In this document: piece after piece, positions 1 through 64,000 of the stretch
Layout: each line of letters begins with the position of its first letter
How positions within the stretch are numbered: position 1 is the stretch's first letter
Assembly: GCF_011947225.1 (NCBI RefSeq)
Contig: NZ_JAATVW010000001.1
Coordinates: 186,001 to 250,000 of the forward strand
Length of the DNA stretch: 64,000 nucleotides
DNA from: Planosporangium flavigriseum
Lineage (GTDB): Bacteria; Actinomycetota; Actinomycetes; Mycobacteriales; Micromonosporaceae
Direction: 5' to 3'
The notes under the pieces: generated by a model
Told to the model about the DNA's origin: nothing
Seen by the model: only the letters and a program-made list of their open reading frames with translations
The model's database searches: none
Translations under genes and position numbers: made by a program

Positions 1-281
1 TCGCCACGGTGCACTGGCGGGCGGTGGCCTCTCTCATTGGGCCTACGCACGGCTGCGCCTACCTATTGGTCATCATCCTCATCGCCCGCCGACCCGAAAC
101 CACCACAGGGACGCGAGCGACCGCCGTGCTTCCAGGCATCGGCGGCCTGCTTGCGCTCCGACGACTCGCCAGTCCCCACACCGCACGTGCGGCTCAGAAG
201 CAAGCGGGGCGCGGAGGCCCCAATGGCGGCGACCAACCGGGCCACGACCATGAACGCCCGCAGCCGTCCCGCGCATCGTGA
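1..281 (+). CDS. C-terminal part of a small membrane protein, DUF3817-like (cut by window edge)
   Basis: An open frame enters from the left edge (codons in phase with position 3) and stops at 281. It contains a hydrophobic stretch, GCAYLLVIILIARR, followed by LPGIGGLLALRRL. That pattern resembles the end of small actinobacterial DUF3817 membrane proteins, which have a conserved HG motif (here PTHG) before a membrane helix. The rest after LRRL is Arg/Gly/Pro-rich and may be read-through tail. The start lies outside the window. Positions 282-397 hold nothing I can identify. The family assignment is from memory of the motif and is modest. Confidence 0.4.
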   Translation, partial: ATVHWRAVASLIGPTHGCAYLLVIILIARRPETTTGTRATAVLPGIGGLLALRRLASPHTARAAQKQAGRGGPNGGDQPGHDHERPQPSRAS

Positions 282-397
282 TGCGGCTGGCAAGGATAAC
301 CGGACATGGCCGCGGTGCGGGCTTCACCACTGATCCCCTGAACCGGCGCCGCGACCGCGACGTGGGTACAGCCGAAACAGGACACACGCAGCTAGCC

Positions 398-2008
398 TCA
401 GTTGGTCACCGGCTCCCCCGGTACCGTGAAGAGCGGTTGCCACGGCTCGTCCGGGCTGATCGGGTACTGAGTCGAGGGAGCGTCGCCCTTCGTCGACCAC
501 CGAGCCTGGTACGGCAGCCCCTCGAACAGCACGCGCTCCCCACGGGCGTAGAGGGTCGCCGGGTTCCATGCCACGGTCACCCCGGTTACCGTCGGACTTG
601 GCCGGGGAGCGGTCTCGGTCGGACCCACCGGGCCAATCACCGACCACGGTGTGGGGTTGGAGGCGTCACCCGCAGCCGAGGGATCCACGCCCTTGTTCGC
701 CCACTTCGCCTCGTAGACGACACCGTGCCAGACGACCTTGTACCCGTTCACGTACTGGGCGGTGATACGCCACACCGGGTACGGGCTTGTCGTGGGATCG
801 TCGACGATCGACTCCTGGTTCGGGACCGTGACGGACTCCCTGCCGGACATACCCACCGCGCTTCCGGGCAGCCCCGCGAAGACCGACGAGAAGGCCAGCG
901 CCTCCTGGGTCACCCCGCTGCACGTGTTGGAGTGAACGACGACGTTGGTGAAGGTTCCACGGCACCGGGCGTCTCGGTTCAGAGACCACATCGACACCCT
1001 GCCGAGCCCCTTCTCGACGGCAAACGAGGCGAGCCCGCGCGCGTCGTCGAGGGTGAACCGCTCGGCATCCACGTCGTTCTGGCCGATCATCGGCGTGGCT
1101 CCGAGCCTGGACCAGACCTGCGGCGGCGTGAGCTGCACCCCGAGCCGCAGGTAAAGGGCGGACAGCTGCCGGTGGGTCGACTCCAGCGCCTGAGTGCTCA
1201 ACTCGAGCATGTTGGGGTGGGAGCTCTGCTGCGACCCGAAGTCCATCGTCATCACGTTGACACCGCGCAGCGAAACACCGCCCTCCAGCGTCGTCCGCAC
1301 CGCGCCGAGACCGTCAGCGGTCAGGCCGTTCGGCGTCACCGGCAGGGTCAGCCACACAGCCAGCGGCTGGCCCGCCGACTCCCGCTCGGCCTGCAGCGCC
1401 GCCAGGGCGAGCGCGCGCCGCCGCAACGACGCCTGGTCCGCAACGGCCGTCCCCTCGATGTCCAGATCCAGGGTCTTCACGTCGTAGCGCCGCACCAGCT
1501 GCCGGTAGGCGTCGGTCAGCCGCGCCTGGTCGGTACAGGCTACGGCGAGCTCGGTGTTAGTTTGCCCGCCCACGCTGAGCATGATGTTCCCACCGGCGGA
1601 ACGCAGCTGGCTGATGCGGCGGTCCAGCTCCAGGGAGGCAGCCGCCTCATCAGGGCTGTACGCGCCGCCCCAACTGGGCGAGCACCCGTCCTTGGGGTCG
1701 GCGACCACGAAGGCGAGGGCCACGTCGTTCGCCGGGTTCGCCTTCGGGTCCTGGAACTGGAACGTCGGGGTCAGTGTGACATCCACGTACGGCACGGCCC
1801 ACGACTTCGCGGTTGGGCCGGCCGTGTCCCGCAGGTGCAGCACCGTGGCGGCGCTGCCGGCGCCGAGCCCGGCCAGCACCAGAACCAGAATGCCGAGCCT
1901 GAGCCACGACAGCCGCTCGACCGGGGCCTCTGGCTCCTGCCAGTCCGGGTCGGCGAGGGGGTCGTGCTCCTGCCGCACGGACTGCGGGATGGCGCGGTCG
2001 GTCAGCAT
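398..2008 (-). CDS. Membrane-anchored GH18 chitinase-like protein with two chitin-binding modules
   Basis: This is a 536-residue protein if read from the ATG at 2008, which follows a GAGAGG ribosome binding site; an upstream in-frame ATG at 2074 lacks one. Residues about 36-57 form one membrane helix after a charged, Pro/Glu-rich cytoplasmic N-terminus, so the catalytic domain should lie outside the cell. The domain carries TLDLDIEG near residue 180, matching the core Asp-x-Asp-x-Glu of the glycoside hydrolase 18 signature with the acid Glu kept. The last ~130 residues contain two Trp-rich modules (VNGYKVVWHGVVYEAKW and the later YQARWSTKGDAP) of the CBM5/12 chitin-binding type. The likely role is binding and cleaving chitin or related GlcNAc polymers at the cell surface. 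It is divergent from the GT2-EAL gene with a 207-bp shared promoter region. Confidence 0.8.
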   Translation of the reverse strand: MLTDRAIPQSVRQEHDPLADPDWQEPEAPVERLSWLRLGILVLVLAGLGAGSAATVLHLRDTAGPTAKSWAVPYVDVTLTPTFQFQDPKANPANDVALAFVVADPKDGCSPSWGGAYSPDEAAASLELDRRISQLRSAGGNIMLSVGGQTNTELAVACTDQARLTDAYRQLVRRYDVKTLDLDIEGTAVADQASLRRRALALAALQAERESAGQPLAVWLTLPVTPNGLTADGLGAVRTTLEGGVSLRGVNVMTMDFGSQQSSHPNMLELSTQALESTHRQLSALYLRLGVQLTPPQVWSRLGATPMIGQNDVDAERFTLDDARGLASFAVEKGLGRVSMWSLNRDARCRGTFTNVVVHSNTCSGVTQEALAFSSVFAGLPGSAVGMSGRESVTVPNQESIVDDPTTSPYPVWRITAQYVNGYKVVWHGVVYEAKWANKGVDPSAAGDASNPTPWSVIGPVGPTETAPRPSPTVTGVTVAWNPATLYARGERVLFEGLPYQARWSTKGDAPSTQYPISPDEPWQPLFTVPGEPVTN

Positions 2009-2215
2009 GGTGGCCTCTCGTTCGTGGGTCGTTGGCTGGGCTCGACCCTCTGTTCTCGAATCGGCAGGTTCCACGACAACTGAAGGCCTGCGACAGAAAA
2101 ACCTTCAAGGTACGTCGCGAAGCCGCCGATAGGGAGTCGAACGGACGCGGCGAGCCGCGCCGGGCTCGGCGGTCGCGCAGGTGCGGCCGGTGTCGGACAA
2201 CAGTGAAGGGCAACG

Positions 2216-5200
2216 ATGCAGCGCAACTCGGTGGACCAGCGTAGGCCGGACGCCCAGCGCCAGTGGGGTGCCGACCGGCGGTCGGAACCCCACCCTCTCG
2301 TGCCCCCGCCCGTATCCGAGGGCCGCATCGCCCGGGGTCGGCTCGCGATCGTGATGACCATCACCGTCTGGGCCTGCTACATCGTCTACACGGTGATCGA
2401 GCAGTTCATCGCCGGACGCGCCAACAGCGCCCGGCTGGTCGTCGAGGCGATCGTCTACATGATCGTGGTCACCGGACTGGCGGCCTCCGCGACGGCCTAC
2501 CTGATCACCCGGATCGGCTTCTTCTACCGCAGCCGGGCGCATCACCGAGCGCCGCGGATCGTGCTGGACAACTTCCTGGCGGGGCCGACCCCGTCGGTGA
2601 CGGTCCTCGTGCCGTCGTACCAGGAGGACGAGCGCGTCATCCGCACCACCCTGCTCACGGCGGCGCTGCAGGAGTACCCCGGCCTGCGGGTCGTGCTGCT
2701 CATCGACGACCCGCAGCAGCCGAGGACCCGGGCCGCCCGCGACCTGCTGATCTCCGCCCGGGCGCTGCCGGCCGCGATCGAGGCCGAGTTCGCCGGCCCC
2801 TACGCGCGGGTGCAGGCGTCGTACGAGAAATTCGAGCAGTCCCTCGGCGGGCGCGACGAGGGCGTCACCGCCGCGGACGACATGCGGGACCTCGCCGCCG
2901 AGTACCGGTTCGCCGCCGGCTGGCTCTACGGCCTGGGCCGCCGGCAGGAGATGGTGGACCACACCGACGTCTTCTTCGTCGAGCACATCCTGCACCCGCT
3001 CGCCGAGGATCTCGCCACGATCGCCGAGGCGCTGGAGAGCGGCGCCAGCGAGGAGGCCGCCCTGCCGGTGCAGCGTCTCGTTCAGCTGTACCGCCGGCTG
3101 CTCGCCATCTGCGACGTCTCCGTGACGAGCTTCGAGCGCAAGCGGTACGTCTCGTTGTCGAGCGAACCGAACAAGGCGATGAACCTCAACAGCTACATCG
3201 GCCTGATGGGCGGCAGCTACCAGGAGGTCAGCACCCCGCTGGGGGTCGCGCTCGTGCCGGCCGGGCCGGGGCGGGGCGAGCTGACCATCCCCGACCCGGA
3301 CTACGTGCTGACCCTGGATGCCGACAGCGTGCTGCTGCCGGAGTACTGCCTGCGGCTGGTGCACCTGCTCGAGCAGGGCGCCCACGCGGGGGACGCGGTG
3401 GCGCAGACGCCGTACAGCGCGTTCCCCGGCTCGGCGACCCGGATCGAGCGCATCTCCGGCGCCACGACCGACATCCAGCACATCGTCCACCAGGGGATGA
3501 CGCACTACGACGCGACGTTCTGGGTCGGTGCCAACGCCGTGCTGCGCAAGAAGGCGCTGGACGAGATCTGCGAGGTCGCGTATGAGGGCGACTGGGAGAT
3601 CCGCCGCTACATCCAGGACCGGACCGTCATCGAGGACACCGAGTCGACGATCGACCTCGGGGTCAACGGCTGGACGCTCTACAACTACCCGGAGCGCCTG
3701 GCGTACAGCGCCACCCCGCCGGACTTCGGCTCGCTATGCATCCAGCGCCAACGGTGGGCGAACGGCGGCCTGCTGATCCTGTCCCGGTTGAAGGATCAGT
3801 TCCGGGCCCGTGCGGCCCGGGGGCAGAAGAACCGGTTCGGTGAGCTGTTCCTGCGGGTCAACTACATGGCCTCCATCTTCTGGAGCTCCGTGTGCCTGGT
3901 AGTCATGCTCGCGTACCCGTTCAACGCCGACCTGCTCAACCCGATCCTGCTGCTGGTGTCCGTGCCGTACTTCCTCATGATGAGCGCGGACCTGAAGTAC
4001 CTCGGCTACAAGCGCGTGGACGTGCTGCGGATCTATGGCTTCAACCTGATCCTGCTGCCGGTCAACCTCTCCGGCAGCTTCGCCTCGATCCTGCAGCTAC
4101 TGACCGGAGAGAAGAGCGCGTTCAAGCGGACGCCGAAGGTGCGCGACCGGACCACCGCGGCCACCACGTACCTGGTCGCGCCGCTCGCCCTGATCGCGCT
4201 CTGCGTCTGGACGGCGGTCCGCGACGTACAGCTGCACCAGTGGGCCAACCTGGTCTTTGCTGGGATGAACCTGGTGCTGGCGACGTACGCGATGGTGGCC
4301 TTCGTCGGGGTGGGCAACACCGTGGTCGACCTTTTCACCCACCTGCGGAACTGGCTGTACCGCCCGGTGCACCCGAAGAAGCGCGCCCGCGGCGGTGCCA
4401 GCGCCACGCGGCCGGCCTCGGCCGCCGCCTCCGGGGGCCACGCGGTGGCACCGACCGGCGCGATCGGCGACTGGGCATCGGTGCTGCACTACCGGTCCGA
4501 CCGGGGCGCTTCCGGACTGGTCGCGGTCCGGTCGACGCAGGCGGCGGCCGCGGACCGGTCCAGGCGCGGATCGCAGACCCCACTGTCCCGGTCGAGCTCC
4601 TTCGAGGAGTTCACCTTCTTCACCGTCTTCCAGCCGATCTTCGAGCTGGAGTCCGGGGAGGTCGTGGGCTACGAGGCCCTCACCCGGTTCGCCGACGGCA
4701 GCAGCCCACAGCGTGGACTGGAGGCCGCGCAGGCACAGGGCCTGCATATCGACCTCGATGCCGCCCTCATCCGCGCTGCCATGGCCTCCGCGAATGCCCT
4801 GCCGGACGGCACGTGGCTGGCGGTCAACGTCTCCAGCGACCTGCTGCGGCGGCCGCGCGAGCTGGAACCGCTGCTGGCGGAGAGCTCCCGGCCGCTGGTG
4901 CTGGAGATCACCGAAGCCGACCGGGCGGATCTCGACCGCCTGCCCTCCGGGGTGCGGATCGCGGTCGACGACGCCGGCGCGGGGTACGACTCCCTGGCTC
5001 GGGTGGAGTCACTGAAGCCGGGCTTCCTCAAGCTGGGCCGAGCGGCGCTGGCCGGTGTCGAGGCAGAGAATGCACGCCGCGCCTCGATCCGCTCGCTGGT
5101 CGAGTTCGCACGTGAGCACGGCTGCACCGTCATCGCCGAGGGGATCGAGTCGGCGCAGCAGCGCGACGCGCTCGTCGAGTGCGGCGTGCCCCTCGGACAG

Positions 5201-5263
5201 GGGTTCTACCTGGGGCGGCCGGTCCCGGTGGAGCGAGCCCTCGCCGACGCGGCCAACCGCTGA
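2216..5263 (+). CDS. Membrane glycosyltransferase family 2 fused to an EAL c-di-GMP phosphodiesterase domain
   Basis: This is a 1015-residue protein; its ATG follows GAAGGG. Two membrane helices (about residues 43-65 and 75-100) precede a processive GT2 domain. The domain has the DAD metal/sugar-nucleotide motif at 368-370 and QRQRW at 510-514, the QxxRW signature of cellulose and hyaluronan synthase-like enzymes. About four to six further helices follow (about 545-700). After a Pro/Ala-rich linker, an EAL domain spans about 790-1010: YEALTRF at 819-825, NVSSDLL, LEITEAD, VDDAGAGYDSL and VIAEGIES. The Glu of EAL, the Asp pair and the Lys in LKLG are kept, so cyclic di-GMP hydrolysis or binding is plausible. 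The enzyme probably makes and exports a surface polysaccharide under c-di-GMP control. Many such synthases use a PilZ domain as c-di-GMP receiver; an EAL domain in the same chain is less usual. The polymer is unknown. Confidence 0.85.
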   Translation: MQRNSVDQRRPDAQRQWGADRRSEPHPLVPPPVSEGRIARGRLAIVMTITVWACYIVYTVIEQFIAGRANSARLVVEAIVYMIVVTGLAASATAYLITRIGFFYRSRAHHRAPRIVLDNFLAGPTPSVTVLVPSYQEDERVIRTTLLTAALQEYPGLRVVLLIDDPQQPRTRAARDLLISARALPAAIEAEFAGPYARVQASYEKFEQSLGGRDEGVTAADDMRDLAAEYRFAAGWLYGLGRRQEMVDHTDVFFVEHILHPLAEDLATIAEALESGASEEAALPVQRLVQLYRRLLAICDVSVTSFERKRYVSLSSEPNKAMNLNSYIGLMGGSYQEVSTPLGVALVPAGPGRGELTIPDPDYVLTLDADSVLLPEYCLRLVHLLEQGAHAGDAVAQTPYSAFPGSATRIERISGATTDIQHIVHQGMTHYDATFWVGANAVLRKKALDEICEVAYEGDWEIRRYIQDRTVIEDTESTIDLGVNGWTLYNYPERLAYSATPPDFGSLCIQRQRWANGGLLILSRLKDQFRARAARGQKNRFGELFLRVNYMASIFWSSVCLVVMLAYPFNADLLNPILLLVSVPYFLMMSADLKYLGYKRVDVLRIYGFNLILLPVNLSGSFASILQLLTGEKSAFKRTPKVRDRTTAATTYLVAPLALIALCVWTAVRDVQLHQWANLVFAGMNLVLATYAMVAFVGVGNTVVDLFTHLRNWLYRPVHPKKRARGGASATRPASAAASGGHAVAPTGAIGDWASVLHYRSDRGASGLVAVRSTQAAAADRSRRGSQTPLSRSSSFEEFTFFTVFQPIFELESGEVVGYEALTRFADGSSPQRGLEAAQAQGLHIDLDAALIRAAMASANALPDGTWLAVNVSSDLLRRPRELEPLLAESSRPLVLEITEADRADLDRLPSGVRIAVDDAGAGYDSLARVESLKPGFLKLGRAALAGVEAENARRASIRSLVEFAREHGCTVIAEGIESAQQRDALVECGVPLGQGFYLGRPVPVERALADAANR

Positions 5264-5315
5264 GCACCGGGCACGACGAGGCTGCCAGTGGACGCCGTGG
5301 CCGAACACGGTCCGG

Positions 5316-8300
5316 GGATCATCCCCGCGTACGCGGGGAGCACCGAGTCCCTGCTGTGCACGCCGTGCGCCCGCCAGGATCATCCCCGCGTGCGCGGGGA
5401 GCACTCGATCCGGCCACCGCCGATGACGTGGCGAACCGGATCATCCCCGCGTGCGCGGGGAGCACGTCGTCCGGTCGGGCAGCCTAGTTCGTTCGATCGG
5501 ATCATCCCCGCGTGCGCGGGGAGCACTAACGGATCCGTCGGCGTTCCACTGTGGATGAGGGATCATCCCCGCGTGCGCGGGGAGCACCGCCGGGCAACTT
5601 GTCGGGGGTCGTGTCTAACCGGATCATCCCCGCGTGCGCGGGGAGCACCTCGACACCACGAACGTCCTCGGCCACGACCTGGGATCATCCCCGCGTGCGC
5701 GGGGAGCACGTCAACAACGCCGAGCGGGGCTCGTCGGAGTCGGGATCATCCCCGCGTGCGCGGGGAGCACATCCTGATCCACCCCACCGAGATCGTGTCG
5801 GTCGGATCATCCCCGCGTGCGCGGGGAGCACCACATCGTGCGCTTCCACCCGGTCACGGGCGAGGGATCATCCCCGCGTGCGCGGGGAGCACACCAGGCC
5901 GGCGTCGGTCTCCAGCTCGAACAGCGGATCATCCCCGCGTGCGCGGGGAGCACAGCCCAGACAGCACGGAACCCCGCGCTTCCAGCGGATCATCCCCGCG
6001 TGCGCGGGGAGCACGTCGCAGCCTTTGCCTCGTAGGACGTAGGCGGCGGATCATCCCCGCGTGCGCGGGGAGCACCGACTCGCCCAGGATCTTGTGGTCG
6101 TCGACCGAGGATCATCCCCGCGTGCGCGGGGAGCACGACTCCGTTGAGGACGTCGAGCATCACGTCGAGGGATCATCCCCGCGTGCGCGGGGAGCACTCC
6201 GGCTTCGTGATCTTTATCCGGCCGAGCACGGGATCATCCCCGCGTGCGCGGGGAGCACGCCGGCGAGATGGCCGCGATGATGGCGGCGCTGGGATCATCC
6301 CCGCGTGCGCGGGGAGCACTTCGCTTGGACGCTAGACAGGATCGCCGAGGTGGGATCATCCCCGCGTGCGCGGGGAGCACCACCCGCAGTCCGACCACCG
6401 ACGCCACGGTCAAGGATCATCCCCGCGTGCGCGGGGAGCACCGGTAGGCGTCGAGCGTCTCGGTGCGCGCCACGGGATCATCCCCGCGTGCGCGGGGAGC
6501 ACGAGGCGCCGCCGAGCACGGCCTGGGCCAGCTGCGGATCATCCCCGCGTGCGCGGGGAGCACCAGCGCACTGACATGGAGGGCTGCTCGAACGTAGGAT
6601 CATCCCCGCGTGCGCGGGGAGCACCTTCGGGGCCATCGGGGCGGCAGCCTCCGTCAGGGATCATCCCCGCGTGCGCGGGGAGCACTTATCGATCAACCGG
6701 TCGACCGAGTCGAGACCCGGATCATCCCCGCGTGCGCGGGGAGCACGGCAAGACCCGCGAGAGTGTCAACCGCAACGTCGGATCATCCCCGCGTGCGCGG
6801 GGAGCACGGAGAAATTGACGCTCTCCTCGGGGCTTTCCCTGGATCATCCCCGCGTGCGCGGGGAGCACGGGTGATGGTTGGCGCAGTACTGGTGGCACCA
6901 TGGATCATCCCCGCGTGCGCGGGGAGCACGCCGGACCACGACAGCATCCGGTGGTGGTTGATGGATCATCCCCGCGTGCGCGGGGAGCACCTCGCGGTCG
7001 GCTGCGCCGCCAGCAGCGACTTCGGATCATCCCCGCGTGCGCGGGGAGCACACCCCGACGATGCGCAGGTCGTCGCGGCCGAGCGGATCATCCCCGCATG
7101 CGCGGGGAGCACCCGTACCCGAGCCGGCGGTACGAGCGCGCCGAAGGATCATCCCCGCGTGCGCGGGGAGCACCACGATGTCGAACGGGTCCGCCACCTC
7201 GTCCAAGGGATCATCCCCGCGTGCGCGGGGAGCACCATCGGCCACCCGGTGCGGGCCCGGCGGAGTACGGATCATCCCCGCGTGCGCGGGGAGCACTTGC
7301 GCGCCTCGGTCACCACGGCCACCAGTTCGGGATCATCCCCGCGTGCGCGGGGAGCACGCGAAGTCGAGCCAGTACGGCTGGGTGAACGCGGGATCATCCC
7401 CGCGTGCGCGGGGAGCACCACCCGCAGTCCGACCGCCGACGCCACGGTCAAGGATCATCCCCGCGTGCGCGGGGAGCACCGGTAGGCGTCGAGCGTCTCG
7501 GTGCGCACCACGGGATCATCCCCGCGTGCGCGGGGAGCACCGGTTCCAGCATCCGAAGGGCGCGACCCTGCACGGATCATCCCCGCGTGCGCGGGGAGCA
7601 CGTCTGGGCGCGACGCGAACCGATCGGGGTGACGGGATCATCCCCGCGTGCGCGGGGAGCACCGCCGACGACACCGGCGGGATGCCGCCCCGGCAGGATC
7701 ATCCCCGCGTGCGCGGGGAGCATGATGCCGTGGTGTTTGCCGGCCCGGGCGCGACGGGATCATCCCCGCGTGCGCGGGGAGCACGGGTCGTCGGAGAACG
7801 GCACGACACCGGGGTGGGGATCATCCCCGCGTGCGCGGGGAGCACGGGTCGTCGGAGAACGGCACGACACCGGGGTGGGGATCATCCCCGCGTGCGCGGG
7901 GAGCACCCCGATGCTGTCGCCGGCGGTGACCAACCGGCTGGGATCATCCCCGCGTGCGCGGGGAGCACCCCGATGCTGTCGCCGGCGGTGACCAACCGGC
8001 TGGGATCATCCCCGCGTGCGCGGGGAGCACGGTCTCGGCGCGCGGATCGCGTTGTTCGAGGCGGGATTATCCCCGCGTGCGCGGGGAGCACTCGTTCCGT
8101 ATCGGCGGCGTACTGGTCGAGTCGGGATCATCCCCGGGTGCGCGGGGAGCACGCTGCCGCGCCTTAGTCCTGTTGGCTGCCCCCGGGATCATCCCCGCGT
8201 GTGCGGGGAGCACGCCGTACTGGTTTTCCTCCGTCGGCGCCGTGCCGGATCATCCCCGCGTGCGCGGGGAGCACGCGAAGGGCCGTCGTGAGACGTCATT

Positions 8301-11300
8301 GCCGGACGGATCATCCCCGCGTGCGCGGGGAGCACCCGGGCATGCCAGCACCGGCGGCGTGCCAGTGTGGATCATCCCCGCGTGCGCGGGGAGCACGGGA
8401 GCTGCGCCTCGGCGAAGGCGTCTTCGATGGGATCATCCCCGCGTGCGCGGGGAGCACGGACCCCACGCCATCCGCAAGGCCTACTACCTGGGATCATCCC
8501 CGCGTGCGCGGGGAGCACGGACCCCACGCCATCCGCAAGGCCTACTACCTGGGATCATCCCCGCGTGCGCGGGGAGCACAGCATCATGGCGGCTTCCCTC
8601 GCGGCGCCCGGGGGATCATCCCCGCGTGCGCGGGGAGCACGTAGCGGCTCCAGCCCGGCCGCGCGTCCGGCCGGGATCATCCCCGCGTGCGCGGGGAGCA
8701 CGGGTTTTCGAGGTAGTCGCCTTCGAGGCCGACGGGATCATCCCCGCGTGCGCGGGGAGCACACCGGCCGGGTACGTACCACGCGGTACCCGTCGGGATC
8801 ATCCCCGCGTGCGCGGGGAGCACTCGGCGAGCACGATCTCAGCCACAGTGATCTCCGGATCATCCCCGCGTGCGCGGGGAGCACATCGGCTCGCAGTCCG
8901 GTTGTGACGCCAACGCGGGATCATCCCCGCGTGCGCGGGGAGCACGAGCCCAGCTGCTGGCGGGCGTAGGCGATCGCGGGATCATCCCCGCGTGCGCGGG
9001 GAGCACTCGCCGCCGTTCTGGCGGCCGCGGCCGATTTCCGGGATCATCCCCGCGTGCGCGGGGAGCACCTGCTGTTGCCGACCACCGACCATTGCAGGGA
9101 CGGATCATCCCCGCGTGCGCGGGGAGCACGCACCCTGCGGATGTTCCCGGCATTGGAGCATACGGATCATCCCCGCGTGCGCGGGGAGCACGGTACGGCG
9201 CCAGGCCGGTCTCCCCGTACCGTGGGATCATCCCCGCGTGCGCGGGGAGCACGAGCCTCGCGCTGCTCGGAAAGTCCGTCAAAGAGGATCATCCCCGCGT
9301 GCGCGGGGAGCACTGCGGCCTCGCCGACGAGAGCGCGGCGTTCGTCGGATCATCCCCGCGTGCGCGGGGAGCACCAGATCGAGCCGTCAGACACAGCGCC
9401 GGGGTCGGGATCATCCCCGCGTGCGCGGGGAGCACGGCGAGTATCCGGCCTGGTAGGCGGTCCACCACGGATCATCCCCGCGTGCGCGGGGAGCACTGCG
9501 CCGGGAAGCGGTACTCGATCACCGTGTCGGGATCATCCCCGCCTGCGCGGGGAGCACGGCGAGGTGGCCGGGAGCGTGGCGGCGAAATCGGGATCATCCC
9601 CGCGTGCGCGGGGAGCACATGTTGCCGACGCCGAGAGCGAGCCCGCGCACCGGATCATCCCCGCGTGCGCGGGGAGCACTGGACGCGTCGGACCATCGCG
9701 CGCAAGGTCGTAGGATCATCCCCGCGTGCGCGGGGAGCACTCCTGGTCACGGGTGACCGGCTGCGGCAGGCCGGGATCATCCCCGCGTGCGCGGGGAGCA
9801 CACCGTGGCCGTGCCGCTCACTACCGGGTTCAGGGGATCATCCCCGCGTGCGCGGGGAGCACCTCAAGCAGATGGTCCGCGACGTCGAGTACTCGGGATC
9901 ATCCCCGCGTGCGCGGGGAGCACTTCACTCCGGACGGTACCGACCAGGTACTGCAGGGATCATCCCCGCGTGCGCGGGGAGCACCCGGGGTCCTCGGCGT
10001 GCCGATCGCGCAGTTCCGGATCATCCCCGCGTGCGCGGGGAGCACCTGCCCCGGCGCAGACGGGCAGTCAGCCGGCCCGGATCATCCCCGCGTGCGCGGG
10101 GAGCACGCCTCCGATGTCCCCCCGATGGACACCCACAACGGATCATCCCCGCGTGCGCGGGGAGCACGGATCCGCGGCGATCCTGATCCACCGGTCCGTG
10201 GGATCATCCCCGCGTGCGCGGGGAGCACCCGACGCATCCCTCGATGCAGGTTCGCTGCCCGGGATCATCCCCGCGTGCGCGGGGAGCACGGAAGCCCGCA
10301 CCGGTGGCGTACGTGAGCCTTCGGATCATCCCCGCGTGCGCGGGGAGCACGTACGCCAGGGGCCACAAGATCGCAGCGACGAGGGATCATCCCCGCGTGC
10401 GCGGGGAGCACGGTACCGCTGGCTTGGGACGCGACTGCATCCCCGGATCATCCCCGCGTGCGCGGGGAGCACGCAGGCCGACGAGTACGCAGTCGCGGTG
10501 TGGGGGGATCATCCCCGCGTGCGCGGGGAGCACGTCCTCCCACCGCTGCACCACGTCAGCGCCCGGGGATCATCCCCGCGTGCGCGGGGAGCACTCCCAC
10601 CCGTACGCGTAGGCGAGCTGCGCCAGCGGATCATCCCCGCGTGCGCGGGGAGCACATCACCAAGAAGGGCAAGAAGATGAGCGTCTCGGGATCATCCCCG
10701 CGTGCGCGGGGAGCACAACTTCTGAACGTCGCAGGTCAGGGCCACAACCGGATCATCCCCGCGTGCGCGGGGAGCACCATGCGGCACCGGCCAGGGCGCG
10801 CACGGACTCGGGATCATCCCCGCGTGCGCGGGGAGCACCTGCTGCGGGTAGGTCACGATCTGACTCCTTGGGGATCATCCCCGCGTGCGCGGGGAGCACC
10901 CCATCTGCGCCTTGGTGAGCTGGATGGCGCAGGGATCATCCCCGCGTGCGCGGGGAGCACACACCATCGTGCCGCCGGACGGCTGGGTGTGAGGATCATC
11001 CCCGCGTGCGCGGGGAGCACCCCGGCATCGACGACCGCACCAGCCCGGCACCGGGATCATCCCCGCGTGCGCGGGGAGCACCAACCCCACCAGACGATCG
11101 AGCTGCTGGACATGGGATCATCCCCGCGTGCGCGGGGAGCACGCGTCGTTCGCGCCGGCCAGCTTGCAGTAGTTCGGATCATCCCCGCGTGCGCGGGGAG
11201 CACGAGCGACCCGTAAACGCCAGCGAGGCCCCGGCGGGATCATCCCCGCGTGCGCGGGGAGCACCGAGCTGCTCCGCGCGGTGGGCGACCTCATGCACGG

Positions 11301-11875
11301 ATCATCCCCGCGTGCGCGGGGAGCACGTGGTGGCCGTCGAGGTGATACCGGCGGCCAGCGGATCATCCCCGCGTGCGCGGGGAGCACAGAACCGCAAGCT
11401 GCCCGCCACGGCGGCAGTGGGGATCATCCCCGCGTGCGCGGGGAGCACGAGCGGGTCTTCCAGGACGCCCTCAAGCCCGAGGGATCATCCCCGCGTGCGC
11501 GGGGAGCACCATGATCTGGGTGGCCAACTGCTCGGCGGCCTGGGATCATCCCCGCGTGCGCGGGGAGCACCGATACGCCGGAGGTCCCGTGACGCAGCCC
11601 GATGGATCATCCCCGCGTGCGCGGGGAGCACGACCAGTTTGGATCCGCCGGCGGGCTGGCGTTGGGATCATCCCCGCGTGCGCGGGGAGCACAGCCACTC
11701 GATGGCCTGCCCGTCGAGCAGGGCGGGATCATCCCCGCGTGCGCGGGGAGCACCGCGTGGCAACGGCACGCGTACGTCGAAGCATGGGATCATCCCCGCG
11801 TGCGCGGGGAGCACGTGATCGATCATCGCGCAGTCGGTCGAGCTGAGGGATCATCCCCGCGTGCGCGGGGAGCAC
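5316..11875 (-). CRISPR. CRISPR array 1, type I-E, about 108 repeats
   Basis: 28-bp repeats alternate with 33-bp (a few 34-bp) spacers at a 61-bp period. From first and last repeat starts (5316 and 11848) I count 108 repeats and 107 spacers. On the plus strand the repeat starts GGATCAT, has the palindromic core CCCCGCGTGCGCGGGG and ends AGCAC. The leader lies at the right end, so transcription is leftwards and the crRNA repeat is the reverse complement (starts GTGCTCCCC, ends GATGATCC). Variant repeats include the leader-distal one at 5316 (GTAC in the loop), 7085 (GCATGC), 7696 (last base T), 8064 (GGATT), 8125 (CCCCGGGTGC), 8186 (GTGTGCGG) and 9530 (GCCTGCGC). Three spacers are duplicated in tandem (7785/7846, 7907/7969, 8458/8519). 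The translated frames across the array (HPRVRGEH and SSPRARGA repeats) are artefacts of the repeats. Confidence 0.99.
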
Positions 11876-11949
11876 ACTTGTTCACCTGCGGTTCTGAAGA
11901 TCCAGATCTCGGATTTCGTTCACTTCACGCAACGCAGGCTACGCCGACC
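11876..11949 (-). promoter_or_regulatory. Leader of CRISPR array 1
   Basis: The 74 bp right of the last repeat are AT-richer than their surroundings and match the sequence beside array 2 (32274-32347) with about five mismatches. Such conservation next to both arrays identifies the leader, where transcription starts or passes and where Cas1-Cas2 insert new spacers. It carries two GTTCAC hexamers (11880 and 11918). The last 11 bases overlap the 3' end of cas2, so the cas operon reads straight into the leader. Confidence 0.85.
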
Positions 11950-12295
11950 GTCCGCGGTGCCCGAACCGGCGACGTCTAGCCGCCTTACTCCAGCCCGCTG
12001 GCATCGCCGGATTGGCCGACGGCTCGCTGGGGCGGCGCATCAAGGTCACACCATCCACGTCAACTGGAATCCAGTGATGGTCATGGGCCATGAAAGAAAG
12101 TCGCTGCTCGCCGCGTACCTCAAAGAGCATCAAGGCACGACCGGGACCGGCCATTTCAACCACCCGAGCCCACAATCGGCTGCGCACACGCACGCTGACG
12201 TGCCCGACGTACACGCCCGCGGAGATCTCCAGCAACCATTGGGTGAGGTGCCCACGTAGGCCGGGCGGGCACGCGGTGAGGATGATGACGGTCAT
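11939..12295 (-). CDS. cas2: Cas2e, spacer-acquisition subunit
   Basis: This 118-residue protein begins MTVIILTACPPGLRGHLTQW and continues WLLEISAGVYVG, the highly conserved start of type I-E Cas2. Cas2 forms the central dimer of the Cas1-Cas2 integrase that inserts prespacers at the leader-repeat junction. Its ATG overlaps the cas1 stop (TGATG at 12293-12297), giving translational coupling. The tail is basic (SKAARRRRFGHRGR). The stop codon lies inside the conserved leader of array 1, only 63 bp from the last repeat. Confidence 0.95.
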   Translation of the reverse strand: MTVIILTACPPGLRGHLTQWLLEISAGVYVGHVSVRVRSRLWARVVEMAGPGRALMLFEVRGEQRLSFMAHDHHWIPVDVDGVTLMRRPSEPSANPAMPAGWSKAARRRRFGHRGRSA

Positions 12296-13260
12296 CAGAA
12301 GTCGACGTCGCCGATGTCGGCGTAGTTGCGACCGGCAGCGACCTCGAAGCCGTTATCGTCCCAGAGGCCAAGCGAATCGCGATCCTCGAAGTCACTGTCA
12401 TCGATCATGCCACTGGGCTGTGGCTGGAGCAGCAGTGTACGGATATCGCGTACGCAACGCGCCAGGATCGCCCCGTCGTGCACGCGGTCACGTACTGTGC
12501 GGCGGGTGTCGGCGCCGATGTCGGTGGAGCCGCTGGCCGCCACGTCGAAGGCAACGGGGATGGTGATCTCCGCCTTGTACAGATCAGCGATGTCGTACAC
12601 GAAGGCGCGCTCGTGTCCGGTGTGAACGAAACCAAGGCCGGGAGCCGCCCCAAGCGCGACGATAACGGCGTGCACGATGCCGTACAGGCAGGCATGCGCG
12701 GCCGAGAGCGCTTGGTTGATGGCGTCGCCACCGGTGAAGTCCATCCGGTCATAGTCGCGGTGGCTCCAGGCGACACCGGTCCGTGCGGCGTGTTCCCGGT
12801 ACGTCCGGCGGACGCGGGCACCTTCCTTGCCGCGCAGCTGCTGCATGGTGAGGTTGGCGGTGTCCTCGCCGGGGAAGCGGATCGCGTACATGGCGCGGGC
12901 GACGGCGAACCGGCGGTCGCGGTGGCTGACCTTGGCGGCCTGCGCTATGAGCAACCGGCTGGAGGCGGCAAGCGACCGGCCGTGGGCGTAGTAGCGCACG
13001 CCCCGCTCCCCTACCCAGACGGCGGTGGCACCGTGGTCGGCGAGCAGGGCGATGGCTTGGTGGGTGATGCTGGTGCCGGGCCCAAGCAGTAGCACACCGA
13101 CCGAAGCGGCCGGGATGTGCAGCACGCCCTGATCGTCGGTGGCGGTGATGGCGTTGCTGTCCCGATGGATGACACTGCGTTCGAGGTAGAGAAAGCTGAT
13201 GCGGTCCTCGGCGCGGGCGAGATCGGCGAGCTCCGCTGGCGGTACTCCAGGGATCTTCAT
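12295..13260 (-). CDS. cas1: Cas1e, CRISPR integrase
   Basis: This 321-residue protein starts at the ATG at 13260 (AGGGG eight bases upstream); an in-frame upstream start at 13284 would overlap cas6e. It has the Cas1 fold and active site: Glu in LRGKEGARVRR, His in GFVHTGHERAF and Asp in VYDIADLYKAE, the metal-binding triad of the integrase. YLERSVIHRDSNAI near the N-terminus is typical of the type I-E branch. With Cas2 it captures and inserts new spacers. It is in the same operon as the interference genes, 16 bp after cas6e. Confidence 0.97.
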   Translation of the reverse strand: MKIPGVPPAELADLARAEDRISFLYLERSVIHRDSNAITATDDQGVLHIPAASVGVLLLGPGTSITHQAIALLADHGATAVWVGERGVRYYAHGRSLAASSRLLIAQAAKVSHRDRRFAVARAMYAIRFPGEDTANLTMQQLRGKEGARVRRTYREHAARTGVAWSHRDYDRMDFTGGDAINQALSAAHACLYGIVHAVIVALGAAPGLGFVHTGHERAFVYDIADLYKAEITIPVAFDVAASGSTDIGADTRRTVRDRVHDGAILARCVRDIRTLLLQPQPSGMIDDSDFEDRDSLGLWDDNGFEVAAGRNYADIGDVDF

Positions 13261-13276
13261 CAGTCGTCCCCTGGGT

Positions 13277-13942
13277 TCAGCCAACGGGGGCGAGCATGAG
13301 TAGGCCGCAGCCGTAGGCCTTGGCGTGCCCGATCCCGCTGGTCAGCGCTCGGCGGAAGGTATCCGAGTCGGTGACCTGAAGGATGCCGTCGTACGTGACG
13401 GTGGCGATGGTAACTGCAGCCATGCCCCGCTTGAAGGTCTGCGTCTGGCGGCGGTGCAGGCGCAGGTTGGGCTCGCCGTCCTGCTGCGTCGCCAGGGCAA
13501 AGCCGTGCCGGGGTGCGCGGTCGGCAAGCCACTTCACCTGCTCCTCTTCGCGCAGGTAAGCGAAGCGCTGGGTGTCCTTGGCCTCGGCGGTCTTGCGTCC
13601 GCTGTGGATCGGGTTGGCGGTGAGCCGAAACGCCCACTGTTGACCGGGGCGCAGTGAGCTGAGCAGCGTGTCGTAGTCACGGGTCACCCAGGTCTGGGTG
13701 GTGGGCCAGCCGGCCTGCTCGACCAGGTGGGTGAGGTCGGGCCGGCCGGGGCTGACGATGTACAGGTGGACGGTCGCGGTCGCCGCGGTGTCGAGCCGCC
13801 ACAGCGTACGGGTTCCGGCCCGCTCATGGTCCTCAGGCGCGGCGAAGGCGGCGCGGACCGCGGCGTGCATGGCCTGCGGCGAGGAGAGTAGCTTCCGCGC
13901 ACCCCGGCGCGCCGGATTGATCTGGAACCGGGTGAGGAACAT
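13277..13942 (-). CDS. cas6e: Cas6e, crRNA-processing endonuclease
   Basis: This 221-residue protein begins MFLTRFQINPARRGARKLL, the standard start of CasE/Cse3. The C-terminal glycine-rich loop GIGHAKAYGCGLLMLAP is the family's RNA-binding signature. It cleaves the repeat RNA hairpin (CCCCGCG stem here) and stays bound to the 3' hairpin in Cascade. Both arrays keep this hairpin, so one Cas6e could process both, although their repeats differ in the loop and at two flanking positions. It lies 2 bp after cas5e. Confidence 0.95.
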   Translation of the reverse strand: MFLTRFQINPARRGARKLLSSPQAMHAAVRAAFAAPEDHERAGTRTLWRLDTAATATVHLYIVSPGRPDLTHLVEQAGWPTTQTWVTRDYDTLLSSLRPGQQWAFRLTANPIHSGRKTAEAKDTQRFAYLREEEQVKWLADRAPRHGFALATQQDGEPNLRLHRRQTQTFKRGMAAVTIATVTYDGILQVTDSDTFRRALTSGIGHAKAYGCGLLMLAPVG

Positions 13943-13944
13943 GC

Positions 13945-14646
13945 TCAGCCTCCCAGCAGGCTCAACGGGTCGTGCTCGGCGATGCCGGCCCGTTCGGCGA
14001 GGTCGTTGGTGACGTCCACGTGCCGGCGCAGCACCGACCGCCAGGTGTGCTGCCGGTGCGTGGGGTCGAAGCTGACCGGTTCATCAGGCATGGTCTCGGT
14101 GACCGGCTCGCCCGGCCGGGCGTCCCGGATGATCTCCAGCCGGACCGTACGGGCCGCTCGGCGGCGGTACCACTCGGCGGCGAGCCACGGCCATGAGCTC
14201 AGCGCGTCGTCGAGGCTATCGTCGTGTACTCCGAGGCTGATCGGGCCGACGGGCGGGCACGAGCGCCGCCCGAGATAAAGCGGGAATTGCGGCCTGTTCA
14301 GTGCCTCTGCCAAGCCCAGGAGGAGTTCCCGCTCGCCGCTGACGGCGGCGAGGAAGGCTGCGTCGGACAGGTAGAAGCGGTAGGTCAGCGGGGCGCTTTC
14401 CCGCCCGTCGAGGGAGCGCGCCGTCTGGAAGTCGCGCAGGATCTGCCCGGGCTGGTCGATCCGTACTCCGAACTCGAGGCCGAGGAGTTCGGTGAGCGGT
14501 TCGCTACGACGGATGCCCTTGGCCGCGGCGAGCAGGCCGATTACGCCGCTCTTGGTTGGCGCGACCTCGGTTCCTCGACGGGCGAAGCGGCTGGACGATC
14601 CCCACGACTGCAGAGGGCCGGCCAGCTTCAACAACAACACGCTCAT
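13945..14646 (-). CDS. cas5e: Cas5e, Cascade subunit
   Basis: This is a 233-residue protein from the ATG at 14646, chosen because the family starts M-x-x-LLLKLAGPLQSWG. An in-frame ATG at 14691 would add 15 charged residues. The GPLQSWGSSSRFARRGT and PTKSGVIGLLAAA segments are the RAMP-fold core of CasD. Cas5e caps the 5' handle of the crRNA and holds Cas8e in Cascade. It follows cas7e after 51 bp and precedes cas6e by 2 bp. Confidence 0.94.
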   Translation of the reverse strand: MSVLLLKLAGPLQSWGSSSRFARRGTEVAPTKSGVIGLLAAAKGIRRSEPLTELLGLEFGVRIDQPGQILRDFQTARSLDGRESAPLTYRFYLSDAAFLAAVSGERELLLGLAEALNRPQFPLYLGRRSCPPVGPISLGVHDDSLDDALSSWPWLAAEWYRRRAARTVRLEIIRDARPGEPVTETMPDEPVSFDPTHRQHTWRSVLRRHVDVTNDLAERAGIAEHDPLSLLGG

Positions 14647-14697
14647 GTCAGCATCCCGCTCCGCTCGCTTCCGGCGTTCGGCTGCCCACATACCCGC

Positions 14698-15822
14698 TCA
14701 TGCCGGCTGCCCGAGCGCCACAGCGACCTGCTCGCCCACGCCGTTGACCAGCTCGTCGAAGGTGACCAGCTTGCCGAGGTCGGCCAGGGCCACGGTCTGC
14801 TCGCCGACCTGGGTGACCCAGGCACCGACCGGCCGCTCGCCGTACGCGTTCTCGACGGCCACGGTGTGCTTGGCCAGGGCGGCGGCTGCCAGTTCGACCC
14901 GGCCGGCGGCGTGCGTCTCGCGGATGGGCGTCTCGAACGCGCCGACCAGGTTGATCGGCTGGGTGTCCCGCACCCGCACCATCACCGCGTCGGGCAGGGT
15001 GCGGTGGGCGAACGTGTTCTGCTTCCCGGTCGGCATACTGCGCACGAACGCGACGAGGAACGCCTCGACGGCGGCGCGGGTGGCGGCCGCGTCGCCGAGC
15101 GTACGATGCAGCGCGTCCACGTCGACCGTTGCGTACCGGTACAGGGTGGAGGAGTTGAACTCGACGGTGCCGATCATGCCGGCGCCCGTCTCCGCGGCGT
15201 CAGCCTTGCGGTCGTCCACGGCGGTGAAGTAGTCGAACTCGTTGTCTACGGCGTGCACGCTGATCGCGTGCGACACCTGGCACGCGGCGTCGACGTTGAT
15301 GTCGGTCATGTCGGCCACCATCCGGCCGAACATGGCGATGTCCACCGAGTGCTCGGTGTTCGCCAGTGCCTTGAACCGGGCCTTGTCCAGGCTGCTACCC
15401 GCACGCGAGGCGTCCAGCGCGGCGGCCGCGATGCTGTCCAGCTGCCGGTGACTCAGAAACAGCAGGTAGCCGGACTCGACGTCCTTCGCCTCACCTTTCT
15501 TCTTGTCTGCCTTGGCCAGCCCGGACGCAGCGAACGCCTCGGCGGCGAGCGCCGACGCGGCCTCGTCGGACAGGCTCGGGTCGAGCGCCTTGATCCGCGC
15601 AGCGAGCGCCTCACCCACCCGCTTGGTCCGCACACCGAGCTGGGACCTGTCGAGCACGTCGGCGAAGGCCAGCCGAACCGCTCGCTTCCAGGCCTGGCTG
15701 GATACGCGAGCGCGGCGGGCGCCGCCGTAGAGCGCGGTCTTCGGCGAGCCGGTGTCGTCGCGGTTGAGGTTGCTCGGCGGCACGGTCTGCAGCGCGTAGA
15801 CGTCGATGATGGTGCGGCTCAT
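14698..15822 (-). CDS. cas7e: Cas7e, Cascade backbone subunit
   Basis: This 374-residue protein begins MSRTIIDVYALQTVPPSNLN and has DDTGSPKTALYGGARRARVS, the hallmark N-terminus of Cse4/CasC. Six copies of this subunit normally line the crRNA in type I-E Cascade and form the thumb that flips every sixth base out of pairing. The ATG overlaps the stop of cas11 by four bases (ATGA at 15819-15822), so the two are translationally coupled. Confidence 0.96.
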   Translation of the reverse strand: MSRTIIDVYALQTVPPSNLNRDDTGSPKTALYGGARRARVSSQAWKRAVRLAFADVLDRSQLGVRTKRVGEALAARIKALDPSLSDEAASALAAEAFAASGLAKADKKKGEAKDVESGYLLFLSHRQLDSIAAAALDASRAGSSLDKARFKALANTEHSVDIAMFGRMVADMTDINVDAACQVSHAISVHAVDNEFDYFTAVDDRKADAAETGAGMIGTVEFNSSTLYRYATVDVDALHRTLGDAAATRAAVEAFLVAFVRSMPTGKQNTFAHRTLPDAVMVRVRDTQPINLVGAFETPIRETHAAGRVELAAAALAKHTVAVENAYGERPVGAWVTQVGEQTVALADLGKLVTFDELVNGVGEQVAVALGQPA

Positions 15823-16493
15823 GATGCGTTCTCCTCCTGCGTGTCGGTGACGAGGGCGTCGGTGTCGGTACTGGGCCGGCTGCGGAAGAACTCCCGTCCC
15901 CAGGTGGCCTGCATCTGGGCGCGACCGCCGGGCCAGCGCAAGGTCCGCAGATCGTCGGCGAGCAGCCCGTAGTCGAGCGGGATCTGGTGCTCGCGCAGCA
16001 TGGTGATCAGGCTGCGCAGGTGGTAGATGCTCTCGTGGTAGGTGCTGGCCGTGCCGAGCGCGGCGAAGCGGCGACGCACGCCGTCCGGACCGCTGGACGC
16101 GCGTACCAGACCAGCCATGGCCCAGCCGAGTCCTCGCCCGTCCACGTGCATCCGCTCCCGGCGGGACTGCTGGTGCAGCGCGTACAGGGTCACCGCGTCG
16201 TGCACCGCGTACTCGGTGTCGGTGGCCTGGGTGTCGTCGGCCGGCCGGTAGCCCAGAAGGTGCTCCGGGACCTGCAGGTAGCGTTCCAGCGTGTAGTCGA
16301 AGCCGGGGTCGCGGCCGATGCCACGGCGCAGTCGGGCAAGCGCGCTGACCGCTTCCGGGTCCGGCACGTCGCGCAGCAGTCGCTGCTGCAGGCCGCTGAC
16401 GGTCCGGGCGACATGGTCGCCCAACTCGCCACGACGCCGTCCCCGCGGCGTACGTGCCGCGGATTCCGACTGGCTGATCTCGACCGTGGTCAT
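15819..16493 (-). CDS. cas11: Cas11e (Cse2), Cascade small subunit
   Basis: This 224-residue helical protein resembles actinobacterial Cse2/CasB in size and in motifs such as RLRRGIGRDPGFDYTLERYL and GLGWAMAGLVRASSG, with an Arg-rich lobe (RRRFAALGTAS). Two copies usually form the belly of Cascade and stabilise the displaced DNA strand. It overlaps cas8e and cas7e by ATGA junctions on both sides, which also supports the start at 16493. Confidence 0.92.
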   Translation of the reverse strand: MTTVEISQSESAARTPRGRRRGELGDHVARTVSGLQQRLLRDVPDPEAVSALARLRRGIGRDPGFDYTLERYLQVPEHLLGYRPADDTQATDTEYAVHDAVTLYALHQQSRRERMHVDGRGLGWAMAGLVRASSGPDGVRRRFAALGTASTYHESIYHLRSLITMLREHQIPLDYGLLADDLRTLRWPGGRAQMQATWGREFFRSRPSTDTDALVTDTQEENAS

Positions 16494-18151
16494 GCTGGTA
16501 CCTCCTGCGTCTTAGCTACGGGGTCGGCGGCCATCGGTAGCGCCTTGGCGAGGCCGGCCCGGAACCAAACCTCGGCCTGCGAGCTGGAGTAGTGCACTTC
16601 CCGTCCGTTGCGGTCGACGCCGAGTCGGCCCACCCAGGCGGCCGGGCCGGCCTCGGCGACTAAGTCATTGCCGAGCCGCACCACCGCTCGCCACACCAGG
16701 CGCTGCCACCAAGCGCGCTCAGCCGCCGGGTCGCTGGTCGGACCGAGGCGGGCCAGCCAGTCACGGAAGGCGCGATCCAGCCGGGCGTAGCCGCGTTCGG
16801 CCGCACGGTCGGCCTCGCCGCTGTCGCCGTCGCGGCTGCCGGCGGCGCGTGCCAGGTTCGTGGCGAGCCGGCGCAGGACCCCGACCGCGCCCTCCGCATC
16901 GGCGGCCGCGTCGACGGCCGTGGTGCGCAGCGGCGACTGGTCGACCAGCAGCAGGACGTTCATGGTCAGCGCGTCGCCGAACACTTCGTCGATGACCGCC
17001 TGCTGAGTGCCGTAGGTAACGCTGGTGGCGCGCGGCCGGACCTGGAAGTCCGGCTCGACCACGCCGGTGACGGTCAGCCGGGCCAGCCATTGCAGCACCA
17101 TCGGCGACAACCGTTGGGGCGGCTCGCTGCCGGATGGCGGTGCCAGTGGCAGCAGGGTCTGCAGGCCGCGCCACAGTGCCCGGGTGTGGTCGTGCGGTCG
17201 GGGCAGATAGATCGGGCTCCTCTTCTGTTCGCGTTCGCGCGGCGCGCTGCGCCCCCAGACACTCATCGGCTCCAACAGGTGCCGGTCCTGCCACTCGAGT
17301 TTGTCGCCATTGGAGATCATGGCGCCGGTGATGCCGCTGGTATCACCGAACAGGCGGATCCGCCGCGACTGCCAGGTGTAGAGACTGAGCAGGCCGTACG
17401 GGCCCCGCGTCTCGTCGGGCTCCTCGGTGGCCGTCTGCGGCTCCCGCTCCCATACCGGCAGGTCCCGCTCGTCGGCGCGCTGCCAGCCTGGCGCGATCGG
17501 CACCAGGTTGAGCAGGAGGCTCTCCAGCAGACTGGCACCCTCCAGGTGGACGCCGCCCAACGCGCCAAGTGAGCCGACACCGATCGGATAACCTCGCCCG
17601 CCCTTGACCCGCGGGTCGCCGACCGCCCCGGTCTTGATGCCTGAAGGGTCGTACGCCTGGCAGTGCACCAGCCAGCGGGCCGCCTCGGCAGGCGAGATCG
17701 ACTCCATCCCCCGCCCGGCGCGGGTGGTCAGGAAAGGCATGCCGTTGGGCACATCGGCGATCAGCCGCTCGAGCCCGAACGAGTTGTCCTTGCCGGCGCG
17801 CAGATCGGCGACCTGATAGAACGGGTGTCTCGGGTGGAGCAGGTCGAACCGGTCACGGAACGCGGCGAGGTAGTCGGTGACCTCCGGCAGCGGCAGCTGC
17901 CGGGCTCGCCAGAGCGCCTGCCAGGCGGCCTCCCCCGGTGGCCCGTCGGTGGCCCGGTGCAGGATCGCCAGCGCCAGCCGCAGGATCGCGAACGTCTGCG
18001 TGGGCAGTTCGCAGGCGATCATGCGCAGGTCGTCGGCCTGTTCGAACAGTCCTAGCAGGGAGACCTCGCGCCGCTGGCCTGCGGCGTCCAGCACCGGGAT
18101 CCACGCCTCATCCACCAGCGAGAATTCCGGCGGGCGCGGTGAGCCGGTCAT
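16490..18151 (-). CDS. cas8e: Cas8e (Cse1), PAM-sensing large subunit of Cascade
   Basis: This is a 553-residue protein starting at the ATG at 18151, behind a near-perfect AAGGAGGTG ribosome binding site. The ORF extends 67 codons upstream, but that part overlaps cas3 and looks non-coding. FSLVDEAWIPVLDAAGQRREVSL is trimmed here to its recognisable core LVDEAWIPVL, the standard start of Cse1/CasA. The protein recognises the PAM and recruits Cas3. It begins 28 bp after the cas3 stop. Confidence 0.94.
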   Translation of the reverse strand: MTGSPRPPEFSLVDEAWIPVLDAAGQRREVSLLGLFEQADDLRMIACELPTQTFAILRLALAILHRATDGPPGEAAWQALWRARQLPLPEVTDYLAAFRDRFDLLHPRHPFYQVADLRAGKDNSFGLERLIADVPNGMPFLTTRAGRGMESISPAEAARWLVHCQAYDPSGIKTGAVGDPRVKGGRGYPIGVGSLGALGGVHLEGASLLESLLLNLVPIAPGWQRADERDLPVWEREPQTATEEPDETRGPYGLLSLYTWQSRRIRLFGDTSGITGAMISNGDKLEWQDRHLLEPMSVWGRSAPREREQKRSPIYLPRPHDHTRALWRGLQTLLPLAPPSGSEPPQRLSPMVLQWLARLTVTGVVEPDFQVRPRATSVTYGTQQAVIDEVFGDALTMNVLLLVDQSPLRTTAVDAAADAEGAVGVLRRLATNLARAAGSRDGDSGEADRAAERGYARLDRAFRDWLARLGPTSDPAAERAWWQRLVWRAVVRLGNDLVAEAGPAAWVGRLGVDRNGREVHYSSSQAEVWFRAGLAKALPMAADPVAKTQEVPA

Positions 18152-18179
18152 CGGCACCACCTCCTTTGCGATTGAGGAC

Positions 18180-21023
18180 TCAGGCGGCCGCGCGGGTGAC
18201 GCGTAGCCCATCGTCCTGGTCGTAGTGCAGGTCGAAACCGGCCACCGTGGCACGCCCGTCGTCGTCGAGGTCGAGCACGAGTTCGCCGGTGAGCCAGTGG
18301 CTGTCCTGCCAGGCGCTGACATCGGTGCGCCGCTCCAACTCGGCGATGACATCGTCGATCACGTCGGAGGCGGTCATCATCCGCGGCAGCGGCAGGGTGC
18401 AGCGGGCGATCTGCCGGGGCAGCGGCCAGCGTGGGACGCTGCCGGTCGGTACGGCTACCCCACCCCCGTCGATCCATGGGGGTAGAACCAGGCCATCCGG
18501 CGTCCGTACCAGCAAGAGGACCTCGAGCGATTCGGCGTCGGTGTCGCGGACGTGGCCCAGCGCGGCACGGTCGTCGGCGTTGCCGACGCCGCCGGACAGC
18601 CAGCCGATCAGCGGCACGCCGGGTTCGGCCACGCCGGCCAGCCGGAAGCCGTCGGCCTTCAGTTCCTTGGCGGCGAACTCGTCGCGCTGCCGCGCCTCCC
18701 CCTCGGCCATCGCCGGCTGCCACGACGTGGGGCCGACCGCTGCACTGCCGTAGGCGGACTGAGTGAGCGGCGCGATGTCGGCAGGCAGCCGCAGTGGTGT
18801 GCCGGTCAGGTGCGGCAGCAGCACGGCGGCGCTGCGCAGCAGCATGGACGGCTGGTAGACGCGTCGGGAGCCGGAGACCGGGTGCGGGGGCTCCTCGGTC
18901 CAGTCAGCTCCGGTGATCCAGCAGGTCGGCGTCGCGAGCCGGGTCGGGCGGTCGCTGCGAAGGTGCCGGTGCAGCCGGCCGATGCGCTGCAGTACCAGGT
19001 CGACGGGGGCGAGGTCGGTGACGAGCAGATCGAAGTCGATGTCGAGGGACTGCTCGGCGACCTGGCTTGCCACCACGACGTGCCGGTGTGGACGGTTGGC
19101 GCTGCCGGGAGGCCCGAATGTCTCCCGGAGCCAGGTGTCCTTCGCGGCTCGGTCGACCGCCATGAACCGGGAGTGCGCCACCGACACCGGAATGTCCGGC
19201 CCGAGCGCTGCCCGCAGCGTGGCCGCCGTCTCCTGCACCCGCGCCACGGTGTTGCGGACCACCAGCGCGCAGCCACCGTCGGCCAACTGGTCGCGTAACA
19301 GCTCCACCAACGCCGGCAGTTCGTCGTCCAGGCGCCGCAACCGCACCTCGACGCCACGGCCGGAGTCGGCGCAGCTGATCGCGGTGGCGCTGCGTTCGGC
19401 GCCGGACACGGTGACCAGTGGGTACCGCAGGTCACTCCGGAGTGAGGCGTACGGGTCGACCGTCGGTTTGCCCCGGTCACGCCAGGTGCGCGGGGGTGGA
19501 GGACCGAGGCGGCCGTTGTCGTACGCGTCCATCAGTTCGGCCCGGCGGTACGCGGGTAGCGTAGCCGAGAGCAGGACCACCGGCACCCCGTAGGCGCCGA
19601 GCCACTCCAGCGCCCGGTCCAGGAACCGTCCCATGTAGACGTCGTAGGCGTGTGCCTCGTCGATGACGACGACCTTGCCTGCGAGCCCGAGGTGGCGCAG
19701 CACCAGGTGCTTTCCGCGCAGCGCCGCGAACAACAGCTGGTCGATGGTGCCCACGACGAAGCTCGACAATAGCGTCCGCTTCGGCCCGGCCAGCCACGCG
19801 TGTACGCCGATGTCGGCGCCGCCCGCGTCCTCGGCGATGCCACTCGGCAGCGACGTGGCCCGCAGCCGGTCGTACTCGGGGTTGAGCGCCGCCTTGCCGT
19901 GCGCCAGCCGCACGTCGCGGTCGCCCCGGCCGACCTGCGCGTCGGGTAGCCGGCGCAGCCAGGGCAGCATCCGGCCGAACATGGCGTCGCTGGTGGCCCG
20001 GGTGGGCAGCGCGAGATAGCAGCCGGACGCTGCGGTACGGCGGGCGAGGATCTCCACAGCCGCCAGGGCCGCCTCGGTCTTGCCTTCCCCCATCGCCGCT
20101 TCGACGATCATCATCCCAGGCGCGAGCATGGTGGCGGCAAGCTCCGCGACGGCACGCTGCACCGGGCGTGGCGCCGCGCCGGCGGGGAGCTCGAATCGCG
20201 CCGCGAACAGCTCGTCCACGCTTTCCGGCGGCCCGGCCGGCAGCCAGGGTACGGGCAGGTCGACCAACTCCCAGCCGACGCTGAGCCGATCGGCGTCCGT
20301 ACTATCCAGCGTGTACGGGAAGAACTCCTCGTTGCTAGCGATCCAGTCGGCCATGATCACCAGGCCGGTGAGAGCCGCCTGCGCCGGTTGCGACAGCGGC
20401 GCACCGCTCCACGCGGCGAGCCGGTCACCGGCACCGGATCGCTCGGTCATCCAGGTCAACAGTTCCAGCTGGACCTGCTGCCACGCCTCGTCGCCAAGCA
20501 GGTAGGGGCGGATCTGCACATCCCGGAGGCTCTCGTCGGTCGGTGGAGCGCCGTGGTGCCCGCCGACGACCACTGCGTACGGGTGCGGATCAACCCAGCC
20601 CTGTTCCTGCAGCCACTGAGCGAGGATGACGTGGCCGGCGGTAGCGTGCGGGGCATAGCGCCGGTCGGCCCGAATCAGCTCGCGGTCGAATGCCAGCCCG
20701 TGGTCACGCATCCGCTCCGCCAGCACGTACGCCTGGATCGCGAAGGCAGGGGTGGCCTTGCCGATGTCGTGCACTCCGGCCAGCCAGATCGCCAGCGTAC
20801 GGCCGTCGGCGTCACCACCGGGCAGCTCGTCGGCGATACGCCGGCGCACCGCCGGGCTCAGCCAGTGGTCCCACAGCCGCCCGGCCACATCGACGGAGTC
20901 GGCCAGGTGCCGCCACAGCGGCAGCCAGCCCACCGGCGACGTGCCCTTGCGGTCGGTCTTGCCCCAGACCGACCGCGCCGCGTCGCCCAGCGTCGGCCCG
21001 TCGGCCACGAGGCGGGTACTCAT
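18180..21023 (-). CDS. cas3: Cas3, HD nuclease-helicase
   Basis: This is a 947-residue protein from the ATG at 21023 (MSTRLVADGPTLGDAARSVW). The HD nuclease has AGVHDIGKATPAF near residue 84 and a downstream HHGAPP. The superfamily 2 helicase carries Walker A MGEGKTEAAL near 311, DEAHAYD near 453 and SATLP after it; the C-terminal helicase lobe has QVAEQSLDIDFDLLVTDLAP. Recruited by Cascade, it unwinds and degrades target DNA. Its ATG overlaps the stop of the upstream helicase gene (ATGA at 21020-21023), so it appears to be translated as the second gene of that transcript rather than from its own promoter. A fossil copy of the region around Walker A sits at 27948-28150. Confidence 0.96.
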   Translation of the reverse strand: MSTRLVADGPTLGDAARSVWGKTDRKGTSPVGWLPLWRHLADSVDVAGRLWDHWLSPAVRRRIADELPGGDADGRTLAIWLAGVHDIGKATPAFAIQAYVLAERMRDHGLAFDRELIRADRRYAPHATAGHVILAQWLQEQGWVDPHPYAVVVGGHHGAPPTDESLRDVQIRPYLLGDEAWQQVQLELLTWMTERSGAGDRLAAWSGAPLSQPAQAALTGLVIMADWIASNEEFFPYTLDSTDADRLSVGWELVDLPVPWLPAGPPESVDELFAARFELPAGAAPRPVQRAVAELAATMLAPGMMIVEAAMGEGKTEAALAAVEILARRTAASGCYLALPTRATSDAMFGRMLPWLRRLPDAQVGRGDRDVRLAHGKAALNPEYDRLRATSLPSGIAEDAGGADIGVHAWLAGPKRTLLSSFVVGTIDQLLFAALRGKHLVLRHLGLAGKVVVIDEAHAYDVYMGRFLDRALEWLGAYGVPVVLLSATLPAYRRAELMDAYDNGRLGPPPPRTWRDRGKPTVDPYASLRSDLRYPLVTVSGAERSATAISCADSGRGVEVRLRRLDDELPALVELLRDQLADGGCALVVRNTVARVQETAATLRAALGPDIPVSVAHSRFMAVDRAAKDTWLRETFGPPGSANRPHRHVVVASQVAEQSLDIDFDLLVTDLAPVDLVLQRIGRLHRHLRSDRPTRLATPTCWITGADWTEEPPHPVSGSRRVYQPSMLLRSAAVLLPHLTGTPLRLPADIAPLTQSAYGSAAVGPTSWQPAMAEGEARQRDEFAAKELKADGFRLAGVAEPGVPLIGWLSGGVGNADDRAALGHVRDTDAESLEVLLLVRTPDGLVLPPWIDGGGVAVPTGSVPRWPLPRQIARCTLPLPRMMTASDVIDDVIAELERRTDVSAWQDSHWLTGELVLDLDDDGRATVAGFDLHYDQDDGLRVTRAAA

Positions 21024-23125
21024 GGCGACGCCGGCAACAGGGTGCTGGGCGTGCCGCTGTGCGACAGGTAGAGCACGTCGCGGGCACGGGTGAGGGCGAC
21101 GAACAGCAGGCAGCGCTCGCGCTGCAGATCCTGCCGGTGGGCGTGCGGGTCCTCGGCCGCCGACGTCACCGCGTTGGGCGCGGGCAGTACGCCAGCGTCC
21201 AGCCCGACGACCGCGAGGCACTGAAATTCCAGCCCCTTCATGCGATGCATGGTGGCGACCCGTACCCCGTCGATACCGCGCCGGTCGTCGGCGACGGGGA
21301 TGTAGGCGTCGGTTAACGCCGCCGTGACAGCCATTACCAGCTGCCCGGTGCGAGCGGCGACACCGATCGCGTGCGGCTCGACGCCCTGTTCCAGCCAGGT
21401 GCCCACACGCTCGATCAGGGCCTCAAACTCGTTGTCTCTGCTGGTGTGCGCGGCCACCACCGGGGCGCCGCCGCGAGTAACCGAACGGTAGCCGCGCAGC
21501 GTGTCGGCCTCGTCGTCCAGCCCGACGGCGGCATCACCGGCCAGCACCTTCACCGACAGGTCCAGGATCTCGTGGGTGGTGCGGTAGTTGACGGTGAGCC
21601 GGCGGGTCCGGCCCCGCACATGAATGCCGAGCTGGGCCAGCGACACGTGGCTGTCGTAGATGCGCTGGTACGGGTCGGCCAGCAGGAACATGTCATTCGG
21701 CCCGGGTGCGACAAGCGCGCGCAGCAGCCGCCACTGCGCCGGGTGCAGGTCCTGTCCCTCGTCCACGATCACATGTTGGTACGGGGCGGGAGAGCGTCGC
21801 GCGATCTCGGCTGCCTCGTCGGCGAGCTGGGTGTGGGTGCGCCGGCGCTGCTTGGCCAGCTGGTTGACGACCCCCTCGATCGCGACCCACACCTGTTCGC
21901 GCTGGGCCCCGCGGAGCCCTTCGCCGCGGCCCTTGCGCGGGGCGTCCCGGTACGCCTCGACGCTGGTCAGCTGCTGCGCCAGCACCACCTGCTCCCACTC
22001 CCGCTGGAGGAAGGCACCGCTGAGCGTGGTGACCTGGCCGGCCCGGTTCAGGTATGTCGGCCCGGTCTTCGCGGCCGCCTCCCACAGCCGGTCCATGATG
22101 TCGTCGTCGGCAATGGTGACCTTCCGGCCGCCACGCGTGACAATCTCGTACGCCAGCTTGTCGACGCTGATCACGTCGATGCGCGACCTCACCTTCGGGT
22201 CGCCGGTGAGCCGGTACAGCTGCTTGCTGAGCGCATCGGCGAGTGCACGGGTGTAGGTCGTGAGCAGTACCTTTGAGCCGTCGTCCGGCAGCCGCCCGGC
22301 GAGGAACACCGCCCGGTGCAGGCCGGTGACCGTCTTGCCGGTCCCGGCGCTGCCGGTGACCAGCGCGGGACCGTTGTAGACCGCCCGGTAGGCGACGTCG
22401 CGCTGGGTCGGGTGCAGGAAGGTGCGCCAGAGGTCGAACGGGTGGGCGAGGATGGCGGCCAGCTCCACCGGGCCCGAGACGAACGCGATCCGCTCCGGCG
22501 TGCGGCGCGCCGCCGCCAGCAAGTCGTCGGTGTCCACACCGGACACGATCCGCTCGGCCAGCTCCTGCCAGACCTCCTCTACGGTCAACCCGCTGGCCAG
22601 CCCGCGCAGGACATCGAGTTGAACCTCAGGCAACCGGCCGCCCAGGCTCTCCAACTGCTCGTCGGTGCTGATCAGCCGCAGTAGCGGCACCAGGTCCCTG
22701 TCCACGCCGAGCCGCACCAGGTCGGCGGTGGAGGACTTGTCGAACAGCCCAGTGGTGGCCGGTGCTGCCTGCGTGACGCGTGCGAACTCCTCGATACCGA
22801 CCTGGTCACGTACCTCCAGCACGCCGAGGGCCTGGTTGACAGTGAACCGCCGGCTCACCGCGAAGGCGATGGCGTCATCGTGCGGCAGAACGTTGAGCAG
22901 GGCGTATCGCTGCTCGCCGAGGGCAAGCACAACCCCTCGATGGAACTGGTCAATGCGGATGGTGCGGATGTGCGGATCGCGGGCGCTGGCCAGCTTCTCC
23001 AGGTGCAGGCCCGCATGGGTGTGCTCGGCGAACTTGCCGATCGCGGCGTCGACAGCACGCTGCACTGGGCGCTGCAACCTGGCATAGGCAGGAAGAAAAC
23101 CACGATCGATGGCCAGCTCGGCCAC
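21020..23125 (-). CDS. UvrD/Rep-like helicase with RelE-like N-terminal domain, translationally coupled to cas3
   Basis: This is a 701-residue protein if the GTG at 23125 is used: it has a strong GAAGGGG site five bases upstream, and homologues I recall begin M-A-x-L-A. The ORF stays open to 23323, but the upstream starts lack such a site. The first ~85 residues (AYARLQRPVQRAVDAAIGKF, RTIRIDQFHRGVVLAL, LLNVLPHDDA) look like the RelE/ParE toxin fold. The rest is superfamily 1: GSAGTGKT near 258, IVDEGQDLH near 453, LTVNYRTTHEIL, TMHRMKGLEFQ and FVALTRARDVLYL. It is predicted to be an ATP-dependent 3'-5' DNA helicase. This fusion occurs in many actinobacteria outside CRISPR loci, so it is not a standard cas gene, yet its stop overlaps the cas3 start. 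Whether it serves Cas3, adaptation or is unrelated is unknown. Confidence 0.82.
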   Translation of the reverse strand: MAELAIDRGFLPAYARLQRPVQRAVDAAIGKFAEHTHAGLHLEKLASARDPHIRTIRIDQFHRGVVLALGEQRYALLNVLPHDDAIAFAVSRRFTVNQALGVLEVRDQVGIEEFARVTQAAPATTGLFDKSSTADLVRLGVDRDLVPLLRLISTDEQLESLGGRLPEVQLDVLRGLASGLTVEEVWQELAERIVSGVDTDDLLAAARRTPERIAFVSGPVELAAILAHPFDLWRTFLHPTQRDVAYRAVYNGPALVTGSAGTGKTVTGLHRAVFLAGRLPDDGSKVLLTTYTRALADALSKQLYRLTGDPKVRSRIDVISVDKLAYEIVTRGGRKVTIADDDIMDRLWEAAAKTGPTYLNRAGQVTTLSGAFLQREWEQVVLAQQLTSVEAYRDAPRKGRGEGLRGAQREQVWVAIEGVVNQLAKQRRRTHTQLADEAAEIARRSPAPYQHVIVDEGQDLHPAQWRLLRALVAPGPNDMFLLADPYQRIYDSHVSLAQLGIHVRGRTRRLTVNYRTTHEILDLSVKVLAGDAAVGLDDEADTLRGYRSVTRGGAPVVAAHTSRDNEFEALIERVGTWLEQGVEPHAIGVAARTGQLVMAVTAALTDAYIPVADDRRGIDGVRVATMHRMKGLEFQCLAVVGLDAGVLPAPNAVTSAAEDPHAHRQDLQRERCLLFVALTRARDVLYLSHSGTPSTLLPASP

Positions 23126-23280
23126 ATCATCCCCTTCCCCATCGTCAGCACCCTGGCCCGACCGAGGACGCGAAGAGTGCACCATAGCGAGCCCCGCCAT
23201 GAGTGAAACAGCTCTAATCGCGCAAGCATCGAAGGCCACTCGGCCGAGGCCCACTCCCTCGTATCGATGAGCATTCCAAC

Positions 23281-23291
23281 ATATTGTGAAC
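23281..23291 (-). promoter_or_regulatory. ATATTGTGAAC element upstream of the helicase-cas operon
   Basis: The 11 bases read GTTCACAATAT on the minus strand, within an AT-rich stretch (about 23275-23320) that is striking in this GC-rich DNA. The same 11 bases occur at 25628-25638 in front of the methylase gene. The element lies in the 272-bp divergent region between the helicase (start 23125) and the kinase (start 23398), so it could belong to a promoter or operator for either gene. Confidence 0.45.
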
Positions 23292-23397
23292 GCTGTTTGC
23301 AAGGAAATTTTCGAACGCTCCATTCACCAACGCGGGACCCAGTGGCTCGACTGTCCGGAAAGGCCCGTGCCGCCCGGCGTCCGACTAGGCTGGCCTC

Positions 23398-24669
23398 GTG
23401 TTGGCGGACGCGCTCCTCAAAGGCCGGTACGCGATAGGCCGGCTACCTTTGGCGCACAACGGGATGGGCGAGGTCTGGACAGCGCAGGACAAGCACCTCG
23501 ACCGCGCCGTCATCGTCAAATTCGTCAACGGCTCCATGGTGGACGCGGAGCTGATGCGACGGTTTCGGCGCGAGGCACTGCTGACCGCCCGACTGGATCA
23601 CCCCGGCGTACCGGCGGTCTACGATCTCGACGAGCACGACGGCCGCCCCTACCTCGTCCTCCAGAAGGTCGACGGGATCAACCTGGCAGATCTGATCGCA
23701 GAGCAAGGCCCACTGTCGATCGCCTGGGTGGCCGCCATCGGTGCACAGATCAGCAGCGTGCTGGTCGCCGCCCGGCGGATCGGCCTGGTGCACCGCGACA
23801 TCAAGCCGAGCAACGTCATGCTGGACGCGAGTGGCGCGGTGAAGGTGTTGGATTTCGGGCTGGCCGTCATTCGCGACGACGACCGCTACTCGCGGATCAC
23901 CCAGACCGGACAGAGCCTCGGCACTATCGGCTACATGGCGCCGGAGCAGATCCTCGGCGAACCCACCGATCACCGCACCGACCTCTACGGGCTGGGCGGC
24001 ACGCTGTTCGACCTACTCACCGGCCATCCACCATTCGACGGTGACACCACCGCGACCACGTTGCACCACCAACTGGCCGATCCCCCGCCGCGCCCCGCCC
24101 TGCTGCGTCCGGAGATCCCGAGCGCGCTCGACCAACTGGTCCACGCACTGCTGGCGATCCGCCCGGAGAACCGGCCTGCCAGCGCCACTGAGGTGTATGC
24201 GACGCTCGCCCCGCTCGCCCAGGACCTGCCACCGATCCCCGGGGTGGTCGACGAGGGCGGCGACACGGTGCGGGCGTACGCCGCGATAGTCGGACAGGCG
24301 CCGCGGCCGTCCAACGACAACGCGGCGCCGGATCCCCCACCTCGGCGGCCGGACCTCGACGTGGACCAGGCTTCGGAGCAGGCGGAGCAGCTGGTTGCCG
24401 ACGGCAAGTTCCGTGCCGCCGCTCGACTATGGCGGCGCCTCGCGGAGCATCACGCGCGACAGCACGGCGACACCCATCCGCTGGTGTTCGACTGCCGGCT
24501 GCGCGCTGCTCGCGCCCACCTGCCGCTCGGCGAACACGACCGGGCGCTGCGCCAACTCAACCAGCTGCTGCACGACCGGATCCGGGCGGACGGGCCGGAG
24601 CACCCAGCAGTGCTGGAACTGCGCCAGGAGATCGCGCGACTGAGCGAGAAAGGTGCCTCATCACACTGA
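23398..24669 (+). CDS. Soluble Ser/Thr protein kinase with C-terminal TPR-like helices
   Basis: This 423-residue protein starts at a GTG. The kinase domain covers about residues 5-270, with a Lys in VIVKFV, VHRDIKPSNVML near 134, the DFG of VLDFGLAV near 153 and GYMAPEQI. A Pro-rich linker leads to about 100 residues of paired helices (EQAEQLVADGKFRAAARLWR; ALRQLNQLL) of tetratricopeptide type. Unlike the PknB group it has no transmembrane segment or PASTA repeats, so it is cytosolic. All catalytic residues I checked are present. It is divergent from the helicase-cas operon, and its 3' end overlaps the convergent gene at 24661 by nine bases. The substrate is unknown; nearby candidates are the helicase and the methylase. 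Confidence 0.88.
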   Translation: MLADALLKGRYAIGRLPLAHNGMGEVWTAQDKHLDRAVIVKFVNGSMVDAELMRRFRREALLTARLDHPGVPAVYDLDEHDGRPYLVLQKVDGINLADLIAEQGPLSIAWVAAIGAQISSVLVAARRIGLVHRDIKPSNVMLDASGAVKVLDFGLAVIRDDDRYSRITQTGQSLGTIGYMAPEQILGEPTDHRTDLYGLGGTLFDLLTGHPPFDGDTTATTLHHQLADPPPRPALLRPEIPSALDQLVHALLAIRPENRPASATEVYATLAPLAQDLPPIPGVVDEGGDTVRAYAAIVGQAPRPSNDNAAPDPPPRRPDLDVDQASEQAEQLVADGKFRAAARLWRRLAEHHARQHGDTHPLVFDCRLRAARAHLPLGEHDRALRQLNQLLHDRIRADGPEHPAVLELRQEIARLSEKGASSH

Positions 24670-25350
24670 GCCACCCTCGATGCACACCGAACGCGGGTCA
24701 GTGAACGACCGCGGCAACAGCACGGCCTTCTGCTCCGGAAACCGGCTGCCCCCGTAGTGGAAGGTCTGCACGCAGTTCTGCCCGCGCGTCTCCGTAGTCA
24801 GGGCTCGGCGCGCCTGCGGCGAGTACATCATGCTGTGTTTCAACCAGGCCGCCTCCTCGCCATGCGGATCGAAGCCACGACCGCTGGCCGCGTGCCCGAA
24901 CACATCGTGAACCGCGCGGAACATGTCGTTCTCGCCGTCGCTGAGGTATGGATGCGGATTGCCGGTCGCTGCGCTGGCCCACACTTTCAACCGGCGTTGC
25001 CGCACATCATCGACCATCGACTCCACGTCGGGGTACGGATCCTCGTCGACGACCCGCACCGCCACGCCGAGCCCGCCGAACTCGACCCGGCCCACCAGAA
25101 AGTGGTACTGCCGCACCGTCTCGCGGCAGAACGCGGCGTACGCGGGAAAGGCCCGCTCGTCCCTGGCCGGTGCGGCCATGTAAGCGTCTGCGATGGCGAC
25201 GCCTAGCACCGGGCCGAGGCGCACCCGTGCATACGCTGCTGGCGCGAGGGCGTCACGGACACGAAAGCCGTACCGCCGCGTGCCTGCGAGCAGATACGCA
25301 ATCGGCGGAAAGGGTGCGGCCGAGGTGGACGGCAACGCAGGTGCGAACAA
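24661..25350 (-). CDS. Protein of unknown function with HDxFGH and TETRGQN motifs
   Basis: The frame encodes up to 229 residues. The C-terminal half is distinctive: PHPYLSDGENDMFRAVHD, then VFGHAASGRGFDPHGEEAAW, HSMMYSPQARRALTTETRGQ and PEQKAVLLP. The spaced His/Asp/Glu residues (HDxFGH, HGEE, KHSMM) suggest a metal site. I recall similar motif sets in phage proteins of unknown function, but cannot name a family. The start is unclear. A perfect AAGGAGG lies at about 25364-25370, but the ATG directly after it (25360) is in another frame and stops after about 35 codons. The long frame would have to start at TTG 25350 or further in. Either a non-ATG start or a small frameshift is possible. The gene follows a 56-codon ORF and converges on the kinase. 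Confidence 0.6.
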   Translation of the reverse strand: MFAPALPSTSAAPFPPIAYLLAGTRRYGFRVRDALAPAAYARVRLGPVLGVAIADAYMAAPARDERAFPAYAAFCRETVRQYHFLVGRVEFGGLGVAVRVVDEDPYPDVESMVDDVRQRRLKVWASAATGNPHPYLSDGENDMFRAVHDVFGHAASGRGFDPHGEEAAWLKHSMMYSPQARRALTTETRGQNCVQTFHYGGSRFPEQKAVLLPRSFTDPRSVCIEGGSV

Positions 25351-25396
25351 CGGTATTCATGGTCCTCCTTCGATCGTCGCTATGGGACGGATGCGG

Positions 25397-25567
25397 TCAG
25401 CGGGCCAATGATCCCGGCCGCATGTCGGGCGCAGCCGGTATCACAGTCGACACGGCACACTGCTCGCGGCGCAGTAGCTCACCCAGAACGCGAATCTCCG
25501 AGACTCGGCGGTCGTGACAGACCTTGGCGATCTTCCCGATGGTCGTACTGTGCCCGCGGCGTGGCAT
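25397..25567 (-). CDS. Small 56-residue protein of unknown function
   Basis: The ATG at 25567 follows GAGGGGG and opens MPRRGHSTTIGKIAKVCHDR. The middle (VSEIRVLGELLRREQCAV) is likely helical and the protein is basic. No family is recognised. It is the first gene of a two-gene leftward unit with the HDxFGH gene (37-bp gap to the AAGGAGG-ATG) and is divergent from the methylase across a 95-bp AT-rich region. Its size and position would suit an antitoxin or small regulator, but that is only inference. Confidence 0.45.
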   Translation of the reverse strand: MPRRGHSTTIGKIAKVCHDRRVSEIRVLGELLRREQCAVSTVIPAAPDMRPGSLAR

Positions 25568-25662
25568 GGGCCCCCTCAAGCTTCCTTGTGAACCGGGTTT
25601 ACGTGAAGACTAAGGCTTGTGTATCGAGTTCACAATATATCGACGCGTGCTAACGTTCACGT
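25568..25662. promoter_or_regulatory. Divergent promoter region with repeated GTGAAC/GTTCAC half-sites
   Basis: This 95-bp AT-rich spacer lies between the small ORF and the methylase gene. It holds GTGAAC at 25588-25593, GTGAAG at 25603, GTTCAC at 25628-25633 and GTTCAC at 25655-25660. TTGTGAAC or its complement occurs at 25586 and 25628, and ATATTGTGAAC (complement at 25628-25638) is repeated at 23281. The AATAT at about 25634 lies roughly 25 bp before the GTG start and could serve as a -10 region, with a short or no leader; no ribosome binding site precedes that GTG. Confidence 0.5.
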
Positions 25663-27753
25663 GTGACAACGGAGCGGAGTGCAGCGATCGGGGACGCCAC
25701 CCTGACTGCCAGCGGGATCGCGCAACTGGCCAACGTCGGCAGGGCGGCTGTGAGCAACTGGCGTCGTCGGTACGCTGACTTCCCCGCGCCGGTCGGCGGA
25801 ACGCCAACCAGCCCATTGTTCGACGCGCGCGAAGTGGAGCAGTGGCTACGCCGACAGGGCAAGCTGCACCAGGTCGGCATCGAGCAGTGGGCATGGCGAC
25901 ACATCGAGAGCTACCAGCCCGCAGCGCAGATCGGAGACGCCCTCGCCATCTCCGGCGCCTACCTGCTCGTCCGCTCCGATCAGCCCGTCGCCCGGAGCAA
26001 CGCCCTGCTTACCCCGAAACAACTGGTCACTCGGCTGCGCGCGCTCGACCGCCGCTTGGCCGACCTGGTCGGCGGTGTGCTGCCGGCGCAGTGGACGCCA
26101 CAGCTCACCACTGTGCTGGGCATGGTCGACCAGCTCAGTCAGGAGCAGGACCCGGAGGACGCCTTCGAGTACCTACACAGTCAGTACGTAATCTCAGCGC
26201 ACTCGATGTCCGGCCTCGCCGGCACTCCCGACAACGTCGCCGAGGTGATGCTGGCCCTCGCGGGCTCCGGCGCGAGCACGTTCGACTTCACCTGCGGCAC
26301 CGGGTCGATCCTGCGCATGGCTGCTGACCGGGCGCTGCACAATGGCGTGGCAACACACTGCTACGCACAGGAGATCAAGCCGCAGTACGCGCTGATCACC
26401 CTGCTGCGCCTGTGGTTCGTGCACCGCCGCGCCCAGCGCGCCGGTTTGACGGCGGAACCGCCGATCATCCACGTCGGCGACAGCCTCCTTGCCGACGCGT
26501 TCCCCGATCTGCGGGCCGATGTCGTCGTGGCGAACTTCCCGTTCGGCATCCACGACTGGGGCCACGACCAGCTCGCGTACGACCCGCGCTGGACCTACGG
26601 CCTGCCCCCGCGTACCGAGCCCGAGCTCGCCTGGGTGCAGCACGCCCTGGCCCACCTCTCCCCCGGCGGCACCGCCGTTGTGCTCATGCCCCCGGCCGCC
26701 GCGCTGCGCCCGGCGGGCCGCCGCATCCGCGCCGAACTGGTGCGCCGCGGCGCGCTGCGTGCGGTCATCGCCCTGCCCGCCGGTCTGATGCCGCCAACCG
26801 GCATCGGGCTGCACATCTGGGTACTCACCCAGCCCGATCCACAGCAGCCGCCCGCTGGCCGTCTGCTGTTCGCCGATACCACCGCATCAGAAACCAGCAC
26901 GCTCGCCGACGTCGTTGGGAACGCATGGCGTGTCTATCTGTCCGGTAAGGACGGTGAAGCATCCGGCATCCACCGCTCCATATCCGCCATCGACGTGCTC
27001 AACGACCAGGTCGACTTAACGCCGCAGCGCTACCTGCCGCAAGCTGGCACGCTCGCCGCCGATCCGGCCCAGACCATCGTCAGGATCAGCGACTTCGACC
27101 GACTCATCGACGAGGTACGGCGCGGCCTACCCAGAGTGCAGAAGGGGACGACGGCAGCACTGAGCACGGCACCGCAGGCCAGCCTGGCCGACTTGATCCG
27201 GGCGGGCAGCATGTCCGTGCAGCGCACGGTCTCCCGTACTCATGCGAACAGAGCGATGGCCAGCGGGGCCGTGCCGGCCTCCTCCGACCTCCCCAGCGGA
27301 TCAGTGACCGGCACGACCACTCGCGCCGGAGACGACGATCCCGTACCACGCGTACGCGCCAACGACATCCTCATCCCGGTCATGGGCCGCGAGATCGTCG
27401 CCCGGGTGGCCACCCCCGAGCAGATCGGCACCGAGCTAGAGCCCAACGTGCAACTCGTACGCGTCGACCCGGTCCGGTTCGACCCATGGTTCGTCGCCGG
27501 TGTCCTCTCCTACTCGGACAACCTGCGCGTTGCAGGTCGGACGTCCAGCTCCACCAATGGCACTCTGCGTATAGATATCAAGCGCCTCACCATCCCTGTT
27601 CTGCCGCTGGACCAGCAGCAGACGTACGGACAAGCCTTCCGTCGGCTCGCCGAATTCCGCGCCGGACTTGACGAGGCCACCGCGATGGGCACCGCCCTCG
27701 CCCGCGAGATACGCGACGGACTCACCGCAGGTACCCTCACCGTCTCTTCCTGA
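25663..27753 (+). CDS. N6-adenine DNA methylase-like protein with N-terminal DNA-binding domain
   Basis: This 696-residue protein starts at a GTG. Residues about 17-65 (ASGIAQLANVGRAAVSNWRR and LFDAREVEQWL) form a MerR/excisionase-type helix-turn-helix. The methylase core has motif I FDFTCGTGSILRMA near 207 and motif IV VVANFPFGIHDWG near 289, then the HsdM-like DPRWTYGLPP, WVQHALAHLSPGG and RAVIALPAGL. The usual motif IV is NPPF/NPPY; here the second residue is Phe (NFPF), so activity is uncertain. The C-terminus (VRANDILIPVMG; IPVLPLDQQQTYGQAF; GLTAGTL) resembles half of a HsdS specificity subunit. No restriction subunit is nearby. It could be a solitary methylase, a regulator built on a methylase fold, or part of a defence module with the kinase and helicase. 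Confidence 0.8.
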   Translation: MTTERSAAIGDATLTASGIAQLANVGRAAVSNWRRRYADFPAPVGGTPTSPLFDAREVEQWLRRQGKLHQVGIEQWAWRHIESYQPAAQIGDALAISGAYLLVRSDQPVARSNALLTPKQLVTRLRALDRRLADLVGGVLPAQWTPQLTTVLGMVDQLSQEQDPEDAFEYLHSQYVISAHSMSGLAGTPDNVAEVMLALAGSGASTFDFTCGTGSILRMAADRALHNGVATHCYAQEIKPQYALITLLRLWFVHRRAQRAGLTAEPPIIHVGDSLLADAFPDLRADVVVANFPFGIHDWGHDQLAYDPRWTYGLPPRTEPELAWVQHALAHLSPGGTAVVLMPPAAALRPAGRRIRAELVRRGALRAVIALPAGLMPPTGIGLHIWVLTQPDPQQPPAGRLLFADTTASETSTLADVVGNAWRVYLSGKDGEASGIHRSISAIDVLNDQVDLTPQRYLPQAGTLAADPAQTIVRISDFDRLIDEVRRGLPRVQKGTTAALSTAPQASLADLIRAGSMSVQRTVSRTHANRAMASGAVPASSDLPSGSVTGTTTRAGDDDPVPRVRANDILIPVMGREIVARVATPEQIGTELEPNVQLVRVDPVRFDPWFVAGVLSYSDNLRVAGRTSSSTNGTLRIDIKRLTIPVLPLDQQQTYGQAFRRLAEFRAGLDEATAMGTALAREIRDGLTAGTLTVSS

Positions 27754-27947
27754 TCGAACTACTCCACGAGGAACCATCGCACGCCCTGGAGCGCCCAGCG
27801 CTGGACTTAACGATGGTGTTGTGAAGCTGGGCAAAGCGTGCTGGCACAACCGCGCGCAGTCCGCATTCGGGCGAGCCCTGCCATAAGCCAAACCCACATC
27901 GCGGGCACCACAATCGGTATCCGGCACCGGCAACCGCCCCGGCCAGA

Positions 27948-28150
27948 TTAGGGCCGTCGGAACATCACGTTACTGGCCGCATGCGTCGGCGACGCAATGC
28001 AACAACCGCCTACCCTGCCACGGGCAGCGAACACTTCGACCGCCGCCAGGCGGCCTTGCTCTCCCCCATCGGCGCCTCGGTGATCAGCAGCCCCGGCGCC
28101 AGCATCCGGCAGCCCTTGTTCACCACCGCCGTCTGCACAGGCTGGGACTG
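27948..28150 (-). pseudogene. cas3: Decayed fragment of a second cas3
   Basis: In one minus-strand frame 28141 to about 28055 reads PVQTAVVNKGCRMLAPGLL followed by ITEAPMGESK. This matches Cas3 of this window (PVQRAVAELAATMLAPGMM, IVEAAMGEGK) across the Walker A region. After a deletion of about seven bases the neighbouring frame continues LAAVEVFAARGRVGGCCIAS and SPTHAASNVMFRR, matching LAAVEILARRTAASGCYLAL and LPTRATSDAMFGR. Motif order and spacing are kept over about 65 codons. The Walker A is damaged (GESK) and both ends are missing: the upstream part ends at the degenerate first repeat of array 2 (28185), the downstream part near the methylase 3' side. This is a non-functional relic of another type I-E cas3. 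Confidence 0.85.
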
Positions 28151-28184
28151 CGCATTGCCTCTCATCATGGACCCGCGGCGCCTG

Positions 28185-32273
<4,089 letters not shown>

Positions 32274-32347
32274 ACTTGTTCACCTGCGGTTCTGAAGATC
32301 CAACTCTCGGATTTCGTTCACTTCATTCAACACAGGCTACGCCGACC
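32274..32347 (-). promoter_or_regulatory. Leader of CRISPR array 2
   Basis: This 74-bp sequence next to the last repeat matches the array 1 leader (11876-11949) with about five mismatches, then similarity stops at the point where array 1 runs on into cas2. It keeps both GTTCAC hexamers. From 32348 to 32546 I see no gene. Confidence 0.85.
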
Positions 32348-32546
32348 ACGTTGCCTAGCGGCGTCGCTGCGTACTTCTCAGCGGGCATCATCACCAGAGA
32401 GGTTAGCCCGGCGCCGCGGCCGCGCATCGGGGATGGCCTGGGGTCCTCCCATAGCCGAGGTATAGACCGGATTCAGCATGTCTCTGTCAAGCTGAGCCTC
32501 CCGACCTGGGCCACACACCGAACGTGGCTCGTAATGCGGCCAGCTG

Positions 32547-32990
32547 TCAAGGACCGAGCGCATACCGCTGGAAGCACTCATCACTCAAACGGTCCAGGTA
32601 TGCCCCAACCAAAATGACGTCGGCCGGCTCAAGACTGGGATCGTGCTGGTGCGCGAGGTCAAGCAGCTGGTCCAGGCTGTAGCGGCCGAGTACTGCGGCC
32701 CCGTCGATGTAGTCGCGTACCTCTCGACGGCTGACGAGGGCCGCTGCCTTTGATGCCACCACGTCATCAATGCGCAGCACAGGGCCGATGCCCATCACGA
32801 TGGGACTGCACAACCGATCGAGCCGGCCAAGGCTGAGCACCAGGCTGCGCCCGTCCCGCCGCACGCGGAGCTCCCGCATGTCTCGGTCGAAGCCGTAGAA
32901 CAGCTCCGACAGGTTACTGTCGGGATCTTCCTGGTGCACCACGAAGCCCGCCGCCTGCAGGGCGACAGGTCGGGCACCAGCCACCGTCAC
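32547..32990 (-). pseudogene. AbiEii-like nucleotidyltransferase, C-terminal remnant
   Basis: The frame encodes 147 residues from a GTG. Its second half (IDDVVASKAAALVSRREVRD, YIDGAAVLGRYSLDQLLDLA, HDPSLEP) matches the C-terminal region of AbiEii-type toxin nucleotidyltransferases, in which RDYIDG/RDFFD is typical. The N-terminal catalytic part, with its Gly-Gly and paired Asp residues, is missing. The sequence begins at AALQAAGF-like residues just before the middle of the domain. No AbiEi antitoxin gene is adjacent. It is probably a truncated, inactive gene at the edge of the CRISPR region, though a short functional protein cannot be excluded. Confidence 0.55.
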
Positions 32991-33097
32991 ACGCCCAGGT
33001 CGTGGAAGGCAGTGGTGACGACGCTTGCGACGACGGCGGCATCGCTGCGGACAGCCTGGCGGATTTCTGGTGCCTCACGGATCATCGGGCTGCTCAC
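32987..33097 (-). pseudogene. 36-codon GNAT-like N-terminal fragment
   Basis: A GTG at 33097 with GGAG six bases upstream opens MSSPMIREAPEIRQAVRSDA followed by AVVASVVTTAFHDLGV and a stop. The IRQAVRSDAAVVASVV part resembles the first strand and helix of GNAT acetyltransferases. The frame stops there and overlaps the GTG of the AbiEii-like remnant (GTGTGA). This looks like the head of one gene joined to the tail of another. From 33098 to 33319 I see no gene. Confidence 0.4.
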
Positions 33098-33319
33098 GGC
33101 GTACTCCTAGTTGGTTGAGGAGGGGTCGGCTGGACTGTGGAAGGGTGCGGGGTGACTGCACGCGCCGGTTCGTGCGGAGCGCGGGTGCAGGCTCAACCAA
33201 TGCCAAGCCGTCAGCGAACACGTGCATCGGCTCGGTAGTGCTCTACAACCGTTGCCGCAGAAGGAACCGGCCGCCGGCCCTTGAACGATGTGCATCGCGG
33301 CGATCGTCAGTCGCAGCAC

Positions 33320-33577
33320 TCATTCGTTGCCGAACCACGTGTACGGCGACGACCGCCGCCCGATCGCCTCTGGCCGGCTGGCACCGGGCTTGCGACGCGG
33401 CAGGCGAAGCGTCCGGGAGAACATCACGACAGCGGTCTCTCGCTTCGGACACGGACCAGGGATCCCGCACGCGACGCAGCAGCCGTCTGCGCTGGACGTG
33501 ACGTGTGCATCGAGCAGGCGCTGCGCCTCGGCCAACTGTGCGTCGGCCGTCATCGCGTAGTACGTGGTCGACCTCAT
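33320..33577 (-). CDS. Small 85-residue protein with CxxC-like cysteines
   Basis: The start at 33577 (ATG overlapping the previous stop, ATGA) gives MRSTTYYAMTADAQLAEAQR. The middle has DGCCVACGIPGPCPKRETA and then FSRTLRLPRRKPGASRPE. The four cysteines around PGPCP suggest metal binding. Similar short actinobacterial proteins of unknown role carry the PRRxPGASRPE ending. It is the last gene of a three-gene leftward unit. Confidence 0.6.
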   Translation of the reverse strand: MRSTTYYAMTADAQLAEAQRLLDAHVTSSADGCCVACGIPGPCPKRETAVVMFSRTLRLPRRKPGASRPEAIGRRSSPYTWFGNE

Positions 33578-34161
33578 TGCCTCGTTCCACCCTCCCTGGA
33601 TTCCGCCGAACGCGCGCAATCCGATAACGCCAACGCCCCACCGGATACGTGCGCACCGGTGGCCACCTCGGCACGCAGCAACGTTTCGAAACGCTCTGCG
33701 CCGAGCTCACCGGCCAATCGCCGCAGCCGCTGCACGCCGGCGGCGGCCGATAGCTCGCGCATAACCGCCCACAGCGGCTGATTGACCACCCAGCGGCACA
33801 CAAGACGGTGGGGGCTCTCCCCCGGCGTCGACGGTGCCGCCTTCCCCACCTGAACCAGCCACGCCGCGAACACCGACATCGCCGCATCGGCGAGCACATG
33901 ACGCTGATCCCGCTGAGGGCAGAAGCCGAGGACCATGGCCACCTCGCCGAATACCTCGTGCAGGTCGACATGCACGGTGCGTGCGGTGACGGCCAGGTCA
34001 ACAGAGTCTGATAGCGGAAGACTGCCCGCTAGCCGTGTCAGCCGCTCCGCCGCCGTTCCCAGGATCCCGACCGGGACCGCCCATGGCCGGTCCACCTGCA
34101 TTCGGCCTTCAGTGATGGAATTGGTCTCGACGTCGCGACGTCGATGTAGCAGGAGGGTCAT
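33574..34161 (-). CDS. Protein of unknown function, 195 residues
   Basis: The ATG at 34161 follows GAGGAG by five bases, so I chose it over the ORF's upstream start at 34248, which would overlap the neighbouring gene. The sequence is mostly helical with no signal or membrane segment: VDLAVTARTVHVDLHEVFGE, VLADAAMSVFAAWLVQVGKA, LRRLAGELGAERFETLL. I do not recognise a family. It is coupled by ATGA to the small cysteine protein downstream and lies 19 bp after the small membrane protein gene. Confidence 0.6.
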   Translation of the reverse strand: MTLLLHRRRDVETNSITEGRMQVDRPWAVPVGILGTAAERLTRLAGSLPLSDSVDLAVTARTVHVDLHEVFGEVAMVLGFCPQRDQRHVLADAAMSVFAAWLVQVGKAAPSTPGESPHRLVCRWVVNQPLWAVMRELSAAAGVQRLRRLAGELGAERFETLLRAEVATGAHVSGGALALSDCARSAESREGGTRQ

Positions 34162-34180
34162 CAGTTCTCCTCGTCGAGGA

Positions 34181-34414
34181 TCATCGGCGCCACACTCCTG
34201 CCCACCAGTGGGAGCCGGCATTTCGGAGCCGCTCGTCAGCCCTAGCACCGCCAGACGAACCTCGAGCAGGAAGGGGGTCAGCCCAGCCGGCGCATCGGGG
34301 GCAACTCTTGACCGTGCCGCATTCGGTACACCATCTGCTCTTAACCTTGAACGACAGCAGCCCCGCCAGGAACCCGAGCAGCACTGCCGGGATCACTGTG
34401 ACCAGGTGGCTCAT
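34181..34414 (-). CDS. Small membrane protein with zinc-ribbon-like cysteines, 77 residues
   Basis: The ATG at 34414 has AGGAG about eight bases upstream. One N-terminal membrane helix (MSHLVTVIPAVLLGFLAGLL) is followed by KSRWCTECGTVKSCPRCAG, whose four cysteines form two CxxC pairs. Short proteins with this layout occur in actinomycetes, with unknown role. It is the first gene of the unit with the 195- and 85-residue proteins. The 141 bp upstream separate it from the dioxygenase gene. Confidence 0.6.
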   Translation of the reverse strand: MSHLVTVIPAVLLGFLAGLLSFKVKSRWCTECGTVKSCPRCAGWADPLPARGSSGGARADERLRNAGSHWWAGVWRR

Positions 34415-34555
34415 GCCGCTCTCCTCTCGATGGCTCGGCGTGATACGTCTGCGCTCCGCAGGACATAAAAGTTGGGTTGATCGATGGCCCGCGCGGGAGT
34501 CGTGAACGGGCCCGGGTCGGTACACATACCGCCACAACAAAAGCGCGTGTCTCCA

Positions 34556-35287
34556 CTACTGCGTGGCGATGAGGACGCGGCGAAGGTGCCGGCTGCGATC
34601 ACCGAACCCGTTGCGGGCATGCATCATGCGCCAGTTGTCCCAGATAAGCGCGGCATTGCGCTCGATCCGAATGGCGCGCTTGTTCGCGTCGAAGAACTGC
34701 CGGCCACCGTCGACGTAGCGCGGTAGCAGTCCGTCGTCCACCCGCACGATGTCCTGATTCGAGTAGCGCATGACCAGCCCGTCATCGTGAGGTTCCAGGA
34801 TCGGATGGCGGGCAGATATCCGCACACCCTGGCTTGCCAGGCTGGGGCTGGACCGCCACTCGTACACCCGCGAGCGCATGAGGTCTTGGTCGTCTGCCGA
34901 GAACTGCTGCAGGAAGCGGTGTCCGTCCGCGAGCGTCGTCTCACCACCGGGCCCCTCGGCTGGTCGGACGCACCATAGCGCCACGTAGCGAGGTGGGATT
35001 CCTTCGAACTCGTACGACTCTGTGTGCGGCGTCAGTTCCCGGGTGTTCGAGGCGGAGTAGACATCGTTGCCGATGTCCGGTGCAGGCCGAATATCACGGA
35101 CGAGAGCGCCGCTGTACTGACGCGCGAGCGGGCCAAGGCGGGAAACCTCGGCCAGGTAGTCGAAACCGTCGGTAATGCCGGTGAGGTAGACGTAGCCATC
35201 CGCGTCCAGCAGGTGTCGCATCAGGGCAAGGTCGTCGTCACGGAGGCTTCGACCGACGCCCGAGATCGTGTTGGGAAGATGCGTCAT
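34556..35287 (-). CDS. TauD/TfdA-type Fe(II)/2-oxoglutarate dioxygenase
   Basis: This is a 243-residue protein starting at the ATG at 35287, which overlaps the stop of the upstream gene (ATGA); the ORF extends further upstream only as an overlap. The iron triad is visible: His and Glu in PHTESYEFEG near residue 87 and the distal His in MMHARNGF near 222. The Arg pair in RSRHLRRVL probably binds 2-oxoglutarate. HxE instead of HxD occurs in the clavaminate synthase branch. It should hydroxylate or oxidise a small molecule, perhaps an amino acid in secondary metabolism, but no biosynthetic partner is present here. Confidence 0.8.
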   Translation of the reverse strand: MTHLPNTISGVGRSLRDDDLALMRHLLDADGYVYLTGITDGFDYLAEVSRLGPLARQYSGALVRDIRPAPDIGNDVYSASNTRELTPHTESYEFEGIPPRYVALWCVRPAEGPGGETTLADGHRFLQQFSADDQDLMRSRVYEWRSSPSLASQGVRISARHPILEPHDDGLVMRYSNQDIVRVDDGLLPRYVDGGRQFFDANKRAIRIERNAALIWDNWRMMHARNGFGDRSRHLRRVLIATQ

Positions 35288-35754
35288 CGTGCACCTTCCC
35301 GCCGTCCGGTCGTTGCCCGCGCCGCCTGAAGAGCGGTGAGCACGGTGGACACGGTCGGCAGGTCTGCACCATGAGCAGAAGGCGGCACGACCCAAGATCC
35401 AGTAGCGGCCGGGTCGGTTGCGTCCAACACGCTCCCCGCTGCTGTCACCTCGATCCCGAGGGACTCGCAGTCGACCGGCATTGACGGGGCGGCGAGCGCT
35501 GCAGCGCCTGAGCCGACCCGAACCAAGAACAACATCCTGTCGCCGAGTTGCGCCATCGGCGGAAGCGGCCCGCCAGCCCGCTCCAACTCGACGAAGACTC
35601 CGCAGCACAGGTCAAGCGGCGCCGTTACCACGTCGCACTGCAGTCCGCTCAGCTCCGACGCGTTGAAGGCGCCGTCCACCTCCTGTCCCAGCCATGCGGG
35701 ATATTCAGGAACCGCGCAGGTCCCGACATCGCTTGAGATATTCATTGGTTTCAT
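35284..35754 (-). CDS. Prim-Pol-like small protein (tentative), 156 residues
   Basis: The ATG at 35754 follows GGAGGTGATC, a perfect Shine-Dalgarno match that settles the start. The central part (LQCDVVTAPLDLCCGVFVEL, ERAGGPLPPMAQLGDRMLFL, SWVVPPSAHG) resembles stand-alone actinobacterial proteins annotated as bifunctional primase/polymerase N-terminal domains, including the closing VVPPS. I see no catalytic metal site, so enzymatic activity is doubtful. It is coupled to the dioxygenase gene and divergent from the XRE-TPR regulator. Confidence 0.4.
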   Translation of the reverse strand: MKPMNISSDVGTCAVPEYPAWLGQEVDGAFNASELSGLQCDVVTAPLDLCCGVFVELERAGGPLPPMAQLGDRMLFLVRVGSGAAALAAPSMPVDCESLGIEVTAAGSVLDATDPAATGSWVVPPSAHGADLPTVSTVLTALQAARATTGRREGAR

Positions 35755-35841
35755 TGTTAGATCACCTCCGGTGGCATGACCGTCCACAAGCAGTGAAACG
35801 GGGACGGCACCCGCTTAGTAGGCTTGAGTAGCACCGGACGT

Positions 35842-35859
35842 GTTGAACGCGTTGAACGC
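35842..35859. repeat. Tandem 9-bp direct repeat GTTGAACGC
   Basis: Two exact adjacent copies, at 35842-35850 and 35851-35859, lie 22 bp before the XRE-TPR gene and about 90 bp before the divergent dioxygenase operon. This is a plausible operator for the regulator itself. Confidence 0.45.
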
Positions 35860-35880
35860 TCCACCTAGGAAGGTCCGGCG

Positions 35881-37281
35881 ATGGGTCGCACCGAGAAACG
35901 GCGCAACGAGCGGCTGTCAGCGATCATCAAGGCATGTGGCTGGTCCTACGAGTCCTGCGCCCATGCGATTCGCGCCGTGGCGAGGGAGAGCGGCGACGAC
36001 TTACAGTCAGTGAACCGGTCGCATGTAGCGCATTGGATCTCCGGCGTCCGCCCGAGCGGGCGTACGCCGCAGTACCTGGCCGAGGCGGCGACAAGGCGCC
36101 TTAGCTGGCAGGTCACGCTTAACGATCTCGGGCTTGGCCCGGACGCCGATCCCGGACCGGCGCTACCCGATCTAGATTGGGGATGCGACCCCGTCGCCGA
36201 TCTCGTCACTGTAGGGAGGGCCGACTTGGACCGACGCGACTTCGCGAAGACGGCCCTGTACTCGCTGGCCGCGCTGGCCGTTCCTCTCGACTCCTGGGAG
36301 GAAATCGCGGAGCGGGGCAAGCGGGCACGTACCGCAGGTGCCGTCGTCGGTGTCGGCGAGGTCGACGCCGTCCGGCACATGATTGCCACGTTTTCGCAGG
36401 CGGACGAGCGGTTCGGGGGCGGCCACGCCCGGCTGGCGATCGTGGCCTACCTGACCAACGACGTAGCCGGGTACCTGCGGAGTTCGTTCGGCTCTGACGA
36501 CGAGCGACGTGCGATGTTCAGCGCCGCCGCCGAATTGACCTATCTCGTGGGCTGGAAGGCGTTCGACTCCGGCCAGCAAGGTATCGCCCAGCGGTATTAC
36601 CTGAGAGCACTGCGGTTGGCGAACGAAGCCGACGACGGCGCGCTCGGCGGATTCATCCTCCGGGCGATGGCACATCAGGCCGTCGACTTGGGGCATGGTC
36701 AGGCATGCCTTCGGCTGGCCGAGTCGGCGCTGGAGTGGTCGCGCAAAAGCGCCACGCCGGGTGCGTCCGCCCTATTCACGGTCGTCAAGGCACGCGGCTA
36801 CGCCGCCGAACGGCAGAAGGAACCGACCATCGCGACGCTTCAGGCCGCAGAACGCCTGCTTGACCGGGTCGACTGGAGTGCCGAACCGGTGTGGATCCAT
36901 CGGATGGGCTTTGGTGAGCCCTCCCTGGCAAACCAAACCGCGCAAGCGCTTCGCGGTCTTGGCGACCTCGAAGAGTCCGAACGCCAATTCCGCCGATCGA
37001 CCGCCACCCGTGACGGGACAGCCCATCGCCGCATTCAGACTCTGACCCTGGCGAACCTCGCAGACGTGCAGTACACCCGCGGCCAACTCACCGATGCCTG
37101 CAACAACTGGTCCAAGTCACTGGACACGATGACTGGCCTACAGTCAGCCCGGGCCAATCAAGCCGTCCTCAATCTACGGCGCCGCCTCAGTGCGCTCGGA
37201 CCGCGCCAGCCCACCTTTGCCCGCAAGCTCGACCAACGGGCTGCCGCGATACTTGGCATCGGCCACACAGGTCAGTCCTGA
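35881..37281 (+). CDS. XRE-family regulator with TPR domain
   Basis: This 466-residue protein starts after AGGAAGG. The first ~80 residues form a Cro/C1-type helix-turn-helix (CGWSYESCAHAIRAVARESG; VNRSHVAHWISGVRPSGRTP). A segment RRDFAKTALYSLAALAVPL looks like a twin-arginine signal but is a common linker in this actinobacterial family and probably not an export signal. The rest is tetratricopeptide-like helices (AQRYYLRALRLANEADDGAL; ESERQFRRSTATRDG). Relatives are often peptide- or small-molecule-responsive regulators of development or antibiotic genes. It is likely to control the divergent dioxygenase operon. Confidence 0.8.
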   Translation: MGRTEKRRNERLSAIIKACGWSYESCAHAIRAVARESGDDLQSVNRSHVAHWISGVRPSGRTPQYLAEAATRRLSWQVTLNDLGLGPDADPGPALPDLDWGCDPVADLVTVGRADLDRRDFAKTALYSLAALAVPLDSWEEIAERGKRARTAGAVVGVGEVDAVRHMIATFSQADERFGGGHARLAIVAYLTNDVAGYLRSSFGSDDERRAMFSAAAELTYLVGWKAFDSGQQGIAQRYYLRALRLANEADDGALGGFILRAMAHQAVDLGHGQACLRLAESALEWSRKSATPGASALFTVVKARGYAAERQKEPTIATLQAAERLLDRVDWSAEPVWIHRMGFGEPSLANQTAQALRGLGDLEESERQFRRSTATRDGTAHRRIQTLTLANLADVQYTRGQLTDACNNWSKSLDTMTGLQSARANQAVLNLRRRLSALGPRQPTFARKLDQRAAAILGIGHTGQS

Positions 37282-37390
37282 ATCGCCACCGATCACACTG
37301 GCACTTCTTCTGCACGCTCCACGCCGGAATCGCCCATCAGTCCGCAGCTATTCGAGCTAAATCTGATTTGGACAACGGAGGTATGTACTA

Positions 37391-37774
37391 ATGCTCCACG
37401 AGGTCGTTACCGGCGCTGATGTACCCCGCCCACTCGGACCGTACTCGCCCGTGGTCCGCACCGGGCACCTGCTGTTCCTCTCCGCCCAGACAGGCATCGA
37501 CCAGTCGACCGGCGCAGTGCCGGAGGGAGACTTCGAGGCCGAATGCCGCCAGGCGTTCGCCAATATCGAGCAGGCGTTGCGTGCGGCCGGGTCGGGCCTT
37601 CAGTACGTCGTCAAGACCACCGTCTTCTACGCCGACCTTGCCGACCTTCCGACTATCAACAAGGTGTACGCCGACGTCTTCCCGAACAACCCCCCCGCAC
37701 GCTCAGCCGCCATTGTCGGACTTGCCGGTGGACGACGCATCTCCGTCGACGCCATCGCAGTCCTTCCAGGCTGA
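37391..37774 (+). CDS. RidA-family enamine/imine deaminase
   Basis: This 127-residue protein begins MLHEVVTGADVPRPLGPYSP and contains the RidA signature, including the Arg in NNPPARSAAIVGL that binds the substrate carboxylate. RidA proteins form trimers that hydrolyse reactive enamine/imine intermediates made by PLP enzymes such as threonine dehydratase. GGAGG lies about nine bases before the ATG. It stands 109 bp after the regulator and converges on apbE. Confidence 0.88.
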   Translation: MLHEVVTGADVPRPLGPYSPVVRTGHLLFLSAQTGIDQSTGAVPEGDFEAECRQAFANIEQALRAAGSGLQYVVKTTVFYADLADLPTINKVYADVFPNNPPARSAAIVGLAGGRRISVDAIAVLPG

Positions 37775-37873
37775 TAACTGCCAGCGGCAATGACGCTGTC
37801 GAGATCGGTGATGATGAGGCATGATGGCAACGGCCGTGGCGGCAAGCCATCCACAACTCGACGGCGGTCTTGA

Positions 37874-38653
37874 TCAGCCAGCGGGGGCGGTAAAGATCGA
37901 CGCCGGTACCTCCGGCAGCCCCGGCGAACGGAATCCCTGCCCGTCCTCGGTCACCACCGCCACCTCGTAGCCGGGCAGCGCGGCCAGCCACGGCAGGCCG
38001 GCCATGCTCATGGCCACCCCGGCGGTGGCGTACGCGTCGGCCACGGCCAGATCCGGGCCGACCACGGTCACCGACCGCAGCGCCTGCGCCGGCTCCCCGG
38101 TGCGCGGGTTGACCACGTGGAATCCCCGCTCGTACGTGCCGGACGTCGCTATCGCGAGGTCGTTGCCGGCCACCACCAGGTACGCCCCGTCGTGCTGCCA
38201 GGGGTGGCGAATCGGAATGTGCCACCGCTCGCCGGGTGCGGGGCAGCCGCGGACCCGTACGTCGCCGCCGGCGTTGATGAAGTGGTTGGTGCTGCCACCG
38301 GCGACGAGCCGTGCCGAGGCGACCTCGGCCGCCCAGCCCTTGACGTAACCGGACGGGTCGAGCGGGCCGGTGGCGTACACGTCGAAGTAGCCATCCGTGT
38401 CGCGCCACAGCCGCGCGCAGGCGTCGAGGACCTCGCGCAGGTGGTCGGACCACTGCGCCGGTGGCAGCTCCCCGCGGTGCAGCCGGCACACCTCGCTGTC
38501 CGGCTTGTAGGTACTGAACCTCCGGTCGACCTCGCGCATCCACGAGAAGAAGTCGTCGGCGAGCGCAGCGAGGGTGGCCTCGGGTAGCGGGTCGGCCAGG
38601 TCGATGGCGATCATCGTGCCCATCATGTCCTCGGCCCGGCGCAGTCTGCTCAT
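37874..38653 (-). CDS. apbE: ApbE-type FAD:protein FMN transferase
   Basis: This 259-residue protein has the ApbE landmarks: MGTMIAID near the start, FSTYKPDSEVCRL, DPSGYVKGWAAE, INAGGDVRV, IATSGTYERGF and DAYATAGVAM with its metal-binding Asp/Thr. ApbE attaches FMN covalently to a Thr or Ser of target flavoproteins. The adjacent FMN-binding protein (17 bp upstream) has a matching acceptor motif, so it is the probable target. No signal peptide is evident, so where flavinylation happens is unclear. Confidence 0.92.
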   Translation of the reverse strand: MSRLRRAEDMMGTMIAIDLADPLPEATLAALADDFFSWMREVDRRFSTYKPDSEVCRLHRGELPPAQWSDHLREVLDACARLWRDTDGYFDVYATGPLDPSGYVKGWAAEVASARLVAGGSTNHFINAGGDVRVRGCPAPGERWHIPIRHPWQHDGAYLVVAGNDLAIATSGTYERGFHVVNPRTGEPAQALRSVTVVGPDLAVADAYATAGVAMSMAGLPWLAALPGYEVAVVTEDGQGFRSPGLPEVPASIFTAPAG

Positions 38654-38670
38654 GTCGGCGTGCGCCCCGC

Positions 38671-39279
38671 TCAGATTCCGGCCTTGGTCAGCGCCACTTT
38701 GAGCGATGCCTGGTACGCGGCGCTGGTGAGGCTCGCACCCGAGTAGTGGATCTGGGAGAAGCCGGTCTTGTAGTACTGGACAGCCATGGTGTTCAGCGCC
38801 GGGATCGCGCTCGTGTTCTTGCTCCAGTTCGACTGGCTCAGCGCGCCCGAGGCGCTGCTCATCGCGCCCCCGCAGACCTTGATGGTCACGGTGACCGCCC
38901 CGATACCCGGCTTCGACACGCTGGCCGCGCTACCGGTGGCGGTGGTGCACGCCGGGGCCGCCGGCGCGGCCGGCGCGGCCGGCGCGGCCGGCGCGGTCGT
39001 CCCGCCGGTCGTGCCGGCGCCAGCGGTCGCCTTCGCGGCGGTCGGCGCGGGGGAAGCAGTAGCAGGCCCGGGCGCGGTGGTCGGGCTTGGCGTCCCCGCA
39101 CCGCCGCCGCTGCCCGCGGTCGGGTCGGGCATGCCCGGCTCCCCGCCCGCAGCCGGCCCGGCAAGGCTCGAGGTGTTGCTGATGCCGGCACCGGACGCCG
39201 GGCTGGTTCCGTACTTGGCACCGACGAGCAGGGCGGTGCCGGCAACGGTGCCCAGCAGCGCAGCGGTGGCTCTACGCAC
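38671..39279 (-). CDS. Secreted FMN-binding domain protein
   Basis: This 202-residue protein has an N-terminal signal or anchor (MRRATAALLGTVAGTALLVG), a long Ala/Pro/Gly/Thr linker with an AAP-type repeat and a C-terminal FMN-binding domain. YSGASLTSAAYQASL carries the SGAS-x-T acceptor motif for covalent FMN. Two cysteines (ACTTATG, KVCGG) may pair. It would shuttle electrons outside the membrane, fed by the flavocytochrome encoded 14 bp upstream. Confidence 0.85.
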   Translation of the reverse strand: MRRATAALLGTVAGTALLVGAKYGTSPASGAGISNTSSLAGPAAGGEPGMPDPTAGSGGGAGTPSPTTAPGPATASPAPTAAKATAGAGTTGGTTAPAAPAAPAAPAAPACTTATGSAASVSKPGIGAVTVTIKVCGGAMSSASGALSQSNWSKNTSAIPALNTMAVQYYKTGFSQIHYSGASLTSAAYQASLKVALTKAGI

Positions 39280-39293
39280 GACAATCTCCCAGA

Positions 39294-40853
39294 TCAGAAT
39301 TCGAACGGGTCAAGGTGGATCTGACGCTTCGGTACGCGCAGGCGGCGCAGTACCTTGACCGACATCGAGATGAGCCCGTTCGGGCCGCACAGGTACACGT
39401 CACGCCTGCGGACGTCGGGTACCAGTTCGCGCATGCCGGTAGGGGTGAACAGGTGCCGCGGCGCGGGATCGTCGCGCCCGCCCAGGACGTACCAGACCTG
39501 CGCGCGCTTCTCGACCGCCAGGCTGTCCAGTTCGTCGCGGAAGACCAGGTCGTCGGCGGAGGTGGCACGGTACAGGACGACCGTGCCGGCCGGGAGGTCC
39601 TCCAGCAGCGCCCGGATCGGCGCGATGCCGCTGCCGCCGGCGATCAGCAGCGCTCCCGGCCGGACCCGGCGGTCCGCGGTGAACGCCCCCGACGGGCCCT
39701 CGGCGTACACCCGGTCACCGGGTTTGAGGCGCTGCAGGCCGCGGGTGTGATCACCGACGATCTTGACCGTCAGGCGCAGCCAGTCGCTGTTCGGCGCCGC
39801 CGACAGCGAGAACGGATGCGCCTGCCACCAGTTGCCGCGGGTCAGGAAGCGCCAGCGGAAGTACTGACCGGCCTGGGCCTCCAGTTTGTCCAGGCGCCGG
39901 CCGCCGACATAGATCGACACCATGTCCGGAGCCTCGCCAACGACCGCCACCACCCGGAAGCGGTGCCGCAGGTTCAGCCAGAGCGGCTCCAGCACCCGGC
40001 CCCAGATCAGGCAGACGACCACGAACACGTACAGGCTGGTCCAGTACCACCGGGCGAAGCCGCCCCGCAGGAGGTCCGTGCCGTCCGCGAACTGGTGGCC
40101 GTATCCGAGCAGCAGCACGAGGTAGGTGGCCAGGTGCACGTAGTACCAGAGTTCGTACGGCATCCGCCGCCGGATCGCGCGAATCGACAGCGCCCCGATC
40201 GCGACCAGCACGCCGGTGGCGACGAAGGCGCTGATCATGTCTTCGTACGTGGTGAGCATGGTCCACGTTTCACGGCCCGCCGAGACGTTCGCCGCCGCGG
40301 CGTACCCGAAGATGGTCAACACCGCGTGTGCCGGTATCAGGATGACCAGGACTCCGCCCAGCGACCGGTGCCAGATCAGCAGGTCGTGCGCGCCGACCCA
40401 CTGCTCCAGCCAGGCCACCCGGCTCATCATCAGGACCTGGACCAGCAGCACGAAACCGCCGACCAGCCCGGTGATCTGACCGGCCGCGATCAGCGCCGGA
40501 CCCGCCCCGGTGATCGAGCCCGAGGGGTTGCCGAGCCACCACACCTCGACGCTGGCGGCCAGGGCGAACCAGAACAGGATCACGAAGAACAAGCGGTTGC
40601 CGGCGTTGACCCGCCTCGGTCCCGTGCGTGACCGGTGCGGGTCGTACGCGGCGGAACCGCCACGTGGCTCCTCGCTCAGGTCTAGGTAAAGCGGTTCTTC
40701 GTCTGCGAAGAGCGGTTCCCGGTCTATGAAGGGCGGTTGTTGGTCTATGAAGAGCGGTTCTTCCACTGCCCGGCGTGTCGCATCGGCTGCGGCGATGACC
40801 CCGTCCATGTCCGGTCCGGGGCGGTCCGTACCCAACCAACGCTCGGCGGCCAT
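39294..40853 (-). CDS. Ferric-reductase-like transmembrane flavocytochrome
   Basis: The protein has 519 residues from the ATG at 40853 (AAGG upstream); a GTG at 40940 is also open. The N-terminus carries an acidic degenerate repeat (PLFIDQQPPFIDREPLFADE). About six membrane helices follow, with heme-ligand His pairs (HDLLIWHRSL with IPAHAVL; WYYVHLATY with GYGHQF). Then come the FAD site HPFSLSAAPNSDWLRL and the NAD(P)H site GALLIAGGSGIAPIRALLED of the ferric reductase/NADPH oxidase superfamily. It should pass electrons from cytoplasmic NAD(P)H across the membrane to the FMN-binding protein. The final acceptor (iron, oxygen or quinone) is not shown by sequence. Confidence 0.85.
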   Translation of the reverse strand: MAAERWLGTDRPGPDMDGVIAAADATRRAVEEPLFIDQQPPFIDREPLFADEEPLYLDLSEEPRGGSAAYDPHRSRTGPRRVNAGNRLFFVILFWFALAASVEVWWLGNPSGSITGAGPALIAAGQITGLVGGFVLLVQVLMMSRVAWLEQWVGAHDLLIWHRSLGGVLVILIPAHAVLTIFGYAAAANVSAGRETWTMLTTYEDMISAFVATGVLVAIGALSIRAIRRRMPYELWYYVHLATYLVLLLGYGHQFADGTDLLRGGFARWYWTSLYVFVVVCLIWGRVLEPLWLNLRHRFRVVAVVGEAPDMVSIYVGGRRLDKLEAQAGQYFRWRFLTRGNWWQAHPFSLSAAPNSDWLRLTVKIVGDHTRGLQRLKPGDRVYAEGPSGAFTADRRVRPGALLIAGGSGIAPIRALLEDLPAGTVVLYRATSADDLVFRDELDSLAVEKRAQVWYVLGGRDDPAPRHLFTPTGMRELVPDVRRRDVYLCGPNGLISMSVKVLRRLRVPKRQIHLDPFEF

Positions 40854-41132
40854 GAGGCTGCCTTGTCGTCGTTCCACAGCGGTGTTGATACCAGCCGGCC
40901 GGACCGCCGCACCACGGCGAACAGCACACTTAAAAGACACTTAGTTCTGGCTTTAAGCCACGCTATCCATAGGTCACTCAGCGTGCACAGGCGATTACCG
41001 TGAGCGGAGAGCGCGGTTCGGCGAAACCGCACGCGCCGTAACTTTCTCAGCAAATCGACCCGCCGCGATTGCCGCGCCCCGCCAACCGACAGTTGGGGTG
41101 GGATTGCCCCCGACCTCGGATCGCCTGAGGAC

Positions 41133-41175
41133 CGCCCCGGCGGGCGCGGAGGTGTTCTCCGCTCCCGCCGGGGCG
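41133..41175 (-). terminator. Strong hairpin terminator of the MBG-repeat gene
   Basis: Two 19-bp arms (41133-41151 and 41157-41175) pair with one mismatch around a 5-base loop GTGTT. It begins 16 bp after the stop of the large minus-strand gene. No long T-run follows, as is common in actinomycetes. Confidence 0.85.
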
Positions 41176-41191
41176 TTCGTGCCGCTGCCTG

Positions 41192-44100
41192 TCAGGACGT
41201 GAAGTTGAACAGGCCTCCGGTGGCGGTGGTAGCCAACAGGTCCTGGCTGCCGGCGAAGGTGGCCGTGTAACCGCGTTGCCGGATCACCCAGGCGTCTTGC
41301 AGAACGCTGATCTGGCAGATCGCGGCACCGTTTGCGCCGGTGACCGCGGTACACATGGCCTTGCCGCCGGAGGTGAACGCGATGGTCTGTCCAACGGCCG
41401 GCTGGGCCGGGCTGCCGAAGGTCAGCGTCGCGGTGAGCGTGCCGAACCTGACGGTGGCACCTCCGCGCGCCAGGGTGACCAGCACACCAGCTGGCGTCAG
41501 CTTGGCGGCCGCCTTGTTGACCGTCAGGGTGCCCGGCCGGAACGCGAACGTGTAGTTCGCCGATGCCAGCGTGCCCTGCGCTGGGGTGATGGGGTAGGTC
41601 CCGGCGTGCGACGTTTCGGTCGCGGTGGTGCTCAAGGCCGGGTCCCCCGAGTACGCCGCCGCGGTGTCGCCGTTGACCAGGCCGCTGATGGTGGCCGTGA
41701 ACACCGGGTCGGCACCCTGGTAAACGCGGGTGGCGTCGTTCGCGGCGACGGTCAGGACAGCCTTGGCGACGGTCAGCGTGCCGGCCGTGTAGGTCACGGC
41801 GTAGTTGGCGGTGCTGTCCGGCCCGGCGCAGGTGACCGGGTAGCTGCCGGCCGGGTAGCTGCCGCCGCCGATGACACTCGCCGTGGTGGCACACCGAATG
41901 GCGTCCAGACCGGTCGAGGCTGCGGTGTCGGCCGCGACGAATCCGCTCAGCGACGGGTTCAGCACGATCGACGACGCGGCGACTCCGTACGTGGTTGCCG
42001 GGCTCGGCGCGTTCACCGTCAGCGCGGCCTTGTTCACCGTGAGCGTGGCCGGGGCGTAATCGACGGTGTAGTTACCGCCCGCGTCCGCGCTGGTGCAGGT
42101 GATGGCGTAGCTGCCCGCCGCACTGTGCGGTCCGGTCACGCCACAGGTCGGTGCGCTGATTAGGTTGTCCGAGCCGACGAGACCCGCGATCGTGTACCCG
42201 AAGGTCGGGTCGCTGCTGCCGTAGCTGATCGACTGGTCGTTCGCGCTGATGCGAACCGCCGCCTTGAGCACGGTCAGCGTCCCAGCCTGGTACGACAGCG
42301 TGTAGTTGCCGCCGCCATCGCCGCCGGAGCAGACGATCGGGTAGGTGCCGGCGGCGGTGTGCGGGCCGTCCACCCGGCAGGTCGGCTGCGCCACCAGCGA
42401 TTCACCAGGCTGCAGGCCGGATACGGTGTAGGTGAACGCCGGGTCCTTCTCCCCGTAGGTGATGGTCTGGGACGCGGCGGTCACCACGCCGGGGGCCTTG
42501 GCAACGGTGAGCGTGCCCGCCACATAGGCGACCGTGTAGTTCGGGCCCGCATCGGCACCGGTGCAAGCAATCGGGTACGTGCCCGCCTGGCTGTGCGCGT
42601 CGGTGACCGCGCAGGTCGGGGTGGTGCCGAGCGTGTCGGAGCCGACCAGACCCGAGACCGAGTAATGGAACGCCGGGTCTGCTTGGCCATAGATCGTCGA
42701 CGCACTGTCGGCGGTCACAGTGACCACCGCCTTACCGACGCTCAGCGTCCCCGGAGCGTAGGTGATGTGGTAGTTCCCGCCCGCCTCGGCACCGCTGCAG
42801 GCGGTCTGGTAGCTGCCGGCAGCAGTGTGCGGGTTCGCCGCGGCGCAGGTCGGCTCGGTCTGCAGGCCGTCGTTGCCGATCAGCCCGGTCACCGTGTACC
42901 CGATCTCCGGAGTGGCATCACCGTACGTGCTGCTTGCGTTGCCGGCCTGGACCACGAGCGGCGCCTGCTGCACGGCCAGTGCGCCATCGGAGTAGCGGAT
43001 CGTGTAATTCGGGCCGGCCTCCGCGCCGCTGCAGGTGATCGGGTAGCTGCCCGCATCGTGGTGGCCGGCGGACACCTCGCAGACCGCCGGGGTCTGGAAG
43101 GTGTCCTGCCCGACCAGACCGGTCGCCTTCCAGGTGAAGGTCGGGTCGTCAGCGCCGTAGCGCCGCGACTGGTTGTCGGCGGTCACGGTGACGACCGCCG
43201 GGCTGACCACGTAGGTGCCGGGCTTGTAGTCGAGCACGTAGTCCGAGCCGGCATCGCCCCCGCTGCAGGTGATCGTGTAGGTGCGAGCACTGGAGTGATC
43301 GCCGTCGACCCCGCAGGTCGGCGCACTGGTCAGCTTGTCGGCGCCGACCAGACCGGTCACGGTGTAGGTGAAGGCCGGCTCGCTGCCGCCGTACGTGGCG
43401 CCCTGGTCGTTCGCCGTCACGGTCGCGGTCGCGGCGGTGATGGTCAAGGTGCCAGGCGAGTAGCTGATCGCGTAGTTGTTCCCGGCGTCGGCGCCGGCGC
43501 AGGCGATGCCGTAACTGCCGACGTGCTGGTGGCCGTCGGCCGCGCCGCAGGTCGGCTCGCTGGACAGATCGTCCGTGCCGAGCAGGCCTTGCACCTGGTA
43601 GGTGAAAGCCGGATCGGCAGTGCCGTATTCGCGGGTGGCTGGGTTCGCGGTGATCACCACCGGAGCCTGCGTCACCGTCAACGTGCCAGGTGCGTAACTG
43701 ATCGTGTAATTGCTGTTGGCGGCGGCGTTGGCACAGGTGATCTCGTAGCTGCCGGCGTTGGAATGCGCGGGCGCGACCTGGCAGGAGGCCGGGGTGGTGA
43801 GCTGGTCGGCGCCGACCAGGCCGGCGACGCTCGAGGTGAACGTCGGGTCGTCGCCGCCGTACTGCCGAGCCTGGTTGTCGGCGATGACCACGAGCGGAGC
43901 CTTGTCCACGGTGAGCGTGCCGGTCGCGTACTGCAACGTGTAGTTGCCGCCTGCGTCACCGCCGGAACACGTGATGGGGTACGTCCCGGCGTCGGCGTGC
44001 TTGTCGGCCACGCCGCAGGTCGGCTCGCTGGCGAGCTTGTCAGCGCCGACCAGGCCGGCGACGGTGTAGCTGAACGACGGGTCGCTCTGGCCGTACGTGC

Positions 44101-46078
44101 TGCGCTTCGGGTCGGCGGTGATCAGCCCGACCTTCTTGCCCACCGCAAGCGTCGCCGGCGCGTAGCGAACCGTGTAGTTGCCCCCGGCGTCGGCACCGGT
44201 GCAGGTGATGTCGTAGGTGCCGGCGTCGGTGTGCGGGCCCTGCACGCCGCAGGTGGGTTCGCTGGTCAGCTGGTCGCCCCCGACCAAGCCGCTGATCTTG
44301 TAGGTGAACGTGGGGTCGGCGTCGCCGTAGACCACCGAAGCGCTGTCGGGCGTCACGGTGACGACCCCGGTGCCGACGGTCAGGGTGCCGGGCGCGTAGC
44401 TGAGGGTGTAGTTCGGACCCGCATCGGCGCCGGAGCAATTGATCGGGTAGGTGCCCGCCGCAGTGTGGCTGCCCTGGGCGGCGCAGGTCGGCGCCGTGGT
44501 GAGGGTGTCACCGTTGCGCAGGCCGTTGACGGTGTAATCGAGCTTCGGGGTGGCCTCGCCGTAGGTCTGGCTGGCGTTACTCGCCACGATCGTCGCCGCC
44601 GCCTTGGCGACGGTGAGGGTGCCGGCGGTGTAGGTGGTCACGTAGCCGGTCTTGGCGGACGCGCCGGAGCAGACGATCGGGTAGGTCCCGGCCGCGGCGT
44701 GCGCCCCACTCACCCCACAGGTCGGCGCGGTCGTCAGCTGATCGGTGCCGAGTAACCCCGACGTGCGGTACGTGAAGACCGGATCCTCGTCGCCATAGGT
44801 GATCGTCTGGTTGTCCGCGGTGATGTTCAGCGGCGCGGTCCAGGTGCGAGTCGCCGACGCGCGGGCGATGCACGACGTGGCGCCTGAAGGCTGGTAACAA
44901 GCAGAGATCTGGTCGGTGCCATAGGTCGAACCGGTGTAGCTGAACACCGCGTTGCCGGACGCGTCAGTCGTCACGGTACCGGTCGTCGGGTTCGCGCCCG
45001 CGACGGTGAAGTTGACCGGGGCGTTCTGGTAGGGGGCACCGTCGGCGGTGGTCAGCGTCGCGGCGACCGACTGGGCGATGCCGATGTTTCCGGTACCGGC
45101 GGCGGGTGCCATCGCGAGCTGGTAGTTGACCGGCGTGGCGCCGGGGACGCAGTTGGTCGCCGGGTCGGGCACGAAGCCGGCGATCAGACCGTGCAGGAAC
45201 ACAGCGGAGTCGACCTGGCTGTCGCCGTTGTCGAAGATCGAGAAGTACACCGAGTGCGCGCCGGGCGTGACCTGGGTTGAGGCCTGCAGCAGGCCGGTGG
45301 CACCACCGGCAGCCTTCCCCGAGTCGGTTCCCCACCCTGCCGGGAATTTGGCTGCGCCGTTGAACTCGGTACCCGCCCCGTTGGCCGGGCTCAGTCCGCC
45401 GAGGCCGGCCGAGTTGATGCTGACGACCTTCTTCGACGAATCCAGTGCGAAGTCCTTCGGCGCGCTGATCGTCGTGCCGTTGGTAGTCCAGGTGCTGCTG
45501 TCCAGTTCGGCGATGAACGCGTCGTTATAGCTGCCACCGGAGTAGACGGGGTACTCCTGCGACAGGAACTTGAAGTCGAAGGTCAGGCAGTTCGCGGACG
45601 GCGGCACGGTGAGGTCGACCTTGAGCACGGTCACATCGAAGGCGGAGTTGCCGCGCCCCGACACTGCCGTCGTCCTGAGCGAGCTGCTGCCGAACACACC
45701 CGGCTTCGGCACGTCGGCGACGTTGCCGGTGGTGAGAATGCCGAACGACGACGACCCGCTGGACGGGAAGCCCGCCAGCGCGCTGTCCGAAACCCCGTTC
45801 GGCGTACCCGAGGACGGCACGATGACGTACGAGGCGCCGGTGATCGTCGTCTGCGGCGCGGCGAGAGCGCGCGCAATGGTCATCGGCGCAGTGCTCCCGC
45901 TCGGCGACGTGACGGACGCCGCGGCCGGGGTCGCGGGGACCGTTGCAAGACCGAAGAGCGACACCGCAGTACTCAAGGCGACCGCACGACGGCGAGTAGG
46001 CGACGCGGGAGCGTCAGACACGACCCGCCTGCTCCGTTGGCGAAGTTTCTGGGCAGCGCGAAGCGAAGCAGACAGCAT
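41192..46078 (-). CDS. Giant secreted protein with 14 MBG-type repeats
   Basis: This 1628-residue protein has an Arg-rich signal peptide (RRRAVALSTAVSLFGLATVP ending in ATPAAA). Residues about 65-330 form a jelly-roll-like domain of choice-of-anchor type (FKFLSQEYPVYSGGSYNDAF). An Ig-like domain follows (NFTVAGANPTTGTVTTDASG). From about 415 there are 14 repeats of about 78 residues with the pattern ADNQ-x-YG-x-xDP-x-FTYTVSGLVG, CGV-H-AGTYPI-CSGADAG and NYT-YAPGTLTV, the MBG (mucin-binding-like) fold; most have two Cys that may form a disulfide. The last ~100 residues are another Ig-like domain. No LPxTG or C-terminal helix is present, so it is released or held non-covalently. It is probably an adhesin or matrix protein. 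A terminator follows and a 13-bp direct repeat precedes it. Confidence 0.85.
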   Translation of the reverse strand: MLSASLRAAQKLRQRSRRVVSDAPASPTRRRAVALSTAVSLFGLATVPATPAAASVTSPSGSTAPMTIARALAAPQTTITGASYVIVPSSGTPNGVSDSALAGFPSSGSSSFGILTTGNVADVPKPGVFGSSSLRTTAVSGRGNSAFDVTVLKVDLTVPPSANCLTFDFKFLSQEYPVYSGGSYNDAFIAELDSSTWTTNGTTISAPKDFALDSSKKVVSINSAGLGGLSPANGAGTEFNGAAKFPAGWGTDSGKAAGGATGLLQASTQVTPGAHSVYFSIFDNGDSQVDSAVFLHGLIAGFVPDPATNCVPGATPVNYQLAMAPAAGTGNIGIAQSVAATLTTADGAPYQNAPVNFTVAGANPTTGTVTTDASGNAVFSYTGSTYGTDQISACYQPSGATSCIARASATRTWTAPLNITADNQTITYGDEDPVFTYRTSGLLGTDQLTTAPTCGVSGAHAAAGTYPIVCSGASAKTGYVTTYTAGTLTVAKAAATIVASNASQTYGEATPKLDYTVNGLRNGDTLTTAPTCAAQGSHTAAGTYPINCSGADAGPNYTLSYAPGTLTVGTGVVTVTPDSASVVYGDADPTFTYKISGLVGGDQLTSEPTCGVQGPHTDAGTYDITCTGADAGGNYTVRYAPATLAVGKKVGLITADPKRSTYGQSDPSFSYTVAGLVGADKLASEPTCGVADKHADAGTYPITCSGGDAGGNYTLQYATGTLTVDKAPLVVIADNQARQYGGDDPTFTSSVAGLVGADQLTTPASCQVAPAHSNAGSYEITCANAAANSNYTISYAPGTLTVTQAPVVITANPATREYGTADPAFTYQVQGLLGTDDLSSEPTCGAADGHQHVGSYGIACAGADAGNNYAISYSPGTLTITAATATVTANDQGATYGGSEPAFTYTVTGLVGADKLTSAPTCGVDGDHSSARTYTITCSGGDAGSDYVLDYKPGTYVVSPAVVTVTADNQSRRYGADDPTFTWKATGLVGQDTFQTPAVCEVSAGHHDAGSYPITCSGAEAGPNYTIRYSDGALAVQQAPLVVQAGNASSTYGDATPEIGYTVTGLIGNDGLQTEPTCAAANPHTAAGSYQTACSGAEAGGNYHITYAPGTLSVGKAVVTVTADSASTIYGQADPAFHYSVSGLVGSDTLGTTPTCAVTDAHSQAGTYPIACTGADAGPNYTVAYVAGTLTVAKAPGVVTAASQTITYGEKDPAFTYTVSGLQPGESLVAQPTCRVDGPHTAAGTYPIVCSGGDGGGNYTLSYQAGTLTVLKAAVRISANDQSISYGSSDPTFGYTIAGLVGSDNLISAPTCGVTGPHSAAGSYAITCTSADAGGNYTVDYAPATLTVNKAALTVNAPSPATTYGVAASSIVLNPSLSGFVAADTAASTGLDAIRCATTASVIGGGSYPAGSYPVTCAGPDSTANYAVTYTAGTLTVAKAVLTVAANDATRVYQGADPVFTATISGLVNGDTAAAYSGDPALSTTATETSHAGTYPITPAQGTLASANYTFAFRPGTLTVNKAAAKLTPAGVLVTLARGGATVRFGTLTATLTFGSPAQPAVGQTIAFTSGGKAMCTAVTGANGAAICQISVLQDAWVIRQRGYTATFAGSQDLLATTATGGLFNFTS

Positions 46079-46129
46079 GGATTTGGGCCCCTCCCCCGAT
46101 TTGTCGGCTGAATACTGGTAGGCGCCGTT

Positions 46130-46164
46130 TCACCTGTCAATACGCGCTGTGTCACCTGTCAATA
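46130..46164. repeat. 13-bp direct repeat TCACCTGTCAATA, two copies
   Basis: Exact copies at 46130-46142 and 46152-46164, 22 bp apart (about two DNA turns), lie 52-86 bp upstream of the giant MBG gene. Spacing on one face of the helix suggests a transcription-factor site or -35 type element for that gene. Confidence 0.5.
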
Positions 46165-46389
46165 GACGGACCTAACGCTGGGTCATCGGCTACACGGACG
46201 GCCGTCCATATCGGCCCACATCGACACCCTCGTCCGCCTTCCGTCGCCGTCAGCTCTCCATTTAGGCGGCTCTATCCGTACCTCTGTCCATTAGCATCGG
46301 TCGGCGTGATCCTTCCCAGGACTCGAGCCGCTACCGACCCTGGAGCAGTTCACCCCACCCGGGCTTGCTCGCCAGGTGACGCTTCCGAC

Positions 46390-46552
46390 GACGACGCGGC
46401 CCGGCGATTCTTCCGACCGGCGCTGTCGATATTGGAGGTAACGCCCGCCGAGGTGGTTACCGATGCCGCGGCGGTCTACCCCGCCGTCCTGGACGAGCTG
46501 ATCCCGTCGGTGTGGCACCACGTCGAGCAGTACGATCTGACCGCGGACCCGG
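46390..46552 (+). pseudogene. IS6-like DDE transposase remnant
   Basis: The plus-strand frame reads ARRFFRPALSILEVTPAEVV, TDAAAVYPAVLDELIPSVWH and HVEQY. This matches the central DDE segment of IS6-family transposases, whose second Asp is in the V-x-TD motif followed by YP-x-x-x-x-ELIP-x-x-H. The flanks do not continue the match and the last catalytic Glu region is missing. The rest of 46165-46633 holds nothing recognisable. Confidence 0.65.
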
Positions 46553-46633
46553 CGGGGGTTGAACACGTCCCCGGTCCCACAACGCATCGGTGCCACTAAA
46601 GTAGCTCCGACGGAAGCTTGTCAGTCGCCCCCC

Positions 46634-49600
46634 TCACACGGATAACCCGGCCACCCGCACCCGGTTACGGCCATACTGCTTCGCCTGGTACAGGGCTGTG
46701 TCGGCGGCGTTGACGAGAGCGTCTGCGGAGTACCCGGCGGCGGGCGTCATGATCGCTGCGCCGGCGCTGAGGGTGACGAATCCAAGTTCCGACCTGGCAT
46801 GGGGCTGCGCGAGTGCGGCAACGGCCGAGCGGGCACGTTCGCTGATCTCATTGGCCCGAGCCGCGTCTGCGCCGGGCAAGATGATGGCGAATTCTTCTCC
46901 GCCGTATCGGCAGACGAGATCGACGCCCTCCCGCACACTGCCGGCCAGGGCACGGGCGACCATTCGCAGACACTCGTCGCCCGCGAGGTGGCCGTACTCG
47001 TCGTTGTACCACTTGAAGTGGTCAATATCGATCATGGCGATACCGATCGTCGTACCAGTGGCCGCGGCGCTCTGCCAAGCAGCCTCCAGGACGTCATCGA
47101 ACCGGCGCCTGTTGGCGAGTCCGGTGAGCGGATCGGTCAAGCTGAGGGCTTCCAGTTGCTCGTTGGCTGCCTGCAGAGCCCTGGTACGGTCGGCGACCTT
47201 GTCCTCCAGACGTCGATACAGCAGCGCGTTGTCGAGTGACACCGCGAGCTGACCGGCGATGAGCATCACCGCGTCGAGACGGTCGGCGGAGAAAGCACCA
47301 CTGCTGAGCCTGTTTTCCAGCAGGAGGGCCGCCCGCATGGTGCCCTGGTTGAGGATGGGCACCACGAGCATCGAGCACCGGTCCAGGCCCGCGAAGTAGG
47401 GGTCCCGGGCGAAGCGGTCGTCACGGGCGGCGTTCTCGACCAGCAATGGTTCCCGGGTGCGCTCCGCGTACCGGAATGCCGTCAGCGCCAGCAGGCCACG
47501 CTCGCCGGCTTCCTGCACCGGGATCGCCGTACCGCCGCCGTCGGCGCCGGTCACCGGCATGACCCAGTCCCCGGCTTCATCGTCGAAGAGCAGCAGCCGT
47601 ACACCGGTCGCGCCCGTGATCGACCGCATCTGCTCGGTGACGCTGGTGTACAGGCGGCCCAGGTCGGTCTCCGAGCTCAGGGCCTGCGAAGCCCGCAGGA
47701 TGGCGAGCATGTCGATGTTGTCGGACGAGACGCTGCTGCCGGTCATCCGGTCCCGGCGGGGCCGGGTGTCCTCGGCTGCCGCATCGGCGTGCCGCAGGAA
47801 CGGATGCGTCCGGTCCAGCTCGCGCACCTTCCCGGCCGCGCCCCACTCCGCGTACCGCTGGCGGGCCTCGGCAAGCAGGCCACGGCCGGTCCGCTCGAGG
47901 CCGTGCGCAAGGTGGAACAGCGCGGCCCGTTCGGCGATCAGCGCCCGGTGCCAGGGGCGTTGCCGAAGCTCCGCCTCGCGCAGGGCCGCGTCGAAGGCGG
48001 TGGCGGCCCCGCGGAAGTCGTCGACCGCCCAGGCGCGTTCGGCCTCGACCAGCCGCAGCAGATGTCCGAAGTTCTCGGGCGCGTCCTGGGCCCGTTGCGC
48101 CAGCCATTCCCGGCAGCGGTCCAGTTCGAACAGTAGGTCCGATCGCTCATCCGGCGCGACGGTCTGGATCCGGTGCGCCATGGCCAGCGCCCGGAGCAGA
48201 TGAGCCACCGCACTCGGATACAGATTCTTGATGATGAGGTTCAGCCGCATCGCCATCTCGGCGTGCCGGGCCAGCGCCTCCGCGTCGCCGAACAGGGCTG
48301 CGGACAGGGCCCGGTAGACGTGGTAGTGCGCCAGCAACCGCGGGTTTTCGCCGAGGTCGGTGCTCTCGTCGAACGTGGCGTCGGTGAAGCTGCCGGGTGC
48401 GACGGTCTCGCCCGACAAGGCCCGGACGAACTGCCGGTAGACACCGCGCTGGATCACGGCCGCCGCATCGTTGCCCGTGCGTTCCGCGAACGCCACGGCG
48501 GCATCGACCTCGCTGTCAAGGTCGGCAAGGGTCGGCCCGCAGTCGAGCAACGAGAAGATCGACGGCCAGAACGCCAGGCACGTCGACTGCAGGTCACCGA
48601 TGCGCTGCAGCGCCTCCCGGGCCGCCCGGCCCTGCCGGATCTCCTCCTCGATCGGCTCGAACCAGTGGCAGCCGCTGACGGCGTACAGGTAACGCGCCTC
48701 GGCGATGACGGGCCCGTAGCGACGTCCCTCACCCACCGCCAACGCGTGCCGGGTCAGCCGGACACCGGTAGCGAAGTCGTCGCCCACCATGATGGTGCTG
48801 AAGCAGGCGGCAGCGATGGTGGACACCAGCGGGGCGCACGGGCCGTACTCGTCCCACAGTCGCTGGGCCTCGGTGATCAGCCACGGCAGGGCCGTCTGGT
48901 CGCTCATGAAGGCGAAAAACGCGGGCTGCTTGATCCGTGCGAGAAGCCGGCTGGCGGCGAGTGCCCGCCGGTCGCTGAGCTCGGGCCGACGCAGGTCCTC
49001 GTCAACCGTCACGTGGTCGATCCACTCGTACATGACGGCATTGCGCTTCTGGATCTCTTCGTGGACGTTTTCTCCCGGCACCGCGAAACCCAGCCGCTCG
49101 AGCAGGGCGAACCCGAGCACGACCCCGTCGGCCGGCCGCTGCCGGTTGGTCAGGCTGCAGATCTGGATGCCGGCTGCGTCCACCAGGTCGATCGGATCGT
49201 CGCACCGCCGCTCGATCGACCGGTACACGTCGTCGGCCTCATCAAGGCGGCCGAGGCTGTACAGCGCCGAATGCCACGCGGTCTCCAACCGCACCAGCGA
49301 CCGGTTGGCCGGGGCGTCATCGAACGATCGCCGCAGGCGGACCGCCGTGGCCAGGTACCGCTCGGCGATCGCGTGGTTGCTGATCCGGGTCGCACCGGTG
49401 GCGGCCTCCTCGAACAGGGCGGCCGCCAGTCGCTGCTCTTCTCCGTCGTGAAGCGCGTCCACCGTCACCAGGTACTGCTCCGCGGCCTGGGCCCGGAACT
49501 CGGGTCGGGTGGCGAGCCGGCGCGCGATGGCCAGCTGCAGCGTGCTCCGGGCGCCCGGATCGAGCCCGGCCCGGGCCGCCTGCTGCACCCGGTCGTGGCG

Positions 49601-51613
49601 GAAACGCACCGCGCCCGAGCCACCGGCCGGGTCCGCCCCGTCGGCCTCGTCCATGACGAGCAGCCCATCCTCCAGTGCGGCCGCGAGCAGGTCCGGTACG
49701 GCCGAAGGGGGACGGCCGCTCGCCGCAGCGAGCAGATCGCGGCTCACCTCACCGCCGAGGCACGCCATGATCTCCAGCGTCTCGCGGTCGGCGCCCGCAA
49801 GACGCTCGATCCGGTCCTTGAGCAGATCGACGACGTCACCGTGGCCCACGTAGCGGCGAATGGACGCTTCCTCCCAGCTCCAGCCACTCTCGCTGAGCAC
49901 CAGTGCGCCGTCCCGGCGTAACGCGTTGACCAGTTCGACCGTATCGAAAGGGTTGCCGCCGGTGTGCTCGCCGAGAAGGGTGGCGAGCGCCGCTGCCTGA
50001 GCGGCGGGCAGTCGAAGCATCTGCCCCACCAGCGCGCTCAAGTCCCCGGCGGGGAGGTTGTCCAGGCGCACCAACTGCGGTGCAACGCCCAACTGCTCCC
50101 AGCGGGAGAACACAGCGGTCAGCGGATGCGCGGCGTCGACCTCCCGTTCCCGGTAGGCGCCGACCAGCAGGAGACCGCGCAGGTCCGCATCGGTCTGGAT
50201 CGCGTCCAGAATCCCGATCGCGGACGCGCTCGCCCACTGCAGGTCGTCAAGGAACAGCACGATCGGCCGGTCGGGCGACGCGACCACACCGAGCAGGTCC
50301 AGTGCCGCCTGGCGCAGCCGGGCCTCGACCTCGACCGGGTCGTCGCCGACAACCTGGTGGTCCGCCCCCAGTAGCGTGGCGAACTCCGGGGCTGCGGCGG
50401 TGATCAGCCCGGCGTTGACGCCGAGGGCCTGCAGGATCCCTTCCCGCTGGGCGGCCAACTCCGCCTCCGGCTCGGCCAGCAGCAGCCGGCCCAGCCCACT
50501 CAGCGCTTGAACGACCACCCCGGATGCGGTGTCGCGACGGTACTGGTCGGCCTTGCCGGACACGAACCAGCCTCCACGTGCCGTCACCATCGGCCGAAGC
50601 GCAGCGATCAGCGCCGACTTGCCGACCCCCGGCGCCCCGGTGACGAGCAGGCCCCGCGACGGGCCGGTCAGGGCATTGTCGAGCGCCGTCCGAACCATGT
50701 TGAGCTCGGTGTCCCGACCGACCAGACCGGACGGTGGCGACAGCCGGGTGGGAAAGTCTCGTTCGCCGAGCCGCAGCGATACGCTCGGGTTCTCACACAG
50801 CAGGGAAAGGTCGTGCGCGAGGCCGTCCGCGCTCTGATAGCGCCGTTCGGGCTCCTTCTCCAGCAGCCGCGCCACGACATCCGACAGCCCCTGGGAAATG
50901 CCGGGCACGACCTCAGCCAGTGGCTGCGGCTCCCGCGCGAGAATGTCCCGTACCAGCTGGAGCGGGTCTCCGTCGCCGAACGGCGGATACCCGGCGGCGA
51001 CCTCGTACAACGTCGCGCCGAGCGCGTACAGGTCCGCGCGCAGATCCACCGGAAGGCCCGTGCGGCCGGTCTGCTCCGGCGCCAGGTACGGCAGCCTGCC
51101 CACGATGTCACGGTGGTGCGTGAAGCCCGGTCGCACCTCGGCGAACGTCGTGGCCAGGTCGAAATCAATGAGCAACAGATCGGACCCGGTGCCGGCCAGC
51201 AGAATGTTTGCGGGGTTCACGTCCCGATGCACGACACCCGCCCGGTGGACGTCCGCGATGATCCGGGCAAGCGCGAGCGCTAACTGCGGCAGGGCAGCCG
51301 GGAGCAGGTGGCCTGATCGCAGGACGTCGGCCAGCGGCCGACCGGCCACGTCCTCGAACACGATCGAGTGCCCGTCGGGGTACGCCTCGGCGACCGGCCG
51401 GATCACTCCTGGAACCGCGGCGAGCCGTTGCATGATCGAAAGCTCGTGCTGGATTCGGGCTGTCGCGCTCCGACCGAGGGCCTCTTTACGGATCGCGGTC
51501 ACGCCGGGAAGGCGTACCCGGGTGACCCGGGTACGGTCACTCTGATAGAGGACCACAGGCCGGTCATCCGCGGAGGTGGGCAGCGCCGAGCCGACCCACA
51601 GCTCGGAGGACAT
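46634..51613 (-). CDS. Ser/Thr kinase - AAA ATPase - GAF - GGDEF signalling protein
   Basis: This is a 1659-residue protein. The kinase-like domain (about 25-285) has VVHRDVNPANILLAG near 126 and LLLIDFDLATTF. The usual HRDxKP Lys is Asn and DFG is DFD, as in related multi-domain kinases with HKDINPSN. An AAA-type ATPase follows (GAPGVGKSALIAAL near 326; IVLFLDDLQWAS near 465). About 700 helical residues resemble the central part of LuxR/MalT-like STAND proteins. A GAF domain lies at about 1320-1460, a coiled coil (RALQAANEQLEALS) and a GGDEF domain at about 1490-1655 with RYGGEEFAIILPGAD. The GGEEF site is intact; the canonical RxxD inhibitory site is not, since the position five residues before GG has E-x-x-D. 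It probably makes c-di-GMP in response to a ligand or protein input. It is not in an obvious operon. Confidence 0.88.
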   Translation of the reverse strand: MSSELWVGSALPTSADDRPVVLYQSDRTRVTRVRLPGVTAIRKEALGRSATARIQHELSIMQRLAAVPGVIRPVAEAYPDGHSIVFEDVAGRPLADVLRSGHLLPAALPQLALALARIIADVHRAGVVHRDVNPANILLAGTGSDLLLIDFDLATTFAEVRPGFTHHRDIVGRLPYLAPEQTGRTGLPVDLRADLYALGATLYEVAAGYPPFGDGDPLQLVRDILAREPQPLAEVVPGISQGLSDVVARLLEKEPERRYQSADGLAHDLSLLCENPSVSLRLGERDFPTRLSPPSGLVGRDTELNMVRTALDNALTGPSRGLLVTGAPGVGKSALIAALRPMVTARGGWFVSGKADQYRRDTASGVVVQALSGLGRLLLAEPEAELAAQREGILQALGVNAGLITAAAPEFATLLGADHQVVGDDPVEVEARLRQAALDLLGVVASPDRPIVLFLDDLQWASASAIGILDAIQTDADLRGLLLVGAYREREVDAAHPLTAVFSRWEQLGVAPQLVRLDNLPAGDLSALVGQMLRLPAAQAAALATLLGEHTGGNPFDTVELVNALRRDGALVLSESGWSWEEASIRRYVGHGDVVDLLKDRIERLAGADRETLEIMACLGGEVSRDLLAAASGRPPSAVPDLLAAALEDGLLVMDEADGADPAGGSGAVRFRHDRVQQAARAGLDPGARSTLQLAIARRLATRPEFRAQAAEQYLVTVDALHDGEEQRLAAALFEEAATGATRISNHAIAERYLATAVRLRRSFDDAPANRSLVRLETAWHSALYSLGRLDEADDVYRSIERRCDDPIDLVDAAGIQICSLTNRQRPADGVVLGFALLERLGFAVPGENVHEEIQKRNAVMYEWIDHVTVDEDLRRPELSDRRALAASRLLARIKQPAFFAFMSDQTALPWLITEAQRLWDEYGPCAPLVSTIAAACFSTIMVGDDFATGVRLTRHALAVGEGRRYGPVIAEARYLYAVSGCHWFEPIEEEIRQGRAAREALQRIGDLQSTCLAFWPSIFSLLDCGPTLADLDSEVDAAVAFAERTGNDAAAVIQRGVYRQFVRALSGETVAPGSFTDATFDESTDLGENPRLLAHYHVYRALSAALFGDAEALARHAEMAMRLNLIIKNLYPSAVAHLLRALAMAHRIQTVAPDERSDLLFELDRCREWLAQRAQDAPENFGHLLRLVEAERAWAVDDFRGAATAFDAALREAELRQRPWHRALIAERAALFHLAHGLERTGRGLLAEARQRYAEWGAAGKVRELDRTHPFLRHADAAAEDTRPRRDRMTGSSVSSDNIDMLAILRASQALSSETDLGRLYTSVTEQMRSITGATGVRLLLFDDEAGDWVMPVTGADGGGTAIPVQEAGERGLLALTAFRYAERTREPLLVENAARDDRFARDPYFAGLDRCSMLVVPILNQGTMRAALLLENRLSSGAFSADRLDAVMLIAGQLAVSLDNALLYRRLEDKVADRTRALQAANEQLEALSLTDPLTGLANRRRFDDVLEAAWQSAAATGTTIGIAMIDIDHFKWYNDEYGHLAGDECLRMVARALAGSVREGVDLVCRYGGEEFAIILPGADAARANEISERARSAVAALAQPHARSELGFVTLSAGAAIMTPAAGYSADALVNAADTALYQAKQYGRNRVRVAGLSV

Positions 51614-51908
51614 AGTTATCGCGCCCTTTCCTCACCCGTCGAGCCAAGGAGAGCCCGGCATTGATTGAACCCGGTGCGGACCCGAACGCTGACCTGAGGT
51701 CCGTCATCGTAAGCACTTCGGCTAGCAGTCAATGGAACTAAGAAAAAGTCACGCGATCAATGCACAACGTGCAAGCACCATGGCCGCGACAGACGCTAAA
51801 TAGGCACTAAATTCGCAAATCTGACATTGCCTGCATTGAGGACAGGGTGCTTGCCCGTCGATGACTGGCTGACTGCCTACGGCGGCCCGGAACGATGCGG
51901 TGGGTCGA

Positions 51909-52001
51909 CATGGCGGTGGTACGGCCGAGCGCGTCGTAGGTGTACCCCACGGTGGTGACCCGGTTGGCGGTGTCGTACGTCCAGGTCGACGTCGAGTCCG
52001 C
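51909..52001 (-). pseudogene. RHS/YD-repeat fragment
   Basis: In the 609-bp gap 51614-52222 the minus strand encodes TADSTSTWTYDTANRVTTVG followed by YTYDALGRTTAM, a clear YD-repeat of RHS/WapA-type proteins. It is not part of a full gene; frames on both sides break off. The remainder of the gap shows no gene, apart from an AT-rich stretch at about 51720-51840. Confidence 0.6.
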
Positions 52002-52222
52002 AGTACCGACACCGACCTGCCAGATGCCACCCAGACAGGCCGCCGCCAATGCCGGACGCCGGGCCGGATGGTTGCGCCCTGCGCTCCTGCCAGCGTCTTT
52101 GCGTGAGCTGAGCCACCTTCACTAGGGTGATGGCATACAAAAATGGAACTGCCCCTATCTAAGCGCAGGTTCCACCGCTGTGTCCTGCACTGTCGGCCGG
52201 TCTCCCTGTTCCGAGGACGCTG

Positions 52223-53887
52223 ATGTCTGAACTCTCCTCACCTGACCTGGGTGCGGTTCGCCGGGAAGGCGAACGGTACGACAGGTCCACGGCCCGCCAA
52301 TCGCACGCTGAGGACGGCATACGATCCCGTCTCCGATGGATGGCCGTACTCCCCACCGCCGTTGTCGCGCTGCTCGGTGCGGCCACGGTGGCCTATGTGC
52401 TCGCCGCTTCGGCCCGACCCGTCTCGCCCGCGACGGGCGCGGTGCTGGGCGCGGGCCTCGCAGGGTGTGCGATCGTCCTGGTCGCAGCCGAACGCCTGGC
52501 CGTCAGTTTCGCGCACGCTCTACATGGGAGGGTCAGCGCCCTACGATCGTCAGCCACCCAGGGCGGCACGGAGATCCAGCAGCTACTCGAGCGGGTACGC
52601 GCCGGCGAACGCCCCGCGCTACGCGGCCCGGAAAGCCGCCCCACCAAGGGTGACGACATATTTGCGCTGCTCGAGTATGACCTGAACCGAACGCAGCTCG
52701 TAGCCCAGGCGACCGTCATCCAAGCATCGACCCTCATGCCTGCCGGGCGGCCTGACCAGCGAGTGGAGGTCTTCGTCAACCTCTCTCGTCGGTTGCAGTC
52801 GCTGGTACACCGCGAGATCCAGCTGCTGGACGAGCTGGAGAACGAGGTGGAGGACCCGGATCTCCTCAAAGGACTCTTCCAGGTAGACCATCTCGCCACC
52901 CGCATGCGCCGCCACGCCGAAAATCTCGCCGTGCTGGGCGGCGCGGCCTCGCGGCGCCAGTGGAGCAGACCAGTAGCCGTGACTGAGGTGTTGCGCTCAG
53001 CCATCGCCGAAGTGGAGCAGTATTCGCGGGTCAAACTGGTGCCGCCGATCGAGGGCATGCTCAGCGGTCACGCCGTCGCCGACATCATCCATCTGGTCGC
53101 CGAGCTCGTGGAGAACGCCACCATGTTCTCCCCGCCCCATACCCAGGTGCTGCTGCGCGCCCAGAGCGTCACTTCCGGCCTGGCCGTCGAGGTGGAGGAC
53201 CGGGGCCTCGGCATGGCGCTGGAGGACCAGGAGCGAGCCAACGCCCTTCTCGCGGACCCCACGCGGGTAGACATCGAAGAGTTGTTGCGTGACGGCCGGA
53301 TCGGGCTGTTCGTGGTCGCCGCCATCGCCCGTCGGCATGGCATCACCGTGCGGCTACAGACCAACATCTACGGCGGTCTCCAGTCCGTCGTGATCGTGCC
53401 CCATGGGCTGCTCGGTGCGTCGCCACCGGCCGGCGAGCCCCGACCGCAGGCGGCTGCGCACCAGATGCCTCAAGCGGCACCTCGGCAGCCGGTAGCGGCC
53501 CTGCCCGCCTACGCCTCGGCGACGGTGCCTGGTTCCGCACCACAGCCGCTTGCCAAGCCGGCCGACGTCGCGATGCCCGCCGTCGACAACAACCCCGGGT
53601 CGACGCCTGAACCGGGCATGCGGGAAGCCCAGCACCGGCCGGCGACGTCCCCGCCTACCCCGGTCGCCGATCAGGCCACCCGTCACGACATCCGTCCGCA
53701 ACTACCACAGCGTCGCGGGCAAACGCACCTTGCGCCCCAACTGCAGCAGCTCCCCACCCCCCGCGAGGAGCCGGTCGTCGGCCACGATCCGGGCCTGATC
53801 GCCTCGTTCATGCGGGGCGTGAGCCGCGCCGAGACCGCACCTGACCAAGAAGACGGCCCGCACGGGCGTACCGACAGCATCAGCTGA
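52223..53887 (+). CDS. cvnA: Conservon sensor histidine-kinase-like protein CvnA
   Basis: This 554-residue protein has two N-terminal membrane helices (AVLPTAVVALLGAATVAYVL and VLGAGLAGCAIVLVAAERLA), a helical dimerisation region and a HATPase domain with the N-box IIHLVAELVENATMFSPPHT, VEVEDRGLGM and GLFVVAAIARRHGITVRLQT. The C-terminal ~170 residues are Pro/Ala-rich and disordered. This is the layout of conservon CvnA proteins, which sit at the membrane and act with CvnB-D as a signalling complex resembling eukaryotic G-protein systems. A GAGGACGCTG segment precedes the ATG. It is first in a five-gene run. Confidence 0.9.
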   Translation: MSELSSPDLGAVRREGERYDRSTARQSHAEDGIRSRLRWMAVLPTAVVALLGAATVAYVLAASARPVSPATGAVLGAGLAGCAIVLVAAERLAVSFAHALHGRVSALRSSATQGGTEIQQLLERVRAGERPALRGPESRPTKGDDIFALLEYDLNRTQLVAQATVIQASTLMPAGRPDQRVEVFVNLSRRLQSLVHREIQLLDELENEVEDPDLLKGLFQVDHLATRMRRHAENLAVLGGAASRRQWSRPVAVTEVLRSAIAEVEQYSRVKLVPPIEGMLSGHAVADIIHLVAELVENATMFSPPHTQVLLRAQSVTSGLAVEVEDRGLGMALEDQERANALLADPTRVDIEELLRDGRIGLFVVAAIARRHGITVRLQTNIYGGLQSVVIVPHGLLGASPPAGEPRPQAAAHQMPQAAPRQPVAALPAYASATVPGSAPQPLAKPADVAMPAVDNNPGSTPEPGMREAQHRPATSPPTPVADQATRHDIRPQLPQRRGQTHLAPQLQQLPTPREEPVVGHDPGLIASFMRGVSRAETAPDQEDGPHGRTDSIS

Positions 53888-53924
53888 CAAGCATCGCCAT
53901 TCCTCCAAGGAGAGCTCACCCATC

Positions 53925-54356
53925 ATGCTGCGCGATGTCCCCGCGGGCCAGGCCACCGATCTCACCTGGTTGCTTTCCAGCTTGGTCCAGCGCGTCCCCC
54001 ACACCCGCAGTGCCCTGCTGCTGTCGTCCGACGGCCTGAAGAAGGCCGCCCACGGCCTGGATCCCGACAGCGCCGACCATCTGGCCGCGATCGCCTCCGG
54101 GCTGTTCTCTCTCGCTCGCAGCGCCGGAAACCGCTTCAGTGGTGGTAACGGAGTCCGACAGGTGCTGGCAGAGCTCGACGAGACCCTGTTGTTCGTCTCC
54201 TCTGCCGGCTCCGGCGCGGTCCTGGCCGTGCTGGCGGCCCGCGGCGCGGATGCGGGTGTCCTCGGCTATGAAATGTCGCAACTGGTCAAGAGCGTCCGCC
54301 CCTACCTGGCCACGCCGGCACGGCATTCGGCCAGCACCCCTGACACCGCGGCCTGA
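53925..54356 (+). CDS. cvnB: Conservon roadblock/LC7 protein CvnB
   Basis: This 143-residue protein has AAGGAGAG before its ATG. TDLTWLLSSLVQRVPHTRSA followed by LLLSSDGLKKA is the roadblock/LC7 fold found in MglB-like GTPase partners. In conservons CvnB acts with the GTPase CvnD, probably as a GAP or adaptor. The stop overlaps the cvnC start (TGATG). Confidence 0.92.
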   Translation: MLRDVPAGQATDLTWLLSSLVQRVPHTRSALLLSSDGLKKAAHGLDPDSADHLAAIASGLFSLARSAGNRFSGGNGVRQVLAELDETLLFVSSAGSGAVLAVLAARGADAGVLGYEMSQLVKSVRPYLATPARHSASTPDTAA

Positions 54357-54733
54357 TGGGTATGGCGGGCCCGAGGGACGAGCGCTGGCTCGACGCTGAT
54401 GCTGGACGGCTGGTGCGCCCGTACACCGTGAGTAACGGACGCACCCGACCGACGACCAAACTGGATCTGGTTTCCATGGTCATGTCCACCGGACGGGTAC
54501 ATCAGGCGCGCCTGGAGCCCGATCACGCCCAGACCCTTGGCCTGTGCGCCGGCCCGACCACGGTCGCGGAGGTCGCCGCGCATCTGAAGTTGCCTGTCGT
54601 CGTCACCAAGGTGCTGTTGTCGGATCTGATCGACTGGGGAGCAGTGACGACGACATCCCCCGGCCCTGTCGCCGGTCCGTCCGATCGCATCGTACTGGAG
54701 GCAGTTCTCAATGGCCTACAACGACGACTCTGA
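54356..54733 (+). CDS. cvnC: Conservon DUF742 protein CvnC
   Basis: This 125-residue protein has the DUF742 pattern: RLVRPYTVSNGRTRPTTKLD followed by LVSMV, then a winged-helix-like C-terminus (TTVAEVAAHLKLPVVVTKVL, SDLIDWGAV). It overlaps cvnB by one base and cvnD by 23 bases, so all are translationally coupled. Its biochemical role is undefined. Confidence 0.92.
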   Translation: MGMAGPRDERWLDADAGRLVRPYTVSNGRTRPTTKLDLVSMVMSTGRVHQARLEPDHAQTLGLCAGPTTVAEVAAHLKLPVVVTKVLLSDLIDWGAVTTTSPGPVAGPSDRIVLEAVLNGLQRRL

Positions 54734-55292
54734 GCCACTGCCTACGGCGCTCAAAGTCTTGATCGCTGGTGGCTTCGGCGTGGGCAAGACGACCTTTGTC
54801 GGCTCGGTCAGCGAAATAGAACCCCTGAGCACGGAAGAAATCCTCACCACGGCCAGCGCCGCGACCGACAGCCTGGCCGGGGTGGAGAGTAAGTCCACCA
54901 CGACCGTGGCCATGGACTTCGGCCGGATCACCATCGATGACCAGCTCATTCTGTACATGTTCGGCACCCCGGGCCAGGACCGCTTCTGGTTCATGTGGGA
55001 CGAACTGTCCGACGGCGCGCTCGGTGCGGTCGTCCTGGCCGATACCCGCCGACTGCAGGACTGCTTCGCCGCGGTGGACTTCTTCGAATCCCGGGGCATC
55101 AACTTCCTGGTGGCGGTCAACGATTTCGACGGCGCCTTCCACTACGAGCCCGACGAGGTGCGAGCGGCACTCGACCTGAAGCCGCATATCCCGGTCGTGC
55201 TGTGCGACGCCCGCCAACCCCACTCCGCGACCTCCACCCTGATCTCCCTGATCCAGCACCTGCTCAGCGCCACCACATCCCTTTCCACGTAA
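54711..55292 (+). CDS. cvnD: Conservon small GTPase CvnD
   Basis: This 193-residue protein of the MglA/Ras-like group has P-loop GGFGVGKTTFVGS, switch II FGTPGQDRFWFMWDEL and the guanine-specificity segment VAVNDFDG (NxxD form). Consistent with CvnD proteins, it cycles between GDP and GTP to relay the state of CvnA and CvnB. Upstream neighbours are cvnA-C; the GAF gene follows after 34 bp. Confidence 0.92.
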   Translation: MAYNDDSEPLPTALKVLIAGGFGVGKTTFVGSVSEIEPLSTEEILTTASAATDSLAGVESKSTTTVAMDFGRITIDDQLILYMFGTPGQDRFWFMWDELSDGALGAVVLADTRRLQDCFAAVDFFESRGINFLVAVNDFDGAFHYEPDEVRAALDLKPHIPVVLCDARQPHSATSTLISLIQHLLSATTSLST

Positions 55293-55326
55293 CCCGTCAT
55301 CGCACATGCCAGCTGAGGAGCCCACG

Positions 55327-55884
55327 ATGATCTACGACCTTGCCAGCCGCCAGTCTCTGACCCCTGTAGACCGTGAGGCGCCGCATCGGGTACAGCGACT
55401 GCGCGAACTAGGGATCGGAGAAACCCCGGACCCCGAGTTCGACGAGTTCGCCCACAAGCTCGCCCAGATCACCGGCGCTCCCTACGCAATGGTCAACTTC
55501 ATCAGCGAGAACCGTCAGTACTTCGCCGGCCTGCACACCCCGCCGGCCGGCGCCAACCCCGAGACCGCGGCTGCCGGGCAGCCGGGTCGGGTCATGTCCC
55601 GCGACCACGGCTACTGCCCGCACGTCGTCGTCCGACGTAAGGCGCTGGTGCTCGACGACGTCTGCGATTACCCGCGATTCGCCGGAAACCCGGTGGTCGA
55701 CGAGATCGGCATCCGCTCGTACCTCGGCGCTCCACTCATCGACCACACCGGCACGACCCTCGGCACCATCTGCGTGGTGGACACCGAGCCGCGACCGTGG
55801 GGCCGCACGGGGCTCAAGACCATCAAGGCGCTGGCCGCCGAGTTGACGGAGCGCATCCACCAGCGCGAAGGACAGCGCCGCTAG
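55327..55884 (+). CDS. GAF-domain protein linked to the conservon
   Basis: Starting at the ATG at 55327 (GAGGAG upstream) it encodes 185 residues; a further ATG at 55306 is also in frame. The GAF fold is clear: FAHKLAQITGAPYAMVNFIS, SRDHGYCPHVV, DDVCDYPRFAGNP and IRSYLGAPLIDHTGTTLGTI. GAF domains bind small ligands or cofactors. Several conservons carry such an extra gene. The Cys-Pro-His near residue 100 could be redox or tetrapyrrole related, but that is a guess. It converges on the acyl-CoA dehydrogenase gene. Confidence 0.85.
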   Translation: MIYDLASRQSLTPVDREAPHRVQRLRELGIGETPDPEFDEFAHKLAQITGAPYAMVNFISENRQYFAGLHTPPAGANPETAAAGQPGRVMSRDHGYCPHVVVRRKALVLDDVCDYPRFAGNPVVDEIGIRSYLGAPLIDHTGTTLGTICVVDTEPRPWGRTGLKTIKALAAELTERIHQREGQRR

Positions 55885-55894
55885 GTCCTGGGCC

Positions 55895-57085
55895 TCACGA
55901 CGCCGCCGCCACGACCGCGGCGAGCCGCTGGGACCACTGCCCCTTCGACGCGCCCAGCGCCACCTCGCCCAGGCGAAGCAACTGCACGTCGGAGGTGCCA
56001 GCCGGGGCAAAGATGTGGTAGGCGTCGCGCACGTACCGCTCCACCGGCCGGTCGGTGAACAGCCCGGTGGCGGCGTGTACCTCCATCGCGTTACGCGCCG
56101 AGTCCAGCGCGTACTCGACATTGATGAGCTTGGCGTTCATCAGCTCCGCGTCGCAGGGCAGTCCCCGGTCGAGCAGGTGGACCGCGTGGTAGGCGGCCAG
56201 CCGGGCCGTCATCAGCCGGGACTGCATCTGCCCCACCTTCAATTTGATCGAGGGCAGCTCGTACAGCGGCTTGCCGTAGCGGTACCGCTGGGCGACGAAC
56301 GCCGAGGTCTCCTCCATGAGGGCCTGGTGGATGCCCAGCGAGACGGCCGTCAGGTTGGGCCGGCCGTACAGGACACTGGATGAGTACGCCACGGCCAGCC
56401 CGTCCCCCTCGGCGCCGAGCAGGTTCGTCGCCGGGACCCGGCAGTTGTCGAAGACGAGCTCACCGAAGCTGAACCCGTGCAGGCCCATCGCGACCCGGTG
56501 CGGGCCGAGCGAGAAGCCCGGTCGATCGGACTCCACCAGGAACGCCGACAGCCCCCTGGAGCCCGGGCCGGTGCGTACGACGACGCCGTGCAGGTCGCCG
56601 ACGTGGCTGTTGCCGACGAACACCTTCCGGCCGTTGAGAATGTAGTCGTCGCCGTCGCGGACGGCACTCGCCTCCATTCCGAGAACGTGGCCGCCGGACT
56701 GCGGCTCAGTGACGGCGATGGTGGGCAGACAGCTCCCGTCCGAGATCGCGGGCAACCAGGTCTTCTTCTGATCCTCCGTGCCGAAGTTCACGATCTTCGC
56801 CACGCCAAGCTGGGAGGCCTGCACCATCGCGCCCATCGCACCGCTGACCCGCGACAGTTCCTCGATGATGATGGTCTTCGCCAGGTGCCCCAGGCCCATT
56901 CCGCCGTACTGTGGGCTGATCGTGACACCGATCCAGCCCTGGCGCGCGATCAACCGGGACAGCTCGTGCTGGACCGACCGGGACGCCTCCATCTCCGGTA
57001 TCCGGGGCCGCACCTCGGCCTCCGCGAAGGTGCGGACCTCGTCTCGTAGTCTCTCGTGACCCTCGGTGGTGAAGTAGCTGCCCAT
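55895..57085 (-). CDS. Acyl-CoA dehydrogenase family protein
   Basis: This 396-residue protein has the whole acyl-CoA dehydrogenase fold: ITISPQYGGMGLG-type N-terminal domain, AVTEPQSGGHVLGMEASAV (the FAD/substrate loop), LNGRKVFVGNSHVGDLHGVV and a C-terminal helical domain with YRYGKPLYELPSIKLKVGQM and AMEVHAATGLFTDRPVERYV. At the usual catalytic Glu site, where many family members read IYEGT, it reads IFAPAGTSDVQ, so the base must lie elsewhere (as in isovaleryl-CoA types) or the reaction differs. It stands 10 bp from the conservon GAF gene, convergent. Confidence 0.85.
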   Translation of the reverse strand: MGSYFTTEGHERLRDEVRTFAEAEVRPRIPEMEASRSVQHELSRLIARQGWIGVTISPQYGGMGLGHLAKTIIIEELSRVSGAMGAMVQASQLGVAKIVNFGTEDQKKTWLPAISDGSCLPTIAVTEPQSGGHVLGMEASAVRDGDDYILNGRKVFVGNSHVGDLHGVVVRTGPGSRGLSAFLVESDRPGFSLGPHRVAMGLHGFSFGELVFDNCRVPATNLLGAEGDGLAVAYSSSVLYGRPNLTAVSLGIHQALMEETSAFVAQRYRYGKPLYELPSIKLKVGQMQSRLMTARLAAYHAVHLLDRGLPCDAELMNAKLINVEYALDSARNAMEVHAATGLFTDRPVERYVRDAYHIFAPAGTSDVQLLRLGEVALGASKGQWSQRLAAVVAAAS

Positions 57086-57265
57086 GTGCAGATCCTCCTC
57101 ATCTGTCGCCCGCCAGCCGCGGTCGGCTGCGGGTGGACATCGGCCCAGGCTGCGAAGTCGTGGTCGCCGCCGGGGCAGCGGATTCTCGGGCTGGCGTGAA
57201 CGCCCCGGTGAGCCGACGAGCCAGGTCGGCGCCGTCCACCGGACAGTGCGTCGACCGCCGTCGGG

Positions 57266-57580
57266 TCAGCACGGCAGGTGCCCGGGGTGTGCGTTGCCCA
57301 TCATCTGCGCCGCGGCCGACCACTCCGTGGCCACCAGCGCAGGCTCGTCAACTAGCCACGAGGCATTCACCGACGCCTTCGGTGCCGATGCGAAGGCAGA
57401 CCCACCGTCGGGGTCAAAACGTTGGCCAGAGAACGCGTCCGGGGCCGCGACGCACTGGCCGGCCACCGTAAACCCGATCGTCACCGCGAACGGCCCGGCA
57501 TGTGGGCCGAGGATCGTCTGCTTGAACAGGGACTGAACGCGTCGCTCGTCCAGTAGTCCGGAAGAGATGCCCGTCGCCAC
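57266..57580 (-). CDS. Hypothetical protein, 104 residues
   Basis: A GTG at 57580 is preceded by AAAGGGGG and opens VATGISSGLLDERRVQSLFK. Hydrophobic patches (PFAVTIGFTVAGQCVAAP; SWLVDEPALVATEWSAAAQM) suggest a folded domain, and GC bias fits coding. No family is recognised. The ORF is open further upstream to 57940 but nothing there looks coding. It lies 180 bp upstream of the acyl-CoA dehydrogenase gene in the same direction. Confidence 0.45.
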   Translation of the reverse strand: MATGISSGLLDERRVQSLFKQTILGPHAGPFAVTIGFTVAGQCVAAPDAFSGQRFDPDGGSAFASAPKASVNASWLVDEPALVATEWSAAAQMMGNAHPGHLPC

Positions 57581-57610
57581 CGGTCCCCCTTTCCTAGACG
57601 CGCACTGATT

Positions 57611-57649
57611 GTATTGATCAATGTTCATTAGGTCACGACCGTATTGATC
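57611..57649. repeat. Two GTATTGATC direct repeats 30 bp apart
   Basis: Copies at 57611-57619 and 57641-57649 sit in an AT-rich patch 31 bp upstream of the GTG at 57580. They are candidate operator or promoter elements for the leftward genes. From 57650 to 58000 I see no gene. Confidence 0.35.
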
Positions 57650-58000
57650 GCAGTCACGCCCCTCGACCGCCTTCCGGACGCCCCGGTGAAGCCGGACCAC
57701 AGGCCGCTGGTGTGCGACTTTGCAAAATGAGATGTGTCGATGAAGGCGTTCCAGCGGAGCGTTAATGTGAGAAACAGCACAATTTTCGGTCGCGGGCGCT
57801 CGGCACCGCCTTTCGGAGTCTCCGCCTGTTGATGTACCTGACAGCGGAAGGTGCCCCGCATACCGTCCAATAAGGACAGAAGGCGACGGGGAAGTCCGGT
57901 GGTTACCGACAGGCAGGGCAACACACAGGGACGTCAGCACGTCCGACGAATCATGATCGCGGGTGCTGGCGGTACTGACATCGGCCGGAATCGTGAGCGC

Positions 58001-58129
58001 CTATGCCAGCGGCGAAAGGTGGCGGGCTGCGTCCCGCCCCCAACCGAGGTCACGGGCCGCCACGGCGATCGGCTTGCCGGTCTCGATCACCATCTGCACG
58101 GCCTCGGCCTTGAACTGTGGGCTGTACCG
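58001..58129 (-). mobile_element. IS3-family transposase OrfA remnant
   Basis: The minus strand reads RYSPQFKAEAVQMVIETGKP then IAVAARDLGW before degenerating to a stop at 58001. This is the N-terminal helix-turn-helix start of IS3-type OrfA proteins. Only about 35 codons remain and no OrfB or terminal repeats are visible. Its left-hand end directly adjoins the point where the enoyl-CoA hydratase gene loses its start. Confidence 0.8.
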
Positions 58130-58688
58130 GCGACGGCGCGGACATTCGCGAGCTGCGCGAACGCCGCCGCGAGGATGCGCTCGCGGGCATCAACAGCGGC
58201 CTGTCCGACCGGATCGCCCGGCTGCCGCTACCCACGATCGCCGCCGTCGACGGCCCGGCCCTCGGCGGCGGCGCGGAGCTGGCCTATGCCTGCGACTTCC
58301 GCATCGCAACCTCGCGCGCCCGGTTCGGCAATCCGGAGGCGGGGCTTGGCATCATGGCCGCCGCCGGTGCCTGCTGGCGCCTGCGTGAGCTGGTCGGCGA
58401 GCCCCTCGCGAAGGAGATTCTGCTCGCCGGAAGACGGTGTCCGCCGAGGAGGCGCTGGCGGTCAGACTGGTCAACGAGCTGGTACCCGAGGACGAGCTGC
58501 TGGCCACGGCGGACCGGCTGGCCACCCGGATCGCTCGGAACGCACCGCTGGCGCTGCGCCTGACAAAGCTCGCCCTGGCCGCACCGCCCGGCGCTCACCC
58601 TCGCTTCGATGACGTGGCGCAGGCCGTGCTGTTCGAGACCGCGGACAAATACGACCACATGACCGCGTTCCTGGAGCGCCGCCGCTGA
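58130..58688 (+). pseudogene. Enoyl-CoA hydratase/isomerase, truncated and frameshifted
   Basis: From 58130 the frame reads GDGADIRELRERRREDALAG, IARLPLPTIAAVDGPALGGG and AELAYACDFRIATSRARFGN, the core of crotonase-fold enzymes with the GGG oxyanion loop. The first ~55 residues are missing, replaced by the IS3 scrap. At about 58430 one base is missing: the frame up to LLAGR changes to TVSAEEALAVRLVNELVPED, which continues to LERRR at 58688. With both lesions it cannot make a whole enzyme. The intact gene probably belonged to the neighbouring aromatic/acyl-CoA pathway, although it points the opposite way. Confidence 0.85.
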
Positions 58689-58699
58689 CGGGTCCAGCC

Positions 58700-59227
58700 T
58701 CATAGGTCGAGCCTGCGCAGCTCATCCCGGTAGCGCTTGGCGTTGCCGACGTACTCGCGTACTCCGTGGGCGATCCATTCGGCCTGCACGGCGGTGTCCA
58801 TCGGCCGGGTACGGGCGGGTACGCCGAGCGCCATGTGCCCGGCAGGGACCTCCCGGTCCTCGGGTACGAGCGCCTGGGCGCCGATCACCGATCCCACGCG
58901 CACAACGGCGCGGTTGAGAACCAGTGAGCCCGAACCGATAAGGCAGCGGTCCTCGATCGTGCACCCCTCCAGATGAGCGTTGTGTCCGACTACGCAGTCA
59001 CTGCCGACCACGGTCGGCCACTGCGCGGTGGTGTGCAGGATCGTGCCGTCCTGGATGGACGTACGCTCGCCGATCTCGATGCGGCCGAAGTCGGCCCGCA
59101 GCACCGCCGTCGGCCACACCGACGACTCGGCGCCGATGGTGACGTCGCCGATGACGACGGCGTCCGGGTGGACATAGGCGTCCGGGTGGATGCGGGGCAC
59201 CAGATCACCAAGGGCGTAGACAGGCAT
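58700..59227 (-). CDS. Gamma-carbonic-anhydrase/PaaY-like hexapeptide-repeat protein
   Basis: This 175-residue left-handed beta-helix protein has hexapeptide repeats (IHPDAYVHPDAVVIGDVTIG, VVGSDCVVGHNAHLEGCTIE) and metal-binding His positions (HTTAQ, VGHNAHLEG). Family members are carbonic anhydrases or, like PaaY, thioesterases that rescue CoA trapped as dead-end esters in aromatic catabolism. Its place three bases after the amidohydrolase gene in a benzoate-type operon favours the PaaY-like role. Confidence 0.85.
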   Translation of the reverse strand: MPVYALGDLVPRIHPDAYVHPDAVVIGDVTIGAESSVWPTAVLRADFGRIEIGERTSIQDGTILHTTAQWPTVVGSDCVVGHNAHLEGCTIEDRCLIGSGSLVLNRAVVRVGSVIGAQALVPEDREVPAGHMALGVPARTRPMDTAVQAEWIAHGVREYVGNAKRYRDELRRLDL

Positions 59228-59230
59228 TGC

Positions 59231-60103
59231 TCACTCCCCCACTGGCTGAATCGACGGCAGGCCGGCGTACACCTTCATCGCATTCCCCGCGAGAACGGCC
59301 GCGGCGACCTCGTCGGGCAGCAGCCCGGCGACGGCGCGGGCGTTGACCGCCGTACCCGGCACGCCCGGCCAGTCGGTCCCGAAGATCCACTTTCGGGCCA
59401 GGCGGCCGAGGTCGAACTTGGCGTAGTACTCGGGCAGCCGTTTGGGCGGCAGCCCCGACAGCTCGATCCAGACGGTGTCGTTCGACAGCGCGAGGAAGGC
59501 CGCCGCGTCGTACCACCAGCCCCGCCCGCCGTGCGCGAGCACGACGTTCAGCCCGGGAAAGTCCCGCACGACCGGGATGAGGAACTGCGGGTCAGCGTTC
59601 TCGTTCGCCGCTCCCGGGAACGAACTGGTGCCGCAGTGCACGACGAGTGGGACGCCCCGCTCTTCGAGCACCTGGTACGCCGGGTACAGCGCCGCGTCGT
59701 CGCAGCGGAAACCGCCGTGCACCGGATGCAGCTTCAGCGCGGCTGCCCCGAGGTCGAGCTGCCGGCGCAGCTCGGCCGCGATCGGGAAGTGCAGGTGCGG
59801 GTTGACGTTGGCGACGGGGCGGAACCTGGCGGGGTTGTACTCGACGGTCGGCAGCAGGTCCTCGAAGGTCTGCATTCCGGTCGCCTTGGGGCTGTACTCG
59901 CAGAACAGGAGCGCCACGTCGACGCCCTGGGCGGCGAAGACCTCGTCGAGGCGCGCCGGGCGCGGCGCGCCGTCGCCGTCCCAGACGTCCTCCAGGATGC
60001 CTTCCACACCGAAGTCGCGGGCCCACTGCAGCCAAGCCGGCCGCAGCGTGTCCAGCATCGGCACGTGGACGTGCGCATCGATGAGTGGGGTGCCGTCGAG
60101 CAT
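59231..60103 (-). CDS. Amidohydrolase-family metal-dependent hydrolase
   Basis: This 290-residue protein of the amidohydrolase-2 (ACMSD-like) TIM-barrel group has the HxH motif in LIDAHVHVPML, a Lys/His pair in ALKLHPVHGGF, VVHCGTSSFPG, VVLAHGGRGWWYD and the closing Asp in IFGTDWPGV. It may hydrolyse or decarboxylate an aliphatic or ring-cleavage intermediate. It is not one of the classic box-pathway enzymes, so its step is unknown. It starts 12 bp after the ferredoxin gene. Confidence 0.8.
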   Translation of the reverse strand: MLDGTPLIDAHVHVPMLDTLRPAWLQWARDFGVEGILEDVWDGDGAPRPARLDEVFAAQGVDVALLFCEYSPKATGMQTFEDLLPTVEYNPARFRPVANVNPHLHFPIAAELRRQLDLGAAALKLHPVHGGFRCDDAALYPAYQVLEERGVPLVVHCGTSSFPGAANENADPQFLIPVVRDFPGLNVVLAHGGRGWWYDAAAFLALSNDTVWIELSGLPPKRLPEYYAKFDLGRLARKWIFGTDWPGVPGTAVNARAVAGLLPDEVAAAVLAGNAMKVYAGLPSIQPVGE

Positions 60104-60115
60104 GTCGTCGTCCTC

Positions 60116-60445
60116 CTACCGGCCCGCAACCAACGGGGTGTCCATGCCGATGCGGCCCGCCTTGTGTGAGCCTCCTGGCGCGCCGATCGGCGCGTCGCGG
60201 CCCGGCAGCACCTCGACGAAGAAGCGACGGTTGTCCTCGACGAAGTCGACGTGCTCCGGCGCGACCCGCCGGTCCTGGCTGATCGCCTCGACCGGGCATA
60301 CCGGTTCACAGGCGCCGCAGTCAATGCACTCCTTGGGATTGATGTAGAGCTTGCGCTCCCCCTCGTAGATGCAGTCGACCGGGCACTCCTCCACGCACGA
60401 CTTGTCCATGACGTCGATGCAGGGCTCGGCGATGATGTACGGCAT
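60116..60445 (-). CDS. Seven-iron ferredoxin, FdxA type
   Basis: This 109-residue protein begins MPYIIAEPCIDVMDKSCVEE and continues CPVDCIYEGERKLYINPKEC, IDCGACEPVCPVEAI. The cysteine spacing gives one 3Fe-4S and one 4Fe-4S cluster, as in actinobacterial FdxA. The tail is basic. Being next to an NADP reductase gene in a benzoyl-CoA operon, it may deliver electrons to the BoxA/BoxB oxygenase system. Confidence 0.92.
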   Translation of the reverse strand: MPYIIAEPCIDVMDKSCVEECPVDCIYEGERKLYINPKECIDCGACEPVCPVEAISQDRRVAPEHVDFVEDNRRFFVEVLPGRDAPIGAPGGSHKAGRIGMDTPLVAGR

Positions 60446-60475
60446 ATGTGGATCTCCTGATGGAAGACGTGCGCG

Positions 60476-61498
60476 CTAGGCCTGGACGGGCAGCGGGGCC
60501 GACGCCGGGCTGTCGGTCGAGTGGCCCGGGAACAGCTGAGCATCGGGGTCGATGTGCACCGCGGCGTTGTTGACCGCGGTCGCCACCTCGCCGAAGCCGA
60601 CCGCGATCAGGCGGACCTTGCCGTCGTAGTCGGCGATGTCGCCGGCGGCGAAGATGCCGGGCACGTTGGTACGCATCGCGGAGTCGACCACAAGGTGGCG
60701 GTTGTCGTGCAGCTCAAGGCCCCACTCGTGCAGCGGTCCGAGGTTGGCGGTGAAGCCGAGGGCCGCGACGAGCTTGTCGCACGGCAGCGTGCGCGGGCTC
60801 TCCTCGCCGGTCACGCTGATCTCTACCCGTTCGAGCCGGCCGTCCCCGTGGGCTGCGGTGACCTGGGCGTTGGTGATGATGTCCACAGGTGATGCTTTGA
60901 GCCGCTCGACCGAGCCGGGGTGAGCCCGGAACGCGGCGCGGCGGTGCACGAGCGTGACGGTTGCAGCGATGGGCTGGAGCATGAGGGCCCAGTCCACCGC
61001 GCTGTCGCCCCCGCCAACGATCACCACGTTCTTAGAGAGGTAGTCGGCGCTGTCCGGCACGAAGTACGCCAGGCCCCGGCCGAGGAACTCCTCGCCGGCC
61101 GGCAGCGGGCGCGGGGTGAACGTGCCGATGCCTCCGGTCACCACGATCGCCCCGGCGGTGATCTCGGTCCCGGCGCTGGTCTTGACCACGAGCAGGTCGG
61201 ACCGGCCGTCGCCGGGGACGCGGTCGAGCCGCTGCGCCTCCTGGCCCAACAGGTACACCGGTTCGTACGGCGCGGCCTGCTCCACCAGGTTGGCGATGAG
61301 CCGCCGACCGGAGACCGCGGGGAACCCGGCGATGTCGAAGATCTGCTTCTCCGGGTACATCGCGCTGACCTGGCCGCCGACCTGACTCAGCGAGTCGACG
61401 ACCGCTGTCCTGAGGCCGCGCACACCGGCGTAGTAGGCGCCGAAGAGGCCGACCGGCCCCGCTCCGACGATGAGCAGGTCGACGTCGAGGGAACTCAT
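60476..61498 (-). CDS. Ferredoxin-NADP reductase, thioredoxin-reductase-like
   Basis: This is a 340-residue protein from the ATG at 61498, which overlaps the ligase stop (ATGA). It has FAD-binding LLIVGAGPVGLFGAYYAG, NADP-binding VVIVGGGDSAVDWALML and the closing FAATGD-like segment FAAGDIADYDGKVRLIAVGF. No CxxC redox pair is present, which separates ferredoxin/flavodoxin reductases of this group from thioredoxin reductases. The likely partner is the ferredoxin 30 bp downstream. Confidence 0.9.
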   Translation of the reverse strand: MSSLDVDLLIVGAGPVGLFGAYYAGVRGLRTAVVDSLSQVGGQVSAMYPEKQIFDIAGFPAVSGRRLIANLVEQAAPYEPVYLLGQEAQRLDRVPGDGRSDLLVVKTSAGTEITAGAIVVTGGIGTFTPRPLPAGEEFLGRGLAYFVPDSADYLSKNVVIVGGGDSAVDWALMLQPIAATVTLVHRRAAFRAHPGSVERLKASPVDIITNAQVTAAHGDGRLERVEISVTGEESPRTLPCDKLVAALGFTANLGPLHEWGLELHDNRHLVVDSAMRTNVPGIFAAGDIADYDGKVRLIAVGFGEVATAVNNAAVHIDPDAQLFPGHSTDSPASAPLPVQA

Positions 61499-63096
61499 CC
61501 ACCGGCTCCTTGCATGATCATGGGCTGCTGATCTCCCGCGAGACCCGTCACCAGTTCGCGCACCCGGAAGCGCTGGAGCTTGCCGGTGGCGGTCTTGGGT
61601 AGCGTGTCGAGGAAGACGACCTGGCGGGGGCGCTTGAACGAAGCCAGGCCGTCGCGGCACCACTGGATGAGCTCCTCGGCGGTGACCTCACCGCGGGGGA
61701 CCACGCAGGCGACCGGTTTGTCGAGACCGTACGCGTCGGTGATGCCGACGACAGCGACCTCTGCGACCGCCGGGTGCTCCAGCAGACGGCTCTCGACCTC
61801 GGCCGGCGACACCCAGATGCCGCCCGCCTTGAGCAGGTCGTTGCTGCGGCCCATACAGGTGTAAAAGCCGTCCGGCGCGCGTACGTAGGTGTCGCCGGTG
61901 TTGAGCCACTCGCCCGCGAACACGGTGCGACTGGCGTCAGTACGGCGCCAGTAGCCGAGGGCGATCGATTCTCCACGCACGTACAGCGCGCCGGGCTCGC
62001 CGTCGGCCACGCGCGCGCCCGTACCGTCGCGAAGCTCGATGTCGTAGCCGGGCACCGGACGGCCGGTGGTGCCCGGGCGGACCTCGCCGGGTCGGTTGGA
62101 CAGGAAGATGTGCAGCGCCTCGGTGGAGCCGATGCCGTCGATGATCTCGACGCCGAAGCGCCGGGTGAAGCGCTGCTGCAGCGGCGCGGGCAGCGGCTCC
62201 CCCGCAGAGGTGCCCAGCCGTACGGAGGCAAAGGTGTCGTCGGGCAGGTCGCTGCCGAGCAGCGCCGCGTAGAAGGTGGGGACGCCGAAGAACAGCGTCG
62301 GCCGGTCAGCGGGCATCCGCTCCGCGGTCACGGCGGGCGCGGGGCGGCGCGGTTCGAGCACTGTGGAGGCTCCCACGGACAGTGGGAAGAACATCGAGTT
62401 GCCGATGCCGTACGCGAAGAAGAGCTTGGCGATGGAGAAGCAGACGTCGTCCGGCCGGATGCCCAGTACCTGCTGACCATAGGTCTCGCAGACGTGGCGG
62501 ATGTTGGCGTGTCGGTGCATCGCCCCCTTCGGCGATCCGGTGGTGCCGGAGGTGTAGAGCCACAGCGCCCAGGCGTCCTCTCCGGTCTTGGCAGGCTCGC
62601 GCCGTTGCTGCGGTTCCCGCTCCCCCGCTGCTACCAGCTCCGCCCAGGTCCAGGACGTGACGCCAGCGGGAGCCGTGAGCACCGTGTCGCCGTCGCACAC
62701 CAGGTGCCGCAGTTCAGGCGCCGCGGCGACCGCCTGCTGCACCTGCGGCGCGTACTCTGCGCTTGCCACCACCACCGCGGCGCCGGAATCGGCGATGGTC
62801 TGACCCAGCTCCTTCTCTCCCAGCATCGTGGAGATCGGCACGGCCACGAACCCGCCGCAGAACGCCGCGAGGATGCCGGCGAACAGGGGCACGTCGTCGT
62901 TGGCGACAAACAGGACGCGGTCGTCGCGCCGGAGCCCCAGAGCGCGCAGGGCGGCGGTGACGGTCCCGACGAGGTTCTCCAGCTCCGCGTAGGTGAGTAG
63001 CCTCGTGCCCCTGCGGACCGCCACCCGGTCGCCACGGCCCTCAGTCACGTGGCGGTGGACGAGCCAGGTGCCCGCATTGAACTCTGTGTCGCCCAT
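61495..63096 (-). CDS. Benzoate-CoA ligase family protein
   Basis: This 533-residue AMP-forming ligase has LYTSGTTGSPKGAMHRHANI (P-loop), FSIAKLFFAYGIGNSMFFPL, IDGIGSTEALHIFLSNRPGE, YLNTGD-type WLNTGDTYVRAPDGFYTCMG and the C-terminal Lys in LPKTATGKLQRFRV. The SIAKLFFAYGIGN and GSTEALHIF segments are characteristic of benzoate-CoA ligases. It would activate benzoate or a close analogue to the CoA thioester using ATP, the entry step of the box pathway. It starts two bases after the boxC-like gene. Confidence 0.9.
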   Translation of the reverse strand: MGDTEFNAGTWLVHRHVTEGRGDRVAVRRGTRLLTYAELENLVGTVTAALRALGLRRDDRVLFVANDDVPLFAGILAAFCGGFVAVPISTMLGEKELGQTIADSGAAVVVASAEYAPQVQQAVAAAPELRHLVCDGDTVLTAPAGVTSWTWAELVAAGEREPQQRREPAKTGEDAWALWLYTSGTTGSPKGAMHRHANIRHVCETYGQQVLGIRPDDVCFSIAKLFFAYGIGNSMFFPLSVGASTVLEPRRPAPAVTAERMPADRPTLFFGVPTFYAALLGSDLPDDTFASVRLGTSAGEPLPAPLQQRFTRRFGVEIIDGIGSTEALHIFLSNRPGEVRPGTTGRPVPGYDIELRDGTGARVADGEPGALYVRGESIALGYWRRTDASRTVFAGEWLNTGDTYVRAPDGFYTCMGRSNDLLKAGGIWVSPAEVESRLLEHPAVAEVAVVGITDAYGLDKPVACVVPRGEVTAEELIQWCRDGLASFKRPRQVVFLDTLPKTATGKLQRFRVRELVTGLAGDQQPMIMQGAGG

Positions 63097-63098
63097 GG

Positions 63099-64000
63099 TC
63101 AGACCCGCTTGAGGTCGTAGTCGCCCTTGCGACCGCTGCCGTAGCGGCGCAAGGCCCCGTCAGGACCGGACGCGTTCGGACGAATGAAGATCCAATTTTG
63201 CCAGGCGGTGAGCCGTCCGAAGATCTTCGTCTCCAGCGTCTCCGGGCCCACGAAGCGATGGTTGGCCTCCATGCCGGTCAGCGCGTCCGGCGACAGCGAC
63301 GCACGCTCCTCCAGCACGATGCGCAGCTCGTCTTCGAAGTCGATGTCATCGAGCGCCAAGGTGACCAGGCCAAGGTCGACCGCGGCGGCGGCGTCGAGCG
63401 GCTCGCCGATCCTGTCGCGGACGGCGGTGAGTCCCTTCTCGTCACCCCAGAAGCGCGACTGCAGCCGGGACAGGCCGTTGCCCATCGGAAAATCGTCGTC
63501 GTTCGACTCGCTCACCCGGATCGTGGCGGGGACGGCCTCCTCGTCGCGATCCTCGTAGATGCCCTCCAGCATGTACTGCCGGTCGGCAGCCAGCGCCAGT
63601 TCGAGCAGCAGGCCGACGAACGCCGTGCCCGGATCGATGACGGCGATGAGGCTGCGGCTGGTCACGTCGAGGCGCTTGAGCGTGCGCTTGTAGTAGTGCC
63701 GCACCTCGTTGACGAACCAGTCGCCCGCCAGCTCCCGCAACTGGGCGTCGTAGGCCATCACCCGCTCGGCGTCGCCGACCGCGCGCAGCACCCAGATGCC
63801 GAGCTCGAGTTCGTTGGTACGCAGGTGCAGGATCAGGTCGTCCAGCGCGCGGGTCACGGCGAGCGGCCAGTAGTCCACGCCCTGGGCGAGCACCTTTGCG
63901 GCGTCGGCCGGCGGGGCCTCGCTCGGACCCTCGACGGTGATCTCGACACGGTGCGCCGTTCGATCGATCCTCGCAGAAACGTAGGGGTAGGTGATGGTGT
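63099..64000 (-). CDS. boxC: BoxC-like benzoyl-CoA-dihydrodiol lyase (5' end beyond window)
   Basis: About 300 C-terminal residues are present; the frame is open through the right edge (TITYPYVSARIDRTAHRVEI). It contains the crotonase-like segments LIAVIDPGTAFVGLLLELAL and GNGLSRLQSRFWGDEKGL, and ends WQNWIFIRPNASGPDGALRR with YGSGRKGDYDLKRV. That ending is typical of BoxC, the enzyme that opens the 2,3-epoxybenzoyl-CoA ring by hydrolysis. BoxA and BoxB would be expected outside the window. It is the first visible gene of the leftward operon with the ligase, reductase and ferredoxin. Confidence 0.85.
   Translation of the reverse strand, partial: TITYPYVSARIDRTAHRVEITVEGPSEAPPADAAKVLAQGVDYWPLAVTRALDDLILHLRTNELELGIWVLRAVGDAERVMAYDAQLRELAGDWFVNEVRHYYKRTLKRLDVTSRSLIAVIDPGTAFVGLLLELALAADRQYMLEGIYEDRDEEAVPATIRVSESNDDDFPMGNGLSRLQSRFWGDEKGLTAVRDRIGEPLDAAAAVDLGLVTLALDDIDFEDELRIVLEERASLSPDALTGMEANHRFVGPETLETKIFGRLTAWQNWIFIRPNASGPDGALRRYGSGRKGDYDLKRV

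Follow-up and report, generated by a model that had tools for sequence, protein, structure and literature searches.

The window (the whole stretch of 64,000 nucleotides of DNA analysed here) carries a type I-E operon with an intact cas3, placed between two CRISPR arrays, and also a second, decayed piece of cas3 that sits between array 2 and a block of methyltransferase, kinase and UvrD-like helicase genes. This raises the question of where the second cas3 came from and what became of the operon to which it would have belonged. The features of the locus are as follows.

5316..11875, minus strand: CRISPR array 1, 108 repeats found, repeat GTGCTCCCCGCGCACGCGGGGATGATCC
11939..12295, minus strand: cas2 (Cas2e)
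12295..18352, minus strand: cse1-cse2-cas7-cas5-cas6e-cas1
18180..21023, minus strand: intact cas3 (Cas3e), in use today
21020..23323, minus strand: UvrD-like helicase, its stop overlapping the cas3 start by 4 nt (ATGA)
23398..24669, plus strand: Ser/Thr protein kinase (PD-T4-6-like), with a weak TPR match
25663..27753, plus strand: HsdM-like N6 DNA methyltransferase, its C-terminus weakly matching a specificity subunit, the edge gene of the present cassette
27826..28165, minus strand: type I-E cas3 fossil from chained homology, ~115 codons spanning Walker A, with two frameshifts and Walker A as MGESK
28186..28209, minus strand: first, degenerate repeat of array 2, identified by eye
28241..32273, minus strand: CRISPR array 2, repeat CTGCTCCCCGCGTACGCGGGGATGGTCC (67 found), with the old end facing the fossil
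32274..32347, minus strand: leader of array 2, sharing 93% identity with the array 1 leader across 74 nt

Extent and decay of the fossil

A tblastn search with the local Cas3 (ORF 18180-21221, minus strand) against 900 nt around the fossil returned three collinear blocks on the minus strand, with a summed E of 5e-16, that match residues 349-460 of the Cas3 ORF. Alignment of 47 Cas3 proteins likewise gave three collinear blocks, in three different frames and without in-frame stops.

28055..28165, minus strand: block 1, the Walker A region (LLITEAPMGESK), from alignment to the 47 Cas3 proteins and translation
27954..28070, minus strand: block 2 (RLAAVEVFAARG...MFRR), from the same alignment and translation
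27826..27951, minus strand: block 3 (LIWPGRLPVPD...HALPS), from tblastn, the 47 Cas3 proteins and translation

The original prediction had placed a Cas3 match at 27948-28150, on the strand of the working cas3, with about 65 codons around Walker A interrupted by a single frameshift. Position and strand are borne out, and blocks 1 and 2 account for the predicted extent; the match nevertheless continues through block 3 for ~120 bp further left, beyond the stretch first noticed, to ~115 codons, and two frameshifts rather than one separate the blocks. Their translations run AQSQPVQ...LLITEAPMGESK, RLAAVE...MFRR and LIWPGR...HALPS. The minus-strand ORF 27948-28247 (99 aa) has no Pfam match at E 0.001, and its single frame covers block 2 only.

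Given the high G+C content of this DNA, it is possible to imagine that the resemblance arose by chance: single blocks in other gaps score up to 35.8 bits by chance, and of 285 background pieces taken from elsewhere in the window, with the cas3 and fossil regions excluded, the highest-scoring one chains to 55.0 bits. The fossil, however, chains to 123.7 bits with its best partner, the cas3 of genome G182, compared with a maximum of 45.1 bits in 500 dinucleotide-preserving shuffles of the same segment, and chance is so improbable an explanation that it was ruled out.

What remains corresponds to the N-terminal helicase part of Cas3e; neither the HD nuclease domain nor the C-terminal helicase part was found in the fossil, which is confined to Cas3 ORF residues ~349-460. 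An intact Walker A motif has the form GxGK(T/S). As predicted, the translation reads MGESK where MGEGK is needed, and for this reason the fossil, judged from its sequence, is a relic and not a working Cas3. About 73 bp lie between its end and the methyltransferase stop, and ~20 bp between its start and array 2's first degenerate repeat, the latter within the limit of about 40 bp given earlier. Differences from the cas3 of G223 amount to 0.34, 0.26 and 0.46 at the first, second and third codon positions, compared with 0.23, 0.16 and 0.43 between the intact genes of G223 and G028. The excess of first- and second-position change is as expected for a gene freed from selection; it is only suggestive, given that other intact pairs come close, among them G223 and G131 with 0.31, 0.31 and 0.56.

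Lineage of the fossil

Two lineages of type I-E cas3, named plain and cassette here (both the names and the distinction are our own), were found among 354 genomes of the Micromonosporaceae; few candidates were scored per genome, and hit counts are lower bounds. The cassette lineage comprises the cas3 of the window and 28 whole genes in family relatives with 70-84% protein identity to it, and the plain lineage comprises 18 genes that are 50-62% identical to it. In the four genomes searched in the genus of the window, the only cas3 match was in the window's own genome.

Several comparisons ally the fossil with the plain lineage. Its five top DNA matches in the 354 family genomes, with two candidates scored per genome, are all plain (G223, 68% over 267 nt, followed by G028, G182, G320 and G310). 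Over the whole region the ten genes highest in DNA identity out of 45 are plain, led by G223 at 64.7%, and the window's own cas3 stands at 59.2%; cassette rows G178 and G214, in which the motif was not found, were dropped from this comparison, and G144, G082 and G018, whose cas3 is split or partial, were left out of both it and the tree. The top nine of 47 phmmer scores against the fossil are plain. Of the strict lineage-diagnostic residues, three are of the plain kind, none of the cassette kind and four of neither, and a looser count by frequency gives seven for plain and three for cassette. A tree of 48 rows separates the fossil and the 18 plain rows from the 29 cassette rows (100/100); the fossil has a very long end branch there, and its exact position among the plain rows is weakly supported (76/59). 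A sample of 397 genomes of the order, from which most of the nearest plain genomes are missing, again gives plain genes as the best matches to the fossil protein (G116 at 92.1 bits and G308 at 82.3), followed by the window's own cas3 (81.5 bits) and, with the fossil's own pieces excluded, the best of any other family (70.7 bits).

Other results are less favourable to this placement. AU tests do not reject the fossil with the cassette lineage or inside it (p 0.17 and 0.23 respectively for protein, 0.31 for DNA); eight of the 18 plain genes rank among or below the cassette genes in DNA identity to the fossil; plain G344, G346 and G117 have the lowest phmmer scores of all; and the intact gene nearest to the fossil shares only ~54% protein identity with it in the tree alignment. 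Raw, unchained block sums over the 47 Cas3 proteins put two cassette rows first through an extra non-collinear block, which chaining removes. On balance the sequence comparisons favour a fossil that resembles the plain cas3 of the Micromonosporaceae more than the local cas3, with a cassette placement still unrejected by the AU tests.

One conceivable origin would be duplication of part of the local cas3 followed by decay in place, since strand and locus are shared, and pairing of the fossil with the window's own cas3 is unrejected at 0.05 (p 0.058 for protein, 0.090 for DNA). Several plain cas3 genes are nonetheless better than the local one in DNA, in protein score and in diagnostic residues, and this origin is considered very unlikely. 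That the fossil is not a recent copy of the local cas3 is supported by its 59.2% DNA identity to that gene, given that family genes of the local kind share 70-84% protein identity. The earlier suggestion of a separate lineage rather than a recent duplication thus holds as regards recency and the top matches, which belong to another I-E lineage, while the AU tests keep the local lineage among the candidates.

Position of the fossil in the light of related loci

In plain loci the cas3 usually adjoins an array: a repeat lies at most 1.5 kb upstream of cas3 in 11 of the 15 loci scored (G308-G310, with flipped cas3, were left out), at 256-376 bp in ten of them and at 809 bp in G134. In cassette loci the methyltransferase, kinase and UvrD-like helicase intervene between array and cas3, with the exceptions of G078, where the methyltransferase is elsewhere, and G262, which has no such UvrD; kinase matches below 45% were filtered out of this comparison. 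Of 30 cassette loci, the window included, 24 have a repeat no more than 1.5 kb away from the cassette edge. Given that repeats adjoin both the plain cas3 and the cassette edge, the fossil lies where a plain cas3 would stand had the cassette been inserted beside array 2.

The block itself (21020-27753) is joined to a type I-E operon in ~30 genomes of the family. A UvrD at least 64% identical to that of the window occurs in 30 other family genomes, all of which have cassette cas genes; among them G315 has lost cas3, G082 has a broken cas3 and G178 has the UvrD on another contig. The cassette locus of G315 (L189) keeps the methyltransferase, kinase, UvrD and cse1 to cas6, with arrays on both sides and no cas3, cas1 or cas2 in 18 kb. 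Possibly the block is an undescribed accessory set of type I-E: no paper describing it by title was found in a search that lay outside most subscription journals, the 2025 classification (PMC12669027) makes no mention of kinase, UvrD or methyltransferase, and in the available part of PMC10910872 a kinase and UvrD are named only with other systems.

Given the fossil, the place it occupies and the two locus types observed in relatives, we infer that a resident plain type I-E operon, its cas3 adjoining array 2, would once have occupied the slot. A distinct but related I-E operon, with methyltransferase, kinase and UvrD-like helicase, may then have entered between the two arrays and replaced it in place, perhaps via recombination in the flanking arrays or leaders. 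Array 2 would have been retained and the old cas3 reduced to the piece around Walker A, which would have gone on to decay by frameshifts and substitutions. That the fossil is the scar of a plain operon displaced in this manner by the cassette operon is judged probable. It is consistent with the chain score far above controls, the plain top matches, the diagnostic residues, the tree, the positions of repeats in relatives, the distribution of the exact array repeats and the scars in G234, G164 and G150 described below. Against it stand the orientation of array 2, the AU tests, the low rank of some plain genes, the distance to the nearest intact gene (only ~54%), the 93% likeness of the leaders, the cassette identity of the window's cas1 and the state of 28 cassette relatives, in whose methyltransferase-array gaps no convincing cas3 relic was found. 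That gap search, which covered the top three matches above 28 bits, gave only single matches at chance level, the best at 35.8 bits. A weak match in G262 was inspected in three frames and left as chance. After the methyltransferase stop there is no conserved cassette-edge sequence common with the window.

Arrays and their orientation

Array 2 runs in the direction of the operon, with its old end towards the fossil, an orientation that is rare: it is seen in four of the 24 cassette loci with repeats there, the window included, and in one of 11 plain loci. The remaining ten of these 11 plain loci have a divergent array, and only in G134 does the array run in the same direction as cas3. Because the old end of array 2 faces the fossil, displacement of a plain operon requires either an inversion or a G134-like start to be assumed. 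The 5' part of cas3, if inverted beyond leader 2, was not found in 32272-36000.

Given this orientation, it is possible that the present operon once had a second complete I-E operon in tandem with it, whose cas3 came after array 2 and pointed the same way, and which was later deleted. Such an arrangement accounts for the same-direction array, as in plain G134, and genomes with two different I-E-like cas3 genes exist (for example G223, G309 and G196, the last with more I-E genes around the second). However, a search of 32272-36000, beyond array 2 and leader 2, by tblastn with the Cas proteins of the window and the 47 Cas3 proteins found no cas relic, and none of the 354 genomes has both a plain and a cassette cas3, a weak argument given that only 1 to 2 would be expected from ~32 cassette and 19 plain genomes. 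A deleted tandem operon is therefore regarded as rather unlikely, although it comes next to displacement. The idea that array 2 was once beside another I-E operon, now lost, agrees with the usual place of plain cas3 next to an array; coexistence of that operon with the present one is the part less well borne out. Relatives instead suggest that one operon was displaced by another in the same slot.

Alternatively, array 2 and the cas3 fragment could have been imported together as a piece of a dead plain locus. Lone plain cas3 fragments do occur, in G283 and G270, neither of which has other cas genes in 20 kb, and that of G283 (L066:10015-10430) stops close to Walker A, where it meets a single CRISPR repeat; no repeat was found near the fragment of G270. 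The near identity of the leaders of arrays 2 and 1, however, points to a locus shared for a long time and makes a joint import decidedly unlikely. The 93% likeness of the two leaders does not suggest two separate array histories. In the plain and cassette loci compared, the window aside, plain G309 and G308 alone have the exact repeat of array 2, and cassette G336 and G110 alone that of array 1.

When the spacers of both arrays were compared with the window and the loci of relatives, the best 25 matches contained, in plain cas genes, only exact stretches of 17-18 nt, which are read as chance. Of the array-1 spacer at 9863, 27 nt are found unchanged in G024 (L118 and L168) and 25 nt within an array of G196 (L096); different genera have perhaps met the same target.

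Comparable scars in other genomes

The relics given here are examples and not a systematic count. In front of a divergent type I-E operon, G234 retains an array, a leader and, from a plain cas3, the initial ~60 codons (78% identical to that of G182). The ~700 nt that lead from the array up to the start of this cas3 can be aligned with plain loci at 71%, and the NCBIfam cut-offs for type I-E are passed by all four Cascade proteins found in the divergent operon. G164 has, after a divergent operon, a methyltransferase of cassette type that is frameshifted and 5'-truncated, its start being lost, with an array beyond it. G150 provides a weaker scar: 49 residues of a cassette-type methyltransferase lie beside a divergent operon, and no array was found in 20 kb. 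A cas3 relic beside three degenerate repeats in G288 (L228:9195-9648) is nearest to another I-E-like lineage and was excluded from the plain count.

These loci raise the broader possibility that the slot between the arrays of Micromonosporaceae I-E loci acts as a revolving door, in which plain, cassette and divergent operons repeatedly displaced one another and relics at array edges record the order. The swaps would be from plain to cassette in the window, from plain to divergent in G234 and from cassette to divergent in G164 and perhaps G150. This generalisation is offered tentatively, with somewhat more doubt than confidence.

Adaptation genes

Trees were made for cas3, cas6, cas7, cas1 and cas2; those other than cas3 are quick trees of proteins taken from the best tblastn pieces. 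Cassette cas3 sequences make up one side of a starred branch, as do those of cas6; for cas7 the corresponding branch is unstarred, with a support of 94. In the cas1 tree, 16 cassette rows including the window form one set (SH-aLRT 97 in the quick tree), and ten other cassette rows fall with five plain rows of Micromonospora type (88), nine of the ten within a starred set (96). The cas2 tree needs three changes and is less clear than that of cas1. These trees suggest that, within the family, recombination between cassette and plain loci took place close to the cas6-cas1 border; the window itself has the cassette cas1. Retention of resident adaptation genes, which may have taken place in the ten of 26 cassette rows of the cas1 tree, was thus dropped for the window, given that its cas1 groups with the cassette cas1.

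Relation to known systems

The fossil is of a kind already published, in which cas3 relics lie by arrays and effector modules are exchanged. In Salmonella, cas3 remnants are described at the end of CRISPR1 (PMC3356390); in the portion of that account available, the cas set has been lost and the remnant is 5', whereas the window has another I-E operon in the locus and its remnant is internal. Salmonella also has pseudogenes of cas3 and cse1 next to an Ecoli-type cas set that looks intact (PMC2886076), where, as here, a relic of the old cas3 adjoins a whole set; the excerpted text concerns another phylum and has no methyltransferase-kinase-UvrD block in its description. Its authors propose that arrays outlive cas genes and serve as integration hot spots. 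In situ exchange of effector modules at a kept array has been reviewed (PMC6452270). As far as that review could be consulted, the likeness is that an array is retained and effector genes are swapped for another variant of the same subtype: in the window, array 2 lies ~20 bp from the relic of the old module and a different module occupies the slot. The difference is that the cas1 of the window is of the incoming lineage and the resident cas1-cas2 was not kept. Remnants and truncations of cas3 also occur near Cas8-HNH and Cas5-HNH systems (PMC10910872), again a decayed cas3 near a type I locus; in the passages seen, cas3 is thought to fade there as another nuclease takes over, whereas the window has a whole cas3 of another lineage.

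If relics at array edges reveal an earlier CRISPR operon, the direction of module swaps could be read from single genomes and not only from trees. Should the pattern hold in a full survey, the frequency of effector-module exchange beneath a persisting spacer memory would become traceable, and one would have to ask whether spacers acquired by one operon serve the next.

Three minor observations concern the window itself. Two adjacent identical spacers lie near the leader end of array 2 (32090-32184). Three more spacer sequences of arrays 1 and 2 are present twice. The long minus-strand ORF at 41192-46078 contains about a dozen 234-bp repeats.
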